From Limnohabitans sp. DM1 (GTDB lineage Bacteria; Pseudomonadota; Gammaproteobacteria; Burkholderiales; Burkholderiaceae_C), in assembly GCF_001269385.1 (NCBI RefSeq), contig NZ_CXOO01000045.1:2161-66160 (forward strand): a stretch of 64,000 bases of DNA, read 5' to 3'. Positions 1-64,000 of this stretch are shown in pieces; position 1 is the stretch's first letter; each line of letters opens with the position of its first letter. Both the position numbers and the translations under genes were made by a program. Below the pieces are notes generated by a model. The model made no database searches. It was not told the DNA's origin and saw nothing but the letters and a program-made list of their open reading frames with translations.

Positions 1-980
1 GAAGACGCACAAGCCGCACTGAACACGGCAGTGACCAAGGCCACAGACGCCGCAACGGCCGCCACCGCCGCCGCTGCCGCAGCAACGGCCGCAGCAGGCG
101 CAGGCAAGGAGTCAGTGCCCGAATCGGTCACAGCCATTGCTGAGCAAGTGACGGCCGCCCACTCAGCCATCAACACGGCGACACAAAACAGTACAGCCAG
201 CGAAACGGCAACGGACGCGGAAGTGGCCAAGTACGTGAGCGCCGCAGAAGCCGCCGCTGCTGCATTGACCACTGCAACAAGCGATCTGAGCACCGCTCAG
301 TCGAACCTGGCCACCGCCAAAGCGGACATGACCAATATCCCCGCCACAGCCGAACAGATCAAAGCCGTGGAAGACGCACAAGCCGCACTGAACACGGCAG
401 TGACCAAGGCCACAGACGCCGCAACGGCCGCCACCGCCGCCGCTGCCGCGGCAACAGCCGCAGCAGGCGCAGGCAAGGAGTCAGTGCCCGAATCGGTCAC
501 AGCCATTGCTGGGCAAGTGACGGCCGCCCACTCAGCCATCAACACGGCGACACAAAACAGTGCAGCCAGCGAAACGGCAACGGACGCGGAAGTGGCCAAG
601 TACGTGAGCGCCGCAGAAGCCGCCGCTGCTGCATTGACCACTGCAACAAGCGATCTGAGCACCGCTCAGTCGAACCTGGCCACCGCCAAAGCAAACATGA
701 GCAGTAACCCCGCCACAGCCGAACAGATCAAAGCCGTGGAAGACGCACAAGCCGCACTGAACACGGCAGTGACCAAGGCCACAGACGCCGCAACGGCCGC
801 CACCGCCGCCGCTGCCGCAGCAACGGCCGCAGCAGGCGCAGGCAAGGAGTCAGTGCCCGAATCGGTCACAGCCATTGCTGAGCAAGTGACGGCCGCCCAC
901 TCAGCCATCAACACGGCGACACAAAACAGTGCAGCCAGCGAAACGGCAACGGACGCGGAAGTGGCCAAGTACGTGAGCGC
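1..980 (+). repeat. 369-bp tandem coding repeats in adhesin
   Basis: Direct repeats of 369 bp (123 codons) begin at 1, 370 and 739. The third copy runs only to about 980, where the sequence departs from the other two. Copies are nearly identical at the nucleotide level, with scattered changes (for example ADMTNIP versus ANMSSNP). Near identity implies recent expansion or gene conversion; copy number probably varies between strains and could be miscounted in short-read assemblies. More copies may lie upstream of the window. Confidence 0.9.
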
Positions 981-3900
981 AGCCACCGATGCCAACACAG
1001 CCTTAGCCACAGCACAAGGAGATTTCAACGCAGCGCAAAATGCTTTGGCAAGCGCTTTGTCAGACATGAGCGATCCTGCAACAACAACACAGTTGACAGC
1101 AGTGGAGACGGCAAAAGCCAACTTGCAAATAGCCTCAACTGCTTTGGCCACTGCAAGCACAACCGCTCAAACTGCAGTGAGTGCAGCCCAAGCCGCAGCC
1201 ACAGCTGCCAACGAAACGCCAGATCTTTCAGCAGTCACTGGCGCGATTACCACGGCAAACACCGCAACAGCCAGTGTCGGCAAAACAATTGCTATTGCGA
1301 CCATCGGGGCCGCAGCACAGGGAAATACGGCAACAGCCTCTTCACCTAGCGTCGCCGATTACGCTGCTGCGGGTGTGACAGTTGACCCAACGCGCTTGGC
1401 TTCCATGAACGATGCACTCAACGATGCAGACGTCAAAGCCAGCAACGTCAGCTCAACAAGCAACATTCAAAAGTTGGTGAATGGTTACAACGCCATTTTG
1501 ATGACGGCAGACGGTACGACTGGCAATGCTGGAATGTCGTCGCCCATGATGGCGGACTACGCAGCCATTGGGGTCAATGGTGTTGACACTGTAGACAAGG
1601 CGAGCTTGCTCAGTGACGCTATTGACGGCAAGAGCAATGAAGCGGTCGATACCGTGGCCGAAGTGCAAGCGCTGGCAGCTAATGTGAAAACAATCATGGA
1701 TGTTGCCGCGTTGAATTCCTCTAAGGCGCTGGATTACGGTACATATCCTGCCTTGCAAACCGCGCTGGCCAATTTGGGTATCACCGGAGTGAACGACTAC
1801 AACGTGGGTGCAGTTTGGGAGGCCATTCGTGACAGTGCGGACAACGGCTCTGGCGTGAATACGCTGAGCGATTTGCAAAGCAAGGTTAATAATGCGAACG
1901 ATCGACCCAAGTTGCTTTTTTCAAGCATCAGCGTGCCTGTGACAGAAGATACAGCCACGGTCATTACCGTCAGCGAGTTGCTCGCAGGTAAATCGTCAGA
2001 CCCTGATGCAGAATCGTTTGTAAAAGGCTTTGCAATTGATGGGCTGCAAACCAAGTCTACGCAAGGTGTATGGTCTTACAGCAAGGATGGTGGTTCTACA
2101 TGGATAGACGTTCCGACCACCGTGAGTGTCTCAAATGCTCTTTTCATCAATGCTGCCGACAAATTGAAATTTGTGCCTGAGGCTAACTACACCGGAACGG
2201 TCAGTCAATTATTGGGGCGCATTGTTGACAACACCTTACCCGATACAGCGACAGGGACCTTCGTTGCTGTGGCTAAATATGGGCGTTCTGGCGGTGCAAT
2301 GTCAGACGTTATCACCGTCTCACCTGTGATCACAGCAGTCAACGATGCACCAGTCGTGAATACATCAACAAAAATCAACATGCCTAGCCTACTCGAAGAT
2401 GCAGCAGTGCCTACAAATGGAAACACTACTGCTGGCGTGCTTGTCAGCAGTTTGATGGGGGCTGTTTCGGATGTTGAATCCAGTAACTTGGGTATGGCCA
2501 TCACAGGCATAGGTGGAGGTGGCACGCTTTATTACAGCCTCAACAATGGCGTGACTTGGAACAGCAAGACTGCAAACCAATTGACGCCCAACAACGCCTT
2601 ATTGCTCGATGGCAGCAGCCGAGTTTTCTATGCAGCTGGGGCCGACATCAATGGGCCTAAAACAGCTTTTTGGTACCGCGGTTGGGATAAAACCACGGGT
2701 CAAGTTGAGCTTTTGGTAGACACAGGCATCAATGGTGGTTCGACCGCTTATTCTTCTGCTTTCGGTTCTGTGGCCATTTCGATTACCGCGGTCAATGATG
2801 CGCCAGTGTTGGAAACCGGCACAGAGATCACCTACGCATTGCCACAAACAACCATCTCTGGATCGGCACCAACAGGCCAAGCGGGCATGCTGGTCAGCTC
2901 CTTGGTAGAAGATCGCATTGAGGACAAGGACACCCTATACATCAATCGGGGGATCGCCATCACGCATGTAGATACCAGCCGTGGCACGCTCTGGTACAGC
3001 CTTGATGATGGAACGACCTGGACACAGATCCAACCCAGTACATCGCTGAGCATGACCAACGCATTGTTGTTGGCACCAGACTCCGACAACCGCATATATT
3101 TTCAGCCCACACCAGGCTCTACCAATGAGACTTCCATTGCCGCTGCCCTGAAGTTTCGCGCTTGGGACCAAACCACTGGCACAGATGGCACCTTCGCCGA
3201 CACCACCGTCGCAGGAAGCACTGCGTTTTCAACCGCCGAAGCTTCGGTCAGCCAAGCAGTGGCGCCCGTGGTGATTGACCTCAACCGCGATGGCGTGCTG
3301 AGCTTTAGCCAAGTGGTGATGGACGTGGATGGCGATGGACACCTGGACCAAACTGCCTGGGCAGGCCCCAAAGACGGCGTTTTGGTATGGGACAAGTTGG
3401 GCGATGGCAAAGTCCACGACAACAGCCAATATGCATTCAGCCAATACGGTGCAGAAGGCAGCACCGACTTGCAAGGTTTGGCAGCAGGCTTTGACAGCAA
3501 CCACGACGGCGTGTTGGATGCCAAAGACACCAAGTTTGCCGAGTTCAAGGTGTGGCAAGACGCCAACCAAAACGGCGTAACCGATGCAGGCGAAATGCAC
3601 AGCTTGACAGATGCAGGCCTTGACTCCATCCAGCTCAACAGCGATGGCGTGCGCAGAAACCCCGCCTCGGGGGTCATCGAATTTGGTCACACCACGGCCA
3701 CGGCCACCGATGGCTCCAGTGTGTTGGTGTCTGATGCAGCTTTTGCTTACAGCGCTTTGGCCTACAGCGTGAACGGCGACAAGCTGAGCTTGTTGGGCGG
3801 CGACATGAACCTTGACTTTTCAAGCTTGGCGGCAACGCACAAAAACGTGGCTGAAGTTGATTTGACTGGCTCTGGTGCCAACACCTTGAAGCTCACGCTG

Positions 3901-4104
3901 AACGACGTGCTGGCCACGGCCACCACCAACGGCCTGCACAAGCTGACCTTGACAGGTGATGCGGACGATACGGTGGTCATGGACATGGCCCACTGGACGA
4001 AAACGGACGTGACGGTGACCGAAGGCAATCACACCTATGCGGTGTTCACCCACAGTGGGGGGAGCTTGTTCATTGATGAAGCAGTGCAGTTACACACCCT
4101 TTAA
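1..4104 (+). CDS. Large Ala/Thr-rich repeat adhesin, T1SS-type, 5' end missing
   Basis: The reading frame is open from base 1, so the N-terminus lies outside the window; at least 1367 residues are present. The first ~325 residues are long Ala/Thr/Glu-rich helical repeats (123-residue period). A linker follows, then three extracellular Ig/VCBS-like domains (roughly residues 650-1090), which carry AVNDAPV junctions and GTLWYSLDDG-type strands. The C-terminal ~270 residues hold several calcium-loop motifs (DLNRDGVLSF, DVDGDGHLD, DSNHDGVLD, DANQNGVTD) and end in a hydrophobic/acidic tail without a cell-wall anchor. This layout is typical of giant type I secreted adhesins of beta- and gammaproteobacteria that act in surface attachment or biofilm. 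Secretion route is inferred; no T1SS genes are in the window. Function as an adhesin is inferred from architecture. Confidence 0.8.
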   Translation, partial: EDAQAALNTAVTKATDAATAATAAAAAATAAAGAGKESVPESVTAIAEQVTAAHSAINTATQNSTASETATDAEVAKYVSAAEAAAAALTTATSDLSTAQSNLATAKADMTNIPATAEQIKAVEDAQAALNTAVTKATDAATAATAAAAAATAAAGAGKESVPESVTAIAGQVTAAHSAINTATQNSAASETATDAEVAKYVSAAEAAAAALTTATSDLSTAQSNLATAKANMSSNPATAEQIKAVEDAQAALNTAVTKATDAATAATAAAAAATAAAGAGKESVPESVTAIAEQVTAAHSAINTATQNSAASETATDAEVAKYVSAATDANTALATAQGDFNAAQNALASALSDMSDPATTTQLTAVETAKANLQIASTALATASTTAQTAVSAAQAAATAANETPDLSAVTGAITTANTATASVGKTIAIATIGAAAQGNTATASSPSVADYAAAGVTVDPTRLASMNDALNDADVKASNVSSTSNIQKLVNGYNAILMTADGTTGNAGMSSPMMADYAAIGVNGVDTVDKASLLSDAIDGKSNEAVDTVAEVQALAANVKTIMDVAALNSSKALDYGTYPALQTALANLGITGVNDYNVGAVWEAIRDSADNGSGVNTLSDLQSKVNNANDRPKLLFSSISVPVTEDTATVITVSELLAGKSSDPDAESFVKGFAIDGLQTKSTQGVWSYSKDGGSTWIDVPTTVSVSNALFINAADKLKFVPEANYTGTVSQLLGRIVDNTLPDTATGTFVAVAKYGRSGGAMSDVITVSPVITAVNDAPVVNTSTKINMPSLLEDAAVPTNGNTTAGVLVSSLMGAVSDVESSNLGMAITGIGGGGTLYYSLNNGVTWNSKTANQLTPNNALLLDGSSRVFYAAGADINGPKTAFWYRGWDKTTGQVELLVDTGINGGSTAYSSAFGSVAISITAVNDAPVLETGTEITYALPQTTISGSAPTGQAGMLVSSLVEDRIEDKDTLYINRGIAITHVDTSRGTLWYSLDDGTTWTQIQPSTSLSMTNALLLAPDSDNRIYFQPTPGSTNETSIAAALKFRAWDQTTGTDGTFADTTVAGSTAFSTAEASVSQAVAPVVIDLNRDGVLSFSQVVMDVDGDGHLDQTAWAGPKDGVLVWDKLGDGKVHDNSQYAFSQYGAEGSTDLQGLAAGFDSNHDGVLDAKDTKFAEFKVWQDANQNGVTDAGEMHSLTDAGLDSIQLNSDGVRRNPASGVIEFGHTTATATDGSSVLVSDAAFAYSALAYSVNGDKLSLLGGDMNLDFSSLAATHKNVAEVDLTGSGANTLKLTLNDVLATATTNGLHKLTLTGDADDTVVMDMAHWTKTDVTVTEGNHTYAVFTHSGGSLFIDEAVQLHTL

Positions 4105-4137
4105 GCCATAGGACTGGCGTCCTAGGTCATCCGACTG

Positions 4138-4217
4138 TCATCGCGATAAGTGAAGCGACGATCCAGTGGCGGCGCCTGCGCAACCACTGGATTGCCGCGC
4201 TTCGCTCGCAATGACGC
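4138..4217. repeat. REP-like palindromic intergenic element
   Basis: This intergenic element lies after the adhesin stop. Arms ATCCAGTGG (4161-4169) and CCACTGGAT (4184-4192) are perfect complements, extended by GAAGCG (4152-4157) and CGCTTC (4198-4203). The outer text, 'gcgaagcg ... gcaatgacg' on one strand, resembles the GTCATTGCGAGCGAAGCG repeats scattered in many proteobacterial genomes. It lies between convergent genes and could act as a transcription stop for both; no U-tract is present, so that is only a possibility. Confidence 0.6.
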
Positions 4218-4269
4218 AGCCGTGGTGAGCCAGCGTCTGCGCGTGCGCAAGCAAAAGGGTTGGGGGTAC

Positions 4270-4857
4270 TCAGGCCAATTGCAGAAATTCGAGAATTTCT
4301 GGCAGGTAGTCGTCGAAATCGCTCAAGGCATGGTCGCTGCCCTCGATCAAGCGCACATGGCCGCTTTGGTGAGTGGTCAGCATTTCGCGCCAGTCCAGCA
4401 CTTCGTCGCCCTTGGCGATCAACGCCAGGGTGTGGGCCGGGGTGGTCTGTGACTGAGCTTGCAATTCAAGCAACTCTTGCACGTAGGCTGCCTCGAAAAA
4501 CACGCTTTGGTACGGGTCGTGCCAGGCTGGGTGTTCGCCAATGTAGGCCGCCAGATCACGCGCGGGGTTCACCGCCGGGTTGATCAGCACAGCCGGACAG
4601 CCCAGGTGCCGTGCCAGCCAGGCGGCGTAAAAACCGCCCAGGGATGAACCCATCAAAGCCGTATTGGCCAAGGGCCAGTCCGCCACCCCCGCCAGCAAGA
4701 AGTCCATGGCTTGCCGGGGCGAAGCAGGCAACTGCGGACACCACCAGGTCACCCCGGGGTACTGCGCGGCAACAAGAGCGGCCATTTTGCGGGCTTTGAC
4801 CGACTGCGGCGAAGAGCGAAAACCGTGCAGGTAGAGCAAATGGGTTGTTTTTTGCAT
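4270..4857 (-). CDS. YqiA/YcfP-family alpha/beta hydrolase (esterase)
   Basis: A small alpha/beta hydrolase of about 195 residues. It opens with the YLHGF oxyanion-type strand, has the nucleophile elbow GSSLGG near residue 70, an Asp in KGDEVLDW and the His in GSDHAL near the C-terminus. That is a full Ser-Asp-His set and fits the UPF0227/YqiA esterase family, which has short-chain acyl-esterase activity; the natural substrate is unknown. The chosen start is MQKTTHLL; an upstream in-frame Met at 4875 adds six residues without clear support. It stands alone, downstream of kup. Confidence 0.8.
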   Translation of the reverse strand: MQKTTHLLYLHGFRSSPQSVKARKMAALVAAQYPGVTWWCPQLPASPRQAMDFLLAGVADWPLANTALMGSSLGGFYAAWLARHLGCPAVLINPAVNPARDLAAYIGEHPAWHDPYQSVFFEAAYVQELLELQAQSQTTPAHTLALIAKGDEVLDWREMLTTHQSGHVRLIEGSDHALSDFDDYLPEILEFLQLA

Positions 4858-4914
4858 GGCGTCAACGGGCCCCACGGGGCCGTGGTGATGGGGGAGCCAC
4901 CAGGTTCAACAAAG

Positions 4915-4942
4915 ATGTCAGACTCTGTGAGTGCAGACCTAC
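4915..4942. repeat. Dispersed TGTCGGA...CCGACCTAC hairpin, decayed copy
   Basis: ATGTCAGACTC and GAGTGCAGACCTAC face each other around a 3-nt loop. The same dyad, with GTCGG/CCGAC arms, recurs at 9739-9844, 29192-29305 and 57331-57354, so this is a decayed member of a dispersed intergenic family. It lies between kup and the esterase gene and may contribute to transcription termination or mRNA end stability. Confidence 0.5.
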
Positions 4943-4970
4943 AAGTTCGGCCCTCTTGGCGGAAAGCTAG

Positions 4971-6839
4971 TCAAATCTCGATTTTGGAGCCCAGCTCGAC
5001 CACCGCATTGGTGGGCAGATTCAAAAACGCGGCCGCGCCGCTGGCGTTGTGGTGCATCTGGGCAAAGAGTTTTTCGCGCCAGGGAGCCATGCCGCCGCCG
5101 ATGGTGGGGATCACGATGTCGCGTGACAGGAAGTAGCTGGTCGTCATCGGGTCAAGCTTATAGCCCTCGCCTTCGATGGTGGCCAGGGCCGAGGGCAGAT
5201 CGGGGTTGTCCTTGAAGCCGTAGTTCACGATGACTTGCCAACAGTCATGTCCCAGCGGTGTCACATCCAGACGCTCTTGGGCATCGATGCGCGGCACTTC
5301 GTGGCTGCGCACGGTGACAAACAGGTTGCGTTCGTGCAGCACTTTGTTGTGCTTCAAGTTGTGCAGCAAGGCGTTGGGGACATTGCCAGACTCGGCCGTG
5401 AGGAACACGGCCGTGCCCTCTACCCGTGTGGGCGGCGAAATGAACACCGCCTCCAGAAAATCCGTCAGGCGCAAGGCGTCCGAGCGCAAAGAGTCATTGA
5501 GCAAGCGTCGCCCGTCGTGCCAGGTCAGCATCAGGGTGAACACCGCTGCACCGATCAAGAGCGGGAACCAACCGCCTTCAAACAGCTTGAGCAAGTTGGA
5601 CGCCCAAAAGGCCAGATCGACCACAAAGAAAAAACCGGTGGCACCGATGCACAGCGCCAGCGGCAGCTTCCATGCGTAGCGGATCACAAAGAAGGTGAGC
5701 ACCGTGGTGATCAGCATGTCGGTGCACACCGCAATGCCGTAAGCTGCAGCCAGGTTGCTCGACGACTTGAACATGACCACCGCCAGCACGATGGCCACAA
5801 ACAAGCCCCAGTTCACAAAAGGCATGTAGATTTGGCCGGTGTCGGTCTCGCTGGTGTGCAGCACCTGCAGGCGCGGCAGATAACCCAGCTGAATGACCTG
5901 TTTGGTCACACTGAATGCGCCCGAAATCAAGGCTTGCGAGGCGATCACCGTGGCCATGGTGGCCAGGCCCACCAAGGGCAGCAAGGCCCAGTCGGGGGCC
6001 ATCAGGTAAAAGGGGTTTTTGACGGCTTCGGGGTTGGACAACAACAAGGCGCCTTGGCCGAAATAGTTGAGGGTCAGGCAGGGCATGACCACGCTGAACC
6101 AGGCCAGGCGAATCGGTTTTTTGCCAAAGTGGCCCATGTCGGCATACAGCGCTTCACCACCCGTGACGCACAAGACCACCGCGCCCAGAATGATGAAGGT
6201 GGTGCCCGGCTCGTTCCACATGAAGCCCAGCGCGTAATGTGGGCTGATGGCCAGCAAAATTTCGGGGTGATGCACGATGTGCGAGACCCCCAACACCGCG
6301 ATGGTGGCAAACCAGACCAAGGTGATGGGGCCAAAGAATTTGCCAATGCCTGCCGTGCCGCGTTTTTGCACCCAAAACAGCAAGAACAAAATCACCAGCG
6401 TGAGTGGGATCACTGACTTTTTAAAGGCGGGCGAGATGACTTCCAGGCCCTCCACGGCCGACAGCACTGAAATCGCCGGAGTGATCACCCCGTCGCCATA
6501 AAACAGGCAGGTGCCAAAGATGCCCACCACCAGCAAGACCTTGCGCAGCTGTGGCCGGTCTTTGACCGATTGCGAGGCCAGCGCCAGCATGGCCACCAGA
6601 CCGCCCTCGCCGTGGTTGTCGGCCCGCAGCACCAGCACCACGTATTTGACCGAGACGATGGTGGTCAGGGTCCAGAAAAAGATGGAAAGGATGCCGTAGA
6701 CGTTTTCGTGGGTGAACGGCACATGGCCGGAGCCAAACACCTCTTTCATGGCGTACAGCACGCTGGTGCCGATGTCGCCGTAAACCACGCCAATGGCGCC
6801 CAAGGTCAGTGCAGCGAGTGAGGATTTTGTAGAAGACAC
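4971..6839 (-). CDS. kup: Kup potassium uptake transporter
   Basis: 622 residues, the usual length for the Kup/HAK/KUP family of low-affinity K+/H+ symporters in the inner membrane. The N-terminal signature [18 protein letters not shown] is present near residues 13-30, followed by about 12 predicted membrane spans up to residue ~450. A soluble C-terminal domain of roughly 160 residues follows. Motifs [18 protein letters not shown] and [13 protein letters not shown] are characteristic of the family. It is monocistronic, separated from gshA by a terminator. Assignment is confident from sequence; physiological role (bulk K+ supply) is from family knowledge. Confidence 0.96.
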
Positions 6840-6840
6840 A

Positions 6841-6870
6841 AAAAAACAGCCTGACCGGGGTCAGGCTTTT
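6841..6870 (-). terminator. Intrinsic terminator after gshA
   Basis: AGCCTGAC (6848-6855) pairs with GTCAGGCT (6860-6867) around a CGGG loop. Read on the minus strand the stem is followed by a run of seven T. It lies between the gshA stop and the kup start, and the flanking A and T runs make it possibly bidirectional. Confidence 0.8.
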
Positions 6871-6954
6871 GATGACTGAGATGCGCGCTATTTTGCGCCT
6901 GTTCAAGGATAAATGTCACCGTTGATCAGTGCAATTTGTTGCAGCGCAACAACT

Positions 6955-8250
6955 TTAGTCATACACCTCGGCTTCGGGGTCTGTCGCTTCCAATTCGTAA
7001 CTGGCCGCCAGCATGGCCAGGCGACCAATGACGCCATACATGTAAAAGCGATTGGGCACGCTGGCACCGGGTTTGACGCCCGGCTGGGGCAAATGCGGGC
7101 TTTCGGCAAAGGCCAAAGGCACAAAGCTGGCGCCCGGGGCGTTGAGGTTCTCGTCCACGCCGCGCTCGGCGTGCACACGGTAAAAACCGCCCACCACGTA
7201 GCGGTCCATCATGTAGACCACCGGCTCGGCCACGGCGTCGTTGATGCGCTCGTTGGTCAGCACGCCTTCCTGGATGATCACATCGTTGACGGTCTGGCCG
7301 TCCTTGATGACGTTCATCTTGTTGCGGGTTTTGCGGTTGAGTTGTTCCAGATCGGCCACATCGCGCACGGTCATGATGCCCATGCCATAGGTGCCGTTGT
7401 CGGCCTTGACGACCACAAACGGCTTTTCGTTGATGCCGTATTCCTTGTATTTGCGCTTGATTTTGGTCAGCAGCGCGTCCACATTGCTGCGCAGGCAGTC
7501 CATGCCCGTGCCTTCGGCAAAGTTCACATCGCCGCACTGGCTGAACATCGGGTTGATGAGCCAGGGGTCAATGCCCAGCAGTTTGCCAAAGCGCTTGGCC
7601 ACTTCTTCATAGCTCTGGAAATGCTTGGTCTTGCGGCGCACGCTCCAGCCTGCGTGCAGGGGCGGCAGCAAAAACTGCTCGTGCAGCTCTTCCAGAATGC
7701 CCGGGGCACCGGCTGACAGGTCGTTGTTGAGCAAGATGGTGCAGGGGTCGAAGTCTTTGAGGCCCAGGCGGTGCTGGCTGCGCACCACAGGCTCGAGCGT
7801 CACGCTCTCGCCGTTGGGCAGCTCGATGGTGGTGGTTTCCTTGATCTCGGGGTTGATCGAGCCCAGGCGCACGTTCAGGCCAGCCATGTGGAAGATGCGC
7901 TGCAGCTGCGCCACATTGGTCAGGTAAAAGGTGTTGCGCGTGTGGTTTTCGGGAATGATCAGCAGGTTTTTGGCCTCGGGGCAGATCTTTTCGATGGCCG
8001 CTTGCGCCGCCTGCACGGCCAAAGGCAGCATTTCGGGCGTCAGGTTGTTCCAGCCGCCGGGGTAAAGGTTGGTGTCCACCGGCGCGAGCTTGAAGCCGGC
8101 ATTGCGGATGTCCACCGAGGTGTAGAACGGGGGCGTGTGCTCCATCCACTCCAGACGGAACCAGCGCTCGATGGCGGGCATGGAGTCGAGGATGCGCTGC
8201 TCCAGCTCATTGATGGGGCCGGTCAGGGCGGTGACGAGATGAGGAACCAT
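6955..8250 (-). CDS. gshA: Glutamate-cysteine ligase, betaproteobacterial ATP-grasp type
   Basis: 431 residues. It catalyses the first step of glutathione synthesis, ATP-dependent joining of L-glutamate gamma-carboxyl to L-cysteine, in the cytosol. The sequence matches the GshA family found mainly in beta- and some gammaproteobacteria, distinct from the E. coli type: conserved TPPFYTSVDIRNAGFKLAPV, PGGWNNL, IIPENHTRN and the ATP-grasp-like FVVVKADNGTYGMG. Start MVPHLVTAL at 8250 was chosen because it begins at the conserved domain; an upstream Met at 8280 adds ten residues unlike the family. It ends in an intrinsic terminator. Confidence 0.93.
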   Translation of the reverse strand: MVPHLVTALTGPINELEQRILDSMPAIERWFRLEWMEHTPPFYTSVDIRNAGFKLAPVDTNLYPGGWNNLTPEMLPLAVQAAQAAIEKICPEAKNLLIIPENHTRNTFYLTNVAQLQRIFHMAGLNVRLGSINPEIKETTTIELPNGESVTLEPVVRSQHRLGLKDFDPCTILLNNDLSAGAPGILEELHEQFLLPPLHAGWSVRRKTKHFQSYEEVAKRFGKLLGIDPWLINPMFSQCGDVNFAEGTGMDCLRSNVDALLTKIKRKYKEYGINEKPFVVVKADNGTYGMGIMTVRDVADLEQLNRKTRNKMNVIKDGQTVNDVIIQEGVLTNERINDAVAEPVVYMMDRYVVGGFYRVHAERGVDENLNAPGASFVPLAFAESPHLPQPGVKPGASVPNRFYMYGVIGRLAMLAASYELEATDPEAEVYD

Positions 8251-8347
8251 GGACTTGCCTTCAGTGAACCAAAAAATCAAAGTGATGATATGTGGGCGGT
8301 CTGGCGCATTGCAAGCGCCAAGCGGACAACCGCCCCACAGGGTGTGA

Positions 8348-9628
8348 TCAAGCGCGCACTTCGCCCTCGCCCAGCACCACGTACTTGAGCGAGGTCAGGC
8401 CCTCGATGCCCACGGGGCCCCGGGCGTGGAACTTGTCGGTGCTGATGCCGATCTCGGCTCCCAGCCCATACTCAAAGCCATCGGCAAAGCGGGTGCTGGC
8501 ATTGACCATGACGCTGGCCGAGTCCACCTCGCGCAAAAAGCGCTGGGCGTGCATGTGGTCGCGGGTCAGGATGGCTTCGGTGTGGTGGCTGCTGTAGTGG
8601 TTAATGTGGGCAATCGCCTCGTCCACCCCTTCAAGCACCTTGATGCTGATGATGGGCGCCAGGTATTCCTCGAACCAGTCCTGCTCGATCGCGTCTTTCA
8701 AATTGGCCCCAGTGACCTGGCTCAAGATGGCCTTGGCTTTGGGGCAACAACGCATTTCCACGCCTTTGGCGGCATAGATGGCACCGATTTTGGGCAAGAA
8801 TTCACCCGCCACGCCACGCGCCACCAGCAGGCTTTCGCTGGCGTTACAGGGGCTGTATTTTTGGGTTTTGGCGTTGTCGGCCACCCGGACCGCCATGTCG
8901 ATGTCGCAGGGGTCATCCACATAGGTGTGGCAGTTGCCGTCCAGGTGCTTGATCACAGGCACTTTGGCTTCCGCGCTGATGCGCTCAATGAGGCCCTTGC
9001 CGCCACGGGGAATGACCACATCCACAAACTGCGGCATGGTGATGAGCTGGCCTACGGCGGCGCGGTCGGTGGTTTGCACCATCTGCACCGCATTAACGGG
9101 CAGGCCGCTCTCGGTCAAGGCTTGCTGCACCAGCTTGGCCAAGGCCTTGTTCGATTCAATCGCCTCGGAGCCGCCGCGCAGGATGCAGGCGTTGCCGCTT
9201 TTGATGGACAGGCTGGCCGCTTCAATGGTCACGTTGGGGCGACTCTCGAAAATCATGCCAAACACGCCAATCGGCACCCGCATCTGGCCCACGCGGATGC
9301 CACTGGGCATCTGCTTCATGCCGAGGATTTCGCCAATGACATCGGGCATGGCGGCCAGTTGCTCGCAGCCTTGGGCGCAGGTTTCCAGCACTTTAGGGGT
9401 GAGTTTGAGTCGGTCCACCATCGGCTCAGACAAGCCATTGGCTTGGGCTCGGGCCAGGTCTTTGGCGTTATCGGCTTGCAGGGCCTGCATGTTTTCACGC
9501 AACAAAGCAGCCAAATGGCGCAAGGCCTGGTTTTTGGTGGCAGCCGATGCCTTGGCCATCAGGGCCGAGGCTTGCTTGGCCTGCTGGCCAAGGGTTTGGA
9601 CATGTTCGACGGTATTCAGTTCAGTCAT
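8348..9628 (-). CDS. proA: Glutamate-5-semialdehyde dehydrogenase (gamma-glutamyl phosphate reductase)
   Basis: 426 residues, normal for ProA. It reduces gamma-glutamyl phosphate to glutamate-5-semialdehyde with NADPH in proline synthesis. The aldehyde dehydrogenase-fold catalytic Cys is visible in [12 protein letters not shown] (Cys ~261), with the NADP-binding strand [14 protein letters not shown] near 121-134 and [10 protein letters not shown] near 205-214. No proB is adjacent; it follows holA in the common Burkholderiales order leuS-lptE-holA-proA, separated here by ~280 bp containing a dispersed hairpin repeat. Confidence 0.96.
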
Positions 9629-9738
9629 CCGGCCATTTTCGCAGATGCGCAGGCCGGATTTTTTGAAAGAAATATGAAGCCGCTTTGAGGGTTTATCAGG
9701 TCAGCGCCGAGGCCGCAGACAAGGGTGGATTGGGGTCT

Positions 9739-9844
9739 GTAGGTCGGTGGTCGGAGACCCCGACATGGGCAAACCACGCGCTCAGGCCCCTGCCGGCGGT
9801 ATGGGTGATCGGGGCAATGTCGGACTCTTCGAGTGCCGACCTAC
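9739..9844. repeat. Paired copies of dispersed GTCGG/CCGAC hairpin element
   Basis: Two oppositely oriented copies of the same dyad, 9739-9767 (GTAGGTCGG...CCCGACAT) and 9817-9844 (ATGTCGGACTC...GTGCCGACCTAC), face each other across about 50 bp. This makes a composite inverted repeat between holA and proA. Matching dyads occur at 4915, 29192-29305 and 57331. The paired layout resembles a small non-autonomous mobile element (REP doublet/MITE). No target-site duplication could be identified by eye. Confidence 0.6.
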
Positions 9845-9910
9845 GGGGGCATTTTTCGGTGGTGAAACGGATGGACCAACGTGCAACGCTTATTTGGCGC
9901 TGGGACAGGC

Positions 9911-10963
9911 TCAGCGCACGATGCAAAAACGCGAAAAGCGCACGGCCAGGCGTTGCAGGGCCTGCCAGGGGTCGGTGGGCCAGTCGGCCACTTTGAGGCC
10001 TTTGACGATGCCGTCGACCTGGTGGGCCGCTTGCAGCAGGCCGTTCAGTCGGGCTTCGGTCATGCGGGGCAATACGCGCTCGAACAGGCGTTCGCGCGGC
10101 CCCCACACGCGCTGCTCACGCAAGGCCATGGGCATGGGTTTGCCTGCGGCGATGGCGTCCTTGACGCGTTTCAAGGCGCGGATGTCTTCCGCGATGGTGT
10201 AGTGCACCAGCACGGCGGCTTCACCCTCGGCCTGCAGGCCGTCGAGCATGCGTTGCACGCGGACCACTTGCCCGGCCAGCACGGATTCGGAGAGTTTGAA
10301 CACGTCGTAGCGCGCCACATTGAGCACGGCCGATTCGACCTGCGCCTGCGTCAGCTCACCAGGCGGGTACAGCAAACCGAGTTTTTGAATTTCCTGATGG
10401 GCCGCGAGCAGGTTGCCCTCGACCCGATCGGCAAAAAACTGCAGGGTGCGCTGGCCTTCTTCGCCTGCGGCCACGTTTTGTCCTTGGCGTTGCAGGCGCT
10501 GCGCAATCCATTGGGGCAAGGCATGGCGCTCGACCGGTTCGATGGGGATCACGACGCCGCCGCCCTCGAGCGCAGTGAACCACGCGCCTTTGCGGGTGGC
10601 AGCGTCCAGGCTGGGCAGCAAAAACAGCGTCAGGGTCGAGTCGTTGCCCTGCGCCGAGGCCACCAGTTGCTGGATGGCTGTGCTGCCTTCCTTGCCCGGT
10701 TTGCCGGTGGGAATGCGCACTTCGACGATTTGTTTGTCGGCAAACAGGCTGAGCGAGCCTCCTGCGGCCAGCACCTCGCTCCAGTCAAAGTGGGCGCCTG
10801 CCACAGTGTGGACCGAGCGCTCGGTATAGCCCTGGGCGCGGGCGCTGGCACGGATGGCATCTGCGGCTTCCTGCATCAACAAGGCTTCGTTGCCGTGCAA
10901 GGTGTAGAGGCTGCGCAAGCCCTTTTGCAGGTGCGCAGCAAGCTGTGGAAGGGCCAGTTGCAT
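9911..10963 (-). CDS. holA: DNA polymerase III delta subunit
   Basis: 350 residues. HolA is the wrench subunit of the clamp loader that opens the beta sliding clamp. The sequence opens with the typical LxxLYTLHGNEALLMQEAADAIR, and has the family pattern IPIEPVERHALPQWIAQRL and the helical stretch FFADRVEGNLLAAHQEIQKL near residues 190-210. It follows lptE by 8 bp on the same strand, so leuS-lptE-holA form a likely operon. Confidence is high because both sequence and gene order agree. Confidence 0.93.
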   Translation of the reverse strand: MQLALPQLAAHLQKGLRSLYTLHGNEALLMQEAADAIRASARAQGYTERSVHTVAGAHFDWSEVLAAGGSLSLFADKQIVEVRIPTGKPGKEGSTAIQQLVASAQGNDSTLTLFLLPSLDAATRKGAWFTALEGGGVVIPIEPVERHALPQWIAQRLQRQGQNVAAGEEGQRTLQFFADRVEGNLLAAHQEIQKLGLLYPPGELTQAQVESAVLNVARYDVFKLSESVLAGQVVRVQRMLDGLQAEGEAAVLVHYTIAEDIRALKRVKDAIAAGKPMPMALREQRVWGPRERLFERVLPRMTEARLNGLLQAAHQVDGIVKGLKVADWPTDPWQALQRLAVRFSRFCIVR

Positions 10964-10971
10964 GAAGGCGC

Positions 10972-11526
10972 TCAGGGTTTGGGAGCGGTCGCAGGTTTGG
11001 CCTTGACGGCCGACAGGCGCCGCATGATCTGCTGCACGATGTCGGTCTGCATGTCGCGGTACATCATGCCCATCTCGATCTCTTTGGACAGCGCCGCCGT
11101 TTCGCTGAAGCTCAGGTCACGCTGCTGGGACAGCTCCACCGACTCGATCAGCTCTGCGCCTTGCGGCGTGCGCAAACGAAAGCGCACGCGCAGGCGCAAT
11201 TGCATCTCGCGGATCTGCCCCGAGGCGTTCATGCCCACAATCACCTGCTGGCGATCCTCACTGAGGATGTCGAGGATCGCATCGGCCTTGGGCATCTGCT
11301 TGGGATCGGTCCACAACTCAATGCGGCCGGTGCCCAGCAAATTGCGGCGCAGCTCCACCCCCAGGGGTGAGGTGGCAGAGAAATTGCCGTAGAGAGTTTT
11401 GAAGGCGTAGTCGCCTGCCTGGCGCAGCTGAAAGCCGCAGCCCGTCAGCAGTACCGCCACAGGCAGCAGGCCCAGGGCGGTCACAAGGTGGCGACGGGAT
11501 GCGGTCATGCTGCGCAAGCGGTTCAC
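10972..11526 (-). CDS. lptE: LPS assembly lipoprotein LptE
   Basis: 184 residues. It has a signal peptide with lipobox LLTGC, then the family start GFQLR. LptE plugs the LptD barrel that inserts lipopolysaccharide in the outer membrane. Conserved features include a central strand region ([20 protein letters not shown]) and the [15 protein letters not shown] strand. Its start overlaps the leuS stop by 4 bp (ATGA), indicating translational coupling, and holA follows closely. This is the standard leuS-lptE-holA arrangement. Confidence 0.93.
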
Positions 11527-14252
11527 ACCACGATGTTGACCAAGCGGCCAGGCACCACGATGACTTTCTTGGGCGCGGCACCTGCGGCCTGTTTGACAAA
11601 GGCTTCGCTGGCCAAGGCAGCGGCTTCGATCTGGGCCTTGTCGGCGCTGGCGGGCACGAGGATGGACCCGCGCAGCTTGCCGTTGATTTGCAGCATCAAC
11701 TCGATCTGGTCGCGCTCCAGAGCCGACTCGTCCACCGTGGGCCAGGGCGCATCGAGCAATTCGCCCACGGCCTGGGCGTAGCCCAGTTGCTGCCAGATTT
11801 CATCGGTGATGTGCGGGCAAGCGGGGTAGAGCATGCGCATCAAAAGCGAGACACCTTCGCACAGGGCGGCGGTGTCACCCGGGCTGCCATCGGGCTTGAA
11901 GTCTTCCAGTGCGTTCAGCAGCTTCATGCAACCGGACACCACCGTGTTGTATTGCATGCGCTCGTAGTCGTAACCCACTTGCTTGAGCACGAGGTGCATC
12001 TCGCGGCGCAAGGCTTTGGCCGAATCGCCCAAAGCCGCTTGGCTCAGGTCTTGGCTGGTGGCCGAGCGCAGCAGTTCGTGGTGCTTGAACGCGAAGTTCC
12101 ACACGCGGCGCAAAAATCGGTAGCTGCCTTCCACGGCCGAGTCGTTCCACTCCAGCGTAACTTCGGGCGGCGCGGTGAACATGGTGTACAGGCGGGCCGT
12201 GTCGGCGCCGTAGCGCTCGATCAGGTCCTGCGGGTCCACGCCGTTGTTCTTGGACTTGGACATGGTGCCCACGCCTTCGTAGTCGATGGCGGTGCCCACG
12301 GGCAGGCGACCGTCGCCGCTGTCGGCTTCGTTCTTGAGCTTGGCACCCACGACCTTGCCGGTTTCGTCGAGCACATGCTCCACATCGTGCGGCCAGAAGT
12401 AGTCCTTGCCGCCCTTGGCGGTACGGCGTGAGTAGATGTGGTTGAGCACCATGCCTTGCGTAAGTAGCTTGCTGAAGGGCTCGTCCACCTTGACCAGGCC
12501 CAGGTCGCGCATGACCTTGGTCCAGAAGCGTGCGTAGAGCAGGTGCAGGATGGCGTGCTCGATGCCGCCGATGTACTGGTCCATCGGCATCCAATAGTCC
12601 GCGCCATCGGCGACCATCGCTTGGTCATTCTTCGGGTCGCAATAGCGCATGAAGTACCAGGAAGAATCCACAAAGGTGTCCATGGTGTCGGTTTCACGGC
12701 GGGCGGGTTTGCCGCACACCGGGCAAGTCACGCCCGCATGGAAACCTTCGTGCTTGTGCAGCGGGTTGCCTGAACCGTCCGGAATGCAGTCTTGCGGCAG
12801 CACCACGGGCAGGTCTTTTTCGGGCACCGGCACCGCGCCATGTTCGTCGCAATGGATGATCGGGATCGGCGTGCCCCAGTAACGCTGGCGGCTCACGCCC
12901 CAGTCGCGCAAACGCCAAGTGGTTTTCTTCTCGCCCAGGCCTTTGGCAGCGAGCAGCTCGGCCACTTTGTAGACGGCGGCTTTTTGGTTAAGGCCGTTGA
13001 GTTCGCCAGAGTTGATGCACACACCATTTTTGGTGGCATACCAATCCTGCCAAGCGGTTTTATCAAACGTTGCTTCCATTTGCAAAACACCACCTTGGGC
13101 ATCTTTATCAAATGGATTTTCAGAAGTTCCCACGACCTGATTAATCGTCAAGTCGTACTTCAAAGCAAACGCAAAGTCACGCTCGTCATGCGCAGGCACG
13201 CCCATCACGGCACCATCGCCGTAGCTCATGAGCACGTAATTGCCTACCCAGACCTCGACCTTCGCGCCGGTCAAGGGATGCGTGACGAACATGCCCGTGG
13301 CCATGCCCTTTTTCTCTTGGGTGGCCATTTCGGCCTCGGTCGTGCCGCCGCTCTTGCACTCTTCCAAAAACGCCGCCAAAGCGGGGTTGCTCGCCGCAGC
13401 ATGCAGCGCCAGCGGGTGCTCGGCCGCTACGGCGCAAAACGTGACACCCATGATGGTGTCAGCACGCGTGGTGAACACGTACATCTTGCCGTCGCCGATC
13501 AAAGCGCCATCGGCACCTTTGATGGTGTGCGGAAAAGCGAAACGCACGCCTTCGCTTTTGCCGATCCAGTTTTCCTGCATCAGGCGCACTTTGTCGGGCC
13601 AGCCGTTCAGCGTGGCTTTCTCGTTGCCAATCTGCACATGGTCCAGCAGCTCTTGGGCGTAAGCGGTGATGTTCAAGTAGTAACCGGGGATCTCGCGCTT
13701 TTCAACCGGAGCACCCGTGCGCCAGCCTTTGCCGTCGATGACTTGCTCGTTGGCCAGTACCGTCTGGTCCACCGGGTCCCAGTTGACGACCTGGGTCTTG
13801 CGGTAGGCGATGCCTTTTTCCAGCATCTTTAAAAACAGCCACTGGTTCCACTTGTAATAACCAGGGTCGCAGGTGGCGACTTCGCGTGACCAGTCGATGG
13901 CCAGGCCCATGGCCTGCATCTGCTTTTTCATGTACGCGATGTTCTCGTACGTCCACTTGGCCGGGGGCACGCCATTCTTCAATGCGGCGTTTTCGGCGGG
14001 CAGGCCAAACGCGTCCCAGCCCATGGGCATCAAGACATTGAAGCCCTTCATGCGCAGGCTGCGCGTGAGCATGTCGTTGATGGTGTAGTTGCGCACATGG
14101 CCCATGTGCAGCTTGCCGCTGGGGTAAGGCAGCATGGAGCAGGCGTAGAACTTCTTTTTGCTGGCGTCTTCGGTGACGCGGTAGGCATCGCGGGCCGTCC
14201 AGCGGGACTGCGCTGCGGGTTCGACTTCGAGGTGGTTGTACTTGTCTTGCAT
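11523..14252 (-). CDS. leuS: Leucyl-tRNA synthetase
   Basis: 909 residues, a bacterial class I LeuRS slightly longer than the E. coli enzyme. The HIGH-type motif is HMGH at residues 49-52 (in [13 protein letters not shown]) and the KMSKS-type motif is [11 protein letters not shown] near residue 665. The CP1 editing domain lies between about residues 220 and 420, and the zinc-type insertion [18 protein letters not shown] is visible near residue 520. A patch at 13020-13160 within the gene is clearly poorer in GC (~43%) than its surroundings. First gene of the leuS-lptE-holA operon. Confidence 0.97.
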
Positions 14253-14315
14253 AAGGGTCGATTGTAGAGGCGCGCGGGGTGTGGCCCGGACGCCCCGAAT
14301 GCAGGCACCTGCCGC

Positions 14316-14744
14316 TCAACGCCGAGGGTTGGGCAGGGTTTGGGCGACGAAACCGATGCGTGACAAGCCCGCCTTCTGGGCCAGGCCCATGGCTTCCACC
14401 ACCCGGCCATAGGGCACGGACTGGTCTGCGCGCAACTCCAGTTCGGTGTTGGGGTTGCGCTTGGCGGCTTCGGCCAGGCGCAGGCGCAAGGCTTCGGGAG
14501 TGATGGGCCGGTCGTTCAAAAACAAATCGCCCTGTGCATTCACCACCAGGCTCACGGCCTGCGGGGTTGCGCCCGCCTCCCCGCCTTCGCTGCTGGGCAG
14601 GTCCAGACGGATCGCGCTGGTCATCAGGGGGGCGGTAAGGATGAAGATCACCAGCAACACCAGCATCACGTCCACCATGGGCGTGACGTTGATCTCGCTC
14701 ATGGGTGCATCGGGCTTGGCGCTGTCCAGACGACCAAAGGCCAT
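14316..14744 (-). CDS. exbD: ExbD/TolR-family biopolymer transport protein
   Basis: 142 residues. A short cytoplasmic N-terminus with the family pattern MSEINVTPMVDVMLVLLVIF leads into a single membrane span. A periplasmic domain of ~95 residues follows, ending in VPYGRVVEAMGLAQKAGLSRIGFV. The membrane Asp (PMVDV) needed for proton coupling is present. It sits 3 bp after the ExbB-like gene, so the two encode a proton-driven motor pair. Whether it energises TonB or Tol cannot be told from sequence; no tolA, tolB, pal or tonB is nearby. Betaproteobacterial exbBD pairs next to dapB and leuS are common. Confidence 0.88.
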   Translation of the reverse strand: MAFGRLDSAKPDAPMSEINVTPMVDVMLVLLVIFILTAPLMTSAIRLDLPSSEGGEAGATPQAVSLVVNAQGDLFLNDRPITPEALRLRLAEAAKRNPNTELELRADQSVPYGRVVEAMGLAQKAGLSRIGFVAQTLPNPRR

Positions 14745-14747
14745 GGC

Positions 14748-15392
14748 TCAGTCCTTGTGCCCGGCCAAAAGGCCCAGCACGTCGTGGGCAAAACCTTCAA
14801 GATCGGCTTCAATATGCCCGACTTTGCGGCCCAGAATGTTGAAGCCCAGTACCGCAGGAATGGCCACGGCCAAACCGGCGGCCGTCATGATCAGCGCTTC
14901 TCCCACCGGGCCTGCCACCATCTCAATACGCAGAGGACCGCCCTCAGCCATGCCGCTCAGTGCATTGAAAATGCCCCAGACTGTGCCCAAAAGGCCAATG
15001 AACGGCGAGGTGGAACCGGCCGTGGCCAGCAGCAACTGCCCCCATTGCAAACGGCGCACCACGGCTTGCAAGGCATCGCGCAGCTTGCGGGTCAATTGCT
15101 GTCGCCGATCACCGGTTGAGGCCAGGGTGCCCGCCACGGGCAGTGCTGCCGCTTGCAGCAAGGGCGCCACGCAGGCATCACGGTCAAACTGGGCCACGCG
15201 TTGCTGCGCATCGTCCCAAGAGGCCGCCTGCCAAAAGGCCGCCGTGCTGCGGCGCACATCCAGAGAGACGCGTGAGAGCAACCGCCATTTCCAAAGAATC
15301 ACCACCCAACTGCCCACCGACAAGGCCAGCAACACCAGCGCCAGCAGGCGGCTGACGCCGTCGCTGTGCAGCAAATAGTCATTGAGGTTCAT
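14748..15392 (-). CDS. exbB: ExbB/TolQ-family (MotA/TolQ/ExbB) proton channel protein
   Basis: 214 residues with three membrane spans: one near residues 12-35, and two in the conserved C-terminal block. That block holds GLLGTVWGIFNALSGMA and EALIMTAAGLAVAIPAVLGFN, the channel-forming part of the MotA/TolQ/ExbB family. It is paired with the ExbD-like gene 3 bp downstream. Role: stator of a proton-motive-force motor acting on outer-membrane transport or integrity. TolQ versus ExbB cannot be separated here; the lack of tol genes nearby favours an ExbB role. Confidence 0.88.
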   Translation of the reverse strand: MNLNDYLLHSDGVSRLLALVLLALSVGSWVVILWKWRLLSRVSLDVRRSTAAFWQAASWDDAQQRVAQFDRDACVAPLLQAAALPVAGTLASTGDRRQQLTRKLRDALQAVVRRLQWGQLLLATAGSTSPFIGLLGTVWGIFNALSGMAEGGPLRIEMVAGPVGEALIMTAAGLAVAIPAVLGFNILGRKVGHIEADLEGFAHDVLGLLAGHKD

Positions 15393-15415
15393 GGCAATGG
15401 CTGCGGAAGGGCAAT

Positions 15416-16231
15416 TCAGCGCAGGTTCAACACGTCGAACATGTCAAACAAACCCCGCTCCTGACCGGCCAAATAGCGCACAGCGCGCAGGCTGCCCTGT
15501 GCGTAGGTGGAGCGACTGGAGGATTTGTGGGTCACTTCGATGCGTTCACCGATACCCGCAAACAACACCGTGTGGTCGCCCACAATGTCGCCGCCCCGGA
15601 TGGTCGAAAAGCCGATGGTGGAAGGGTCTCGCTCGCCGGTGTGGCCATAGCGCTCGTACACGGCGCACTCATTCAGGTCGCGGCCGATGGCTTCGGCGAT
15701 CACTTCACCCATCTTGAGGGCCGTGCCCGAGGGTGCATCAACCTTGTGGCGGTGGTGGGCTTCGATGATTTCGATGTCGTAACCGGTGGACAGGGCCTGC
15801 GCCGCCATTTGCAAAAGCTTCAGGGTCACGTTCACGCCCACGCTCATGTTGGGGGCCATGACGATGGCGATGTCCTTGGCGATGTCGGCGATTTCTGCTT
15901 TTTGCGCGTCCGAAAATCCGGTCGTGCCGATCACGGCCTTGACGCCCAACTCGCGACAGACTTTCAGGTGCGCCAAGGTGCCTTCAGGACGGGTGAAGTC
16001 GATCAGAAAACCCGAGGGTTTCAAGCCCTGGTGCAAGTCGGACACCACCTGCACGCCACTGGCTTGACCCGAAAAAATGGCGGCGTCCTGGCCCAATGCG
16101 GGGCTGCTTGGCAGGTCCAGTGCCCCGGTCAGGCGGCAATCCGCAGAAGCCTGGATGGCCTCAATCAACATGTGTCCCATGCGGCCAGAGGCCCCTGCGA
16201 CGGTGATGGACAAATCGGTCATGGCGGTCAT
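15416..16231 (-). CDS. dapB: 4-hydroxy-tetrahydrodipicolinate reductase
   Basis: 271 residues. It reduces the dihydrodipicolinate intermediate in lysine/diaminopimelate synthesis. The nucleotide-binding GASGRMGHM lies near residues 14-22. [11 protein letters not shown] and [10 protein letters not shown] match the family, and the catalytic signature [20 protein letters not shown] near residues 155-175 is intact (His-His and Lys). Met1 and Met4 are both possible starts. bamE lies ~50 bp upstream on the same strand, and exbB follows by ~23 bp. Confidence 0.96.
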
Positions 16232-16278
16232 TTCATGTGAACAAAAAAGTGCAAAGGGGCTTGCCCAGGCACTTGGGG

Positions 16279-16827
16279 TCAGCGCGGCGTGGGCTCCAGC
16301 GCAGGGTAGCTGGCAGGCAAAGCGGTCCCGCTTGGGCGGGTGTTGTCTGCGGCGGCCTTGGAAGGGGGGAACTTTTTCAAATCCTCCTCGCTGGCCTGCA
16401 AGTTGGGCACCTTGGAGACTGTGCGTTTGTTCACCAAGCGGCCCACAAATTCGGATTCACTGGGCAGTTCGTCGTTGTCGATCTGAGCCAGCACATCGCC
16501 CTTGAAAAACACGGTCACACGAAAGTTTTGCGGGGCCACGCCTTGACGCTTGATGCTGAAGGCGTAGTCCCAACGGTCCTCGTGGAACACGCTGGCCACC
16601 AAAGGCGTGCCCAGAATGTCCTTGACCTGAGCGCGAGACATGCCCGGTCGCAGCGCTTGGCGCTGCTCTTTGGACACAAAATTACCCTGCACCACTTCAG
16701 CAACATAGGGTTTGAACGTGTCTGAATTGACACCCGAAGACATGCCACTGCACCCCGCCAAGCTGACGCCCAGCAAGAGCGAAGTGAGCAAGACACCAGA
16801 AAAGCGGAATGTCATGTGATCTGTCAT
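16279..16827 (-). CDS. bamE: Outer membrane assembly lipoprotein BamE
   Basis: 182 residues. Signal peptide with lipobox SLAGC, then the SmpA/OmlA domain with the usual [21 protein letters not shown] and [19 protein letters not shown]. BamE is an accessory lipoprotein of the BAM complex that folds outer-membrane barrels. The C-terminal ~60 residues are a Pro/Ala-rich, probably disordered tail, longer than in E. coli. The start region is a tandem 11-bp repeat (TGTCATGTGAT at 16811 and 16823), which gives two in-frame ATGs four codons apart. Divergent from fur, the conserved betaproteobacterial arrangement. Confidence 0.93.
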
Positions 16828-16911
16828 GTGATGGGCGGGCCGATATGATTGAACGATTGTAGCGGCAGCTTCAAGCCAGCAGCTGATGGGCTTACCCCGG
16901 ACATCTCACTC

Positions 16912-17340
16912 ATGACACAAATCGACGAACTCAAAAACAACGGCCTCAAAGCCACCCTGCCTCGCTTGAAAATTCTGGAAATTTTTCAAAGCGGTGTGCA
17001 GCGGCACATGACGGCCGAGGACGTGTTTCGCCACTTGATGCATGACAACACCGACATTGGCCTGGCCACGGTGTACCGGGTGCTTCTTCAATTTGAGCAA
17101 GCGGGCATCTTGAGCCGCAACCATTTTGAAAGCGGCAAGGCGGTCTATGAGCTCAATGAGGGACAGCACCATGACCACATGGTGTGTCTGGACTGTGGCC
17201 GTGTGGAGGAGTTCTTCGACCCCGAGATCGAGTCCAGGCAGCAAGCCGTGGCCGAGGCCAAGGGTTTTGTGATCGCCGACCACGCCTTGAGCCTTTACGC
17301 GCATTGCACGCAAAACCCTTGCCCTCACCGTCAACGCTGA
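16912..17340 (+). CDS. fur: Ferric uptake regulator Fur
   Basis: 142 residues. Winged-helix N-terminal domain with [15 protein letters not shown] and the recognition region [29 protein letters not shown]. The metal/dimer domain carries the His cluster [16 protein letters not shown], and the C-terminal CTQNPCPH supplies the second Cys pair of the structural zinc site. Fur represses iron-uptake genes when loaded with Fe2+. The start [11 protein letters not shown] at 16912 was preferred over an upstream in-frame Met at 16849, because the family begins with this helix. Divergent from bamE. Confidence 0.95.
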
Positions 17341-17369
17341 GGAGCCACCGGGTGCCCCTGCGCTGCGCC

Positions 17370-18311
17370 TTACTCCATAGCCCTGCGCTGGCGTTCGATG
17401 AAATCTTGATAGGTGTCAATGCCACGCATCTGCAAGATGGTGTTGCGTACAGCAGCCTCGACTAACACAGCAATGTTGCGACCTGCCACCACCTGAATGA
17501 CCACTTTGCGTACTGGTATGCCCAGCACGTCCTGCATCAGGGGCTCTGAGGGCAGGCGCTCATAGTCGCGCTCCAGCGTTTCGCGTCGCACCAGGTGCAC
17601 GATCAGCTTCAGGCGCATCTTGCGGCGCACCGCCGTCTCGCCAAAAATCGCCCGGATGTCGAGTAATCCAATGCCGCGCACTTCGAGCAGGTTTTGCAAC
17701 AAATCGGGGCAACGCGCCTCGATGGTGGTCTGGTTAATGCGGTACAGATCCACTGCATCGTCGGCCACCAGGCCGTTGCCACGGGAAATCAACTCCAGCC
17801 CCAACTCACTCTTGCCTAAACCGGACTCACCTGTGATCAGGACGCCCATGCCCAAAATGTCCATGAACACGCCATGCATGGTCGTGCGGTCGGCAAAGTG
17901 TTTGGACAGATAGGCCCGCAACACGTCGATCACAAATGCCGAGGACTGGTCCGTGGCAAACATCGGAATCTGGGCACGCTCACACATGGACAGCAGTGCT
18001 TCAGGGGCCGCCTGACCATCGGCCAAAACCAATACAGGTGGCTCCAGAGTCACGATGCGGGCAATGCGCCTTGCGCAATCTTCAGAGGAACAATTGCTCA
18101 GATAGGCCACTTCTCGTGGACCCAAAATCTGCACACGGTAGGGATGGATGTAGTTCAGATAACCCACCAGATCGGCACCAGAGCGGGCTTCCCGTACCGC
18201 GACTTCGTCAAAGCGCCGCTCGGACGCGCCAAGCCCTGCGACCCACTGCCATTTGAGTTTGGCTCTGTGGTCTTCAAAGAGGACATCGGCACTGATGACA
18301 CTGGGCTTCAT
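17370..18311 (-). CDS. hprK: HPr kinase/phosphorylase
   Basis: 313 residues from the chosen start [13 protein letters not shown]. The Walker A loop [15 protein letters not shown] lies at about 161-175, and the HprK signature region [19 protein letters not shown] follows. It phosphorylates and dephosphorylates a Ser on HPr-type proteins; in proteobacteria it works within the nitrogen-related PTS. It lies next to ptsN on the same strand, with hpf further upstream, a typical proteobacterial group. An alternative start at 18371 overlaps nothing but has no better ribosome binding site. Confidence 0.94.
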
Positions 18312-18339
18312 GGCTGCAACTGACGAAAGGAAATCGCGT

Positions 18340-18807
18340 TCAGGCCGTTTGGGACGATTGCCATTGGGCAATCAATTGGTGCAGATTTTCTTGAACCGTG
18401 CTGCTTTTGATGTTCTCGCGCAAAGCCGTGTCACTGAGCAGCTCAGCAATCTCGGACAAAATTTCGAGGTGCTTTTGCGTGGCCGCTTCTGGCACCAGCA
18501 AAAAGATCAACAAACTGACGGCTTGCTCGTCTGGTGCGTCAAACCCAATGGGCTCAGCCAACTGGAAAACAGCGGCCATGGGGGCCTTGAGCCCCTTGAT
18601 GCGTCCGTGGGGAATGGCCACACCATGACCCAGACCGGTCGAGCCCAGGCGCTCGCGGGCAAAAAGACTGTCCGTGACCAAGGCGCGCGAGAGCCCATGC
18701 AGATTCTCAAAGAGAAGTCCAGCTTCTTCAAATGCACGTTTCTTGCTGGTGGCTTGCACCCCGACAAGAACTTGAGCAACAGGCAATATGGATGAGAGAC
18801 GGTTCAT
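18340..18807 (-). CDS. ptsN: PTS EIIA-Ntr regulatory protein
   Basis: 155 residues. EIIA-Ntr accepts phosphate from NPr and regulates potassium and nitrogen-linked functions. The phosphorylated His is in [14 protein letters not shown] (His ~67), and the C-terminal [28 protein letters not shown] is typical. Start MNRLSSILP was preferred over an in-frame Met seven codons upstream. hprK follows after 28 bp, so the two are probably co-transcribed. Confidence 0.94.
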
Positions 18808-18925
18808 GTTCGAGGGCGGATTATGCACCTGTCGAACCGCCCCGGCTGAAAGGGCAATAGCCTGCTGCCACGATCAGGGCCGAAAAAATGGTGCGGCTCT
18901 TCTGAAAACGGGCACCTGTCGATTG

Positions 18926-18949
18926 AAAAGGGCCGCTTACTGCGGCCCT
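18926..18949 (-). terminator. Intrinsic terminator after hpf
   Basis: AGGGCCGC (18929-18936) pairs with GCGGCCCT (18942-18949) around a 5-nt loop. On the minus strand the stem is followed by TTTT. It lies about 25 bp past the hpf stop and separates hpf from ptsN, so ptsN-hprK likely have their own promoter or rely on read-through. Confidence 0.75.
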
Positions 18950-18974
18950 GAATCCATGTTGTGGAGTTTGCGGA

Positions 18975-19304
18975 TCACATCATGCGCTTGGGGGCACTGT
19001 GGTGGTGATCGGTGATGCGGTCCTTGTGCTTGACCACTTGCCGATCCAGTTTATCGACCAATTCATCGACTGCCGCATACAGGTCTTCATGCGCGCTTTC
19101 AGCAAACAAATCGCTGCCTTTGACGTGGATATTGCACTCTGCACGTTGGCGCTTTTCTTTTTCTTTCAACTTCTCGACGGTCAGCAGCACTTTGACATCG
19201 ACCACCTGGTCGAAATGCCGGGTGATTCGATCAAGTTTCCCCGTGACGTATTGACGCAGTGCAGGGGTCACTTCCAGATGGTGTCCGCTGATGGTTAAAT
19301 TCAT
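18975..19304 (-). CDS. hpf: Ribosome hibernation promoting factor, short form
   Basis: 109 residues, the length of the short HPF/YfiA class. It binds the 30S A/P sites in resting cells and promotes 100S dimer or hibernating ribosomes. The domain begins [20 protein letters not shown] and continues with the basic [19 protein letters not shown] and [23 protein letters not shown]. The start is supported by a strong GGAGG site (complement of 19313-19317) spaced 8 nt from the ATG. Unlike many relatives, rpoN is not adjacent upstream; an MFS gene is. Confidence 0.94.
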
Positions 19305-19360
19305 AATCGTCGCCTCCAAAGAACCAGGGTTGATAAAGCCCCACCGAAGCAGGACTCCGA

Positions 19361-19381
19361 AATCACCCTGTGCGGGTGATT
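19361..19381. promoter_or_regulatory. Perfect 8-bp dyad upstream of hpf
   Basis: AATCACCC (19361-19368) and GGGTGATT (19374-19381) form a perfect dyad with a 5-nt spacer, about 55-75 bp upstream of the hpf start. No T-run follows on either strand, so it is not an ordinary terminator. It could be an operator or a 5'-leader hairpin for hpf; the function is unknown. The rest of 19305-19496 shows nothing recognisable. Confidence 0.35.
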
Positions 19382-19496
19382 CAGCCCCACTATGCGCCCG
19401 CCCACCACGAAAAGCAACACACGATCAGGTAACCCCCACCTGCGGTCCAGCATTACCCACAAACGGGTGTAAGGGTGTTATCGTGCGCAATGAATT

Positions 19497-20720
19497 TCAT
19501 GCCCGCTGGGCACTGTTGGCCTCATGCAAGCGGATGTGCCCAGCCAACCAGACAGAGGCCACACTGGCCACCACCCCCAAAAATCCTGCCACCCAGTAAT
19601 GGGTCAAATACCCCTGTGCATCACGGCCAATGATCAGGCCCGAAACCATCGCCGCCAAGCCCATGGCGGCCGATTGAACAGCTGAATTGAGCGTCATGAA
19701 TGTGCCCCGAAGGCGCGGCTCCACAGCCGAAGACACCAAGGCCATGCCGGGAATCATGCGCCCACTCATCAAGGTAAAAAACAGCGTGGAAATGGTCAGC
19801 AACCCTGCCAAAGGCAATCCCTCAGACAAGGTCGTGGCCATCAGGGGCACCGCCACAGCCAAAGCCAGGCGTTGAAACACCACCACCTTGCCTGCGCGAT
19901 CGGTCAACCGACCAAAATACCGTGAAGACAACAAGGTTGCCAGACCTCCCAGCAAATACACCCAAGGCACCTGTTCGGGCCGCATGCCCGAGTTCGATTG
20001 CAGATAAATCGTGATGTAGGGAATGACGGTGAAGCCTGCAAACATCATCAAAGCCGACAAGGCAAAGGCTTTGAGGTGGTTGGCATCGGCCAACACCTGG
20101 CCAATGCTGCGCCAGACCGAGACGCGGTGCGGATGGTGCAGATGCGCATCCAGGCGCGGCAGCGTTTGCCAAGCCGCCAAACACAACACCCCCACCAGCA
20201 TGGCGATGCCAAAAAACGGCGCGTGCCAGCTCAGATGCGCAGCAAGAAACAGGCCCATTGGCACACCCGCCACGGTCGACACAGAAAACGAAGTCATGAC
20301 CACAGCCATGGCACGTCCGCGCCGCTCAAAAGGAATCACATCGGCCACAATGGTTTGGGACAAAGCAGACAAAACCCCGCCAAACAACCCAGCCGCCACA
20401 CGGGCCACCATGAGCCAGCCATAGCCCGGCGCCAAACCGCATGCCAGGGTGGCCAAACCAAACAAGGTGTACATACTCAAAAGCAAACGTTTGCGGCTGA
20501 ACTGGTCCACATAGGTGGCAGCCACCACGCCCGACACCCCCGCTGACAAGGTATAGGCCGACACGAGCAGGCCAAATTCCGCGTTGCTGATGCCAAAAAG
20601 CTGGGTGAACTGAGGCCCCAAGGGCATCATGATCATGAAATCAAGAATATGGGTGAACTGGATGCCAGCCAGGGTCAGCAAAAGCCAACGCTCACGCCGA
20701 GGCGTCAAAGATGCAGTCAT
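19497..20720 (-). CDS. MFS transporter, probable drug/metabolite efflux
   Basis: 407 residues with about 12 predicted membrane spans. The first loop has the MFS motif-A-like FSRKRLLLSMYTLFG, and motif C-like GVSGVVAATY and GVPMGLFLAAH patches are present. It resembles the AraJ/arabinose-efflux-like group (DHA1-type). The substrate cannot be told from sequence. Start MTASLTPRRERW at 20720 was chosen; an upstream in-frame extension is Arg-rich and unlike a membrane leader. It runs toward hpf on the same strand and is divergent from corA. Confidence 0.82.
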   Translation of the reverse strand: MTASLTPRRERWLLLTLAGIQFTHILDFMIMMPLGPQFTQLFGISNAEFGLLVSAYTLSAGVSGVVAATYVDQFSRKRLLLSMYTLFGLATLACGLAPGYGWLMVARVAAGLFGGVLSALSQTIVADVIPFERRGRAMAVVMTSFSVSTVAGVPMGLFLAAHLSWHAPFFGIAMLVGVLCLAAWQTLPRLDAHLHHPHRVSVWRSIGQVLADANHLKAFALSALMMFAGFTVIPYITIYLQSNSGMRPEQVPWVYLLGGLATLLSSRYFGRLTDRAGKVVVFQRLALAVAVPLMATTLSEGLPLAGLLTISTLFFTLMSGRMIPGMALVSSAVEPRLRGTFMTLNSAVQSAAMGLAAMVSGLIIGRDAQGYLTHYWVAGFLGVVASVASVWLAGHIRLHEANSAQRA

Positions 20721-20829
20721 GTGAATATGCTCGGTCAATCGTGGGAATCTAACACCCTCTCGGCGTGGCTCGCAAACAGTGCCCGTGTGCAGTGCGATAA
20801 TCAAGCCTCATTTTTTGGAGACACCCACC

Positions 20830-20853
20830 GTGGAAACTACCCCGAGTCGGTAG
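20830..20853 (+). CDS. Possible 7-codon leader peptide of corA
   Basis: GTG GAA ACT ACC CCG AGT CGG TAG encodes METTPSR. A GGAG lies 10-14 nt upstream and a GATAAT -10-like box sits at 20796-20801. The stop codon overlaps the left arm of a 12-bp hairpin that precedes corA. Leader peptides controlling Mg2+ transporter genes are known in enterobacteria (corL, mgtL), but this one is only a proposal from position and structure. Confidence 0.3.
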   Translation: METTPSR

Positions 20854-20894
20854 CTTTCGAACGCATTGAGCACCCCGCCCATCGTTCGAAAGCT
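20852..20894 (+). promoter_or_regulatory. 12-bp perfect hairpin in the corA 5' region
   Basis: AGCTTTCGAACG (20852-20863) and CGTTCGAAAGCT (20883-20894) form a perfect 12-bp stem with a 19-nt loop. It lies about 60 bp before the corA start. A competing smaller stem, CTACC/GGTAG (20837-20852), overlaps its left arm, so two alternative folds are possible. No T-run follows. This would suit an attenuator or metal-responsive leader, but the role is inferred only. Confidence 0.5.
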
Positions 20895-20953
20895 GCAGCA
20901 AAACTTCGCCGCCCCTTTGAACTTTTGGCAACTGGCCATTTTTCGGATTCGCC

Positions 20954-21940
20954 ATGCTCAACATCTTCACCCTCGCCAACGGTCGCCTCTTTCAGGAAGA
21001 GATCGAGTCACTGGAAGAACTCTCCCGCTTTCAGCCCATCTGGGTCGACCTGGAGTCGCCCACGCTCGAAGAAAAACGCTGGATCAAGCAGTATTTTGGC
21101 CTGTCCATCCCGGAAGACGCGATGGACGAGGACATCGAGGAATCGGCCCGTTTCTATGAAGAAGACAACGGCGAGCTGCACATCCGCTCTGACTTTCTGA
21201 TCGCCGACGAAGACGAGCCGCGCACGGTGCGCTGCGCCTTCATCCTGAACCAGCACAACGCCGACCTGAAAAGCCAAGGCGTGCTGTTTTCCATCCATGA
21301 CGAAGACGTGCCGGTGTTTCGCCTGCTGCGCATGCGCGCACGCCGGGCACCCGGCCTGATCGAAGACGCCAAGGAAGTGCTGCTCAAATTGTTTGATGCC
21401 GACGCCGAATATTCGGCCGACACGCTCGAAGGCATTTACGACAAGCTCGAAACTGCCGGCAAAAAAGTGCTGTCAGGTGACGTGACCGACGCCATGGCCG
21501 GGGAAGTGCTGGGCGCGATTGCGCGGCAAGAAGACTTGAACGGCCGCATCCGCCGCAACGTGATGGACACGCGCCGCGCCGTGAGTTTCATGATGCGCTC
21601 CAAGATGCTCAACGCCGAGCAGTTCGAAGAAGCCCGCCAGATCTTGCGTGATATTGACTCGCTCGACTCACACACGGCTTTTTTGTTCGACAAGATCAAC
21701 TTCCTGATGGATGCCACGGTGGGTTTCATCAACATCAACCAGAACAAGATCATCAAGATTTTCTCGGTAGCCAGCGTGGCCTTGCTGCCGCCCACCTTGA
21801 TCGCCAGCCTGTACGGCATGAACTTCCAGTACATGCCCGAGTTGTCCCAAAAATGGGGCTATCCGTACGCCCTGGCGCTGATGGCCGCCAGCGCCGTGGT
21901 GCCCATGTGGTATTTCCGCCGTCGCGGCTGGCTCAAATAA
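20954..21940 (+). CDS. corA: CorA-type magnesium/cobalt transporter
   Basis: 328 residues. The large acidic N-terminal cytoplasmic domain (about 1-255) is followed by two C-terminal membrane spans. The selectivity motif GMN is present in LYGMNFQYMP after the first span, and the protein ends in a basic tail RRRGWLK. CorA forms a pentameric Mg2+ channel in the inner membrane. A structured 5' region lies upstream (hairpin 20852-20894). It is convergent with the nucleosidase gene, only 7 bp apart. Confidence 0.95.
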   Translation: MLNIFTLANGRLFQEEIESLEELSRFQPIWVDLESPTLEEKRWIKQYFGLSIPEDAMDEDIEESARFYEEDNGELHIRSDFLIADEDEPRTVRCAFILNQHNADLKSQGVLFSIHDEDVPVFRLLRMRARRAPGLIEDAKEVLLKLFDADAEYSADTLEGIYDKLETAGKKVLSGDVTDAMAGEVLGAIARQEDLNGRIRRNVMDTRRAVSFMMRSKMLNAEQFEEARQILRDIDSLDSHTAFLFDKINFLMDATVGFININQNKIIKIFSVASVALLPPTLIASLYGMNFQYMPELSQKWGYPYALALMAASAVVPMWYFRRRGWLK

Positions 21941-21947
21941 AGCGCAC

Positions 21948-22709
21948 TCAAGCGGGTGGGCGCTTGGCCAACCACTGCGACAAAATGGCCCGGCTATACC
22001 GGCTGGCCACCTCACGGATGAAGCGCTTGAAGTCGGTGTGCGCCGTGTCGTCTGCGCGGTCCGAGATGGTGCGCACAGCCGCAAACGGCACGCCATAGTC
22101 CAAGCACACCTGCGCCACCGCTGCGCCCTCCATCTCCACTGCCAACGCATCTGGCAAGGCTTGGCGAAGCGCCTGGCTTTCGGCGTTGGTCGAGACAAAG
22201 CGGTCTCCGCTGACAATCAAGCCGCAGTGCAACTGGGGCGAATTCAATTGAAACTGGGCCAAAGTCTGAGAGCCCAAATGCTGGTCCGCTGCTTGCAGCA
22301 CCTGCTGCGCAGCCTCGGCCAGTTGCGCAGACAAAGCCGCATCGGACTCAAAAATTGCCCGGCCATACAGCGGCACCTCGTGCTGGGGAAACAGTGGCGA
22401 GGCATCCATATCGTGCTGCACCAAGCCGATGGCCACCACCACATCGCCCACGCGCACCCCCTGCCCCAAGCCGCCTGCCGCGCCGGTGAACACCAGGGCA
22501 TCGACCCCAAAGCGCTCCAGCATCACTGTGGCGGTGGTGGCTGCCGCCACTTTGCCAATGTGCGAGAGCACCGCCACCACCGAGTGGCCTTGCCAGTGGC
22601 CCACCCAAAAGTCGCGCCCCGCCACCGTCACGCGTTGCTCATCAGGCATGTCGGCCAGCACAGCCGCCAGCTCTTCGTGCAGGGCACTCATGATGCCGAT
22701 CACCGCCAT
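21948..22709 (-). CDS. mtnN: 5'-methylthioadenosine/S-adenosylhomocysteine nucleosidase
   Basis: 253 residues, a purine nucleosidase-fold enzyme that cleaves adenine from MTA and SAH. Family landmarks are IGIMSALHEELAAVL at the start, VFTGAAGGLGQGVRVGDVVV and the active-site segment AVEMEGAAVAQVCLDYGVPFAAVRTISD, which includes the Met-Glu pair and catalytic Asp. It is somewhat longer than the E. coli enzyme (~232). Together with methionine salvage it removes SAH, an inhibitor of methyltransferases. It lies ~95 bp beyond the fadD stop, after the fadD terminator. Confidence 0.9.
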   Translation of the reverse strand: MAVIGIMSALHEELAAVLADMPDEQRVTVAGRDFWVGHWQGHSVVAVLSHIGKVAAATTATVMLERFGVDALVFTGAAGGLGQGVRVGDVVVAIGLVQHDMDASPLFPQHEVPLYGRAIFESDAALSAQLAEAAQQVLQAADQHLGSQTLAQFQLNSPQLHCGLIVSGDRFVSTNAESQALRQALPDALAVEMEGAAVAQVCLDYGVPFAAVRTISDRADDTAHTDFKRFIREVASRYSRAILSQWLAKRPPA

Positions 22710-22743
22710 GAATCACTTCTGCTTGTGTACGTGAAATTGAAAA

Positions 22744-22767
22744 CGGCCACAAGAAAACTTGTGGCCG
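22744..22767 (-). terminator. Hairpin terminator after fadD
   Basis: CGGCCACAAG (22744-22753) pairs perfectly with CTTGTGGCCG (22758-22767) around a 4-nt loop. Read on the minus strand it is followed by TTTTCAATTTC, a broken T-tract. It lies ~40 bp after the fadD stop and before mtnN. Confidence 0.7.
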
Positions 22768-22804
22768 CCAGAAACTGCCCCGACGCATCCGCGCCAGGTC
22801 CACA

Positions 22805-24487
22805 TCAGGCCTTGCTGCGTAACTCGCGCCGCAAAATTTTGCCCACAGGCGTTTTGGGCAACTCGGTGCGGAACTCGATCACTCGGGGCTGCTTGTAAGC
22901 GGTCATGTTCTCGCGGCAGTAAGCGATGATCTGCGCCTCGGTCAGAGCGGGGTCTTTCTTGACCACCACCAATTTCACCGTCTCGCCGGTTTTTTCGTCG
23001 GGCACACCGATGGCTGCGCACTCCAGCACGCCAGGGCAAGCAGAGGCTACTTCCTCGACTTCGTTGGGGTAGACGTTGAAGCCGCTGACCAAAATCATGT
23101 CTTTCTTGCGGTCAACGATCTTGAAATAGCCACGCTCGTCCACTGTGCCCACATCACCGGATTTGAAATAACCATCGGCAGTCATGACCTTGGAGGTTTC
23201 ATCAGGGCGCTGCCAGTAACCCGCCATCACCTGTGGTCCCTTGATGGCTATCTCGCCGGGCATTCCCACCGTGGTCACTTCCTGGCCATCGTCGTCGAGC
23301 AACTTCATCCAGGTACCGGGAATGGGCACGCCAATCGTACCGGTGAACTCGGTGCTGGTCGTTGGGTTGCAACTGGCCGATGGGCTGGTTTCGGACAAGC
23401 CATAACCTTCGCAAATCGGGCAACCTGTTTTCTCAAGCCACAGCTTGGCCACGTTCGGCGTCACCGCTGTGCCGCCACCCAAAGACACTTTCAGATTGGA
23501 CCAGTTGACGGTGCCGAAATCCGGGTGATTGGCCAGACCATTGAACAAGGTGTTCACAGCCGGAAAGCTGTGGAACGTGTGTTTGGACAGCTCTTTGAGG
23601 ACTGCAGGCAAGTCACGCGGATTGGGAATCAGGATGGTTTTGCCGCCCATGCGCAAACCCAGCATCATGTTCACCGTGAACGCGAAGATGTGGTACAGCG
23701 GCAAAGCGCACACCGATGTGGGCTGCTGCCCAGCGGGAATGCGCTTCATGACGGGCTCGTTCCAGGCCTCTGACTGCAGCACGTTGGCAATCACGTTGCG
23801 GTGCAGCAGCACGGCGCCCTTGGACACGCCGGTGGTGCCACCGGTGTACTGCAGCACCGCGATGTCATCGGCCGACAGCTCGGGCTTGCGAAAAGCCTGT
23901 TGACGACCTTGACTCGTTGCATCATTGAATCTGACGGCTTGCGGCAAGTTGAAAGTCGGCACCATCTTCTTGACATGGCGCACCACGTAATTGACCAGGC
24001 TGCCTTTGAGCAAGCCCAGCCGGTCACCCATAGAGGCCAGCAACACATGCTGTACAGGGGTTTGGGCGATGCATTTTTCCAGGGTTGCTGCAAAATTTTC
24101 GATGATCACAATCGCTTTGGCGCCTGAGTCCTTGAGCTGGTGCTCCAGTTCGCGGGCGGTGTACAGCGGATTGACGTTGACCACCACCAAACCGGCCCGC
24201 AAGATGGCCGCCACGGCCACTGGGTACTGGGGCACATTGGGCATCATGATGGCAACACGGTCACCTTTGATCAAACCCAGAGACTGAAGATAAGCGGCCA
24301 GGCCTAAGCTTTCTTGGTCGACCTCGGCAAAGCTGAAATCTTTGCCCATGAAACTGTAGGCAGCACGGTCTGAAAATTTGGAAAAACTCTCATCCAGCAA
24401 ACTGACCAGGGAGTTGTATTGGGTCGGATCAATGTCCGACGGGACGCCTTCGGGGTAACTGTTCAGCCAAACGGGATTCAGGTTCAT
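22805..24487 (-). CDS. fadD: Long-chain fatty-acid-CoA ligase
   Basis: 560 residues. The adenylate-forming signature YTGGTTGVSKGAVLLHRN lies near residue 215, GYGLSETSPSASCNP near 355, and the C-terminal hinge and Lys region DRKKDMILVSGFNVYPNEVE near 450. Ending PKTPVGKILRRELR contains the catalytic Lys. It activates fatty acids to acyl-CoA for beta-oxidation or lipid use. Start MNLNPVWLNSYP agrees with the family. Single gene, bounded by terminators on both sides. Confidence 0.94.
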   Translation of the reverse strand: MNLNPVWLNSYPEGVPSDIDPTQYNSLVSLLDESFSKFSDRAAYSFMGKDFSFAEVDQESLGLAAYLQSLGLIKGDRVAIMMPNVPQYPVAVAAILRAGLVVVNVNPLYTARELEHQLKDSGAKAIVIIENFAATLEKCIAQTPVQHVLLASMGDRLGLLKGSLVNYVVRHVKKMVPTFNLPQAVRFNDATSQGRQQAFRKPELSADDIAVLQYTGGTTGVSKGAVLLHRNVIANVLQSEAWNEPVMKRIPAGQQPTSVCALPLYHIFAFTVNMMLGLRMGGKTILIPNPRDLPAVLKELSKHTFHSFPAVNTLFNGLANHPDFGTVNWSNLKVSLGGGTAVTPNVAKLWLEKTGCPICEGYGLSETSPSASCNPTTSTEFTGTIGVPIPGTWMKLLDDDGQEVTTVGMPGEIAIKGPQVMAGYWQRPDETSKVMTADGYFKSGDVGTVDERGYFKIVDRKKDMILVSGFNVYPNEVEEVASACPGVLECAAIGVPDEKTGETVKLVVVKKDPALTEAQIIAYCRENMTAYKQPRVIEFRTELPKTPVGKILRRELRSKA

Positions 24488-24560
24488 ATGGGGTTCTCCT
24501 GAGAATCAGTCTACCGCATATCTGACATCTGACTGACGCTAAAAACCTCGGGTTTACGCG

Positions 24561-24590
24561 AAAAAAAAGGGGCGAAAAAGGCTCGCCCCT
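24561..24590 (-). terminator. Intrinsic terminator after pntB
   Basis: AGGGGCGA (24568-24575) pairs with TCGCCCCT (24583-24590) around a 7-nt loop; on the minus strand seven or more T follow. It lies just after the pntB stop and before the fadD start region. Confidence 0.85.
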
Positions 24591-24614
24591 TGTGTCCAAA
24601 AATGAGTTGAGGTC

Positions 24615-26033
24615 TTAAGCCTTCAAAGCCATCAACACCTCATCGAGCATCTTTTTCGCATCGCCAAACAACATGCGGTTGTTCTCTTTGTAAAAGAGCG
24701 GGTTGTCCACCCCTGCGTAGCCGCTGGCCATGGAGCGCTTCATCACAATGCTGGTGCGGGCCTTCCAGACTTCGAGCACCGGCATGCCGGCAATCGGGCT
24801 GGTCGGGTCGTCTTGCGCGGCCGGGTTCACGATGTCGTTGGCACCAATGACGATGGCCACATCGGTGTCCGGGAAATCGTCGTTGAGTTCGTCCATCTCG
24901 AACACGATGTCGTAAGGCACTTTGGCCTCGGCCAGCAAGACGTTCATGTGGCCCGGCATGCGGCCCGCTACGGGGTGGATGCCAAAGCGCACGTTCACGC
25001 CTTTGTCACGCAGTGTCTTGGTGATTTCGAACACCGTGTGCTGGGCTTGCGCCACGGCCATGCCGTAGCCTGGCACGATGATCACGTTCTTGGCGTCGCG
25101 CAACATTTCGGCGGTCTCGGCGGCCAAGATGGGGCTGACTTCACCTTGCGGCTCGGCCGCTTCGCCCGTGGGCTTGGGCGCGGCAGCCGTGGTGCCAAAG
25201 CCACCGGCGATCACGCTGATGAAGCTGCGGTTCATGGCGTTGCACATGATGTACGACAAAATCGCGCCACTGGAGCCCACCAAGGCACCGATCACGATCA
25301 ACAAGTCATTGGAGAGCATGAAGCCCGTGGCCGCTGCGGCCCAACCGGAGTAGCTGTTGAGCATGGACACCACCACCGGCATGTCAGCGCCGCCAATGGC
25401 CATGACCATGTGGATGCCAAACAGCAAGGCGATGGCGGTCATGATGAACAAGGGCACCATGCCCTCTTCCACCGTCTGGGCGTGCATGAACTCACGACCG
25501 AAGTAAATCACCGCGATCAAACCCACCAGGTTCAGCCAGTGGCGAGCGGGCAGCAACAAAGGGCTGCCGCCGATGCGGCCGGACAACTTGCCAAATGCCG
25601 CGACCGAACCCGAGAAAGTCACCGCGCCGATGAAGATGCCGATGTAGATTTCACCCGCGTGGATGGCGTGCGCCGCACCTTCCAAATTCTTGGAGGCTTC
25701 TGGATCCACATAAGTGGCGTAACCCACCAGCGCTGCGGCCATGCCGACCATGCTGTGCATGAGCGCCACGAGTTCGGGCATTTGCGTCATCTGCACTTTG
25801 CGCGCAGCGTACAGACCAATGAGCGCGCCCACCAGCACGGAGCCCACGATCATGGGAATGCCTTCGGCAGTGACTTGAGGGCCAAAGATGGTGGCCAGCA
25901 CGGCCAAGCTCATGCCGATCATGCCGTAGAGGTTGCCGCGCCGTGCGGTTTCCTGGTTGGACAAACCACCCAGGCTGAGGATAAAGAGAATGGTCGCGCC
26001 GATGTAGGCGACCGTGGCCAGACTTGCAGACAT
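24615..26033 (-). CDS. pntB: NAD(P)+ transhydrogenase subunit beta
   Basis: 472 residues. The N-terminal ~270 residues hold the membrane domain (about eight to nine spans), and the C-terminal domain III binds NADP(H), with [20 protein letters not shown] and [25 protein letters not shown]. With PntA it couples hydride transfer between NADH and NADP+ to proton entry, supplying NADPH. It follows pntA by 17 bp. Confidence 0.96.
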
Positions 26034-26050
26034 TCAGGGTCTCCTTCTTC

Positions 26051-27652
26051 TTATTTGCGAAACATCGCCAGCATGCGCTGGGTGACGGCAAAGCCGCCAA
26101 ACATGTTGATGGCCGTCAGCACCAGCGCCAAAGAGGCCAAGATGGCGATCAGCGTGTTGGGACGCCCAGCTGCAGCCAAGGGCGAAATCTGCACCAGCGC
26201 GCCGATGGCGATGATGGAGCTGATCGCGTTGGTCACGCTCATGAGTGGGGTGTGCAAAGCGGGCTTGACGTTCCAGACCACCATGTAGCCCACAAAGCAG
26301 GCCAACACAAACACCGTGAAGTGCGACAGGAAGGCCGCTGGCGCATATGCGCCCACCAGCACCAACAGCACAGCAGCCACCGCCGACACGATGAGCAACT
26401 GACCCACGGGCATGGGGCCTGAAGGCTCGCCATGGCCGTGGCCTTTTTTGGCGGCAGGCGCGGCAGCGGGCTTGGGCGCGGGCTTGGGGGCTGCCACCAG
26501 AGGTGGGGCAGGCCAGGTGATTTCACCGTTTTTGATGACCGTCAGGCCCCGAATGGCGTCGTCTTCCATGTTGACGTTGATCACGCCGTCCTTGGTCTTG
26601 CACAGCTCTTCCGTCAGGCGGAACAAGTTGGTGCCGTACAGGGTGGACGATTGACGCGCCATGCGCGAAGCCAGATCGGTGTAACCCACAATCGTCACGC
26701 CGTGCTTGACGACGGCTTTGCCGGGTTCGGTCAACTCGCAGTTGCCGCCTTGCTCGGCGGCCATGTCCACGATCACGCTGCCGGGCTTCATGCTCTTGAC
26801 CATCTCGGCGGTGATCAACTTGGGCGCGGGTTTGCCGGGGATCAGCGCGGTGGTGATGATGATGTCGCACTCTTTGGCCTGCTTGGCGTACATCTCGCGC
26901 TGCGCGGCCTGGAAGCCTTCGCTCATGACCTTGGCGTAACCGCCGCCGCCCGAGCCTTCTTCTTCGTAATCCACCTTGACGAATTCACCGCCGAGCGACA
27001 CGACCTGGTCGGCCACTTCGGCACGGGTGTCGTTGGCACGCACGATGGCGCCCAGGCTGGCGGCCGCGCCAATGGCGGCCAAACCGGCCACACCGGCACC
27101 GGCGATGAACACTTTGGCAGGAGGGACTTTGCCCGCAGCCGTGATCTGGCCGTTGAAGAAGCGACCAAACGCATTGGCTGACTCGACCACCGCGCGGTAA
27201 CCGCTGACACCGGCCATGGAGGTCAGCGCGTCCATCTTCTGGGCGCGGCTGAGCGTGCGGGGCAGTGCGTCAATGGACAGCGCCGTGACTTTTTTGGCCG
27301 CGAGCTGCTGCATCAAATCGGGGTTTTGGGCGGGCCACAAAAAGCCAATCAAGGTCTGGCCTTCGTGCATCAGCGCCACTTCGTCGGGTGTGGGTGCACG
27401 CACTTTAAAGACGATGTCGCTGCCGCTCCACAGTGCTGCCGCGCTCGGCGCAATCGTGGCACCGGCTTCGACATAGGCCGCATCCGACAGGTCGGCGAGC
27501 TCGCCCGCGCCCTGCTCCACCACCACGGCAAAGCCGAGTTTGACCAGCTTGGTCACCGCATCGGGGACCGTGGCCACCCGTTTTTCACCGGGAAAAATTT
27601 CCCGGGGTACGCCAATGCGCTGGGGCGTGGCGGCTGTATCGCCTAACTGCAT
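26051..27652 (-). CDS. pntA: NAD(P)+ transhydrogenase subunit alpha
   Basis: 533 residues. Domain I (1-~380) resembles alanine dehydrogenase and binds NAD(H): [19 protein letters not shown] at the start, [21 protein letters not shown] near 180 and [18 protein letters not shown]. An Ala/Pro/Lys-rich linker (~390-420) joins it to a C-terminal membrane part with about four spans. This is the E. coli-like fused form rather than the split PntAA/PntAB form. First gene of the pntAB operon, divergent from the NUDIX gene. Confidence 0.96.
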
Positions 27653-27869
27653 GAATGTCTCCTCGCTGAATTCACAAAAAACATGACTAATCCTCCAGCT
27701 TAACCGAAGTCAGCCTTTTCAACCTTGGGGCAAGCCCTGCTCTTAGCACTTGATGCGCAAAAAAACGATGCATCAGCACGCACCAATACGTATCGCGCCA
27801 CAGATCTTTTATTGGGTGACAGATTGGTGTCCCTGGCCCTTGACATGGCTGGCACCGATAATCACGGCC

Positions 27870-28364
27870 ATGGACACACGCTGGAAACCCAATGTCACCG
27901 TCGCCGCCATCATCGAGCGTGATGGCCGCTACCTGCTGATTGAAGAACACACTCAGGAAGGCTTGCGCCTGAACAACCCTGCGGGCCACCTGGACCCGGG
28001 GGAATCACCCGCTGAAGGCTGCGCGCGTGAAGCCCTGGAAGAAACCGCTCACCCATTCACCCCTACGGCCCTGGTCGGGGTTTACCTTTCGCGCTTTCAG
28101 CGACCGGCCACCGGCGAAGACATCACGTACTTGCGCATGGCCTTTTGTGGCTCCATAGGCGATCTGCAAGCCGACAGGCCCTTGGACAGCGGCATCGTGC
28201 GCACCCTTTGGATGACCCCCGAGGAAATCCGACAAAGTGCAGCGCGACACCGCAGCCCACTGGTTTTACGCTGCATCGAAGACCATCTGGCCGGTCAACG
28301 CTACCCCTTGGCCTTGATCTACACAGACGAAGCTGTCGCTGCACTGCCTCCCTTGATGGCATGA
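27870..28364 (+). CDS. nudJ: NUDIX hydrolase, NudJ-like phosphatase
   Basis: 164 residues. The NUDIX box is seen as GHLDPGESPAEGCAREALEET (about residues 38-58) within the fold starting PNVTVAAIIERDGRYLLIEEH. NudJ enzymes remove phosphate from thiamine pyrophosphate intermediates and nucleotides; substrate here is inferred from similarity. Start MDTRWKPNV at 27870 was chosen because the upstream in-frame stretch is not family-like. Its stop overlaps the next start by 4 bp. Confidence 0.85.
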   Translation: MDTRWKPNVTVAAIIERDGRYLLIEEHTQEGLRLNNPAGHLDPGESPAEGCAREALEETAHPFTPTALVGVYLSRFQRPATGEDITYLRMAFCGSIGDLQADRPLDSGIVRTLWMTPEEIRQSAARHRSPLVLRCIEDHLAGQRYPLALIYTDEAVAALPPLMA

Positions 28365-29122
28365 ACACCTTGATTTTTGAGTCTATCTGGCTGGTCACCG
28401 GCGCCGCCGCATTGGGCGCCGGGGTGCTCAATGCCATTGCCGGTGGCGGAAGTTTTCTGACCTTTCCAGCACTGGTGTTTGCGGGCGTGCCGCCCCTGGC
28501 GGCCAATGCCACCAGCGCCATGGCCGTCAGCCCCGGCTACTTGGGCAGTACCTTGGGTTTTCGGGCAGAAATTCAGGCCCTTCCACGCAGCACTGTGCAG
28601 CGTGAAGTTGCCGTGGCCGCCCTGGGTGGTCTGATGGGCGCGGGCTTGTTGTTGGTCACTCCTGCACGCCTTTTCTCGGGACTGGTGCCCTGGCTGCTGC
28701 TGTTGGCCACCATCTTGTTTGCAGCAGGCCCTTGGATCGCAAAGCGCAACCAAGGACTGGGTCACCCCACCTGGCGCCTGCCGGGCCTGCTGGCCGTGGC
28801 CATTTATGGCGGTTACTTCAATGGCGGTCTGGGTATCTTGCTGATGGCGCTTTACACCTTGACGGGCGAACAGCGCCTGAACACGGTCAACGCGCTCAAA
28901 AACCTCAACTCATTTGTGCTGTCGCTGCTTTCGGTGGCCGCCTTCGCCGTGGCGGGGGCCATCGTTTGGCCGCAAGCGGTGTGGATGATGGCGCTGGCCA
29001 CCCTGGGTGGCTGGGCAGGTGCGCGCCTGGCCAAACGTCTGCCCGTGCGCTGGGTCCGATGGCTGGTGATCGGCACCGGCCTGGTGATGAGCGCGGTGTT
29101 TTTCAGCCGCCTGCCCGCTTGA
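28361..29122 (+). CDS. TauE/SafE-family sulfite/organic anion exporter
   Basis: 253 residues with about eight predicted membrane spans. Two related halves each carry the family pattern: GAGVLNAIAGGGSFLTFPAL near residue 20 and VAIYGGYFNGGLGILLMAL near 145. TauE/SafE (DUF81) proteins export sulfite, sulfoacetate or related anions; substrate unknown here. It overlaps the NUDIX stop by 4 bp (ATGA), indicating translational coupling. Confidence 0.87.
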   Translation: MNTLIFESIWLVTGAAALGAGVLNAIAGGGSFLTFPALVFAGVPPLAANATSAMAVSPGYLGSTLGFRAEIQALPRSTVQREVAVAALGGLMGAGLLLVTPARLFSGLVPWLLLLATILFAAGPWIAKRNQGLGHPTWRLPGLLAVAIYGGYFNGGLGILLMALYTLTGEQRLNTVNALKNLNSFVLSLLSVAAFAVAGAIVWPQAVWMMALATLGGWAGARLAKRLPVRWVRWLVIGTGLVMSAVFFSRLPA

Positions 29123-29191
29123 TTCGGCACCAGACTTGTCGGGCCATCGCTTTCAAGCAAACACCGCAAAAACATCCTCTGGACATTGCAG

Positions 29192-29305
29192 TTGTCGGCT
29201 TGAGCCCGACAAGCGGCCGATGCCCAAGCCCGCATTGTCGGAGCTGAAGCTCCGACCTACAGGAGAACGGCTGTTGCAGTAGATCGGTGGCTTCAGCACC
29301 GACAT
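29192..29305. repeat. Cluster of dispersed GTCGG/CCGAC hairpins
   Basis: Three dyads lie in the gap between tauE and the SGNH gene. They are TTGTCGG...CCGACAA (29192-29212), GTCGGAGC-TGAA-GCTCCGAC (29237-29256) followed by CTACA, and TCGGTG-n7-CACCGA (29284-29302). The second matches the family seen at 4915, 9739-9844 and 57331-57354. The third is in opposite orientation to the second, as in the 9739-9844 pair. Confidence 0.55.
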
Positions 29306-29379
29306 GCAGCCCATGTCCCATCCCAGATGCCGATCAAGCCCTCACACAACGCTGAGCCACAAACCCAGAGTGCAAACAG

Positions 29380-30885
29380 TCAGTCGGCCGCGGATGGGGC
29401 GGGGGAATGGGCAAACACGGTAGGGTTCCAGCCTATATCTTGTGCAAAGCTTTGGGCCAGGCGCTGGTAGCCGGGCACCGTGAAGTGAATCAGGTCGCGG
29501 GCCATGAGTGGGGGGGTCTGTTTGACCCAGCGATAAGCCCCACCGGCCCCACCCATGGCTTCGAGCATGCTCCAGTATCGGCAACCGTGCGCTGCCGCCA
29601 CCTGCTGCTGGATGCGGCCAATTTGGGCATGCACCCGGGTGAAACGCAACAAATCTGCCCCTCCGGCCAGCTCGCGCCGGGCAGCAGGGGCCTTGCCCCC
29701 TTTTGCAGGCGAACTAGACTGCGCGTTGCCATGGGCGATTTGCAGGCTGGCAGCAGGCGTCAACTTTTGCGATCGACGCACCAGCACGCCCCGATCGCCC
29801 GGCGCCACCAGCACACATGCGGCTTGGGGAAACTGGCTGCGCCATGCAGCCACCGAGGTTTGCAACATCTGGGTATAGGTCGACGCGTCAAAGGGCTGCA
29901 CATTGCCCTCGTTGGTGCCGAACTCCAGCACCACCACGTCGTAAGCGGCAGACCCCCACCAAGCCGCCAAATCGTCAGACCGGGCCTGCCTCCAGCCCGC
30001 CACGGTGGCACCAGGGTAACCAAACACATCAAGCTGCAAGCGCGTTTGAGCAGGCAGCGGCCACTCCAGACCTTGCCACCTGAAAGCCCCTTGCACCAGG
30101 CGCAAATGCACGGTGGACAAAGGCGCGTCGCCCACCAACTCCAGCACCGCCGGGCCTTCGGGGCCTTGCAAGTCGATGCGCTGCTCCTGGCCGTCGTCCA
30201 CCCGAATGGCCAAGCTCATCGGGGAACTCGTTTGCTGATACAGCCAACGCACAGACAGCTTGTCGGGCTGAGCTTGGGCGTTTCTCAAGTCCCAGGCCAG
30301 CCATGCACCTTCTTGCTGACTGAACAAATTGACCAGACCCGGCCCAGTGGCAGATGCGGCGCTGGCCACATGCGCGGGCTCATATTGCCAATGGGGACTC
30401 ACGCAGCTTTTACGCAAGGGCAAGCGCACCCCTGCGCGGTTCATGTTGGCGGGCAAGAAGCGGCTGCTGACCTGATCCGCAGGCAATTGCGACAGGCGCA
30501 CCAGTTCACTGGTAAAAAACCCCGCAGCCAAATGACTGTCACCCCAGATGCCCACGCGCAAGGCTTGTGCAGGCTGGGCTGGCTGCCAAAAACGCGCCGT
30601 TGGCCGGGTGACGCCCGGCAGGCTCACTGGCACATCTGCGTTCAGACGGAAATCCTGCACCTGGCTTTGCACCGCCTCGTCATCAGGCACCTCGGGCGGA
30701 TCGGTATCGACGGGCTTGGCTGCACGGGGTTTAGCGCGTGCAGGCGTGCATTCCAGGTCGGGGGCATGGGGCGAGGTCTGCACGCGCAAGCTCGTCACCG
30801 TCAACCGTGGCTGGGCAAGGCACGCCCCCACCCAGCCCAGCAAAAGACAGGCAGCGCCAGCCCAACAAAGTGGCCTGCGCCTCAT
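29380..30885 (-). CDS. SGNH/GDSL-family protein, envelope acetylation candidate
   Basis: 501 residues. It has a signal peptide (LLLGWVGACLAQ), a Pro-rich linker, and a large SGNH hydrolase domain: block I GIWGDSHLAAGFF near residue 113, block III EFGTNEGN near 320, and block V DLIHFTVPGYQ near 470 with the Asp-x-x-His pair. This is a complete SGNH set. It overlaps by 4 bp with the DUF459/SGNH gene upstream and follows an MBOAT gene. Paired with an MBOAT it likely transfers or removes acetyl groups on a periplasmic polymer, such as peptidoglycan or exopolysaccharide. The substrate is inferred. Confidence 0.75.
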   Translation of the reverse strand: MRRRPLCWAGAACLLLGWVGACLAQPRLTVTSLRVQTSPHAPDLECTPARAKPRAAKPVDTDPPEVPDDEAVQSQVQDFRLNADVPVSLPGVTRPTARFWQPAQPAQALRVGIWGDSHLAAGFFTSELVRLSQLPADQVSSRFLPANMNRAGVRLPLRKSCVSPHWQYEPAHVASAASATGPGLVNLFSQQEGAWLAWDLRNAQAQPDKLSVRWLYQQTSSPMSLAIRVDDGQEQRIDLQGPEGPAVLELVGDAPLSTVHLRLVQGAFRWQGLEWPLPAQTRLQLDVFGYPGATVAGWRQARSDDLAAWWGSAAYDVVVLEFGTNEGNVQPFDASTYTQMLQTSVAAWRSQFPQAACVLVAPGDRGVLVRRSQKLTPAASLQIAHGNAQSSSPAKGGKAPAARRELAGGADLLRFTRVHAQIGRIQQQVAAAHGCRYWSMLEAMGGAGGAYRWVKQTPPLMARDLIHFTVPGYQRLAQSFAQDIGWNPTVFAHSPAPSAAD

Positions 30886-31880
30886 GGCTGAATGGCCTGT
30901 TCAATGTGATCGAGCAAAGCCTTTTTGATGCGGTTCAAGCCAGAAGGCGTCATGTGGATGCCATCTTCAGCCCGCAGGTTGAGGGGATGCCCAGCCTCGT
31001 CGATGATGAATTTCTGAAAAGGCTCCGAAAGCTTGCCAATCAAGGGTTCAGTGGCCAGATAGTCCATGCCCCAGGCCTTGGCCCGCGCCTGGAAAATCCG
31101 GTTTTGCAGCGCCGCCCCCTCGCGGATGCGGCCCTCACGCATGGAGGGCAAACCCAGCCAGATCACCCGCACCTGCCGCTGCGCCGCTGCTGACAAGATT
31201 TCATCAACCCGCAAGGCGTAGTTGAACGCCCAGTCGGGGGATGGAAAACCATGCCGCTGGCCATCCACCAGCATGTCGGCCGGGTCATTGGGGCCCAGAA
31301 ACATCACCACCAGGGTCAGGTTTCGGGCGTCCATTTCCTCCTGGATGCGTCCCGGCCAATCAAAGTATTTGCGCACCGTCAGGCCCGTGCTCTGGCGGCT
31401 CAAATCGAGCATCTCCCAATCGGGGTGCTGCGCGGACAAGGCCCGCATCACCAAGGGCGCCACGCCTTGCATCATGGAGTCGCCCGCAAACAGGATGCGT
31501 TGCGGGCCGGGCAAGAGTTTTTGTTGCTGCAAACCCGGTGCAAAAGCGCCAGTGTCAAGGGGCTCGGGCAGCGGCCCCAAGACGGGGGGCTGCGGTGACT
31601 GATCCACCGCTACGGCCGGCGCAGGCTCGGTCCAGCCGTTGGGCGTGGGCCAGGCCAGGCGAAACAAGGGCTTGGGGGCACCTTGGCGCACATGCGCATC
31701 GAGCCAGCGCGAAGGCGCAAACACCACATCGGCCGCGGCCTCGGGCAGGGCCGACTCCAGGCTCAGGTGATAACGCCCGCCCAGATAGCGCTCCAGAGAA
31801 GTCAGCCAACACACACTCACGATGAGGCCCATCAGGGGCAGCATCCAGCTCAATTGGCGCTCAGACAAACGATCAGACAT
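30882..31880 (-). CDS. DUF459-type SGNH protein
   Basis: About 332 residues. N-terminal membrane anchor (LSWMLPLMGLIVSVCWL), a Pro-rich stretch, then an SGNH domain: RILFAGDSMMQGVAP (Ser), FLGPNDPADM (Gly/Asn block) and DGIHMTPSGLNRIKK (Asp-His). It follows the MBOAT gene by 1 bp and overlaps the next SGNH gene by 4 bp. Start MSDRLSERQ at 31880 was chosen because the upstream extension is Cys-rich and lies inside the MBOAT gene in another frame. Likely periplasmic O-acyl transferase or esterase partner of the MBOAT. Confidence 0.78.
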   Translation of the reverse strand: MSDRLSERQLSWMLPLMGLIVSVCWLTSLERYLGGRYHLSLESALPEAAADVVFAPSRWLDAHVRQGAPKPLFRLAWPTPNGWTEPAPAVAVDQSPQPPVLGPLPEPLDTGAFAPGLQQQKLLPGPQRILFAGDSMMQGVAPLVMRALSAQHPDWEMLDLSRQSTGLTVRKYFDWPGRIQEEMDARNLTLVVMFLGPNDPADMLVDGQRHGFPSPDWAFNYALRVDEILSAAAQRQVRVIWLGLPSMREGRIREGAALQNRIFQARAKAWGMDYLATEPLIGKLSEPFQKFIIDEAGHPLNLRAEDGIHMTPSGLNRIKKALLDHIEQAIQP

Positions 31881-31881
31881 T

Positions 31882-33291
31882 TCAAAACCGGTAATAAATG
31901 AAGCCCGGCACCCCTTCAGGGCCCCAGTACAAAACGGCACACAACACAGCCGACAAACACACACATGCCGCCCAACGGCCCATGCGCTGCAACAAGCCTG
32001 TGAACCACGCTTCCAGGGCATGCGCCCAGGCGCTCAGGCCCAACACAGCGCAGGTCAGCAGCAACAAGGGCAGCCAGGGCGCAGGCTGGACTGAGCCGGC
32101 CAGCTCAGCCTGCTGGCCCGGGCTCAGCAGGCCCTGCAACATCTGCCCGGCCTGCGCCAGCGAATCGCTCCTGAAAAACACCCAGGCCAGGGTGACAAAC
32201 AAGAAGGTCACAGCCTGCGCCGCAAAGCGTGGCCAGGGCTTCATGCCCAAGCGGCTGGCCAGATTGAGCGCCACCACGCCCAAGCCATGCATCAGACCCC
32301 AGACCACAAAGGTCCAGTTGGCGCCATGCCACAAGCCGCTGATGAACATGCCTGCCAGCACGTTCCACTGGGTACGCGCCCAGCCCCGGCGGTTACCACC
32401 CAAAGGAATGTAGATGTAGTCGCGGATGAAGCTCGACAAGGACACATGCCAGCGCGTCCAGAAATCCGACAGGTTGCGCGCCAGATAAGGCTGGCGAAAA
32501 TTGACCGGCAAGGTGTAACCCAACAACAAAGCCAGTCCGGTCACGATCGAGGTGTAACCCGCGAAGTCCAGAAAGATCTGCAAGCTGTAGCCCAGCATGG
32601 CCGCCAGCAGCGAGGCACTGGCGTGCTGCTCGGGAAACCTGTAAACCGGGTCCACCACCTGCGCCGCCAGCCACGAAGCCAGCACCACCTTTTGCACCAG
32701 GCCCAAAGAGATCAGGTACAGCGCCCGCCAAGCTTGAACAGGGCGCCCCACCTGCGCGGCATCCACCTGGGCAAAGAAATTTTCAGCCCGCAAGATTGGG
32801 CCTGCAAACAAGGTGGGCCAAAAACTCAGAAACAGCAGAACGTCGGCCCAGGACCGGGCGGGCAAGGACTGGCGCCCCACCGACACCAAATAAGTGATGG
32901 CCTGGAAGGTGAAAAACGACACACCCACCGGTGCCACCACATCCAGGACCGGCAGCAAGGACTGAAAGCCCGTCCCTTCCAGCAGCGCCTGAAAAGACTC
33001 GCGCACAAATTCGTAATATTTGAGCGTCACCAAAAAACTGCCTGCCAACCACAGCCCCAAAGCCAAGGGCCTGTGGCGCGGGCGGGTGACCTGCATCCAG
33101 CGGCCCAAGGCCCAGACCACCGTGCTGTAGGCCAGCAGGACCACCGCAAAAAATGGCACCCAGCTCGCGTACAAGGCATAGGCCGACAGGATCAACAAGC
33201 CGCGCTGCCAGCGCCAGTGATCGGCCAAAGCCCAGTAAAGCGGAAAAAACAGCAGGCAGACCAGCGCAAACTCTGGTGACACAAAACTCAT
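31882..33291 (-). CDS. MBOAT-family O-acyltransferase (AlgI/PatA-like)
   Basis: About 469 residues, with roughly ten or more membrane spans. The family hallmarks are VGVSFFTFQAITYLVSV, FWTRWHVSLSSFIRDYIYIPLGGNR and GLWHGANWTFVVWGLMHG, including the near-invariant His residues. Such proteins move acetyl groups across the inner membrane to SGNH partners that acetylate alginate, peptidoglycan or other polymers. ATG at 33291 was chosen over a TTG three codons upstream. It follows the lytic transglycosylase by 10 bp, so the four genes look like one operon. Confidence 0.88.
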   Translation of the reverse strand: MSFVSPEFALVCLLFFPLYWALADHWRWQRGLLILSAYALYASWVPFFAVVLLAYSTVVWALGRWMQVTRPRHRPLALGLWLAGSFLVTLKYYEFVRESFQALLEGTGFQSLLPVLDVVAPVGVSFFTFQAITYLVSVGRQSLPARSWADVLLFLSFWPTLFAGPILRAENFFAQVDAAQVGRPVQAWRALYLISLGLVQKVVLASWLAAQVVDPVYRFPEQHASASLLAAMLGYSLQIFLDFAGYTSIVTGLALLLGYTLPVNFRQPYLARNLSDFWTRWHVSLSSFIRDYIYIPLGGNRRGWARTQWNVLAGMFISGLWHGANWTFVVWGLMHGLGVVALNLASRLGMKPWPRFAAQAVTFLFVTLAWVFFRSDSLAQAGQMLQGLLSPGQQAELAGSVQPAPWLPLLLLTCAVLGLSAWAHALEAWFTGLLQRMGRWAACVCLSAVLCAVLYWGPEGVPGFIYYRF

Positions 33292-33301
33292 GGGGATCAA
33301 C

Positions 33302-34030
33302 TCACTGAATGGGCACGTTCAAGCCAGCCGCCACCTGGTCCATGCGGGCTTGCTCGGCCAAGACCTTGGCCACATAACCGCCATCTTCAACCAAGGCATC
33401 GCCCCCCAGGTAAAACCTCAGCCCATCTTCCACCGAGCCCCCCTTGAGCTTGATGACATCCACCAACACCGCCACCCCCACACGCAAATTGGTGATAGGG
33501 TCAAAAGCGGCCAGCTTGCCGCCATAAGCTTCATAGCGTTTGGCGTGGATGCCGGTCACCACCTGCATCAAGCCTTGGGCCCCGGCATGACTTTGCACAA
33601 AGGGGTGGAAATTCGACTCGATGGCCATGACGGCCAAAATCAGATGTGGCTCCAGTTTGGATTTACTGGACAGGGCATAGGCTTCCGCCACCAAGGCGGC
33701 CAGGGGCTCAGGGGCCACCTTGTATTTACGGGCCAACCACTGCGCCACAGCAGCCTGTTTGGGCGGCAAATCTTGGATATTCACGGCTGTGGCGCGCTCG
33801 GCCGTGTTTTCAGGCAACCAGGACACCAACACCTGCCGGTCACGCAACCAATTGAACAACTCCATTTCGGCCACTTGAAGCCAATGCGGCTGCGCCCACA
33901 GGGCCATCACGCACGCAGACACCGTCAAGCCCACCATGGCCAAACCACTGTGGGTCACAAGGAACATGCCATGTGTGATGTCACTCAGGAATGTTCGGAA
34001 GTAGGGGCACCAGGTGCAGTGTTTGAGCAT
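33302..34030 (-). CDS. Lytic transglycosylase (SLT domain)
   Basis: 242 residues. A membrane anchor lies near residues 27-47. The SLT lysozyme-like domain follows from ~105, with catalytic Glu in AVMAIESNFHPF, then SHAGAQGLMQVV and FDPITNLRVGVAVL. Lytic transglycosylases cut peptidoglycan to 1,6-anhydro muropeptides. It heads the SLT-MBOAT-SGNH-SGNH operon; O-acetylation of MurNAc is known to block these enzymes, which gives the pairing a possible logic. The exact start (34030 or 33967) is uncertain. Divergent from mnmA. Confidence 0.85.
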   Translation of the reverse strand: MLKHCTWCPYFRTFLSDITHGMFLVTHSGLAMVGLTVSACVMALWAQPHWLQVAEMELFNWLRDRQVLVSWLPENTAERATAVNIQDLPPKQAAVAQWLARKYKVAPEPLAALVAEAYALSSKSKLEPHLILAVMAIESNFHPFVQSHAGAQGLMQVVTGIHAKRYEAYGGKLAAFDPITNLRVGVAVLVDVIKLKGGSVEDGLRFYLGGDALVEDGGYVAKVLAEQARMDQVAAGLNVPIQ

Positions 34031-34091
34031 GAATTTTCAGTGATCGCGCATTATAAATTTTCACAATCGGCGCTCACAGGATAATCGAGCC

Positions 34092-35237
34092 ATGTCTCAT
34101 CTACCTCGTGTGGTCGTCGGTTTGTCCGGCGGCGTCGATTCCGCAGTCACCGCTCACCTGCTCAAGCAACAAGGCTATGAGGTGATCGGCATCTTCATGA
34201 AAAACTGGGAAGACGACGATGACAGCGAGTACTGCTCGTCCAACATCGACTTCGTCGATGCCGCCGCCGTCGCCGATGTGCTGGGCATCGAGATCGAGCA
34301 TGTCAATTTTGCGGCCGATTACAAAGACCGCGTTTTTTCGGAGTTTGTGCGCGAATACCAGGCCGGGCGCACGCCCAACCCGGACATCCTGTGCAATGCC
34401 GAGATCAAGTTCAAGTCGTTTCTGGACCACGCCATGCGCCTGGGGGCCGAAAAGATCGCGACCGGCCACTACGCCCGTGTGCGCCTCAACGAAGCCACAG
34501 GCCGCCACGAGCTGCTCAAGGGCCTGGACCCGTCCAAGGACCAAAGCTACTTTTTGCACCGACTGAACCAGGCGCAGCTGTCCAAAACCTTGTTTCCGGT
34601 GGGCGAGTTGCACAAGACCGAGGTGCGCCGCATTGCCGAAGAGATTGGCCTGCCCAACGCCAAAAAGAAAGACTCCACAGGCATCTGCTTCATTGGCGAG
34701 CGGCCATTCCGCGAATTTTTGAACCGCTACATCAGCAAGGAACCCGGACCGATCAAGGACCCGTCAGGGCGCACCATTGGCAAACATGTGGGGCTGAGCT
34801 TTTACACCCTGGGCCAGCGCCAGGGCCTGGGCATTGGTGGCATCAAGGCCAAAGGCGCTCAAAAAGGTGCGGGCGAACACACCCCCTGGTTTGTGGCCCG
34901 CAAAGACATCCCGAACAACACCTTGTGGGTGGTGCAAGGCCACGACCACCCCTGGTTGCTGTCACCCCAGCTGCAGGCCACCGATGTGAGCTGGTGCGCA
35001 GGCCAGGCCCCTGCGCCAGGCGCTTATGCCGCCAAAACCCGCTACCGGCAAACCGATGCGCCCTGCCACCTGCAAGCGCTCAGCTTGCCCGATGGGTCCA
35101 CAGGCTTTGAGTTGTCGTTCAGCGAACCCCAATGGGCGGTCACCCCCGGACAAAGCGCGGTGCTGTACGACGGCGAAGTGTGCCTGGGGGGTGGCGTGAT
35201 CCACTCGGCCAGCGCCTGCCCCCCCAAGACGGACTGA
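34092..35237 (+). CDS. mnmA: tRNA-specific 2-thiouridylase MnmA
   Basis: 381 residues. It thiolates U34 of tRNA Lys, Glu and Gln. The PP-loop [10 protein letters not shown] lies at 10-19, and the catalytic Cys pair is at about 101 (ILCNAEIKF) and 199 ([12 protein letters not shown]). [10 protein letters not shown] and the C-terminal beta-barrel ([12 protein letters not shown]) are typical. Single gene with a divergent promoter region shared with the lytic transglycosylase. Confidence 0.97.
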
Positions 35238-35238
35238 T

Positions 35239-35781
35239 TTATTCCCCGCCCAGCCCCAAGCGGTTAGGCTGGCGCTTTTCGATGGCAAAGCGCAGCAAAG
35301 CCGCCGTGCGGAAAACGCCGTGCGCAAACTTGCCATAAGGCAAGGTCAAGAACAAAGCCATCACCGCACCCAAGTGCACCGCCAGCATCAAAGGCATGGC
35401 CGCCGTGGCGCCCAACAGCCACAAGAGCAAACCCGTCACGCTGACCAGGAACAACAAAGCGATGAAGCCCCGATCCATGGGTTTTTGCGCCGCGTCGCCG
35501 TGGTCCGGGTGGCGGCGCAGGTTCAAGCGCCACAAACCAGCCGTGCCCACCGTGAGACTCAACCCGCCAATGACGCCCAGCAACTTGGGCAAAGTCGTTA
35601 AGTCATACGGCGCAGGCCAGCCCAAAACATAGTGGTACAGCGTGGCCACGCTGGTGGCGGCAAAGCACAGCACGAAGCCGTAAAAAGTCAGGTGGTGGTA
35701 GCGCCTGCGGGCATGCGTCCAGGCGTCGTCCTTGTTGTGGCAGCCCTCGCCGTGGCCACCGTCCAGGTACTTCAGGCGCAA
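35239..35781 (-). pseudogene. tcuB: tcuB remnant, C-terminal membrane half only
   Basis: 180 residues matching the C-terminal half of TcuB/CitB-type tricarballylate (citrate) utilisation proteins: [18 protein letters not shown] followed by about five membrane spans and a basic tail. Intact TcuB is about 370-400 residues with an N-terminal 4Fe-4S part, which is missing here. No ATG start exists; the frame opens with a TTG at the edge of a 16-bp palindrome and is preceded in frame by a stop. Upstream lies a truncated lysR. The likely event is one deletion that removed the end of lysR, tcuA and the first half of tcuB. Confidence 0.75.
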
Positions 35782-36211
35782 TGCTCAATGCGCGGCCGAG
35801 GCCGCGCATTGAGCATGGCCGACAAATGCCCCGACAGGCTCTCCACCATGTGCAGGCGCACATCCGGGTAACGCTCGCGCATGGCCTGCATCAAAGGCAA
35901 GCCCAGCACCGCCGCCGTGGTGGGGGCCAAGCCCACGCTCACCGTGCCCGTCAGGCGGGCCTGCTGGGCAGAGCGCACCGCCTGCTCGGCGTGGCGCAAA
36001 GTCAGCTGGGCTTCCCGAAAAAAACCACGCCCGCTTCGATGGGCGTGACGCCCTGGGGCGTGCGCTGCAACAGGCGAGTGCTCAATTGCCCCTCCAAGCG
36101 CGTGATCTGCTGGCTCAGCGCCGACTGCACCAGATCCAGCTCCAAAGCGGCGCGGCTGATGCTGCCGACCTCCACCACCTTCACGAAATAGCGCAGCTGC
36201 CGCAGCTCCAT
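35772..36211 (-). pseudogene. LysR-type regulator remnant, frameshifted and truncated
   Basis: The N-terminal HTH is clear: MELRQLRYFVKVVEVGSISR and QSALSQQITRLEGQL (36211 downward). At 36018-36024 the coding strand has seven T; one extra T would restore the reading VVFFREAQLTLRHAEQ, so a 1-nt loss in the run breaks the frame. The continuation (AEQAVRSAQQARLTGTVSVG) stays LysR-like until SGHLSAMLNAR, then ends at the palindromic junction. It is therefore doubly inactive. Its neighbour tcuB suggests it was the tricarballylate-operon regulator (tcuR-like); that is inferred. Confidence 0.75.
35781..35816. other. 16-bp perfect palindrome at deletion junction
   Basis: ATGCTCAATGCGCGGC (35781-35796) and its exact complement GCCGCGCATTGAGCAT (35801-35816) flank a 4-nt centre, exactly where the lysR frame meets the tcuB frame. 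Half of it encodes the LysR residues AMLNAR, so the other half is an inverted copy made at the junction. This points to a template-switch or fold-back repair event. It may also act as a hairpin. Confidence 0.7.
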
Positions 36212-36214
36212 GGC

Positions 36215-37549
36215 TCAGTGCTCTGCTTGGTGCAACTTTTCGTGGATGCGCTGCACGGCTTTCCACACGCCCCAAAACACCACCGGCACCAAAACCCCCA
36301 CGGCCACTTCGGGCTGAAACGGCATGCCCGCAGCCCTCAAGGCCTTGGCCACATACAGCAAAAGACTGACCACGTAATAAGAGATGGCCGCGATCGACAG
36401 CCCCTCCACCGTGCTTTGCAAACGCAGCTGCAAGGCCTGCCCGCGTGTGAGCTTTTCCAGCAGCTGCTGGTTTTGGGTCTCGGTGGCAATGTCCACCCGT
36501 GTGCGCAGCAAATCGCTGGCGCGAGACACGCGCTCTGACAAGGCTGACAGCCGCTGCGAGGTGGCCACCACCGTGGCCATGGCCGGTGACAAACGCCGTT
36601 GCATGAACTCGCCCACCGTCTGCGTGCCCTGCAAGGGGCGTTCGCGCAACTCGGCGATGCGCTCGGACACCAGCCGGTCATAAGCCCGCGTGGCTGAGAA
36701 CCGGTAACCGTGTTCGGCCGTTGCCCGCTCCACACGCGCAGCCAGCCCCACCAAATCGTCCAGCAGTGACTGATCATCGTCTTGCTTGAGCTCCAGGCGC
36801 GCCGTGATGTCCGCCAGCTGCGCCTCGGCCTGCGCCAGCACGGGCGAGAGCTGTTTGGCCAAAGGCAAGCCTCGCAGCGCCATCAGGCGGTAGGTTTCCA
36901 GCTCCAAAACCCGCTGCGATATGCGACCCGCACGGCCTTCCAGCGTGTGGGCAGGGGCCAGCACCAGCATGCGCTCAAAACCATCTTCACCAATGCGGAA
37001 ATGCGTCAGCAGACAAGAGTGCGATTGCCCCTCGCTGGTGTTGCCCATGCGCGAACCGATGATGACGCCCTCGCCCAGCCAGGCCTGCGCCTTGTCCAGC
37101 ACATCAGCGTCTTGCATGCCCTCGGGCAACATGGCCAGCTGAATCGCGGCCACCGTCTGCCCCGGAATGTCCCGCAACCACGGCGTGCCCACCGCCACAT
37201 GGGGCGCCAGCTCAGGCAGCGTGGCCCCCCACTGCGCGTGCGCGGGCAAGGCCTGCACGATGGAGTAGCGCGTGAATTCGGTGTGCCGCTCCCATTTGAC
37301 CGTGAAGCCATCGCAGCGCAAGCGCAAAAAGTTGCCACTGAGCTTGTCCAAGGTCAAATCAGCATGACCGGGCAAGCTGCGCAAATGCTGCCACTCCTGC
37401 TCGCGGGAGATGCCACCGTTGAGCACCGCCACATACACAATCAGCGCGGGCAAACGCACCCGGGCCGGGGGACGTGCATGAATTTCGTTGTGCAGGGTAC
37501 GGCGCTGGGCGTCGTCCAGCGGTAAGTAACGCGAGGTGATTTCGTTCAT
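36215..37549 (-). CDS. DUF3422-family membrane protein
   Basis: About 444 residues. The N-terminus carries the family pattern LHNEIHARPPARVRLPALI. A long helical region follows (~220-400: LAQAEAQLADITARLELK, SPAMATVVATSQRLSALSERVSRASDLLRTRV), and two membrane spans lie near the C-terminus (ISYYVVSLLLYVAKAL and VGVLVPVVFWGVWKAV). This is a conserved proteobacterial family without known function. The topology, a large soluble coiled part anchored by a C-terminal hairpin, recalls stress or envelope scaffold proteins, but no role can be assigned. Start MNEITSRYL at 37549. Confidence 0.8.
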   Translation of the reverse strand: MNEITSRYLPLDDAQRRTLHNEIHARPPARVRLPALIVYVAVLNGGISREQEWQHLRSLPGHADLTLDKLSGNFLRLRCDGFTVKWERHTEFTRYSIVQALPAHAQWGATLPELAPHVAVGTPWLRDIPGQTVAAIQLAMLPEGMQDADVLDKAQAWLGEGVIIGSRMGNTSEGQSHSCLLTHFRIGEDGFERMLVLAPAHTLEGRAGRISQRVLELETYRLMALRGLPLAKQLSPVLAQAEAQLADITARLELKQDDDQSLLDDLVGLAARVERATAEHGYRFSATRAYDRLVSERIAELRERPLQGTQTVGEFMQRRLSPAMATVVATSQRLSALSERVSRASDLLRTRVDIATETQNQQLLEKLTRGQALQLRLQSTVEGLSIAAISYYVVSLLLYVAKALRAAGMPFQPEVAVGVLVPVVFWGVWKAVQRIHEKLHQAEH

Positions 37550-37670
37550 GGGTGTATTTTGGCGCAACAACGAAGGGCATTGCGCGGGTCAGCAACATGC
37601 CGAGGGCTGAAGTCGCCGACGAAAAACAAACACGCCTGACTTTTTTGGAACGTCCACCAAACCACCCAAG

Positions 37671-37686
37671 TTGGCAAGCTTGCCGA
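37671..37686. promoter_or_regulatory. GGCAAGCTTGCC palindrome, copy 1
   Basis: Palindrome TTGGCAAGCTTGCCGA (core GGCAAGCTTGCC, 37673-37684) lies about 40 bp upstream of the NE0113-family CARF gene. Identical cores lie at 38897-38908, 44188-44199 and 54633-54644, all within the CRISPR-Cas locus. Candidate operator or nucleoid-protein site; function unknown. Confidence 0.45.
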
Positions 37687-37723
37687 TCCATCAAGTGGTT
37701 CCTGAATTGCGCATACTGACGCC

Positions 37724-38887
37724 ATGAATGAACAAGCAACACCGACTGCCCCCATGCCAAGCCCGAAGACACTTCGCCGCATCCTCATATGCGTGACAGG
37801 CCTGTCTCCCCAAATCGTCACTGAAACGCTGTTTGCCCTGAGCGTGAGCCAGACACCCCGCTGGGTACCCGACGAAATCCGCCTCATCACCACGCAGCGT
37901 GGCGCAGACAACGCTCGCCTGACCCTGCTGTCTGACAACCCCGGCTGGTTCCACCGCCTGTGCCGCGACTGGCAACTGCCCCCCATTGCCTTTGACGCTT
38001 CGCACATAGAAGTGCTGCAAGACGCCCACGGCCAGCCGCTGGAAGACATCCGCGACGACCAAGACAACCAACGTGCTGCCGACGGCATTGCCGACCTGGT
38101 GCGCCGCATGACCGAAGACGAACACACAGAAATCCACGCCTCGATTGCAGGTGGGCGCAAAACCATGGGCTTTTTCATGGGCTATGCCATGAGCCTGTGG
38201 GGCCGCCCTCAAGACAGGCTCTCGCATGTGCTGGTCTCGGCCCCCTTCGAGTCACGCCCCGAATTTTTTTACCCCACGCCCAAACCGCACGTCATCCCTG
38301 CACGCGCGCCGGGCCAAGACCCCCTGGACGCCGGCACCGCCAAAGTCTGGCTGGGTGACATTCCCTTTGTGCGCCTGCGCGGCCTTTTGCCGACCAGCAT
38401 CACCCAACAAAACAGTGGCTTTGCCCAAGCCGTGGCAGCCGCCAACCAAGCGCTGGACCAAATCGACCTTGAAATCGACATCGCCCAATCCTGCGTGCGC
38501 GTCAACCAGCAAAGCATCGCCCTGCCGCCCATGCAAATGGGTCTGATCAGCCTGCTGGCCTGGCGCTGCCAACAACAGCTACCGCCGCTGACCGCTCCAC
38601 TCAAAGACATCAACGACCCCGAATGGAAAACCTTGGCACACCACGCGCTGCGTCAAGCCATGGGCGAGATGCACGTTCCAGACAAACTCGATGCCCGATT
38701 GAGCGACGACAAGCCCATCGGGGACACCTTCATCCAACAGCTTTCCAAAATGGAAAAAACGCTGCGTGACAGCGGCGCACTCCCCCTGAGCGGCCTGATT
38801 GAACGCACCAACATCGGCACCCGAAGCCGCCAACAAGGCTACAGCCTGAACCTGCAAGCCGAGCGCGTGCGCATCACCAAACCATGA
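37724..38887 (+). CDS. CRISPR-associated CARF protein, NE0113 family (Csm6-like / putative ring nuclease)
   Basis: 387 residues. The N-terminal ~200 residues form a CARF domain with the NE0113-family start RRILICVTGLSPQIVTETLFAL and ligand-loop motif AGGRKTMGF (GGRKTM at ~143-148). Such proteins bind the cyclic oligoadenylate made by Cas10. The C-terminal half is helical; one R-x6-H match (R310, H317) lies in it, which would fit a HEPN RNase motif but is weak evidence alone. The family has been labelled Csm6-type or ring nuclease; which activity applies here is undecided. It is transcribed toward cmr1, separated by ~85 bp with its own palindromes. Confidence 0.82.
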   Translation: MNEQATPTAPMPSPKTLRRILICVTGLSPQIVTETLFALSVSQTPRWVPDEIRLITTQRGADNARLTLLSDNPGWFHRLCRDWQLPPIAFDASHIEVLQDAHGQPLEDIRDDQDNQRAADGIADLVRRMTEDEHTEIHASIAGGRKTMGFFMGYAMSLWGRPQDRLSHVLVSAPFESRPEFFYPTPKPHVIPARAPGQDPLDAGTAKVWLGDIPFVRLRGLLPTSITQQNSGFAQAVAAANQALDQIDLEIDIAQSCVRVNQQSIALPPMQMGLISLLAWRCQQQLPPLTAPLKDINDPEWKTLAHHALRQAMGEMHVPDKLDARLSDDKPIGDTFIQQLSKMEKTLRDSGALPLSGLIERTNIGTRSRQQGYSLNLQAERVRITKP

Positions 38888-38894
38888 CCATGCA

Positions 38895-38910
38895 TCGGCA
38901 AGCTTGCCGA
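38895..38910. promoter_or_regulatory. GGCAAGCTTGCC palindrome, copy 2
   Basis: Perfect 16-bp palindrome TCGGCAAGCTTGCCGA in the gap between the CARF gene and cmr1, 8 bp after the CARF gene stop. It could serve as a weak terminator dyad or an operator; no T-run follows. Confidence 0.45.
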
Positions 38911-38929
38911 ACCCAAAAACACCAATTTA

Positions 38930-38958
38930 TTGACTTATAGTCAATTGAATTAATTCAA
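38930..38958 (+). promoter_or_regulatory. Adjacent AT-rich palindromes upstream of cmr1 (promoter/operator)
   Basis: Two abutting dyads, TTGACTTATAGTCAA (38930-38944) and the perfect TTGAATTAATTCAA (38945-38958), lie 15-43 bp before the cmr1 start. This is the most AT-rich spot nearby. TTGACT makes a plausible -35 element, but the -10 is not well defined. Likely the promoter and a dimeric regulator site for the cmr operon; inferred from structure and position. No clear Shine-Dalgarno precedes cmr1. Confidence 0.5.
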
Positions 38959-38972
38959 TAGTTTCCAAAAAA

Positions 38973-40055
38973 ATGCAGACACGGCAACTCCAAATTCAGT
39001 TTCACACCCCCGCATTTCTGGGCGATGCCACCCAAAGCGGCCGCTGGCGCACCCCGCCCTTCAAAGCCCAGCTGCGCCAATGGTGGCGCGTGGCCTATGC
39101 GGCGCAGCAACAGTTCGCGGTCAACGTGCGCGACATGCGCGACATCGAAGGGCGTCTGTTTGGGCATGCTTGGCTGGAGAACGACAGTTTTGAGCGAGAC
39201 GGCAAACGCGTCGCTACCACTGCACGCAAAAGCGAAGTTCGTCTTCGCCTGAATCACTGGTCTGAGGGGCAGCTGAAAAGTTGGGACAGGCTGGAAACTG
39301 GAACAGTGTTCCACCCGGAAGCTGAAAAGGTTCGCCACCAAGTAGGCCCCCACGCATACCTGGGATACGGACCACTGGATGGTCGAGGCGGCACCAAATT
39401 ACAAGACAAGCAAGGCAAGGCCAATGCGGCCATTCAAGCCAATGAGCAAGCCCAACTGTCCATCGCTTTCCCGGACGAGCACGCTATAACACTGGACCAA
39501 GCTCTCCAGCTCATGAACCTGTACGGCACCGTGGGCGGACGTAGCCGCAACGGCTGGGGCTCTTACAGCCTGCATCGCACCGACGGCCAGACCATGCCCA
39601 ACATCGAAACACCTGGCCAAGCCCTCGCCAAATGTCTGAGCGTGGACTGGCCTCATGCCTTGGGTACAGACAGCCAAGGTACGTTGATTTGGCAAACGCA
39701 GCCCCACAAGGACTGGGCTGGCCTGATGAAAACACTGGCCCAAATCAAGATCGCATTGCGAACCCAATTTGTGTTCACGACCGGCAAAACACAAAACCCT
39801 GAAGACCGCCATTGGCTGAGCTACCCCGTCACCAACCACACCGTCACCAGCTGGGGCAACAACGCCCGCCTGCCCAACAGCTTGCGCTTCAAAGTTCGCC
39901 CGATGGCTGATGGCCAGCTGGTCGGCGTCGTCTTCCACATACCGCACAAGCCGCCCGCTGAATTTGGCTCCAGCCCCCAAACCCTCGAACGCATCTGGCG
40001 TCAAGTCCACAGCCACCTGGACCAAACCGCCACCTTGAAACGCACCGCCGCCTGA
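38973..40055 (+). CDS. cmr1: Type III-B RAMP protein Cmr1
   Basis: 360 residues. It opens with the RAMP-type strand MQTRQLQIQFHTPAFLGDA followed by WRTPPFKAQLRQWWRVAYAA, the Cmr1 pattern, and has the glycine-rich RAMP loop GGRSRNGWGSYSL near residue 187. Cmr1 caps the 3' end of the crRNA-bound Cmr complex near the target RNA. First gene of the cmr operon; cmr2 follows by 5 bp. The unit cmr1 to cas6 is tightly packed and probably co-transcribed. Confidence 0.9.
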   Translation: MQTRQLQIQFHTPAFLGDATQSGRWRTPPFKAQLRQWWRVAYAAQQQFAVNVRDMRDIEGRLFGHAWLENDSFERDGKRVATTARKSEVRLRLNHWSEGQLKSWDRLETGTVFHPEAEKVRHQVGPHAYLGYGPLDGRGGTKLQDKQGKANAAIQANEQAQLSIAFPDEHAITLDQALQLMNLYGTVGGRSRNGWGSYSLHRTDGQTMPNIETPGQALAKCLSVDWPHALGTDSQGTLIWQTQPHKDWAGLMKTLAQIKIALRTQFVFTTGKTQNPEDRHWLSYPVTNHTVTSWGNNARLPNSLRFKVRPMADGQLVGVVFHIPHKPPAEFGSSPQTLERIWRQVHSHLDQTATLKRTAA

Positions 40056-40060
40056 ACACC

Positions 40061-43000
40061 ATGACCCACCCCACCACACCAGACAACGTCTGGCACACCA
40101 AAATTGCCGCCCGCATCCACGACCCAGCCGAAAAAGCGCTGGTGCTCATGCGCGACCCTGCGGGCCACGAAAACGGCACCTCGCTGGCGCTCAGCCGCCT
40201 CATGGGTCTGCGCAACTACAGCGAAACCGACGACGCCGATCAACGCACGCTCAGCGCCCTGCTGTTCAAAGCCAGCCTGCCCACGGGCATGTACAAAACC
40301 GTGCAGCGTGCCGACTGGTGGGCAGCTGCGGCAGACCGCCCGCAGTGGCCCATGCAAGCGCTGGACGTCACCACGAAGACGGGCCAAGAAGTCACCCTCA
40401 AAGTGGCGCCTGGCTCGCAAGTGCGTTTCAGCAGCCAGCCCGTGCTGATTCACCCGCTGACTGGCCAACAAATCGACCTGGGCCAGCTCAAAGACACCGA
40501 AGTGGCTGACATCAAAGAGCGCAGCCTGGACCACCACCTGGGCTTGCTCAAATCGCTGGGCATTCAGGGCGACCAGCCGCACGACATGCGCCGCACCCTG
40601 CTGGCCCTGTGGCGATTTGCCCCCGAGTTGAGCGAAGAGCAAGACAACGGCACTTTGGGTGCCCTGTGGCACCAACTGCCCGCCGACACCCGCGTCCCCG
40701 ACCACAGCATCTGGGACCACCTGGACCTGACCAGTGCCTTTGCCGGAGCCTTTGCGGCCGACCCGCAACAAGAAGTCGCCTTGCTCACCGTCTCACTCGG
40801 CCCCGTGCAAAGCTTCATCGCCGCCGCACGCTCCACCAGCGACCTGTGGGCCGGTTCGCACCTGCTCTCGCGCCTGGCCTGGGAATGCATGCGCCCCCTG
40901 TGCGAAGCGCTCGGGCCAGACGCCGTGCTGTTTCCCCGCCTGCGCGGCATCCCGCAAGTGGACCTGTGGCTGCGCGACCAAATGCACCTGCCCGCAGACC
41001 TGTTCAAAGACTGCGAATGGCAAAAGGGTGCCACCGACGCCAACCCCCTGTTCAGCGCCGCCCTGCCCAACCGCTTTGTGGCCGTGGTGCCCGCATCGCA
41101 AGCGCAAGCCATCGCCCAGCAGTGCGAACAAGCCGTGCGCGAATGGCTGCAATCCACGGGCCAAGACGTGGTCAACCGCCTCCTCGACGCCGCAGGCCTG
41201 AACACCGGGGCCGAACAGCACTGCCACCAACAAATGCGCGAGCAACTCGCGGGCTTTCCTGAAGTGCATTGGGCCACCGTGCCGTTTTCGCTCATCCACC
41301 CGCGCAACGCCGACAAGCAAAACAACCTCGACACCACCCAGCTGAGTGCGGCCATGGCCCCGTTCTTTGGCGTGTCACCCGACCAGCCCAGCGGCTTTCT
41401 GTCCAGCCCCGCCTGGCAAGTGCTCAAAGACGACATGGCTTGGGACAATAAAACCACTTTCTGGTCACCCAACCCCGGCACGCTTTACCCGGCGGTGTTT
41501 GACTTGGCCGAACGCGCCTTGGCCGCCGCCAAAGCCTCGCGCACCTTTTCGCAACTGCCGCAACATGGCTGGCGCTGCTCCCTCACGGGCGAAAGCGAAT
41601 GGCTCACCACCGACCCGGCGCAATTGCAAAAGTCTTACCGGCAGCAAAAAGACACGCTGTGGGCCAAAGTGCACCAAGCCAAAAAATCCTGGGCCAAAGC
41701 CGGTGAGCACCTGGGCGGCTTGTCGGCGCTCAAACGCCTGTGGCCTACCGTGTTTGCCGACCAAGTCAGCCAAGCCACGGGCAAAGCCTGCGGTCGATTT
41801 GTGGTCAGCACCCACACCATGGCGCTGGCCAGCCACTTAGAGCAATGGCTCGCTTCGGGTGCCCCCGCGCAACAAGATTTTTCTCAGGCCTGCAAAGACC
41901 TGGACCCTGAATCGGTGGCCCTGCCGCGCCGCCTCATGCGCCACGACCAGAACCACGTTGCCGACGCCAAAGTCTTGCCCGGCTTGCTCGAAGCCGCCCG
42001 CGACAGCGACGACGAAACGGCTTACGCCGAAACTCAAAAAGTCGTGCGCAACACCTTAGGGCTAGACAAACTCGAAACCTACTACAGCCTCATCATGATG
42101 GACGGCGACCGCATGGGCGCCATCCTGTCGGGCGACACCGCCACCCACACCGCCATCCCCTACCGCGACAGCTTTCACCCCAACGTGCAAAAAGGCTTTG
42201 ACGCGCAAGCGGACCAACACAAAGCCCTCAAGGCCTACGGCGACCAGCCCCGTGCCATCAGCCCCAACCGGCACCTGGCCATCTCGGGCGCACTCAACGA
42301 CTTCTCGCAAATCGTGGTGCGCCATGTGGTGGAACAAGAGCATCTGGGCCGCGTGATTTACGCCGGGGGTGACGACGTGCTGGCCATGCTGCCCACCGCC
42401 GACCTGCTCAACACCATGCAACGCCTGCGCCACGCCTACAGCGGCAGCGCCCCGCAAGACGCCCAAACCGACTGGGGCATGGTGCGCGACCGCCAAGGCG
42501 ATGTGCGTGAGCAACTGGTGCTCAACAAAGGCTTTGCCTGGCTCAACGGCCGCCTCATGCGCATGATGGGCGAACACGCCACCGCGTCGACCGGCGCCAT
42601 CGTGGCCCACCACCAAGCCCCGCTGGGTGCTGTATTGCAAGAACTGCGCGCCGCCGAAAAACGCGCCAAAAACGAGGGCGGCAGAAATGCTTTCTCCATC
42701 ACCATCGTCAAACGCTCGGGCGGTGCGCTCTACCTGACCGAAAAATGGGGCGAACCCGTTGACCTGCTGCAAGACCTGATCGGCTTTTTGCGTGCTGATG
42801 GCACCTCCAGCCGCGCTGTGTTCAACAGCCTGGAATGGATGCGCGACCTGCCCGAACCCACGGACTCGGCCACAACCGAGATGCTGGCCAGTTTGTTGGC
42901 CTACCAACTCGACCGCCAAGCCAAAGGCAGCGCGAACGCACAAGCGCCCGAACTGGCTCAGCGCCTGGCCCAACTCTGCGCCGCACAAGTGCGCAGGCAA

Positions 43001-43129
43001 GAGCGCAAGGGCCTGAACTGGCTCGCCAACTTCATGGGCGTGGCCGAATTTTTGGCCCGTGAAACCCGCACAGGCTACACCACGGCCAACACCCACACCA
43101 CCACCGAATCCACGGAAGCCAACGCATGA
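40061..43129 (+). CDS. cmr2: Type III-B Cas10/Cmr2 large subunit
   Basis: 1022 residues. An HD-type motif is present at the N-terminus (KIAARIHDPAEK, His20-Asp21). The Cmr2 core starts with SLGPVQSFIAAARSTSDLWAGS near residue 246. The first palm has MMDGDRMG (~679-686), and the cyclase palm has the intact GGDD (769-772, in IYAGGDDVLAML). With both features it should make cyclic oligoadenylate and perhaps cut DNA; activity is inferred from motifs. The Cys/His residues of a zinc finger are not obvious by eye. It overlaps cmr3 by 4 bp. Confidence 0.95.
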   Translation: MTHPTTPDNVWHTKIAARIHDPAEKALVLMRDPAGHENGTSLALSRLMGLRNYSETDDADQRTLSALLFKASLPTGMYKTVQRADWWAAAADRPQWPMQALDVTTKTGQEVTLKVAPGSQVRFSSQPVLIHPLTGQQIDLGQLKDTEVADIKERSLDHHLGLLKSLGIQGDQPHDMRRTLLALWRFAPELSEEQDNGTLGALWHQLPADTRVPDHSIWDHLDLTSAFAGAFAADPQQEVALLTVSLGPVQSFIAAARSTSDLWAGSHLLSRLAWECMRPLCEALGPDAVLFPRLRGIPQVDLWLRDQMHLPADLFKDCEWQKGATDANPLFSAALPNRFVAVVPASQAQAIAQQCEQAVREWLQSTGQDVVNRLLDAAGLNTGAEQHCHQQMREQLAGFPEVHWATVPFSLIHPRNADKQNNLDTTQLSAAMAPFFGVSPDQPSGFLSSPAWQVLKDDMAWDNKTTFWSPNPGTLYPAVFDLAERALAAAKASRTFSQLPQHGWRCSLTGESEWLTTDPAQLQKSYRQQKDTLWAKVHQAKKSWAKAGEHLGGLSALKRLWPTVFADQVSQATGKACGRFVVSTHTMALASHLEQWLASGAPAQQDFSQACKDLDPESVALPRRLMRHDQNHVADAKVLPGLLEAARDSDDETAYAETQKVVRNTLGLDKLETYYSLIMMDGDRMGAILSGDTATHTAIPYRDSFHPNVQKGFDAQADQHKALKAYGDQPRAISPNRHLAISGALNDFSQIVVRHVVEQEHLGRVIYAGGDDVLAMLPTADLLNTMQRLRHAYSGSAPQDAQTDWGMVRDRQGDVREQLVLNKGFAWLNGRLMRMMGEHATASTGAIVAHHQAPLGAVLQELRAAEKRAKNEGGRNAFSITIVKRSGGALYLTEKWGEPVDLLQDLIGFLRADGTSSRAVFNSLEWMRDLPEPTDSATTEMLASLLAYQLDRQAKGSANAQAPELAQRLAQLCAAQVRRQERKGLNWLANFMGVAEFLARETRTGYTTANTHTTTESTEANA

Positions 43130-44292
43130 GCGCCGCCACCCCACACCACACCGAACACCGCTTCATTGAGCCACTCGACGTGCTCTTTTTGCGCGGCAAC
43201 AAACTCTTTGGCGACCCCGGCAGCCACGGCGAATCGCTGGTGCCCCCATGGCCATCGGCCGCTGCGGGCGCATTGCGCAGCCACCTGCTGGCGCAAGACG
43301 GCACCGACCTGGCCGCCTTTGCCAAAGGGCACATCACCCACCCCAGCCTGGGCACACCCGCTGCGCCCGGCCCTTTTGCGCTCACCGCCTTCACGCTGGT
43401 GCGCCAGCTTGACGATGGCAGGCTGCAAACCCTGCACGCACTGCCCGCCGACCTGGTCGTGACCGACAAAGACGGTGACGCCAAACACATCCAAAGCCTG
43501 CGCCCCCAAGCGCCGCACACCGGCCTGCTCAACTCCAGCGGCTTTGCCCAAGTGCCCGTGCTGGCCGAAACCGAACGGCGCAAAGCCACCAGCGGCCTGT
43601 GGCTCAGCCAATCAGGTTGGCAACGCTACCTGAACGGCCAATTGCCCAACGCCGAACACGACCTCGTCAAAACCAGCGAGCTGTGGGCCATCGACTCGCG
43701 CGTGGGCATTGGCCTGAACGCCGACACCCGCAGCGCCGACGACGGCAAACTCTTCACCACCCAAGCCGTGGCTTTTAAACCCCGCGTGGGCTTTGTGGCC
43801 AGCGTGCGCGGTGCCACCTTGCCCGCACAAGGCAGCCTGCGCTTGGGCGGTGACGGCCGCGCCGCCAGCAGCCAAAGCGTGGACCACCAAGCCCCGCAGG
43901 CCGACCTGCACGCCATCGCCACCCAAGGCCGCTGCCGCGTCGTGCTGACCAGCCCCGGCTTGTTTGCCCAAGGCTGGCTGCCCAACGGCTTTCAACGCGA
44001 AGCCGACGGCTACCACTGGTTAAACCTGCACGACGTGCGCGCCCGCTTGGTCTGCGCCACCGTGCCGCGCTCAGAGACCATCTCGGGCTGGGACCTGGCG
44101 AACTGGCAACCCAAAGCCGCCCTGCGTGCCGCCCCCACCGGCAGCGTCTATTGGCTCGACCAATTACAAGCCAGCCCCGAAGCGCTCGGCAAGCTTGCCG
44201 ACAGCGGCTTTTGGTCCGATGCCTGTGAAGATACGCACCGCCGCGCCGAAGGCTTCAACCGCTTTGCCTTTGCCGCCTACGACTGCATCTGA
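43126..44292 (+). CDS. cmr3: Type III-B RAMP protein Cmr3
   Basis: 388 residues. The start FIEPLDVLFLRGNKLFGDPGSHG and PPWPSAAAGALRSHLL are the Cmr3 hallmark. Cmr3 sits with Cmr2 at the foot of the complex and holds the 5' crRNA handle. It overlaps cmr2 by 4 bp and is followed by 63 bp before cmr4, the largest gap within the operon. A copy of the GGCAAGCTTGCC palindrome lies inside the gene at 44188-44199, coding for GKLA. Confidence 0.92.
   Translation: MSAATPHHTEHRFIEPLDVLFLRGNKLFGDPGSHGESLVPPWPSAAAGALRSHLLAQDGTDLAAFAKGHITHPSLGTPAAPGPFALTAFTLVRQLDDGRLQTLHALPADLVVTDKDGDAKHIQSLRPQAPHTGLLNSSGFAQVPVLAETERRKATSGLWLSQSGWQRYLNGQLPNAEHDLVKTSELWAIDSRVGIGLNADTRSADDGKLFTTQAVAFKPRVGFVASVRGATLPAQGSLRLGGDGRAASSQSVDHQAPQADLHAIATQGRCRVVLTSPGLFAQGWLPNGFQREADGYHWLNLHDVRARLVCATVPRSETISGWDLANWQPKAALRAAPTGSVYWLDQLQASPEALGKLADSGFWSDACEDTHRRAEGFNRFAFAAYDCI
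44186..44201. promoter_or_regulatory. GGCAAGCTTGCC palindrome, copy 3 (inside cmr3)
   Basis: Perfect TCGGCAAGCTTGCCGA within the cmr3 coding region, about 100 bp before its stop and 155 bp before cmr4. Its presence in a gene argues for either chance plus codon choice or a site not tied to a promoter. Confidence 0.35.
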
Positions 44293-45746
<1,454 letters not shown>

Positions 45747-45747
45747 C

Positions 45748-47133
45748 ATGCCCATAGCCGCCGTACCCGAATACCTGGGCAAAGACTTCAAAACCGCTTC
45801 CCCCGGCCAGCGATTTGGCGTTTATTTGCCTATCTGGACAGCACGCGCCGACCAAGAAGCCGATGTGCGCAAACGCGCCGAAGCCAAAAGTCGCGAGGGT
45901 GATGAAGTAGCAGCACTGCTCAGCCGTGGCATGGACACTGCCATCGCCGCCCTACGTGCACGCGACCGCAAACCACTTGCAGGCCTCTGGGACAAAAACG
46001 ACTTTGCAGCCCGCCATGCATGGAATGAAGTTTGCGCACTCAGCGCCGCCGACAAGCACATCGGCAATGCCATGACCCAGCGTCAAAACCAAATCTTTGA
46101 CCACATGCCCCCTGCCCAAGGCCTGCGCCTGCACGCCACCGCCGTGGCCCCGTTCACCACCGGGCTGGGCAACGAACACCCGCTCGAAAACGGCTTTGCC
46201 TTCCTCAACCCCTATGGCCTGCCTTATTTGGCCGGCAGCGGGGTCAAAGGCGTGCTGCGCACAGCCGCCAAAGAACTGGCCAGCGGCCAATGGGACAGCC
46301 AAGAATGGCGTCACGCCGAAGACCCGCGCCACGAAGTGCACAACAAACAAGGCCAGCGCCTGTTTGATGTCAGCGACCTCGACGTGCTCTTTGGCAGCGA
46401 AGCCCTGGACGGTGAAAACCACCTGCGCGGCGTGCTCAGCTTTTGGGACGTCATCCCGCAAATCGAGGGCAACAGCCTCATGGTCGAAATCATGACGCCG
46501 CACCAAAGCCATTACTACCAAGACAAAGACGTTGCAGGCAGCAACAGCCCACACGACAGCGGCTCGCCCAACCCCATCAGCTTTTTAACCGTGCCGCCCA
46601 AGTCGCAATTTGCTTTCCATGTGGTGTGCGACAGCGCCCGCCTGGCACACCTGGCCCCCGACTTGGCCCACAACGACCGCTGGAAAACACTGCTGACCGA
46701 AGCCTTTGAACACGCCTTTGCCTGGCTGGGTTTTGGTGCCAAAACTTCGGTGGGCTATGGGGCCATGGACCGCGACACCAAGGCCGAAGAAAAACTTGCC
46801 AACGCCCAAGCCGAAGCACAAGCCGCCGCCGAGCAAGCCGCCAAAATGGCCAACCTGAGCGACAACGCCCGCCAGATCGAAACCTTTGTGCAAACCTGCC
46901 AACAAAAGCTCGTTGCCATGGGTGCCAACGGCAAAAAAGACAAAGCCAACACCGAGCTGCACGCCAAAGCCCGCGCCCTGTCGAAAGCCGCCCTTGAGGG
47001 TGCCGACTGGACCGCCGAAGAAAAGCGTGCCGCCGCCGAGGCGCTGGCCGAATGGCTGCCCCAAGTCGTGGAAGTCGACATGAAAGACGAGCGCAAAAAA
47101 CTCAAACTCGCCGTGCTGCGGGGCGAAGCCTGA
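45748..47133 (+). CDS. cmr6: Type III-B RAMP protein Cmr6 with C-terminal extension
   Basis: 461 residues. The RAMP core (about 110-337) has LHATAVAPFTTGLGNEHPLE, the loop YLAGSGVKGVLRTAAKEL and the closing GFGAKTSVGYGAMD. Cmr6 is the backbone subunit next to Cmr1. The last ~120 residues are an Ala/Lys/Glu-rich, mainly helical extension (repeated AEAQAAAEQAAK), which makes the protein longer than compact Cmr6 homologues. The N-terminal ~110 residues are also longer than the minimal form. Confidence 0.92.
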   Translation: MPIAAVPEYLGKDFKTASPGQRFGVYLPIWTARADQEADVRKRAEAKSREGDEVAALLSRGMDTAIAALRARDRKPLAGLWDKNDFAARHAWNEVCALSAADKHIGNAMTQRQNQIFDHMPPAQGLRLHATAVAPFTTGLGNEHPLENGFAFLNPYGLPYLAGSGVKGVLRTAAKELASGQWDSQEWRHAEDPRHEVHNKQGQRLFDVSDLDVLFGSEALDGENHLRGVLSFWDVIPQIEGNSLMVEIMTPHQSHYYQDKDVAGSNSPHDSGSPNPISFLTVPPKSQFAFHVVCDSARLAHLAPDLAHNDRWKTLLTEAFEHAFAWLGFGAKTSVGYGAMDRDTKAEEKLANAQAEAQAAAEQAAKMANLSDNARQIETFVQTCQQKLVAMGANGKKDKANTELHAKARALSKAALEGADWTAEEKRAAAEALAEWLPQVVEVDMKDERKKLKLAVLRGEA

Positions 47134-47137
47134 GCCC

Positions 47138-47455
47138 ATGACCACCTGGTTCATCAGCCGCCACCCCGGTGCCAAGGTCTGGGCCGCAGAGCAAGGTCTG
47201 CACATCGACCAGCATCTGACCCATCTGGACACCACACTCGTCCAGCGTGGCGACACCGTCATCGGGACCCTTCCTGTGCACCTGGCTGCTGCCGTCTGCA
47301 GCCAAGGCGCACGGTTTTTTAACCTCAGCCTGGACCTGCCCGCCCACTGGCGCGGGCGCGAACTCAGCGCCGACGAACTGCGCCAGTGCCATGCACGGCT
47401 TGAAGCTTTTCACGTCTCGCCCAGCCCATTGCCCGAATTGACCACAGCACCATGA
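47138..47455 (+). CDS. csx16: Csx16 (VVA1548 family)
   Basis: 105 residues. It matches the VVA1548 family along its length: FISRHPGAKVWAAEQG, DQHLTHLDTTLVQRGD, VIGTLPVHLAAAVCSQG, FNLSLDLPAHWRGRELSADEL. Csx16 is found only with type III systems; recent work places it among candidate cyclic-oligoadenylate ring nucleases that shut the signal off. It overlaps the CARF nuclease gene by 4 bp, so enzyme and signal-remover would be made together. Activity here is inferred from the family. Confidence 0.9.
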   Translation: MTTWFISRHPGAKVWAAEQGLHIDQHLTHLDTTLVQRGDTVIGTLPVHLAAAVCSQGARFFNLSLDLPAHWRGRELSADELRQCHARLEAFHVSPSPLPELTTAP

Positions 47456-48588
47456 CCACCCCCGCCCAAATCCAACTCATGCTCGTGTCCGAGCAAGCCG
47501 CGCCCAACCTGCTGCCCGCGCTGGACCCGGCCATGAAACCCCGTGAAGCCGTGCTGCTGGTCAGCCAAAAAATGGCGCACCGCGCCCAGGCGCTGCAAGC
47601 TGTGCTGCAAGAGTCGGGCATCAAAACCCAAACCGTGCCCCTGCCCGACGAGCACAACATGGCCGCGCTCGAAAGCATCCTGATGGACGTGGCCACCCAG
47701 CGCGACGGCCAATCCCTGGCCCTGAACGTGACCGGCGGCAACAAACTCATGGCCCTGGCCGCGCAAGCTGTGGCACAAGCTGCGGGCTGGCCCGCGTTTT
47801 ATGTCGATGTGGACACCGACCAAATCATCTGGCTCGACAAAACCCGCCCCGCCCAAGCCCTGACCCAGCAACTGCGCCTGCGCCACTACCTGCGCGGCTA
47901 CGGCTTTACATTGGCCGAAGGCATCGAACGGCCCCAGCCCAACACCGCCTGGCAAACCCTGCTGCAAGACCTGATCATCAACGTCGGCTCCCTTGAAGAA
48001 GCCATTGGCCAACTCAACCACCTGAGCCAAGAAGCCCAACGCAGCCTGCGCGTCACCCTCAGCCCCCGACAGCGCGAGCACCACGGCCTGGACGCACTGC
48101 TGCGCAAGTTCGAACAAGCCCAAGTCCTCAAACGCCAAGGCGACACGCTCGTCTTTGCCACCGAAGCCGCCCGCAGCTTTGCCAATGGCGGCTGGATCGA
48201 GCACCACGTCTACCAAAGCGTGAGCCAAGTCACGGGCGACCTGGCCATCCGCGACAAAGCGGCCAACCTGCAAGTGCTGGGCGACAGCGGACAGCCCAAC
48301 GAAATCGACGTCGCCTTCATGGCCCGCAACCGCCTGTTCATGGTCGAGTGCAAAACCGCCCGCATGAACCACGAAGGCGACCTCAAGGCCAACGACACCC
48401 TGTACAAACTGGCCGAAAACTGCCGCCGCATCGGCGGCCTAGGCACACGCGGCATGCTGGCCACCTACCGCCCGCTACGCGACTCCGAGCAACGCCTGGC
48501 CAAAGCCCTGAACATCGAAGTTGTGGCTGGGCGCGACCTGAACCGCCTGGGCGAGCGCCTCAAACAATGGGTCAAACCCAAAGCCTGA
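47452..48588 (+). CDS. can2: Card1/Can2-like CARF nuclease (DUF1887)
   Basis: 378 residues. The CARF domain is N-terminal, with the ligand loop NVTGGNKLMALAA (GGNK ~95-98). The C-terminal nuclease has the DUF1887 PD-(D/E)xK pattern: GGWIEHHVY (Glu250), NEIDVAF (Asp286) and MVECKT (Glu299-x-Lys301). All expected catalytic residues are present. Known Card1/Can2 enzymes bind cA4 and nick DNA and/or cut RNA, driving dormancy or abortive defence. It lies between csx16 and cas6, in one transcription unit. Confidence 0.92.
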   Translation: MTTPAQIQLMLVSEQAAPNLLPALDPAMKPREAVLLVSQKMAHRAQALQAVLQESGIKTQTVPLPDEHNMAALESILMDVATQRDGQSLALNVTGGNKLMALAAQAVAQAAGWPAFYVDVDTDQIIWLDKTRPAQALTQQLRLRHYLRGYGFTLAEGIERPQPNTAWQTLLQDLIINVGSLEEAIGQLNHLSQEAQRSLRVTLSPRQREHHGLDALLRKFEQAQVLKRQGDTLVFATEAARSFANGGWIEHHVYQSVSQVTGDLAIRDKAANLQVLGDSGQPNEIDVAFMARNRLFMVECKTARMNHEGDLKANDTLYKLAENCRRIGGLGTRGMLATYRPLRDSEQRLAKALNIEVVAGRDLNRLGERLKQWVKPKA

Positions 48589-48617
48589 CCCCCAAAAAAG
48601 CCAAACATCGCCACCCC

Positions 48618-49589
48618 ATGCACAGCATCACCCGCATCATCACCACCCTGCAAGCCACCCAAACCGTGGCCTGGCCCCACTTTGCGGGCAGCACACTGCG
48701 CGGCGCATTTGGCCGGGCCCTGCGCCGCGCCGCCTGCATCACCGGCCAAAACCAATGCACCGGCTGCCCCCTGCGCAACAGCTGCGCCTATGGCGTGGTG
48801 TTTGACCCCGCCGCCCCCGCCCAGCCCCTGCACCCTTCGTTCAGAGACGGCCTGCCGCGCTACCTTGTCCAACCCCCAGCGCTGGGGGCTTGCCAACTGC
48901 AGGCAGGGCAAACCCAAAGCTTTGATGTGCTGCTCTTGCCCGGCACCCAAGCACACCACGGCCTGATCGAACACACCCTGCGCAACGCCGTCGAAAAAGA
49001 ACTCTTTGCACCGGGCCTGTTCAAACTCATGGACACACAAACCAGCCAAACCCACGTTTTGTCGGCAAGCACCGAGACACCCGCCCACATGCACGCCACA
49101 ACTGGCCACATCACCCTGCGGTGGCTGACCCCGCTGCGCCTGCAGCACCAAGGCAAACCCATCTTCAAAGCCCAACAACTCGACGCACCCGGCCTGGTCC
49201 GCGCCCTGCTGCGCCGCCAAATGCAGTGGCAACAAATCACCGACCAAAAGCCTGCAACCACCACCCCCATCGCCACAACAACCCCCACACTTGGGCAGCC
49301 CGACCCCATGCATCAAGCCAACGCCTGCATGCTCGACACACGCAACCTGCAGTGGCACGACATCCAACGCCACTCAGGCACCCAAAACCAAAAACTGCCT
49401 TTGGGCGGCCTGATCGGCAGCGCAACTTTGAGCGGCCCCGTCGTGGCATTGCAAACCCTGCTGCCCCTGCTGCAAATGGGCGAACAACTGCACATCGGCA
49501 AAGAAACCGTCATGGGCCTCGGCCGCTACCAACTGAGCGCTGGCGAAAATACGCCCCCGCAAGCCACCGAATGCCCCATGGACGGATAG
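48618..49589 (+). CDS. cas6: Cas6-family pre-crRNA endoribonuclease
   Basis: 323 residues. A RAMP-type protein with FAGSTLRGAFGRALRRAAC near the start, a Cys cluster QCTGCPLRNSCAYG (~48-61) and the C-terminal glycine loop LGGLIGSATLSG and KETVMGLGRYQL. These mark the Cas6 group with a Cys-rich insertion (pre-crRNA processing RAMP). It should cut repeats 8 nt upstream of each spacer. ATG at 48618 was chosen; the frame is open further upstream but runs inside can2. Last gene before the array. Confidence 0.9.
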   Translation: MHSITRIITTLQATQTVAWPHFAGSTLRGAFGRALRRAACITGQNQCTGCPLRNSCAYGVVFDPAAPAQPLHPSFRDGLPRYLVQPPALGACQLQAGQTQSFDVLLLPGTQAHHGLIEHTLRNAVEKELFAPGLFKLMDTQTSQTHVLSASTETPAHMHATTGHITLRWLTPLRLQHQGKPIFKAQQLDAPGLVRALLRRQMQWQQITDQKPATTTPIATTTPTLGQPDPMHQANACMLDTRNLQWHDIQRHSGTQNQKLPLGGLIGSATLSGPVVALQTLLPLLQMGEQLHIGKETVMGLGRYQLSAGENTPPQATECPMDG

Positions 49590-49721
49590 ACTCACAAGGT
49601 TTGGCCAGTTCCTCAACCCGACACCGCAGCAGACCGACATAGGCTCAGCTTTTCATGACCCAAATTCTTTGGCAACTCCCCACGCAAGTGCTTGATGCCA
49701 TTGGATTTTTTGACGTGAGGA
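49590..49721 (+). promoter_or_regulatory. Probable CRISPR leader
   Basis: The 132 bp between the cas6 stop and the first repeat contain no gene. The last ~25 bp are T-rich (GGATTTTTTGACGTGAGGA). The decayed repeat at the opposite end supports this side as the leader end, where new spacers enter. No clear promoter boxes were identified. Confidence 0.5.
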
Positions 49722-52700
49722 GCCAAAACCAAGCCCCGATATTCAGGGGATTAAGACGACTGGATCTGAATGCCATCGTGCACATAGGCCCGCCAAAACC
49801 AAGCCCCGATATTCAGGGGATTAAGACGGGTAAACTCGCCCCATGGGCAAGCGACACCGCCAAAACCAAGCCCCGATATTCAGGGGATTAAGACGCTCCA
49901 TGCTTTCGCAGTGGTGCGCGTGCTCTTCGCCAAAACCAAGCCCCGATATTCAGGGGATTAAGACGCTTCTCGTCAGCGTCATAACGGTATGCCTTGCCGC
50001 CAAAACCAAGCCCCGATATTCAGGGGATTAAGACCCTCGATGCTCAGCAGGTCCTCGGGGTCGGTGAGCCAAAACCAAGCCCCGATATTCAGGGGATTAA
50101 GACACTTGAATATGTATAAAGCCCACAAAACGGGCCAAAACCAAGCCCCGATATTCAGGGGATTAAGACCCAACAACTTGACCCGTCCGGGTGCCGGACT
50201 CGGCCAAAACCAAGCCCCGATATTCAGGGGATTAAGACGACCCCAATTTCTGCGAACTCCGCAGACAAAGCATCGCCAAAACCAAGCCCCGATATTCAGG
50301 GGATTAAGACATTATCTTGGCTCGCTTTGACTCCTCGGGCGTCGCCAAAACCAAGCCCCGATATTCAGGGGATTAAGACCACGCGGTTTGCCTCGTTGAT
50401 GAACTGAAAAGCGCCAAAACCAAGCCCCGATATTCAGGGGATTAAGACGTCTCGCACCGTGCCACTGTTCGTGGCCTGGGTCGCCAAAACCAAGCCCCGA
50501 TATTCAGGGGATTAAGACCTTCTGCAATTGCTTCTGCCCTTGCCCAATAGGCCAAAACCAAGCCCCGATATTCAGGGGATTAAGACCCGTACCGCCGCCT
50601 GAGACTTTGCCGCCCAAGCCAAAACCAAGCCCCGATATTCAGGGGATTAAGACCCCCTGTGCGGTACCAAGCTCAAAAAGTTTGTAGGGGCCAAAACCAA
50701 GCCCCGATATTCAGGGGATTAAGACGTTTGTGGGTTTCCATCTTCTTTGCCAAATAGCCAAAACCAAGCCCCGATATTCAGGGGATTAAGACCGGTTGCG
50801 CATGGCTTTGGCGTCATCCATACCCGCCAAAACCAAGCCCCGATATTCAGGGGATTAAGACGTCTTGCGCCGTGTCTTTGGCCCCGCGCTGACCGGCCAA
50901 AACCAAGCCCCGATATTCAGGGGATTAAGACGCGGGCGTGCGCCCAGCAGCCTTAACTGCGCGAAGCCAAAACCAAGCCCCGATATTCAGGGGATTAAGA
51001 CTTCGCAAGCACGGTTGCGCTGTGGCTCGATGCCAAAACCAAGCCCCGATATTCAGGGGATTAAGACGATCATTTGACTTCCTTGGGTTGTTGATTGTTT
51101 GCCAAAACCAAGCCCCGATATTCAGGGGATTAAGACTTAGTTCGTGCCAGCGCATTGGATTTTTAAGCGCATCGCCAAAACCAAGCCCCGATATTCAGGG
51201 GATTAAGACTGACCCCAATTTCTGCGAACTCCGCAGACAAAGCAGCCAAAACCAAGCCCCGATATTCAGGGGATTAAGACCATGGCAGATAGACCTTTTT
51301 CTCGTTCATTTTTTGGCCAAAACCAAGCCCCGATATTCAGGGGATTAAGACTCCAAAAATTGCTCTTTGCTTTCGCAGTTGGAGAGCCAAAACCAAGCCC
51401 CGATATTCAGGGGATTAAGACTGCTGCCTTTTGCGCTGAAGCAAAGTCATCGTGCCAAAACCAAGCCCCGATATTCAGGGGATTAAGACACCAAGGCCAG
51501 GGCGGCCAGTTCGTTGATGATGGGCCAAAACCAAGCCCCGATATTCAGGGGATTAAGACATTTGACATTTTTGATACCTTTTTAAGTTTCGCCAAAACCA
51601 AGCCCCGATATTCAGGGGATTAAGACCACAGATCCGCGCTCACTGGTGCGCACAGTGACGCCAAAACCAAGCCCCGATATTCAGGGGATTAAGACTTGGC
51701 ACGTAGACTTGGCCGAAACTTGCCATCAGCCAAAACCAAGCCCCGATATTCAGGGGATTAAGACGGCGCTGGCTGCCCAAAAACGCTGGGTATGCGGCCA
51801 AAACCAAGCCCCGATATTCAGGGGATTAAGACTCTTCGGACTGGGCCTCTTCGGCTTCGATGGTGCCAAAACCAAGCCCCGATATTCAGGGGATTAAGAC
51901 CAAATTGTGCGGGCATTGCTTGGGCGTGGTCTTCGCCAAAACCAAGCCCCGATATTCAGGGGATTAAGACACGGGCGGCCGTGCATTTTCCAATTGATGG
52001 CAGGCCAAAACCAAGCCCCGATATTCAGGGGATTAAGACAAGTTGACTGGGCCGCAAATGTTGTCGTCGTTGCCAAAACCAAGCCCCGATATTCAGGGGA
52101 TTAAGACCACTCCTCGCCGTCGAATACCGAAACGGTGTGACGCCAAAACCAAGCCCCGATATTCAGGGGATTAAGACCCAAAGAATCGGCGATGCGCTCC
52201 AAGCTGGTTGCCAAAACCAAGCCCCGATATTCAGGGGATTAAGACGTTGAGTGCCAGCGTTACGGTATAACGGGTTTCGTGGCCAAAACCAAGCCCCGAT
52301 ATTCAGGGGATTAAGACATGAATTTCAGCTAAGTCCTTGATTCCAAACGCGCCAAAACCAAGCCCCGATATTCAGGGGATTAAGACTCCGCAGCCAAGGC
52401 ATCAGCCTCATTTTTAGATGGCCAAAACCAAGCCCCGATATTCAGGGGATTAAGACCAATTTTTGAATTCAACAAATCAACTGCATCGCCAAAACCAAGC
52501 CCCGATATTCAGGGGATTAAGACTGAATGCGCTTTGTCAGTTGTGCTACGAAGTTGCCAAAACCAAGCCCCGATATTCAGGGGATTAAGACGGTATGCAC
52601 TGGCGCAAGACGGTACACAATCGCCAAAACCAAGCCCCGATATTCAGGGGATTAAGACACCTCGCCCCCAGTGAACTGCTCAATGGCAAGGCCAAAACCA

Positions 52701-52796
52701 AGCCCCGATATTCAGGGGATTAAGACCCTTGGCTTTGGCTGCTGTCATGCTTTCTTCAAGGCCAAACCCAAGCCCCGAAAATCAGGGGATTGCCCC
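49722..52796 (+). CRISPR. CRISPR array, 44 intact 36-bp repeats plus one decayed terminal repeat
   Basis: Intact repeats of 36 bp begin GCCAAAACCAAGCCCC, contain a CCCC/GGGG dyad and end GGGGATTAAGAC. They run from 49722-49757 to 52691-52726, all apparently identical. A 45th copy (52761-52796) has AAACCC in place of AAAACC, GAAAATC in the loop and a lost 3' end. The 44 spacers are unique in length, 30-37 bp. A crRNA 5' handle of ATTAAGAC is expected. Direction: leader at the cas6 side, decayed repeat at the far end. Spacers 8 (50239-50274) and 22 (51210-51244) share 34 bp. Spacer sequences look non-repetitive otherwise; their targets cannot be identified without a search. Confidence 0.98.
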
Positions 52797-52903
52797 AGCG
52801 GGTCTGGACAATGCTCACATCGCAAGACTGCGAGACCGGCACGCTGACACTGGAGCAAGCGGGTCGGGACCCAGAAACCTTATGGGCCTCCACCTCACTC
52901 GTT

Positions 52904-54217
52904 TCAGCCCTGGGCCAGCAGCGTTTTGGCTTCTTGCAAGGCCGCGTGTTCAAACGCTGGCCTGAAATCTGCCAGATCTGCACCCTGCAAACCCACATCG
53001 GCCGACATGGCCACCTCTTTCCACCGCACAACTGCGGCCAGCACCTCGGCCACAACCGTTTGGGCCTGCGCTGGCGACAACTCAAAACGGAACGCCTGTG
53101 CCATCAATTGCCTCACCGACGTGATCGGCCCCGTGTCCTCGCTCAACCAGGTTTTGGACTCTGCCGCCTTGTCTGGAAACGGGTTCAGGTCAAACGCTGG
53201 AGACAACCGCCACAGGTTATGGCCGCTGTACAAAAAGCCGATGTTTTGCAGGTGGTCGTCCACGTTGGTGATCAGATGGTTGAAGAGCAACCTGCGCCAG
53301 AGCTGCCTGGCGTCGATGGTGAAATGCTCACACTTCGCACGCATCACATCCAGGATCTCGGTGTACGAATGCTCATCATCACGACGCGCTTGCAGCAAGG
53401 TGGCTCCGGACATGTAGGGTATGCGCTGTTGCTCAGCTGTCCTGTCAAAGCGTTTGACCATCGCGACCGGATCGCCATGGACCAACACCACACGCGCCGT
53501 CGCGCTGTCAATGCCTGCCAAACGCGCCAGATGCAAGGCCAGCACCTCACCCCGCGTCACGGCACGCTCATCGCCCACACTGGGGAACTTGGCCAAACAC
53601 AATGCGCTATCCGTGTCTTGCAGCGTGCATTTGGGCCGCATGCCCCCCAAAGATGTGCCCTTGCCCTGCAAATAGGCCAGGTCCTCAACCGTCTCCCGGC
53701 TCAGCTCCACAGCGCGGGATGCGCTCAGGATTTTTTCCAGCTCCAAAAACGCGGGCGTGCTGCGTTCGCCATCCGAGACGCTGCGCAGGTAGGTCCCAGT
53801 TTCGCTGCGCAAACGCAGCGCCCCAATGCGGCTGACGTCATCCACTGCAGCCAAATAATCCAGCTCGGTCAGTGGTGCCAGTGATGCATCTTTGGCACGG
53901 GCTTTGGCATGCGCCCGCGCGATCACCCGTCGGCCCCAGGCGTCTGGTTCGGTGTCGGCCAGCGCCCCCCAAAAACAACTGTCGTTTTGGGTGTGTGGCT
54001 TGTGCAGTTGGTAACCCAACACGCGGCTCAGGTCTGGGGACACATCAAAACATCTTGGGTGCGACAACCACTGTGGGCTGTACGCAAACTGAGAAAACTC
54101 GCGTTGTCCGTCTTTGACAAAAATGAGACGCCCCACCGGGTTCTCGGCTTGGCCCAAAAAAACATCCAGGGTTTTGCGCACTTGCGCCGGTTTGAACGCA
54201 TTTTGCGCAGCCATCAA
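52904..54217 (-). CDS. hipA: HipA-family Ser/Thr kinase toxin
   Basis: 437 residues. HipA-type features: N-terminal EPDAWGRRV near 90-98, the Ser/Gly loop GTSLGGMRPK (187-196), KRFDR (256-260), the catalytic segment NHLITNVDDHLQNIGFL (Asn318/Asp320/His322/Asn325) and SPAFDLNP as metal-binding Asp (343). All look intact. HipA kinases phosphorylate cytoplasmic targets such as aminoacyl-tRNA synthetases and cause growth arrest. It overlaps its antitoxin gene by 4 bp and is antisense to the CRISPR and cas genes on both sides. Confidence 0.9.
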   Translation of the reverse strand: MMAAQNAFKPAQVRKTLDVFLGQAENPVGRLIFVKDGQREFSQFAYSPQWLSHPRCFDVSPDLSRVLGYQLHKPHTQNDSCFWGALADTEPDAWGRRVIARAHAKARAKDASLAPLTELDYLAAVDDVSRIGALRLRSETGTYLRSVSDGERSTPAFLELEKILSASRAVELSRETVEDLAYLQGKGTSLGGMRPKCTLQDTDSALCLAKFPSVGDERAVTRGEVLALHLARLAGIDSATARVVLVHGDPVAMVKRFDRTAEQQRIPYMSGATLLQARRDDEHSYTEILDVMRAKCEHFTIDARQLWRRLLFNHLITNVDDHLQNIGFLYSGHNLWRLSPAFDLNPFPDKAAESKTWLSEDTGPITSVRQLMAQAFRFELSPAQAQTVVAEVLAAVVRWKEVAMSADVGLQGADLADFRPAFEHAALQEAKTLLAQG

Positions 54218-54549
54218 AACGCTCCGGACTCTGGTGACTTGCGCGACTTGCGCACGCGCTGGGGCAACTGCTCATCCATCAAGGCCAGGCCAATCGGGTC
54301 CTGGGGCGTGTCGAGCAGTTGGTCCAGCTGACCCAATTCGCCAAACACCTGCATGGCCCTGACGACATGCACCAGCGCCGTGCCTGGGTGACCGGCCTCC
54401 ATGCGCCTGATCGTGGTCACCGATGCGCCGATGCGCTCAGCCAGGTCTTGCTGAGAAAAATGCCTGCGCCGCCTTGCCATGGAGATGGCTTGCCCTAAGC
54501 GGGCAAGGCTGCGCGTGACAGGCATTGGCAAGTGGTCAACTTGATTCAT
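54214..54549 (-). CDS. hipB: HipB-like XRE antitoxin
   Basis: About 111 residues with a helix-turn-helix of XRE type: RLGQAISMARRRRHFSQQDL and RIGASVTTIRRMEAGHPG. It should bind the HipA partner and repress its own promoter. Three in-frame Met codons (54570, 54549, 54525) are possible starts; none has a strong ribosome site. The C-terminal tail (DEQLPQRVRKSRKSPES) is basic. The AT-rich region upstream is shared with the cas2 gene transcribed the other way. Confidence 0.85.
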   Translation of the reverse strand: MNQVDHLPMPVTRSLARLGQAISMARRRRHFSQQDLAERIGASVTTIRRMEAGHPGTALVHVVRAMQVFGELGQLDQLLDTPQDPIGLALMDEQLPQRVRKSRKSPESGAF

Positions 54550-54684
54550 AAAGCTGATTTTATAACGCATTAAAATTTTTAAAACATCATATATAAATTT
54601 TAAATTATGAAGTCAGTGCAAAAGCATTGATCGGCAAGCTTGCCAATTACCGCGCTTTCGCAAAAGCCCGCGACACTGACCGGC
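54550..54684. promoter_or_regulatory. AT-rich divergent promoter region of hipBA and cas2-cas1
   Basis: The stretch about 54555-54610 is very AT-rich (AAATTTTTAAAAC, ATATATAAATTTTAAATT) with several short A/T dyads, unlike the GC-rich flanks. It lies between hipB and cas2, transcribed in opposite directions, so HipB binding might also affect cas gene expression. Palindrome copy 4, TCGGCAAGCTTGCCAA (54631-54646), lies ~40 bp before the cas2 start. Confidence 0.55.
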
Positions 54685-54969
54685 ATGAACACACGTCACC
54701 TGTTCCTGGTGGGTTACGACATCCGAGAAAACCCCATTCGCCGCCGCGCCCTGCGCGACGTGCAGCACCACGCGCTGGGTGGGCAAAAGTCGTTTTACGA
54801 ATGCTGGCTCAGCGTGGCCGAGCTGCAAACCCTGCTGGCCCAAATGCGCCAGCGCATCCACAACGACACCGACCGTGTGGTCTTCATCCGCCTGGATGGC
54901 CGCAGCCAGAGCCTGCAACTGGGCCAGGCAGAGCCCATCGACAGCGCCGATTACTTCCACATCGCCTGA
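54685..54969 (+). CDS. cas2: Cas2 (first copy)
   Basis: 94 residues. Ferredoxin-like Cas2 start MNTRHLFLVGYDIRENPIRR, with the usual YDIR (Asp ~12), then ALGGQKSFYECWLS and VVFIRLDGRSQSLQLG at the dimer edge. Cas2 dimers bridge Cas1 dimers in the spacer integrase. An in-frame upstream Met at 54640 is not supported by the family start. It differs greatly from the second Cas2 (56879-57274), so this is not a simple duplication. Confidence 0.9.
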   Translation: MNTRHLFLVGYDIRENPIRRRALRDVQHHALGGQKSFYECWLSVAELQTLLAQMRQRIHNDTDRVVFIRLDGRSQSLQLGQAEPIDSADYFHIA

Positions 54970-55006
54970 ACACCGGCACCACAAGCCCACACACCGAAAG
55001 CCCAGC

Positions 55007-56047
55007 ATGAGCACCCTCTACATCGACCGCCAAGGCAGCCAACTCACCGTGCAGACTGGCGTGCTGCACATCGCCACCCCGAATGGTGAGGCCGACCGCC
55101 GTCTGCCCCTCAAATACCTGGACCGCATCGTCTTGCGCACCGACACGCAGCTCAGCAGCAAAGTGCTGTGCGCTTTGGCCGACAGCGGTGTCAACCTCAT
55201 TGCCCTGGGTGGGCGCGGTGGTCAAAAAATTGCCCAAATCACCGGCACGCCGCACAACGACGCCCGCCGCCGCTGGCAACAGGTGCTTACCCTCAGCCAG
55301 CCGCAGGCCTGCGCCCAGTTGGCGCACGGCATCATCCACAGCAAAGTCAAGCGCCAACGCGCCACCTTGCAACACATGGCAGCGCTCAGGCCCGACATCC
55401 GCAAACCCCTGTTTGACGGGCAGCAGCGCCTGGCGGGCATCTTGGCCACGCTGCAAAGCGCAGACACAGAAGCCCACTCGCTGGACCAGCTGCGCGGGCT
55501 GGAAGGTGCCGCCGCCGCCATGTATTTCGAGGCCTATTTCAGCGGCTTTGCACCGGCCTTGGGGGCCACCGGCCGCAACCGACGCCCGCCGCGTGACCCG
55601 GTCAACGCGGTGCTGTCGCTCAGTTACACCATGCTGTATGCCCAAGCCACCGCCGCCTGCTGGGCCGCCGGGCTGGACCCGGCTCTGGGCGCTTTGCACA
55701 CCCTGAGCCACGGCCGGGCCGCGCTGGCTTGCGACCTGATGGAGCCCTATCGCCCGCTGATTGACCTGTGGGTCTGGCACCAGTTTCGTCAAGGCAACTT
55801 GCGTCCCGAGCACTTTGGCCACGATGGCGCGGGTGCCTGCCTGCTGAGCAAAGCAGGCCGGGGGCACTTTTACCCCGCCTGGGAACAACAAGCGCACCAC
55901 CACCAGCGCAGTCTGCTGCGCTATGCCCGTGCCATGGACAAGGCCCTTATGCATGGCAGCCCCCAAGCCGCTTGGTCACACCTGATGGACAGCCCTGCCG
56001 AACACGCCACCAACACCGCCACACAAGCCACCCAGCCAAACGGATAG
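55007..56047 (+). CDS. cas1: Cas1 integrase (catalytic copy)
   Basis: 346 residues. N-terminal beta domain LPLKYLDRIVLRTDTQLSS, then the helical catalytic domain with Glu166 (RGLEGAAAAMYFEAYF), His231 (LGALHTLS) and Asp243 (ALACDLMEPYRP). The triad is complete. It joins new spacers at the leader-end repeat with Cas2. Start MSTLYIDRQG at 55007; stop is followed 9 bp later by the second Cas1-like gene. A Thr/Ala-rich tail follows the conserved domain. Confidence 0.95.
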   Translation: MSTLYIDRQGSQLTVQTGVLHIATPNGEADRRLPLKYLDRIVLRTDTQLSSKVLCALADSGVNLIALGGRGGQKIAQITGTPHNDARRRWQQVLTLSQPQACAQLAHGIIHSKVKRQRATLQHMAALRPDIRKPLFDGQQRLAGILATLQSADTEAHSLDQLRGLEGAAAAMYFEAYFSGFAPALGATGRNRRPPRDPVNAVLSLSYTMLYAQATAACWAAGLDPALGALHTLSHGRAALACDLMEPYRPLIDLWVWHQFRQGNLRPEHFGHDGAGACLLSKAGRGHFYPAWEQQAHHHQRSLLRYARAMDKALMHGSPQAAWSHLMDSPAEHATNTATQATQPNG

Positions 56048-56056
56048 GACCGAGCC

Positions 56057-56854
56057 ATGCAACACCGCGCCCTGCACACCCCTGCCATGAACGCCCTGCC
56101 CCTTTATCTGCACAACGGCAGCGCCCAGCGCCTGGACCTGGACAGCGCCCAACGGCTGCGCATCGAGCGCAAAGATTTGCCAGAGCGGCGCATCCCGCTG
56201 CACCACGTCTCGCGCATCGTGTGCAGCAGCACGCTGGACATCAGCGCCCGCGCCCTCATGGCCTGCATGAAAAGCGGCATTCCCCTGGCAGTGGTGGATA
56301 CCAACGGCGAAACCCTGGGCTGGTGCCTGGGCGCTCGGCGCAAAGAAACCAGCTTGCGCCAACTGCTGACGCACGCCCTGGACGACCAAGCCTGGCCCAC
56401 CCACTACGCCGAATGGCTGGCTCAGCAACACGCCGCCACCGCCGCGCAAACCTTGCTTTTGTGCGGCGTTCCTACCACCGCTGCCGCACGCCACAACCCC
56501 AGAACGGCGCTGTGCAATGCCCATTTTGTGAAACACAGCCAAGGCTGTGCCCAACAAGTGGATGCCCTGGCCCTGCTGGCCCAACACGAGCTGGCCGCCC
56601 AACTGACCCAAGCCACCAGCGCCCCCGAGCTGCTGGCCTGGCACCGCCCGGGGCTCAACCTGATCGAAGACTTGGGGCAAGTGATTGGCCTGCACGCGCA
56701 CACCGACCTGCACCATGCGCCGCTGTTGCCCGAAGCCGACAAGCTCACGCCCTGGGCCGTTCGCCACTACGAACGCCACGCCGCCCACTGGCAGCAACGC
56801 ATCGGGCAACTGATGTATGCGTTTGAACAATTCCTGCGCAGCCACTGGCTTTGA
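56057..56854 (+). CDS. Cas1-like protein without catalytic triad
   Basis: 265 residues. The N-terminal ~95 residues align with the Cas1 beta domain: RIPLHHVSRIVCSSTLDISARALMA and SGIPLAVVDTNGETLG against the matching stretch of the first Cas1. The C-terminal helical domain (~100-265) is shorter than Cas1 and shows no G-x-E-G-A motif, no H...D-L-x-E-x-x-R motif and no other obvious triad. So it is probably a structural or regulatory Cas1 paralogue. An AGGA site 8 nt upstream supports the start. Homology is judged by eye; a structure prediction would settle it. Confidence 0.7.
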   Translation: MQHRALHTPAMNALPLYLHNGSAQRLDLDSAQRLRIERKDLPERRIPLHHVSRIVCSSTLDISARALMACMKSGIPLAVVDTNGETLGWCLGARRKETSLRQLLTHALDDQAWPTHYAEWLAQQHAATAAQTLLLCGVPTTAAARHNPRTALCNAHFVKHSQGCAQQVDALALLAQHELAAQLTQATSAPELLAWHRPGLNLIEDLGQVIGLHAHTDLHHAPLLPEADKLTPWAVRHYERHAAHWQQRIGQLMYAFEQFLRSHWL

Positions 56855-56878
56855 AGCCCCTGCACCTTGTCGCACACC

Positions 56879-57274
56879 ATGGCCACCAAAACCCACCGCA
56901 TGCAGTCCATTCCCCACAGCCACGCACAGCGCTGGCTGCTGGCCCACGACATCCGTGACAAAAAACGGCTGCAACGCGTTTGGCGCTTTTTGCGGCAAGA
57001 GGGGGTGCGATTGCAATACTCGGTGTACTTGCTGGCAGGCACACGCCAACAGGTCGAAAACATCATCGACCGCCTGCGTGAACTCATTGACGAAGCTGCA
57101 GACGATGTGCGCATCTATCCCCTGACCGAAAACACCCGCATCTGGGGCCTGGGCACGCAATTCAATGACGACGGCAACACGCTGAGCGATGCGTTCATGG
57201 ACAAGCTCAGAGCGCTTGAGCAAGACACCGAACCCAGCAACGCAGAAGACGTCAAAAGGCTCAACCTTTCATGA
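56879..57274 (+). CDS. cas2: Cas2 (second copy)
   Basis: 131 residues from the chosen ATG. Canonical Cas2: RWLLAHDIRDKKRLQRVWRF with the conserved Asp, LRQEGVRLQYSVYLLAG and a C-terminal VRIYPLTENTRIWGLG. It has a longer acidic C-terminal tail (NDDGNTLSDAFMDKLRALEQ) than the first Cas2. It follows the Cas1-like gene by 24 bp, so cas2-cas1-cas1'-cas2' read as one unit. Alternative starts at 56867 (TTG) and 56900 are possible. Confidence 0.9.
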   Translation: MATKTHRMQSIPHSHAQRWLLAHDIRDKKRLQRVWRFLRQEGVRLQYSVYLLAGTRQQVENIIDRLRELIDEAADDVRIYPLTENTRIWGLGTQFNDDGNTLSDAFMDKLRALEQDTEPSNAEDVKRLNLS

Positions 57275-57283
57275 CACAGATTC

Positions 57284-57319
57284 GCCAAACCCAAGCCCCG
57301 TCAATCAGGGGGCTCATGC
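57284..57319 (+). repeat. Isolated decayed CRISPR repeat after second cas2
   Basis: A 36-bp stretch begins GCCAAACCCAAGCCCCG and continues with AATCAGGGGG, in the same orientation as the array. Its AAACCC variant is shared only with the decayed terminal repeat at 52761, 4.5 kb away, not with the intact repeats. It starts 9 bp after the second cas2 stop. Confidence 0.8.
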
Positions 57320-57330
57320 AGCCCGAAGGA

Positions 57331-57354
57331 CGGCACTCGCAGAGTCCGACCTTG
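57331..57354. repeat. Dispersed hairpin element, copy near TDT gene
   Basis: CGGCACTC-GCA-GAGTCCGACCTTG forms a dyad matching the family seen at 4915, 9739-9844 and 29237. It lies 2 bp past the stop of the TDT transporter gene (minus strand) and directly after the decayed CRISPR repeat, marking the right border of the locus. Confidence 0.5.
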
Positions 57355-57356
57355 GC

Positions 57357-58349
57357 CTATGGCGCAGCAGGCGCCACTTCGGCTTGCAGCAGGCGGCCTT
57401 GCCACAGCCCTTGCAGGGTCCACCACAGCAGCAGTGCGATCACCAGGCTCACGCAGCCCAGCCACACCAGCGCCAGCGCTTGAAGCCACGGCACATCGGG
57501 CACCAGGTGCAGCGTCAAGGCGGCAAAGCCTGACAGGGGGAATGACATGCCCCAAAACGCGACGCCAAAGGGCTGCGACAGGCTGCGGCGCAACACCGTC
57601 AACGACAGCAACGTGAAAAACAGGGCCACGCCCCAGGCCATGTGCACCAGCAAACCAGGTGCCCCGAGCACACTGCCCGACAAGCCCACCAGGGCAGGCG
57701 GGGCGATGGTGATGAAGGTGGTGGCCAGCAAGCGTTCGGGCCACAGGCCAAGCATGCCGATGCGCACCAGCACCAGGGTCAGAGCCACCGGCCACAGCAG
57801 CACGGCCACGCCAAACTGGGCGGCAGACCAGGCTGGGTGCCCCAAAGCCACACCAGCCAGCGGCGGCAGCACATTGCCCACTACCGGAATGAACAAGGCC
57901 GGTGTCATACCCGGCCAAATGGCCGCGGGTGTCCGCCCGGCATGCAGCCAGCGCTGAACGACCCAGACGGTGGCCAAAAGCAGCGAAGCCGAACCCAACA
58001 GCCACAAGCCATGGGCCAGTGCACTGGGGCCAAAGAGGGTGACCATCACCGTGGCCACCAGCACAAAAGAGGTGGGCACCGCCGCCACAAACACATGGCG
58101 CACCGGGTGCGCCAGGTCTTCGCGCACAGCCGACGCATGGCGCAGCACACGCCAGAGCGTGGCCAGCAGCAAGGCCCCGAAAACAACCCCCGCCAGCACG
58201 CCGATGCCCAGCGACGCCCGCCAGGCCAGATCGCCCAGCAAGGGCTGCGCACGGTGCCAGGCCAGTGACAAGCCACTCAAGCCCAGCACCATGGAAAACC
58301 ATCCCAATGCCAGATGTTGCACAGAAGAAGACGGGGTGGGCTGGCTCAT
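57357..58349 (-). CDS. TDT/SLAC1-family transporter (TehA-like)
   Basis: 330 residues with ten predicted membrane spans arranged as helical pairs, as in TehA/SLAC1 channels. Landmarks include LGWFSMVLGLSGLSLAWHR at the start (family pattern GxFxxxLGxxGL), PSFVLVATVMVTLF-like spans and FGVAFWGMSFPLSGFAALT near residue 265. Relatives pass anions, tellurite or sulfite; substrate unknown. It is convergent with the cas module and outside it functionally. Confidence 0.85.
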   Translation of the reverse strand: MSQPTPSSSVQHLALGWFSMVLGLSGLSLAWHRAQPLLGDLAWRASLGIGVLAGVVFGALLLATLWRVLRHASAVREDLAHPVRHVFVAAVPTSFVLVATVMVTLFGPSALAHGLWLLGSASLLLATVWVVQRWLHAGRTPAAIWPGMTPALFIPVVGNVLPPLAGVALGHPAWSAAQFGVAVLLWPVALTLVLVRIGMLGLWPERLLATTFITIAPPALVGLSGSVLGAPGLLVHMAWGVALFFTLLSLTVLRRSLSQPFGVAFWGMSFPLSGFAALTLHLVPDVPWLQALALVWLGCVSLVIALLLWWTLQGLWQGRLLQAEVAPAAP

Positions 58350-58604
58350 GTCACAAAGGAAGGGGAGAAGTTTTGGATGTCAGGCGCAGGCCCTGACGGT
58401 CGAAGACGTCGATTGTGACTGGAATGGTCACGCCACAGGCAGGAGCACCCCCTCCCCTGGGAAACTAGCCTGCTGGATATGGCGTGCAAAGTGGGCGCTG
58501 GGCCTTTGTTGGAAGCGCTTCGGTATTTGCCTGAACCCCCACCGCCTGGGCGATGGGTGGTGGTCTGCGAGGGTTGATCGCGGCGAGGGCGACGCCCCTA
58601 AGGG

Positions 58605-58919
58605 TCAAGGGCGAATGGTGATCTCGTTTTTGACCGAGGTGACTCCCTTGACGCCACGTGCAATGCTTTCCGCCTTGTTGCGTTCCAGAGCGTTTTTGGC
58701 AAAGCCCGACAACATGACTGTGCCGTTCAAGGTTTCCACACTGATGGAGGAACCGGCGACATCTTTGTCTTCAAAAAACCGCGACTTGACCACCGTCGTG
58801 ATGCCTGAGTCGTCAATGTAAGAGCCGACCGATTCCTGCCCGCGAGACACCGCGCAACCCGAAGCGGCCAAAAGGGCCAATGAAGTGGCCAATGCGGCCA
58901 AGGTGATTTTTTTGATCAT
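58605..58919 (-). CDS. BON-domain lipoprotein (OsmY-like)
   Basis: 104 residues. Lipoprotein signal MIKKITLAALATSLALLAASGC with a lipobox ASGC, then one BON domain: SGITTVVKSRFFEDKDVAG, SSISVETLNGTVMLSGF and NKAESIARGVKGVTSVKNEI. BON proteins are periplasmic or outer-membrane-linked and respond to osmotic or envelope stress. ATG at 58919 was chosen because it creates a proper signal peptide. The flanking gaps 58350-58604 and 58920-59178 show no further genes. Confidence 0.85.
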   Translation of the reverse strand: MIKKITLAALATSLALLAASGCAVSRGQESVGSYIDDSGITTVVKSRFFEDKDVAGSSISVETLNGTVMLSGFAKNALERNKAESIARGVKGVTSVKNEITIRP

Positions 58920-59178
58920 GATGAAGTCCTGTCGTTCATGCACTGAAATCGACCCAGACTGCGCTGGGCCACAAACGAGGACCCACAGCACTGTCGCCGC
59001 CAAGCCCAAGTCAAGCCCAAGATAGGTCTGCCCGGGTGTGGCGTCAGTGCGTGGGCTTGCACAGGCGCTGACTGGTGTTTCAAGGGCATATTCATCACGG
59101 TGTGGCAGACAACAGACATCACCGCCAGTCCTTTTTACAGTGAAGTTTCTTCTTCATTTATTCACTGAAAAGGCCATC

Positions 59179-59505
59179 ATGTCAGACCTCAAAACTCCTC
59201 AAGAAAAAATGTCAGCTGTGGGTGCAGACCTCAGCGGCAAAGTTAGCGATGTCATTGATGAAGCACGCCCAGTGCTTCACCGCATCGCGGATCGCGTCAG
59301 CGACACGGCGCAGGAATTGGCCCAAAAAGGCAAAGACGCTGCCCATGAAGCGCAAGAGCAACTGGAAATCGGCGCTCATCGTGTGCGCGAAAACGCTGAG
59401 CATTACGTCCAAAATGCGCCCCTCAAATCTTTGTTGATTGCAGCAGGTACGGGTGCTGCGGTGGCATTGGCTGTGTCTTGGTACATGAATTCCAACAAGC
59501 CCTGA
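59179..59505 (+). CDS. DUF883/ElaB-YqjD-like membrane-anchored protein
   Basis: 108 residues. A long amphipathic helix (residues 5-80, rich in Ala, Glu, Lys) is followed by the C-terminal anchor PLKSLLIAAGTGAAVALAVSWYM. This is the DUF883 pattern of ElaB and YqjD, inner-membrane proteins that bind ribosomes in stationary phase. Start MSDLKTPQEK at 59179. Its stop overlaps the next start by 1 nt (TGATG), so the three small genes are coupled. Confidence 0.87.
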   Translation: MSDLKTPQEKMSAVGADLSGKVSDVIDEARPVLHRIADRVSDTAQELAQKGKDAAHEAQEQLEIGAHRVRENAEHYVQNAPLKSLLIAAGTGAAVALAVSWYMNSNKP

Positions 59506-59888
59506 TGTTCAAGCTGCTGTTCAAACTCTTGGTGTTGCCTCCTGAATTGCTCAAAGTTCATGCTCAAGGCTACGCAGATTTGGCCAGCCAGGCATGGGCT
59601 GATCACCTGTGCGCCTTGAAAAACCGTTGGGTGATGTATTCACTCAGCGCACTGAACTTGCTGCTGGCTTTGATTTTGGGCGGTGTGGCCTTGTTGTTGT
59701 GGAGTGCATTGCCCCTGAACGACGCGCCGCATGCCTGGGTCTTGCTGGCCTTGCCATTGATCCTTTTGGGCCTCAGTGGACTGTGCTGGGCTTGGGCTCG
59801 CAGCGTGCAAGTACGCCCATTCATGGACGACATCAAATGCCAAATTCAGCTGGACCTTCTGGCGATCCAACAAGCGCAAACGTCATGA
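59505..59888 (+). CDS. YqjE/phage-holin-like small membrane protein
   Basis: 127 residues. Amphipathic N-terminus, then two membrane spans (LSALNLLLALILGGVALLLW and HAWVLLALPLILLGLSGLCWAW) and a short cytoplasmic tail. This gene regularly follows DUF883 genes in betaproteobacteria (yqjDE-like). It begins on the last base of the preceding stop. Function is unknown; a stress-related membrane role is inferred from the partner. Confidence 0.75.
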   Translation: MFKLLFKLLVLPPELLKVHAQGYADLASQAWADHLCALKNRWVMYSLSALNLLLALILGGVALLLWSALPLNDAPHAWVLLALPLILLGLSGLCWAWARSVQVRPFMDDIKCQIQLDLLAIQQAQTS

Positions 59889-60049
59889 GTCACGACTTGA
59901 CGCCCGCGCAGCGTCTGGCTGTTTCACGCGCCAGATTGGTGGACGCTTTACGCGACCCGGCGTGGCTGATTCTGGTGCAACGCTGGCTACAGGCCAAAGC
60001 CCGAGCGGCTTCGCATCAGCCCCCAGCCGAACGCGACGCAGCACCGTGA
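59885..60049 (+). CDS. Small hypothetical protein in yqjDE-like operon
   Basis: 54 residues, start overlapping the previous stop (ATGA). Sequence: Arg/Ala-rich helix (LTPAQRLAVSRARLVDALRD) and a short Trp/Leu patch, no membrane span. Position matches that of small yqjK-like genes after yqjE in other proteobacteria, but similarity is weak by eye. Confidence 0.65.
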   Translation: MSHDLTPAQRLAVSRARLVDALRDPAWLILVQRWLQAKARAASHQPPAERDAAP

Positions 60050-60125
60050 AGCCCGAAGCACGGAGGTCTTCTGTACCTCCTCCCTTTTCGACACAGGCAT
60101 TTCGCCTTTTTTTGGAGCAAGAGAA

Positions 60126-61301
60126 ATGAAAAACTTGATTTTCACAACCCGACCAGCATTGCTGGTCTTGTCTGTTCTTGCCAGCGCCATGGTGCATGCC
60201 CAAGACGTGACCCCCAACACGGGCATGTATTTGGGTCTCAGCGCGGGCGATTCCAAAGCGTACTTTGACAGCCGTCGCAAGGCAGAAGAACTGGGCCTGA
60301 CCACCAGGACCCTGACGGAAGACCGCCGGGACACGGGCTACAAGGCCTTTGTGGGTTTTCCCATGAGTCCTTTTTGGGCGATTGAAACCGGTTACTTTGA
60401 TCTTGGCCGTTTTGGATATTCCTCTAATACCACGCCTGCAGGGACCTTGTCGGGTACTTCGCGCATCAGAGGTCTGAACCTGGATTTGGTGGGCACTTTA
60501 CCCATCACTGACCGCTGGTCTTTGCTGGGACGTGTGGGCGCAGCCTATGCTGAAACGAAAGACAGCTTCAGTGGCTCCGGTGCTGCAGCCAGTGGCACTT
60601 CCTCAAAAACCAATAACGACACCAACTACAAGTACGGCTTTGGCACGCAATACGCCTTCAGCCCAGCCCTGACCATGCGTCTGGAAGCTGAGCGTTACCG
60701 AGTCGACAATGTCATGGGCAAACGAGCCGATGTGGATTTAGTCTCGCTCGCTTTGATTTATCGCTTTGGCGGCCCCGTGCAAAGCACGCCCGTGGCCTAC
60801 ACCCCGGCCCCGTATGTGGCCCCGGCCCCCGAACCCGTGGTGGCACAGGCACCCGTGGTGGCGCCACCAGAGCCACCACCTCCCCCTCCAGCGCCTGCAC
60901 CCAAGCCTTGGGTCAAGGTGAAGTTGGAGGCCGACTCCTTGTTTGGTTTTGACCAAGACAGCCTGCAAGCCGATGGCAAACAAGCTTTGGACAAACTGCT
61001 TGAGGAGCTTAAAACCGTCAACGTCGAGGCGATCCAGATCACGGGGCACACCGACCGTTTGGGCAGCAAGGCATACAACCAAAAGCTGTCCACAAAGCGC
61101 GCCGAAGCGGTGAAAAATTATCTGGTACAAATCGGTGGCATCCCCGCCAACAAAGTCACGGCAACCGGTGTGGGCTCCAGCCAGCCCGACACCCAACCCG
61201 GCGACTGCAAAGGCAACAAGGCCACCCAAGCCCTGATCACTTGTCTGCGCGCTGACCGTCGTGTTGAAGTGGAAGTCACAGGATCACAACAACAACGCTG
61301 A
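60126..61301 (+). CDS. OmpA-family outer membrane protein
   Basis: 391 residues. Signal peptide to about 25 (SAMVHAQ). An eight-stranded barrel domain (~26-220) ends YRFGGP, followed by a Pro/Ala/Val linker (~225-265) and the C-terminal OmpA peptidoglycan-binding domain. That domain has ADSLFGFDQDSL, ITGHTDRLGSKAYNQKLS and KRAEAVKNYL. The Asp and Arg that bind diaminopimelate are in place (TDR..., ADRRVEVEV). It ends in a strong terminator. Confidence 0.93.
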   Translation: MKNLIFTTRPALLVLSVLASAMVHAQDVTPNTGMYLGLSAGDSKAYFDSRRKAEELGLTTRTLTEDRRDTGYKAFVGFPMSPFWAIETGYFDLGRFGYSSNTTPAGTLSGTSRIRGLNLDLVGTLPITDRWSLLGRVGAAYAETKDSFSGSGAAASGTSSKTNNDTNYKYGFGTQYAFSPALTMRLEAERYRVDNVMGKRADVDLVSLALIYRFGGPVQSTPVAYTPAPYVAPAPEPVVAQAPVVAPPEPPPPPPAPAPKPWVKVKLEADSLFGFDQDSLQADGKQALDKLLEELKTVNVEAIQITGHTDRLGSKAYNQKLSTKRAEAVKNYLVQIGGIPANKVTATGVGSSQPDTQPGDCKGNKATQALITCLRADRRVEVEVTGSQQQR

Positions 61302-61311
61302 GCACCTTGAA

Positions 61312-61348
61312 AAAAAGCCTGCACCTGGTGGGAGGTGCAGGCTTTTTT
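61312..61348 (+). terminator. Intrinsic terminator after ompA-like gene
   Basis: GCCTGCACC (61317-61325) pairs perfectly with GGTGCAGGC (61334-61342), followed by TTTTTT. Preceded by a run of A, so it may also work for the converging lysR. Confidence 0.92.
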
Positions 61349-61422
61349 CATGTCCAAACACATTCCCGCTTGGATAATTTTTTGGTAAATCCATAAACGT
61401 CTGTTGCGCAGCTTTGCTGATG

Positions 61423-62355
61423 TCAGCGAGCACTTGACCCCGGCGTAGGCAGCCCATTCAAACCCACCTGTTTTTCGGCGTAGACATCACATAAAAACCG
61501 CACAAAAGCGGCCACTTTGCTACTGACCAAACGGCGAGACGAATGCAGGATCCAGATTTCTACGGTGCGTTCAGGCACCTCACCCCAGCACACCAGTCTT
61601 CCTTGCGCAATATCTTCTTCAATGAAATTCCTCGCCAAAATGGCTGCACCTATGCCCACGATCGCGGCGTCTCGGATGGTGATGGGGTTGGGCAATCTGA
61701 GGACAGCGTGTCGATAAAGGGTCTGAGTGACTTCGCCGCTGCGAAGGGTCCATGTGCCGCTGTCGGGCATGCCAATCCCAACAATAGCGGGAATGCTGGG
61801 CATGGGGTCCGAAGCAGTACTCGCTTTTGGAAAAGCCAGCGATGGGGCTGCAACGACCGCAAGCCTGTCGCGAAAGAAACACCGCCCGACCAACTCGTCG
61901 TCAGGCTTGGGGTTGACGCGGATCACCACGTCGTAGCCGTCCGCGATCAAGTCGACGGCATGGTCTTCCACCGTGACTTCTACTTGAACGTCAGGATAGC
62001 GAGCTGCAAACTCGGCGGCCAGCCTACCGATGGCTGCATTGCCAAATGTGACAGGCGCACTGACGCGCAACCGCCCCCTTGGCTCGCCCCGACCTTCGGT
62101 CAATTCTTGCGCAGCATCCGATACTTCTTCCAGCAAACCTGCCGTTCGGTTGTACAGGGTTTTGCCCTCTTCAGTCAGCCGAAATGAACGGCCCACGCGC
62201 TCCAGCAAGCGCACCCCTATACCCTCTTCAAGTTCGGCAACATGCCTGGATAAAGAAGCTTTGGAGCGACCACTGGAGCGACTGGCTTTGCCAAAGCCCT
62301 CGTGACGGGCAACCAGATTGAAATCTGCCAGGGCTTGGAAATTTAACTGTTTCAA
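61423..62355 (-). CDS. LysR-family transcriptional regulator
   Basis: 310 residues. N-terminal winged HTH (FNLVARHEGFGKASRSSGRS and SLSRHVAELEEGIGVRLLER) and effector domain (GRLRVSAPVTFGNAAIG). It is divergent from the old yellow enzyme gene, with about 100 bp between starts, so it likely controls that gene in response to an electrophile or related compound. The intergenic region is AT-rich. Confidence 0.9.
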   Translation of the reverse strand: MKQLNFQALADFNLVARHEGFGKASRSSGRSKASLSRHVAELEEGIGVRLLERVGRSFRLTEEGKTLYNRTAGLLEEVSDAAQELTEGRGEPRGRLRVSAPVTFGNAAIGRLAAEFAARYPDVQVEVTVEDHAVDLIADGYDVVIRVNPKPDDELVGRCFFRDRLAVVAAPSLAFPKASTASDPMPSIPAIVGIGMPDSGTWTLRSGEVTQTLYRHAVLRLPNPITIRDAAIVGIGAAILARNFIEEDIAQGRLVCWGEVPERTVEIWILHSSRRLVSSKVAAFVRFLCDVYAEKQVGLNGLPTPGSSAR

Positions 62356-62456
62356 ATTTGAAACTTTCCGTATTGATTTTGACTATATATTTTAAAAATG
62401 ATACAGCATACGATCTGTCCATTGAACTTTTACTTCATCACTTCAAAGGATTTATC

Positions 62457-63536
62457 GTGTCGACAGAAAACCTATTGAGACCCTTCAGCCATGGGCCATT
62501 TGAATTCAAAAACCGCGTATTCATGGCCCCCATGACGCGCTCGCGTGCCGCAGAGCGCGTGCCTAACGAACTGATGGTTCAGTACTACACACAACGTGCA
62601 TCGGCAGGCCTGATCATCACCGAAGGCACCCAAGTGAGTGAGCAGGGCATCGGTTATGTCTTCACGCCGGGCATTCATACGCAAGCGCAAATTCAGGGAT
62701 GGAAACGTGTCACTGACGCTGTTCACGGTGCAGATGGCTTGATCTTCGCTCAGTTGTGGCATGTGGGTCGTGTCTCTCACCCTGAATTCCACGGCGGCAA
62801 GCTCCCCCTGGCACCTTCGGCCATTGGTTTTCAAGGACAGGTCTATACCCCACAAGGCCCCCAAGACACGGTGACCCCGCAAGCCATGACGCTTGACGAT
62901 ATCCAGCAGGCAATTGCGCAGTTCAAGGTGGGCGCACAGGCTGCCAAAGATGCAGGATTTGACGGGGTTGAAATCCATGGCGCTTTTGGTTATTTGCCGG
63001 CCCAATTCTTGGAAGATGGCTCCAACCAACGCACCGATGAATATGGTGGCTCCATTGAAAACCGTGCCCGCTTTTTGCTGGAAGTCACCGATGCCGTGAT
63101 CGCCGTTTGGGGTGCAGATCGGGTTTCTGTGCGACTGTCGCCTCGCATTCCTTACAACGGTATGAGCGACAGCCAGCCAGAGCAAACCTATTTGTATGTG
63201 GTTGAGCAGCTCGAAGCGCGCAAGCTGGGCATTTTGCATTTCATGGAACCGGCGCAACTGCCTGAAGGCGTGAGCCCCTTGGCACCACGCGTGCGCCAAC
63301 GGTTTACAGGTTTGCTTTTGCTCAATACAGCTTATGACCAACACAGTGCCGCAAAAGTCATTGATCAAGGGGGCGCTGATGCGGTGTCGTTCGGGGCGAT
63401 GTTCTTGGCCAATCCCGACTTGCCCGAACGCTTCAAACGCGGTGCACCGCTCAACCAGCCTGATCGCGCCACCATGTACGGTGGCCAGGCCCAAGGATAT
63501 GTGGACTATCCCACGCTCGACCCAGCAAACGCCTAA
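62457..63536 (+). CDS. Old yellow enzyme family ene-reductase (NemA-like)
   Basis: 359 residues from the GTG at 62457, chosen for AAAGGA about 8 nt upstream and the family start LLRPFSHGPFEFKNRVFMAPMTR. FMN and substrate motifs: MTRSRA, QLWHVGRVSHP, and RIPYNGMSDSQPEQTY. It reduces activated C=C bonds or nitro compounds with NAD(P)H. In the substrate motif the sequence reads EIHGAFGYLPAQFL, where family members have His-x-x-Asn or His-x-x-His; Phe replaces the second residue. Confidence 0.9.
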   Translation: MSTENLLRPFSHGPFEFKNRVFMAPMTRSRAAERVPNELMVQYYTQRASAGLIITEGTQVSEQGIGYVFTPGIHTQAQIQGWKRVTDAVHGADGLIFAQLWHVGRVSHPEFHGGKLPLAPSAIGFQGQVYTPQGPQDTVTPQAMTLDDIQQAIAQFKVGAQAAKDAGFDGVEIHGAFGYLPAQFLEDGSNQRTDEYGGSIENRARFLLEVTDAVIAVWGADRVSVRLSPRIPYNGMSDSQPEQTYLYVVEQLEARKLGILHFMEPAQLPEGVSPLAPRVRQRFTGLLLLNTAYDQHSAAKVIDQGGADAVSFGAMFLANPDLPERFKRGAPLNQPDRATMYGGQAQGYVDYPTLDPANA

Positions 63537-63598
63537 TTTTTGGTTCGCCCATCAAGGTTCACCTTCATTCAACACCCTGCCAATAAGGCGAAAAAACA

Positions 63599-63856
63599 AT
63601 GCAAAAGTTCATGGTGGATATTTTGTTGCAAGGCTTGGACAACGACACCCGCATGCGCTTGCTGCCCGCAGAGCAAGCCATGGTCAAGACTTGGGAGGCA
63701 GATGGCAGCTTGCTGGCCTCGTACATCAAACACGATGTCGCAGGCATTTACCTGGTTCTGATTGCGCAAGATGCTCAAGAAGCGGACGCAAAACTTTCAA
63801 AGTTGCCGTACTACCCGTACATGAAGATTGAAATAACGCCATTGCGTGTGATCTAA
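63599..63856 (+). CDS. Muconolactone isomerase-like small protein
   Basis: 85 residues. It fits the muconolactone delta-isomerase fold: KFMVDILLQGLDNDTRMRLL, ASYIKHDVAGIYLVLIAQDA and the closing LPYYPYMKIEITPL. Such proteins isomerise lactones or act as monooxygenase-like dimers. It follows the ene-reductase by 62 bp and may belong to the same LysR-controlled unit. True substrate unknown. Confidence 0.7.
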   Translation: MQKFMVDILLQGLDNDTRMRLLPAEQAMVKTWEADGSLLASYIKHDVAGIYLVLIAQDAQEADAKLSKLPYYPYMKIEITPLRVI

Positions 63857-63871
63857 CACCGCCTTGACCGA

Positions 63872-63898
63872 CTTGGTGCCTGCGCAGCAGGCACCAAG
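63872..63898. terminator. Strong 12-bp hairpin after the isomerase-like gene
   Basis: CTTGGTGCCTGC (63872-63883) pairs with GCAGGCACCAAG (63887-63898) around a 3-nt loop. No T-run follows on either strand. It lies 15 bp after the gene stop and likely ends the transcript or protects its end. Confidence 0.55.
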
Positions 63899-63940
63899 GT
63901 CAGACTTTGCGAATGCCGACCGATGGGTGCAACCAATTTT

Positions 63941-64000
63941 TCAAAGGCGCCTGCCCTGTATCAAACGCACCAAAATCACCACAACGGCAATGACCAGAAG
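63941..64000 (-). CDS. C-terminus of a small membrane protein, partial
   Basis: Read on the minus strand from the window edge, 19 codons give LLVIAVVVILVRLIQGRRL then TGA at 63941-63943. A hydrophobic span ending in basic residues is typical of a short membrane protein tail. Its start is outside the window and no family can be named. Confidence 0.4.
   Translation of the reverse strand, partial: LLVIAVVVILVRLIQGRRL

What the first reader, a model, noticed from the sequence alone, without database searches (positions are those of the whole stretch)
54685..57274. Unusual double adaptation module: cas2-cas1-cas1'-cas2'
Four adaptation genes in a row encode two quite different Cas2 proteins, one catalytic Cas1 and one Cas1-like protein. 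Standard modules have one of each. The two Cas2 copies are too different to be a fresh duplication, so the set may form a mixed (asymmetric) Cas1-Cas1'/Cas2-Cas2' integrase. It serves a stand-alone type III-B locus whose own acquisition machinery is less studied.
Basis: partly seen in the sequence, partly recalled or inferred. Interest (0 to 1): 0.85.

Follow-up and report, generated by a model that had tools for sequence, protein, structure and literature searches.

The report
Four-gene CRISPR memory-writing module
This bacterium writes new CRISPR memories with four proteins instead of the usual two: an active Cas1 enzyme, a related Cas1 that has lost its active site, and two old and different Cas2 proteins; the same set recurs in many other bacteria, so it looks like a stable machine whose mixed assembly has yet to be tested.

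Summary
Four adjacent genes encode Cas2a, catalytic Cas1, a Cas1 relative without the active site (Cas1') and Cas2b, beside a type III-B (Cmr) locus and a 44-repeat array. They are the only Cas1/Cas2 genes found in the genome. The set is no freak: all four genes occur in 69 of 80 loci fetched with Cas2a. In 369 genomes of the class, 20 carry Cas1', all 20 with Cas2a; 136 carry any Cas1. Cas2a and Cas2b are separate clades, 19% identical here. Cas1' has a single origin, a predicted two-domain Cas1 fold and no conserved histidine, and is under purifying selection. Three loci lost Cas1' but keep Cas1 and both Cas2s; six related cas2a-cas2b-cas1 loci lack it. So the Cas2 pair looks older and Cas1' a later, losable partner. 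33 of 41 downstream arrays have an IHF-like site 23-25 nt before the first repeat; so does this one. The likeliest mechanism is a mixed integrase with Cas1' as permanently non-catalytic protomer; no complex could be modelled. Cas1' is already catalogued (PADLOC 'Cas1, diverged variant, second in the loci'); ten literature searches found no paper on the four-gene set.

The parts
54685..54969 (+). cas2a: Cas2 paralog with signature YAxGGQKSVxE and a conserved C-terminal tail
   Evidence: PF09827 over cut-off; AF2 model pLDDT 83.5, best matches solved Cas2 chains; clade of 81 of 81
55007..56047 (+). cas1: catalytic Cas1 (E166, H231, D243, E246 present)
   Evidence: PF01867 full length, 224.8 bits; residues invariant or nearly so in 75 module Cas1s
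56057..56854 (+). cas1': Cas1-fold protein without the catalytic residues (alternative start 56090)
   Evidence: PDLC01185 in all 67 family members scanned; AF2 pLDDT 87.7, Cas1 fold over both domains; triad positions not conserved in 77 sequences
56879..57274 (+). cas2b: second Cas2 paralog (alternative start TTG 56867)
   Evidence: PF09827 62.4 bits; clade of 72 of 72 plus second Cas2 of tandem modules
49590..49721 (+). leader of the array, between cas6 and first repeat
   Evidence: sequence; polarity inferred from the degenerate terminal repeat at the far end
49671..49697 (+). conserved leader element GGCAACTCCCCACGCAAGTGCTTGATG; its 3' half (49685-49697) is an IHF-like site, ending 24 nt before the first repeat
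   Evidence: position-specific score 19.3 bits, offset 24; 1 mismatch to the recalled IHF consensus
49722..52726 (+). CRISPR array: 44 exact 36-nt repeats, 43 different spacers of 30-37 nt
52761..52796 (+). degenerate terminal repeat (7 mismatches)
57231..57319 (+). remnant of a second array at the end of and right after cas2b: leader-like 53 nt (75% identical to 49615-49667) then one degenerate repeat (57284-57319, 9 mismatches); the conserved leader element is missing
37724..49589 (+). type III-B effector and signalling genes: CARF (NE0113), RAMP (probable Cmr1, weak), Cas10/Cmr2, Cmr3, Cmr4, Cmr5, Cmr6, Csx16, CARF-PDDEXK, Cas6

Best explanation
An IHF-assisted type III-B spacer-acquisition module whose integrase is built from two kinds of Cas1 and two kinds of Cas2. 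Shown: one catalytic Cas1, a full-length Cas1-fold pseudoenzyme, two ancient Cas2 paralogs, conserved order, purifying selection, and an IHF-like leader site at fixed distance. Inferred: Cas2a and Cas2b pair as the central dimer; each outer Cas1 pair is one catalytic Cas1 plus one Cas1' as the protomer that never does chemistry; the conserved, alone-disordered tail of Cas2a docks on Cas1'; IHF bends the leader so that the Cas1 active sites attack the leader end and then the spacer end of the first repeat. In the solved type III Cas6-RT-Cas1-Cas2 integrase one Cas1 copy of each dimer is non-catalytic although both come from one gene (for other integrases I recall the same); here a separate gene would supply that copy.
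For: Order cas2a-cas1-cas1'-cas2b in 65 of 80 Cas2a loci (one with a partial cas2b match) and all four genes in 69 of 80. Class survey: strong Cas2a in 20 of 20 Cas1'-bearing genomes and Cas2b in 19 of 19 whose contig does not end first (one of these cut short). Cas1' 75 of 75 monophyletic, support 0.997; Cas2a 81 of 81 (0.906); Cas2b 72 of 72 (0.977). Cas1' aligns to Cas1 over its whole length (hhalign probability 99.4 global, 98.7 local); its AF2 model gives only Cas1, Cas1-containing, Cas1-like or casposase chains in the best 50 (Z 13.1 to 9.8; N-domain 2.4 A over 80, C-domain 3.4 A over 160). Catalytic positions: E166 75/75, H231 74/75, D243 74/75, E246 72/75 (2 more D) in Cas1; H at the H231 column in 3 of 77 Cas1', E or D at the E246 column in 18 of 77, no conserved E at the E166 column. 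dN/dS of Cas1' 0.14-0.39 in the eight closest pairs (ratios). PMC8102632 (passages): catalytic Cas1a and non-catalytic Cas1b copies; the Cas2 C-terminus touches Cas1b. Cas2a's tail is conserved in this module (72 of 81 by one strict pattern) and fails that pattern in 6 of 6 tandem loci without Cas1'. IHF-like site: 33 matches at 23-25 nt in 41 downstream arrays, 31 at all other offsets together; IHF-beta and an IHF-alpha-like gene in the genome.
Against: No complex was modelled and no contact between the proteins is shown. Cas1' was lost at least three times while Cas1 and both Cas2s stayed intact, and those loci keep the Cas2a tail, so neither Cas1' nor its pairing with the tail is strictly needed for keeping the genes. 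Tandem cas2a-cas2b-cas1 loci do without Cas1' in place; three of six of their Cas2a still end in YLG. Cas1' has the lowest identity of the four in seven of the eight closest pairs, and its dN/dS reaches about 0.6 in some more distant pairs. D205, opposite Cas1 D243, is still D in 51 of 77 Cas1'. No natural fusion of two different module proteins was seen. The Cas1/Cas1' relation is unresolved in the tree (support 0.089). Whole-chain superpositions of the Cas1' model on solved Cas1 are poor (rmsd about 10-15 A, Foldseek TM 0.25-0.45); only the separate domains fit well.
Confidence: 0.5

Rival explanations
1. Cas1' is an accessory adaptor outside the core hexamer (in role like Csn2 or Cas4): it helps to capture, size or deliver DNA to a normal Cas1-Cas2a-Cas2b integrase.
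For: Cas1' can be lost while the other three stay and tandem loci lack it in place; its C-domain sequence is free to vary. Array sizes hint at a quantitative role: median 26 repeats in 29 untruncated arrays with Cas1' against 7 and 3 in two loci without it (one-sided Mann-Whitney p = 0.015 with n = 2, weak; the third loss, L181, has no array in the fetched stretch).
Against: It keeps the two-domain Cas1 fold and N-domain positions that Cas1 also keeps, such as P47 and R53 opposite Cas1 P34 and R40, as expected of a protein that still pairs with Cas1. The Cas2a tail goes with the four-gene set.
Confidence: 0.27
2. Cas2a and Cas2b form two separate homodimers with different jobs, so that two integrase forms, or one integrase and one nuclease or regulator, exist side by side.
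For: Both keep the Cas2 aspartate in all sequences (81 of 81 and 73 of 73) and both are Cas2 domains over cut-off.
Against: They are together in 19 of 19 Cas1' modules whose contig does not end first and stay together after Cas1' loss and in tandem loci. Two integrase forms would not explain the single catalytic Cas1.
Confidence: 0.15
3. Cas1' and one Cas2 are decaying duplicates without function.
For: Three losses of Cas1' and several decayed modules (L092, L182, L183).
Against: Purifying selection on all four genes, single origin and wide spread, open frames in nearly all copies.
Confidence: 0.03

Closest known systems
PADLOC-DB PDLC01185 'Cas1, diverged variant, second in the loci'
   Same: This is the Cas1' family: it matches 67 of 67 members scanned, best E 5e-147.
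   Different: The library gives a label only; it says nothing of the two Cas2s, the lost active site, the order, the leader or a function.
Canonical Cas1-Cas2 integrase (E. coli type I-E and others)
   Same: A catalytic Cas1, Cas2, and (recalled for I-E) a leader with an IHF site; the reviewed complexes have four Cas1 and two Cas2 (PMC9048733, passage).
   Different: Two Cas1-fold genes, one without the active site, and two Cas2 genes from separate clades.
Type III Cas6-RT-Cas1-Cas2 integrase (PMC8102632, passages)
   Same: Catalytic Cas1a and non-catalytic Cas1b roles; Cas2 C-terminus on Cas1b.
   Different: There both roles come from one gene fused to Cas6 and RT; here from two genes.
Tandem cas2a-cas2b-cas1 loci found here (L184-L187, L189, L190; five genomes)
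   Same: Second Cas2 falls in the Cas2b clade, first Cas2 is sister to Cas2a (support 0.872); an IHF-like site lies near the array in all five loci that have one; Cmr genes lie nearby in L186 and L187, Csx16 in L185 and L187.
   Different: No Cas1' in place (two of the five genomes, G1132 and G1043, have a four-gene module elsewhere), no conserved Cas2a tail, and the IHF-like site is at 26-27 instead of 23-25 nt.

Membership tests
Cas1 (PF01867) as active integrase subunit: gene 55007-56047 | Full-length profile match and catalytic E, H, D/E (identity of these residues recalled) | tested here: met
   224.8 bits; E166, H231, D243, E246 conserved in 75 module Cas1s
Cas1 (PF01867): gene 56057-56854 | Cas1 two-domain fold | tested here: met
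   AF2 pLDDT 87.7; best 50 entries all Cas1, Cas1-containing, Cas1-like or casposase, Z 13.1-9.8; each domain fits on its own, the whole chain with rmsd about 10-15 A
Cas1 (PF01867): gene 56057-56854 | Catalytic triad | tested here: not met
   E166 and E246 positions are P139 and Q208 in the window protein; family columns not conserved (alignment near E166 is uncertain). The window protein has H196 at the H231 column, but only 3 of 77 members do
PDLC01185 Cas1, diverged variant, second in the loci | Profile match; second Cas1 after a normal Cas1 | tested here: met
   67 of 67 members; gene order
Cas2 (PF09827): both genes | Profile match over cut-off and conserved aspartate of the first strand | tested here: met
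   35.3 and 62.4 bits, cut-off 23.8; D in 81 of 81 and 73 of 73
Type III-B CRISPR-Cas | Cas10/Cmr2, Cmr3, Cmr4, Cmr5, Cmr6 together | tested here: met
   TIGR02577, TIGR02580, TIGR01881, TIGR01898 over cut-off; Cmr3 99.5 of 100.4 in NCBIfam but 220.1 bits in Pfam
Canonical one-Cas1, one-Cas2 module | One Cas1 gene and one Cas2 gene | tested here: not met
   Two of each, the only ones found in the genome
IHF-assisted adaptation | IHF site in the leader at fixed distance from the first repeat | tested here: met
   33 matches with at most 2 mismatches at 23-25 nt in 41 downstream arrays; window 1 mismatch at 24 (consensus recalled)
IHF-assisted adaptation | IHF binds and is needed | not testable with these tools
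   IHF-beta over cut-off and an IHF-alpha-like gene just below it are present
Mixed Cas1-Cas1'/Cas2a-Cas2b integrase | Physical complex of the four proteins | not testable with these tools
   single-chain prediction only

The most novel reading that the evidence does not exclude
The module encodes an integrase that is asymmetric by gene: a Cas2a-Cas2b centre with Cas1/Cas1' arms, so that the two ends of the captured DNA are held by different subunits and orientation or order of the two insertion steps is built into the protein instead of coming only from the DNA and host factors.
Probability: 0.25. Interest if true: 0.85.

Novelty: new variant of a known kind. Interest (0 to 1): 0.62.

Why it matters
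Every solved Cas1-Cas2 integrase I know of (recalled) uses identical Cas1 and identical Cas2 copies, so the distinct jobs of catalytic and non-catalytic copies and the origin of orientation are hard to separate. If this module splits those jobs between genes, each can be deleted, tagged or mutated alone. It is also common (20 of 136 Cas1-bearing genomes in the class sample) and lies mostly beside type III systems, whose acquisition is less studied. The natural series of cas2a-cas2b-cas1, the full four-gene set, and four-gene sets that lost Cas1' gives ready comparisons.

Tried and rejected
Asymmetry instead of a host factor for finding the leader: disfavoured by the IHF-like leader site. In the window alone that pattern is no commoner than chance (25 matches with at most 1 mismatch, 22 expected); only the fixed distance across loci is informative. 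A first look seemed to show that tandem loci lack the site, because it checked only the best-scoring place in each locus; one search tested the array flanks and found it at 26-27 nt in five of five tandem loci with an array, so that claim was dropped.

Fresh duplication of Cas2, or a second adaptation module brought in by chance: rejected by the trees and the survey.

Natural fusions as evidence of partnership: none between different module proteins in the loci examined. Spacer targets: one twice-acquired spacer has no exact match in viral contigs; the whole array gave one weak match, 40 nt at 90% in 12 cyanophage records, E 2e-3, read as chance. Rfam: no match in 37000-58500. Array size against Cas1' presence: too few loci without Cas1'. 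Cas1'/Cas1 sisterhood: unresolved. Covariation between the proteins was not tried because about 70 paired sequences are too few.

Literature: ten searches showed no paper on the four-gene module. Two of the lists were capped (20 of 399; 25 of 223, mostly Cas13 and other noise). Passages only were read of PMC3150331, PMC9048733, PMC12259127, PMC12216489 and PMC8102632 (one search found no passage). The library lacks most subscription papers and no supplements were read, so prior description is possible; a recalled paper on leader motifs was not held.

Rows dropped: three duplicate loci (L006, L012, L034) and the cut L042 from the Cas1' set; Cas1' of 300 aa or more from the tree (75 of 77 used); Cas1 rows below 200 bits; two near-identical leaders (L106, L116) from the motif model; 69 of 81 Cas2a and 67 of 77 Cas1' rows were given to structure prediction.
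Full report
What is there. The window holds a type III-B locus: a CARF gene of the NE0113 family, a RAMP gene (probable Cmr1, weak matches only), Cas10/Cmr2, Cmr3-Cmr6, Csx16, a CARF-PDDEXK gene and Cas6 (37724-49589). Then come an array of 44 exact repeats and 43 different spacers (49722-52726), a hipA/hipB-like pair on the other strand and the four adaptation genes at 54685-57274. Pfam calls them Cas2, Cas1, partial Cas1 and Cas2. They are the only Cas1 and Cas2 genes found in the 4.9-Mb genome, and the repeat was found nowhere else in it at up to 3 mismatches.

It is a stable module. A search with Cas2a in 84,980 species genomes found 174 relatives, of which the best 80 were kept, by record title in Zeta-, Gamma-, Beta- and Alphaproteobacteria, Acidobacteria and a few others. 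Of the 80, 65 have cas2a-cas1-cas1'-cas2b in order (L046 with a partial cas2b match) and four more have all four genes with a split, extra or frameshifted copy (L058, L069, L086, L089). Six lie at or near a contig end (L042, L063, L079, L094, L097, L100), two lack only Cas1' (L080, L104), one has a decayed cas1 and no cas1' (L092), and two are broken off after cas2a or within cas1 (L099, L105). In the window's family at least 8 of 399 genomes, its own included, have Cas1' after a normal Cas1 (cas2a was not seen in the fetched stretch of L009 and is cut in L005). Another 33 genomes matched in that single-protein search; the 22 of them inspected have ordinary Cas1. In 369 genomes of the class, own included, 20 have full Cas1' (100 bits or more), all among the 23 with strong Cas2a (90 bits or more). 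Of the three with Cas2a only, G923 is cut by the contig end, G926 lost Cas1', and G836 has a decayed cas1. A weaker Cas2a match, G875, also has a broken cas1 and no cas1' in place. 136 of the 369 have any Cas1, among them all 20. With the public profile PDLC01185, 8 of 398 genomes of the phylum match; seven belong to modules (one cut by a contig end) and one, L040, is an ordinary Cas1. The surveys overlap (L034 and L046, for example, hold the same locus), so their counts must not be added. Type III genes lie nearby: 48 of 80 loci have Cas10, Cmr3, Cmr4 or Cmr6 within the fetched stretch, and 67 of 80 some type III marker if Csx16 and CARF genes count (my count); many of the rest are short contigs.

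Cas1'. It is one full-length family and aligns to catalytic Cas1 end to end by profile. The AF2 model (67 sequences, pLDDT 87.7) has the Cas1 N-terminal sheet domain and helical C-terminal domain; the best 50 solved entries are Cas1, Cas1-containing, Cas1-like or casposase chains. Whole chains superpose badly (rmsd about 10-15 A; Foldseek TM 0.25-0.45), probably because the two domains sit differently; each domain alone fits well. The catalytic positions of Cas1 are not kept. No histidine column exceeds 25% and the best kept acid is E239, near the C-terminus, at 83%. That these positions are catalytic is recalled. All four genes look under purifying selection. Cas1' dN/dS is 0.14-0.39 against 0.08-0.25 for Cas1 in the eight closest pairs (ratios worked out); in seven of the eight Cas1' has the lowest identity of the four, and in some more distant pairs its ratio reaches about 0.6.

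The two Cas2s. Cas2a (81 of 81, plus L145, the module of G923) and Cas2b (72 of 72, plus the second Cas2 of six tandem loci and L175, another fetch of one of them) are separate clades. Within a locus they share a median 29% identity, 19% here. A related architecture, cas2a-cas2b-cas1 without Cas1' in place, turned up in six loci of five genomes (L184-L187, L189, L190); two of these genomes, G1132 and G1043, have a four-gene module elsewhere, the other three have no full Cas1'. Its first Cas2 is sister to Cas2a with support 0.872 and shares the GQKS-type motif in part, but not the conserved tail, although three of six still end in YLG. So the Cas2 pair appears older than the split of the two architectures. 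In the AF2 model of Cas2a the core is ordered and the conserved tail is not (block means 70, 60 and 42 from residue 71 on), as expected of a tail that folds on a partner (inference). In the type III Cas6-RT-Cas1-Cas2 structure the Cas2 C-terminus contacts the non-catalytic Cas1b (PMC8102632, passages), which is why I place the tail on Cas1'. The tail is kept in the three loci that lost Cas1', which fits recent loss but is no support.

Losses. L080 nests with L061 (support 0.944), L104 with L068, L091 and L114 (0.985), L181 (G926) with L074 and L076 (0.964); these neighbours have Cas1'. L181 still carries about the first twenty codons of Cas1' between cas1 and cas2b, so loss is certain there, and the whole G926 genome gave no full Cas1'. 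For L080 and L104 only the fetched locus was examined. In no module that was not cut or decayed was a Cas2 missing while the rest stayed intact; as the 80 loci were found by Cas2a, loss of Cas2a itself could show only in the class survey, where it did not.

Leader. In Cas1'-bearing loci arrays lie downstream of cas2b in 39 cases and upstream of cas2a in 9. A 27-nt element, consensus GGCAAnCCCCnTTGCAAnnnnTTGATT, exceeds the 99th percentile of shuffled leaders in 25 of 32 and ends 23-25 nt before the first recurring repeat word in all 25 (leave-one-out scores, controls single-base shuffles, seed chosen by eye from the same leaders). Its 3' half is the reverse complement of the recalled IHF consensus: 33 matches with at most 2 mismatches at 23-25 nt in 41 downstream arrays, against 31 at all other offsets together. 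The window's leader has it at 24 nt. The Cas1'-less L080 and the decayed L182 keep the whole element, the decayed L092 and L183 at least the IHF-like half; the Cas1'-less L104 has no such site at its short array. The tandem loci have the IHF-like half too, at 26-27 nt in five of five with an array, so it is shared by both architectures. The genome has IHF-beta over cut-off and an IHF-alpha-like gene just below it. A second, dead array position sits right at the end of cas2b: a leader copy without this element and one degenerate repeat.

Activity. All 43 spacers differ; spacers 8 and 22 come from the same target shifted by one base, best read as two separate acquisitions.

Mechanism and limits. 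The likeliest reading is a mixed integrase with a dedicated non-catalytic Cas1' protomer and a Cas2a-Cas2b centre, helped by IHF. Every step of assembly is inferred. The main rival, an accessory role for Cas1' outside the hexamer, is left open by its losses. Novelty: the Cas1' family is catalogued; the four-gene composition, the ancient Cas2 pair, the tandem relatives, the losses and the phased leader site were seen in no paper listed by ten searches of an open-access library, which is not proof of absence.

Noticed in passing
52904-54570 (-): A hipA/hipB-like pair (HipA_C 140.6 bits; HipB-like match below cut-off) sits between the array and the adaptation genes, an unusual place for a toxin-antitoxin pair.
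   Followed up: partly
57231-57319: Leader copy and single degenerate repeat at the end of cas2b: remnant of a second array at the place where most relatives have theirs. It shares an AAACCC variant with the terminal repeat at 52761.
   Followed up: yes
50239 and 51210: Two spacers from the same target, shifted by one base: probable independent acquisitions.
   Followed up: partly
L184-L187, L189, L190: Tandem cas2a-cas2b-cas1 loci without Cas1', some beside Cmr genes, with an IHF-like site 26-27 nt from the array.
   Followed up: partly
L188:6718-8208: A Cas1 in a 725-aa open frame followed by two Cas2 genes that both score as Cas2b-like, beside Cmr genes: a third two-Cas2 arrangement.
   Followed up: no
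L181:6470-6645: Deletion scar with about the first twenty codons of cas1' between cas1 and cas2b.
   Followed up: yes
L069:8466-11453: A broken cas2a before cas1 and a second, intact cas2a between cas1 and cas1'.
   Followed up: no
47138-48588: csx16 overlaps a CARF-PDDEXK effector gene by a few bases; a signal-degrader and effector pair, if Csx16 is a ring nuclease (recalled).
   Followed up: no
54685-54969: Cas2a falls below the NCBIfam Cas2 cut-off, so automatic annotation may list it as hypothetical.
   Followed up: no
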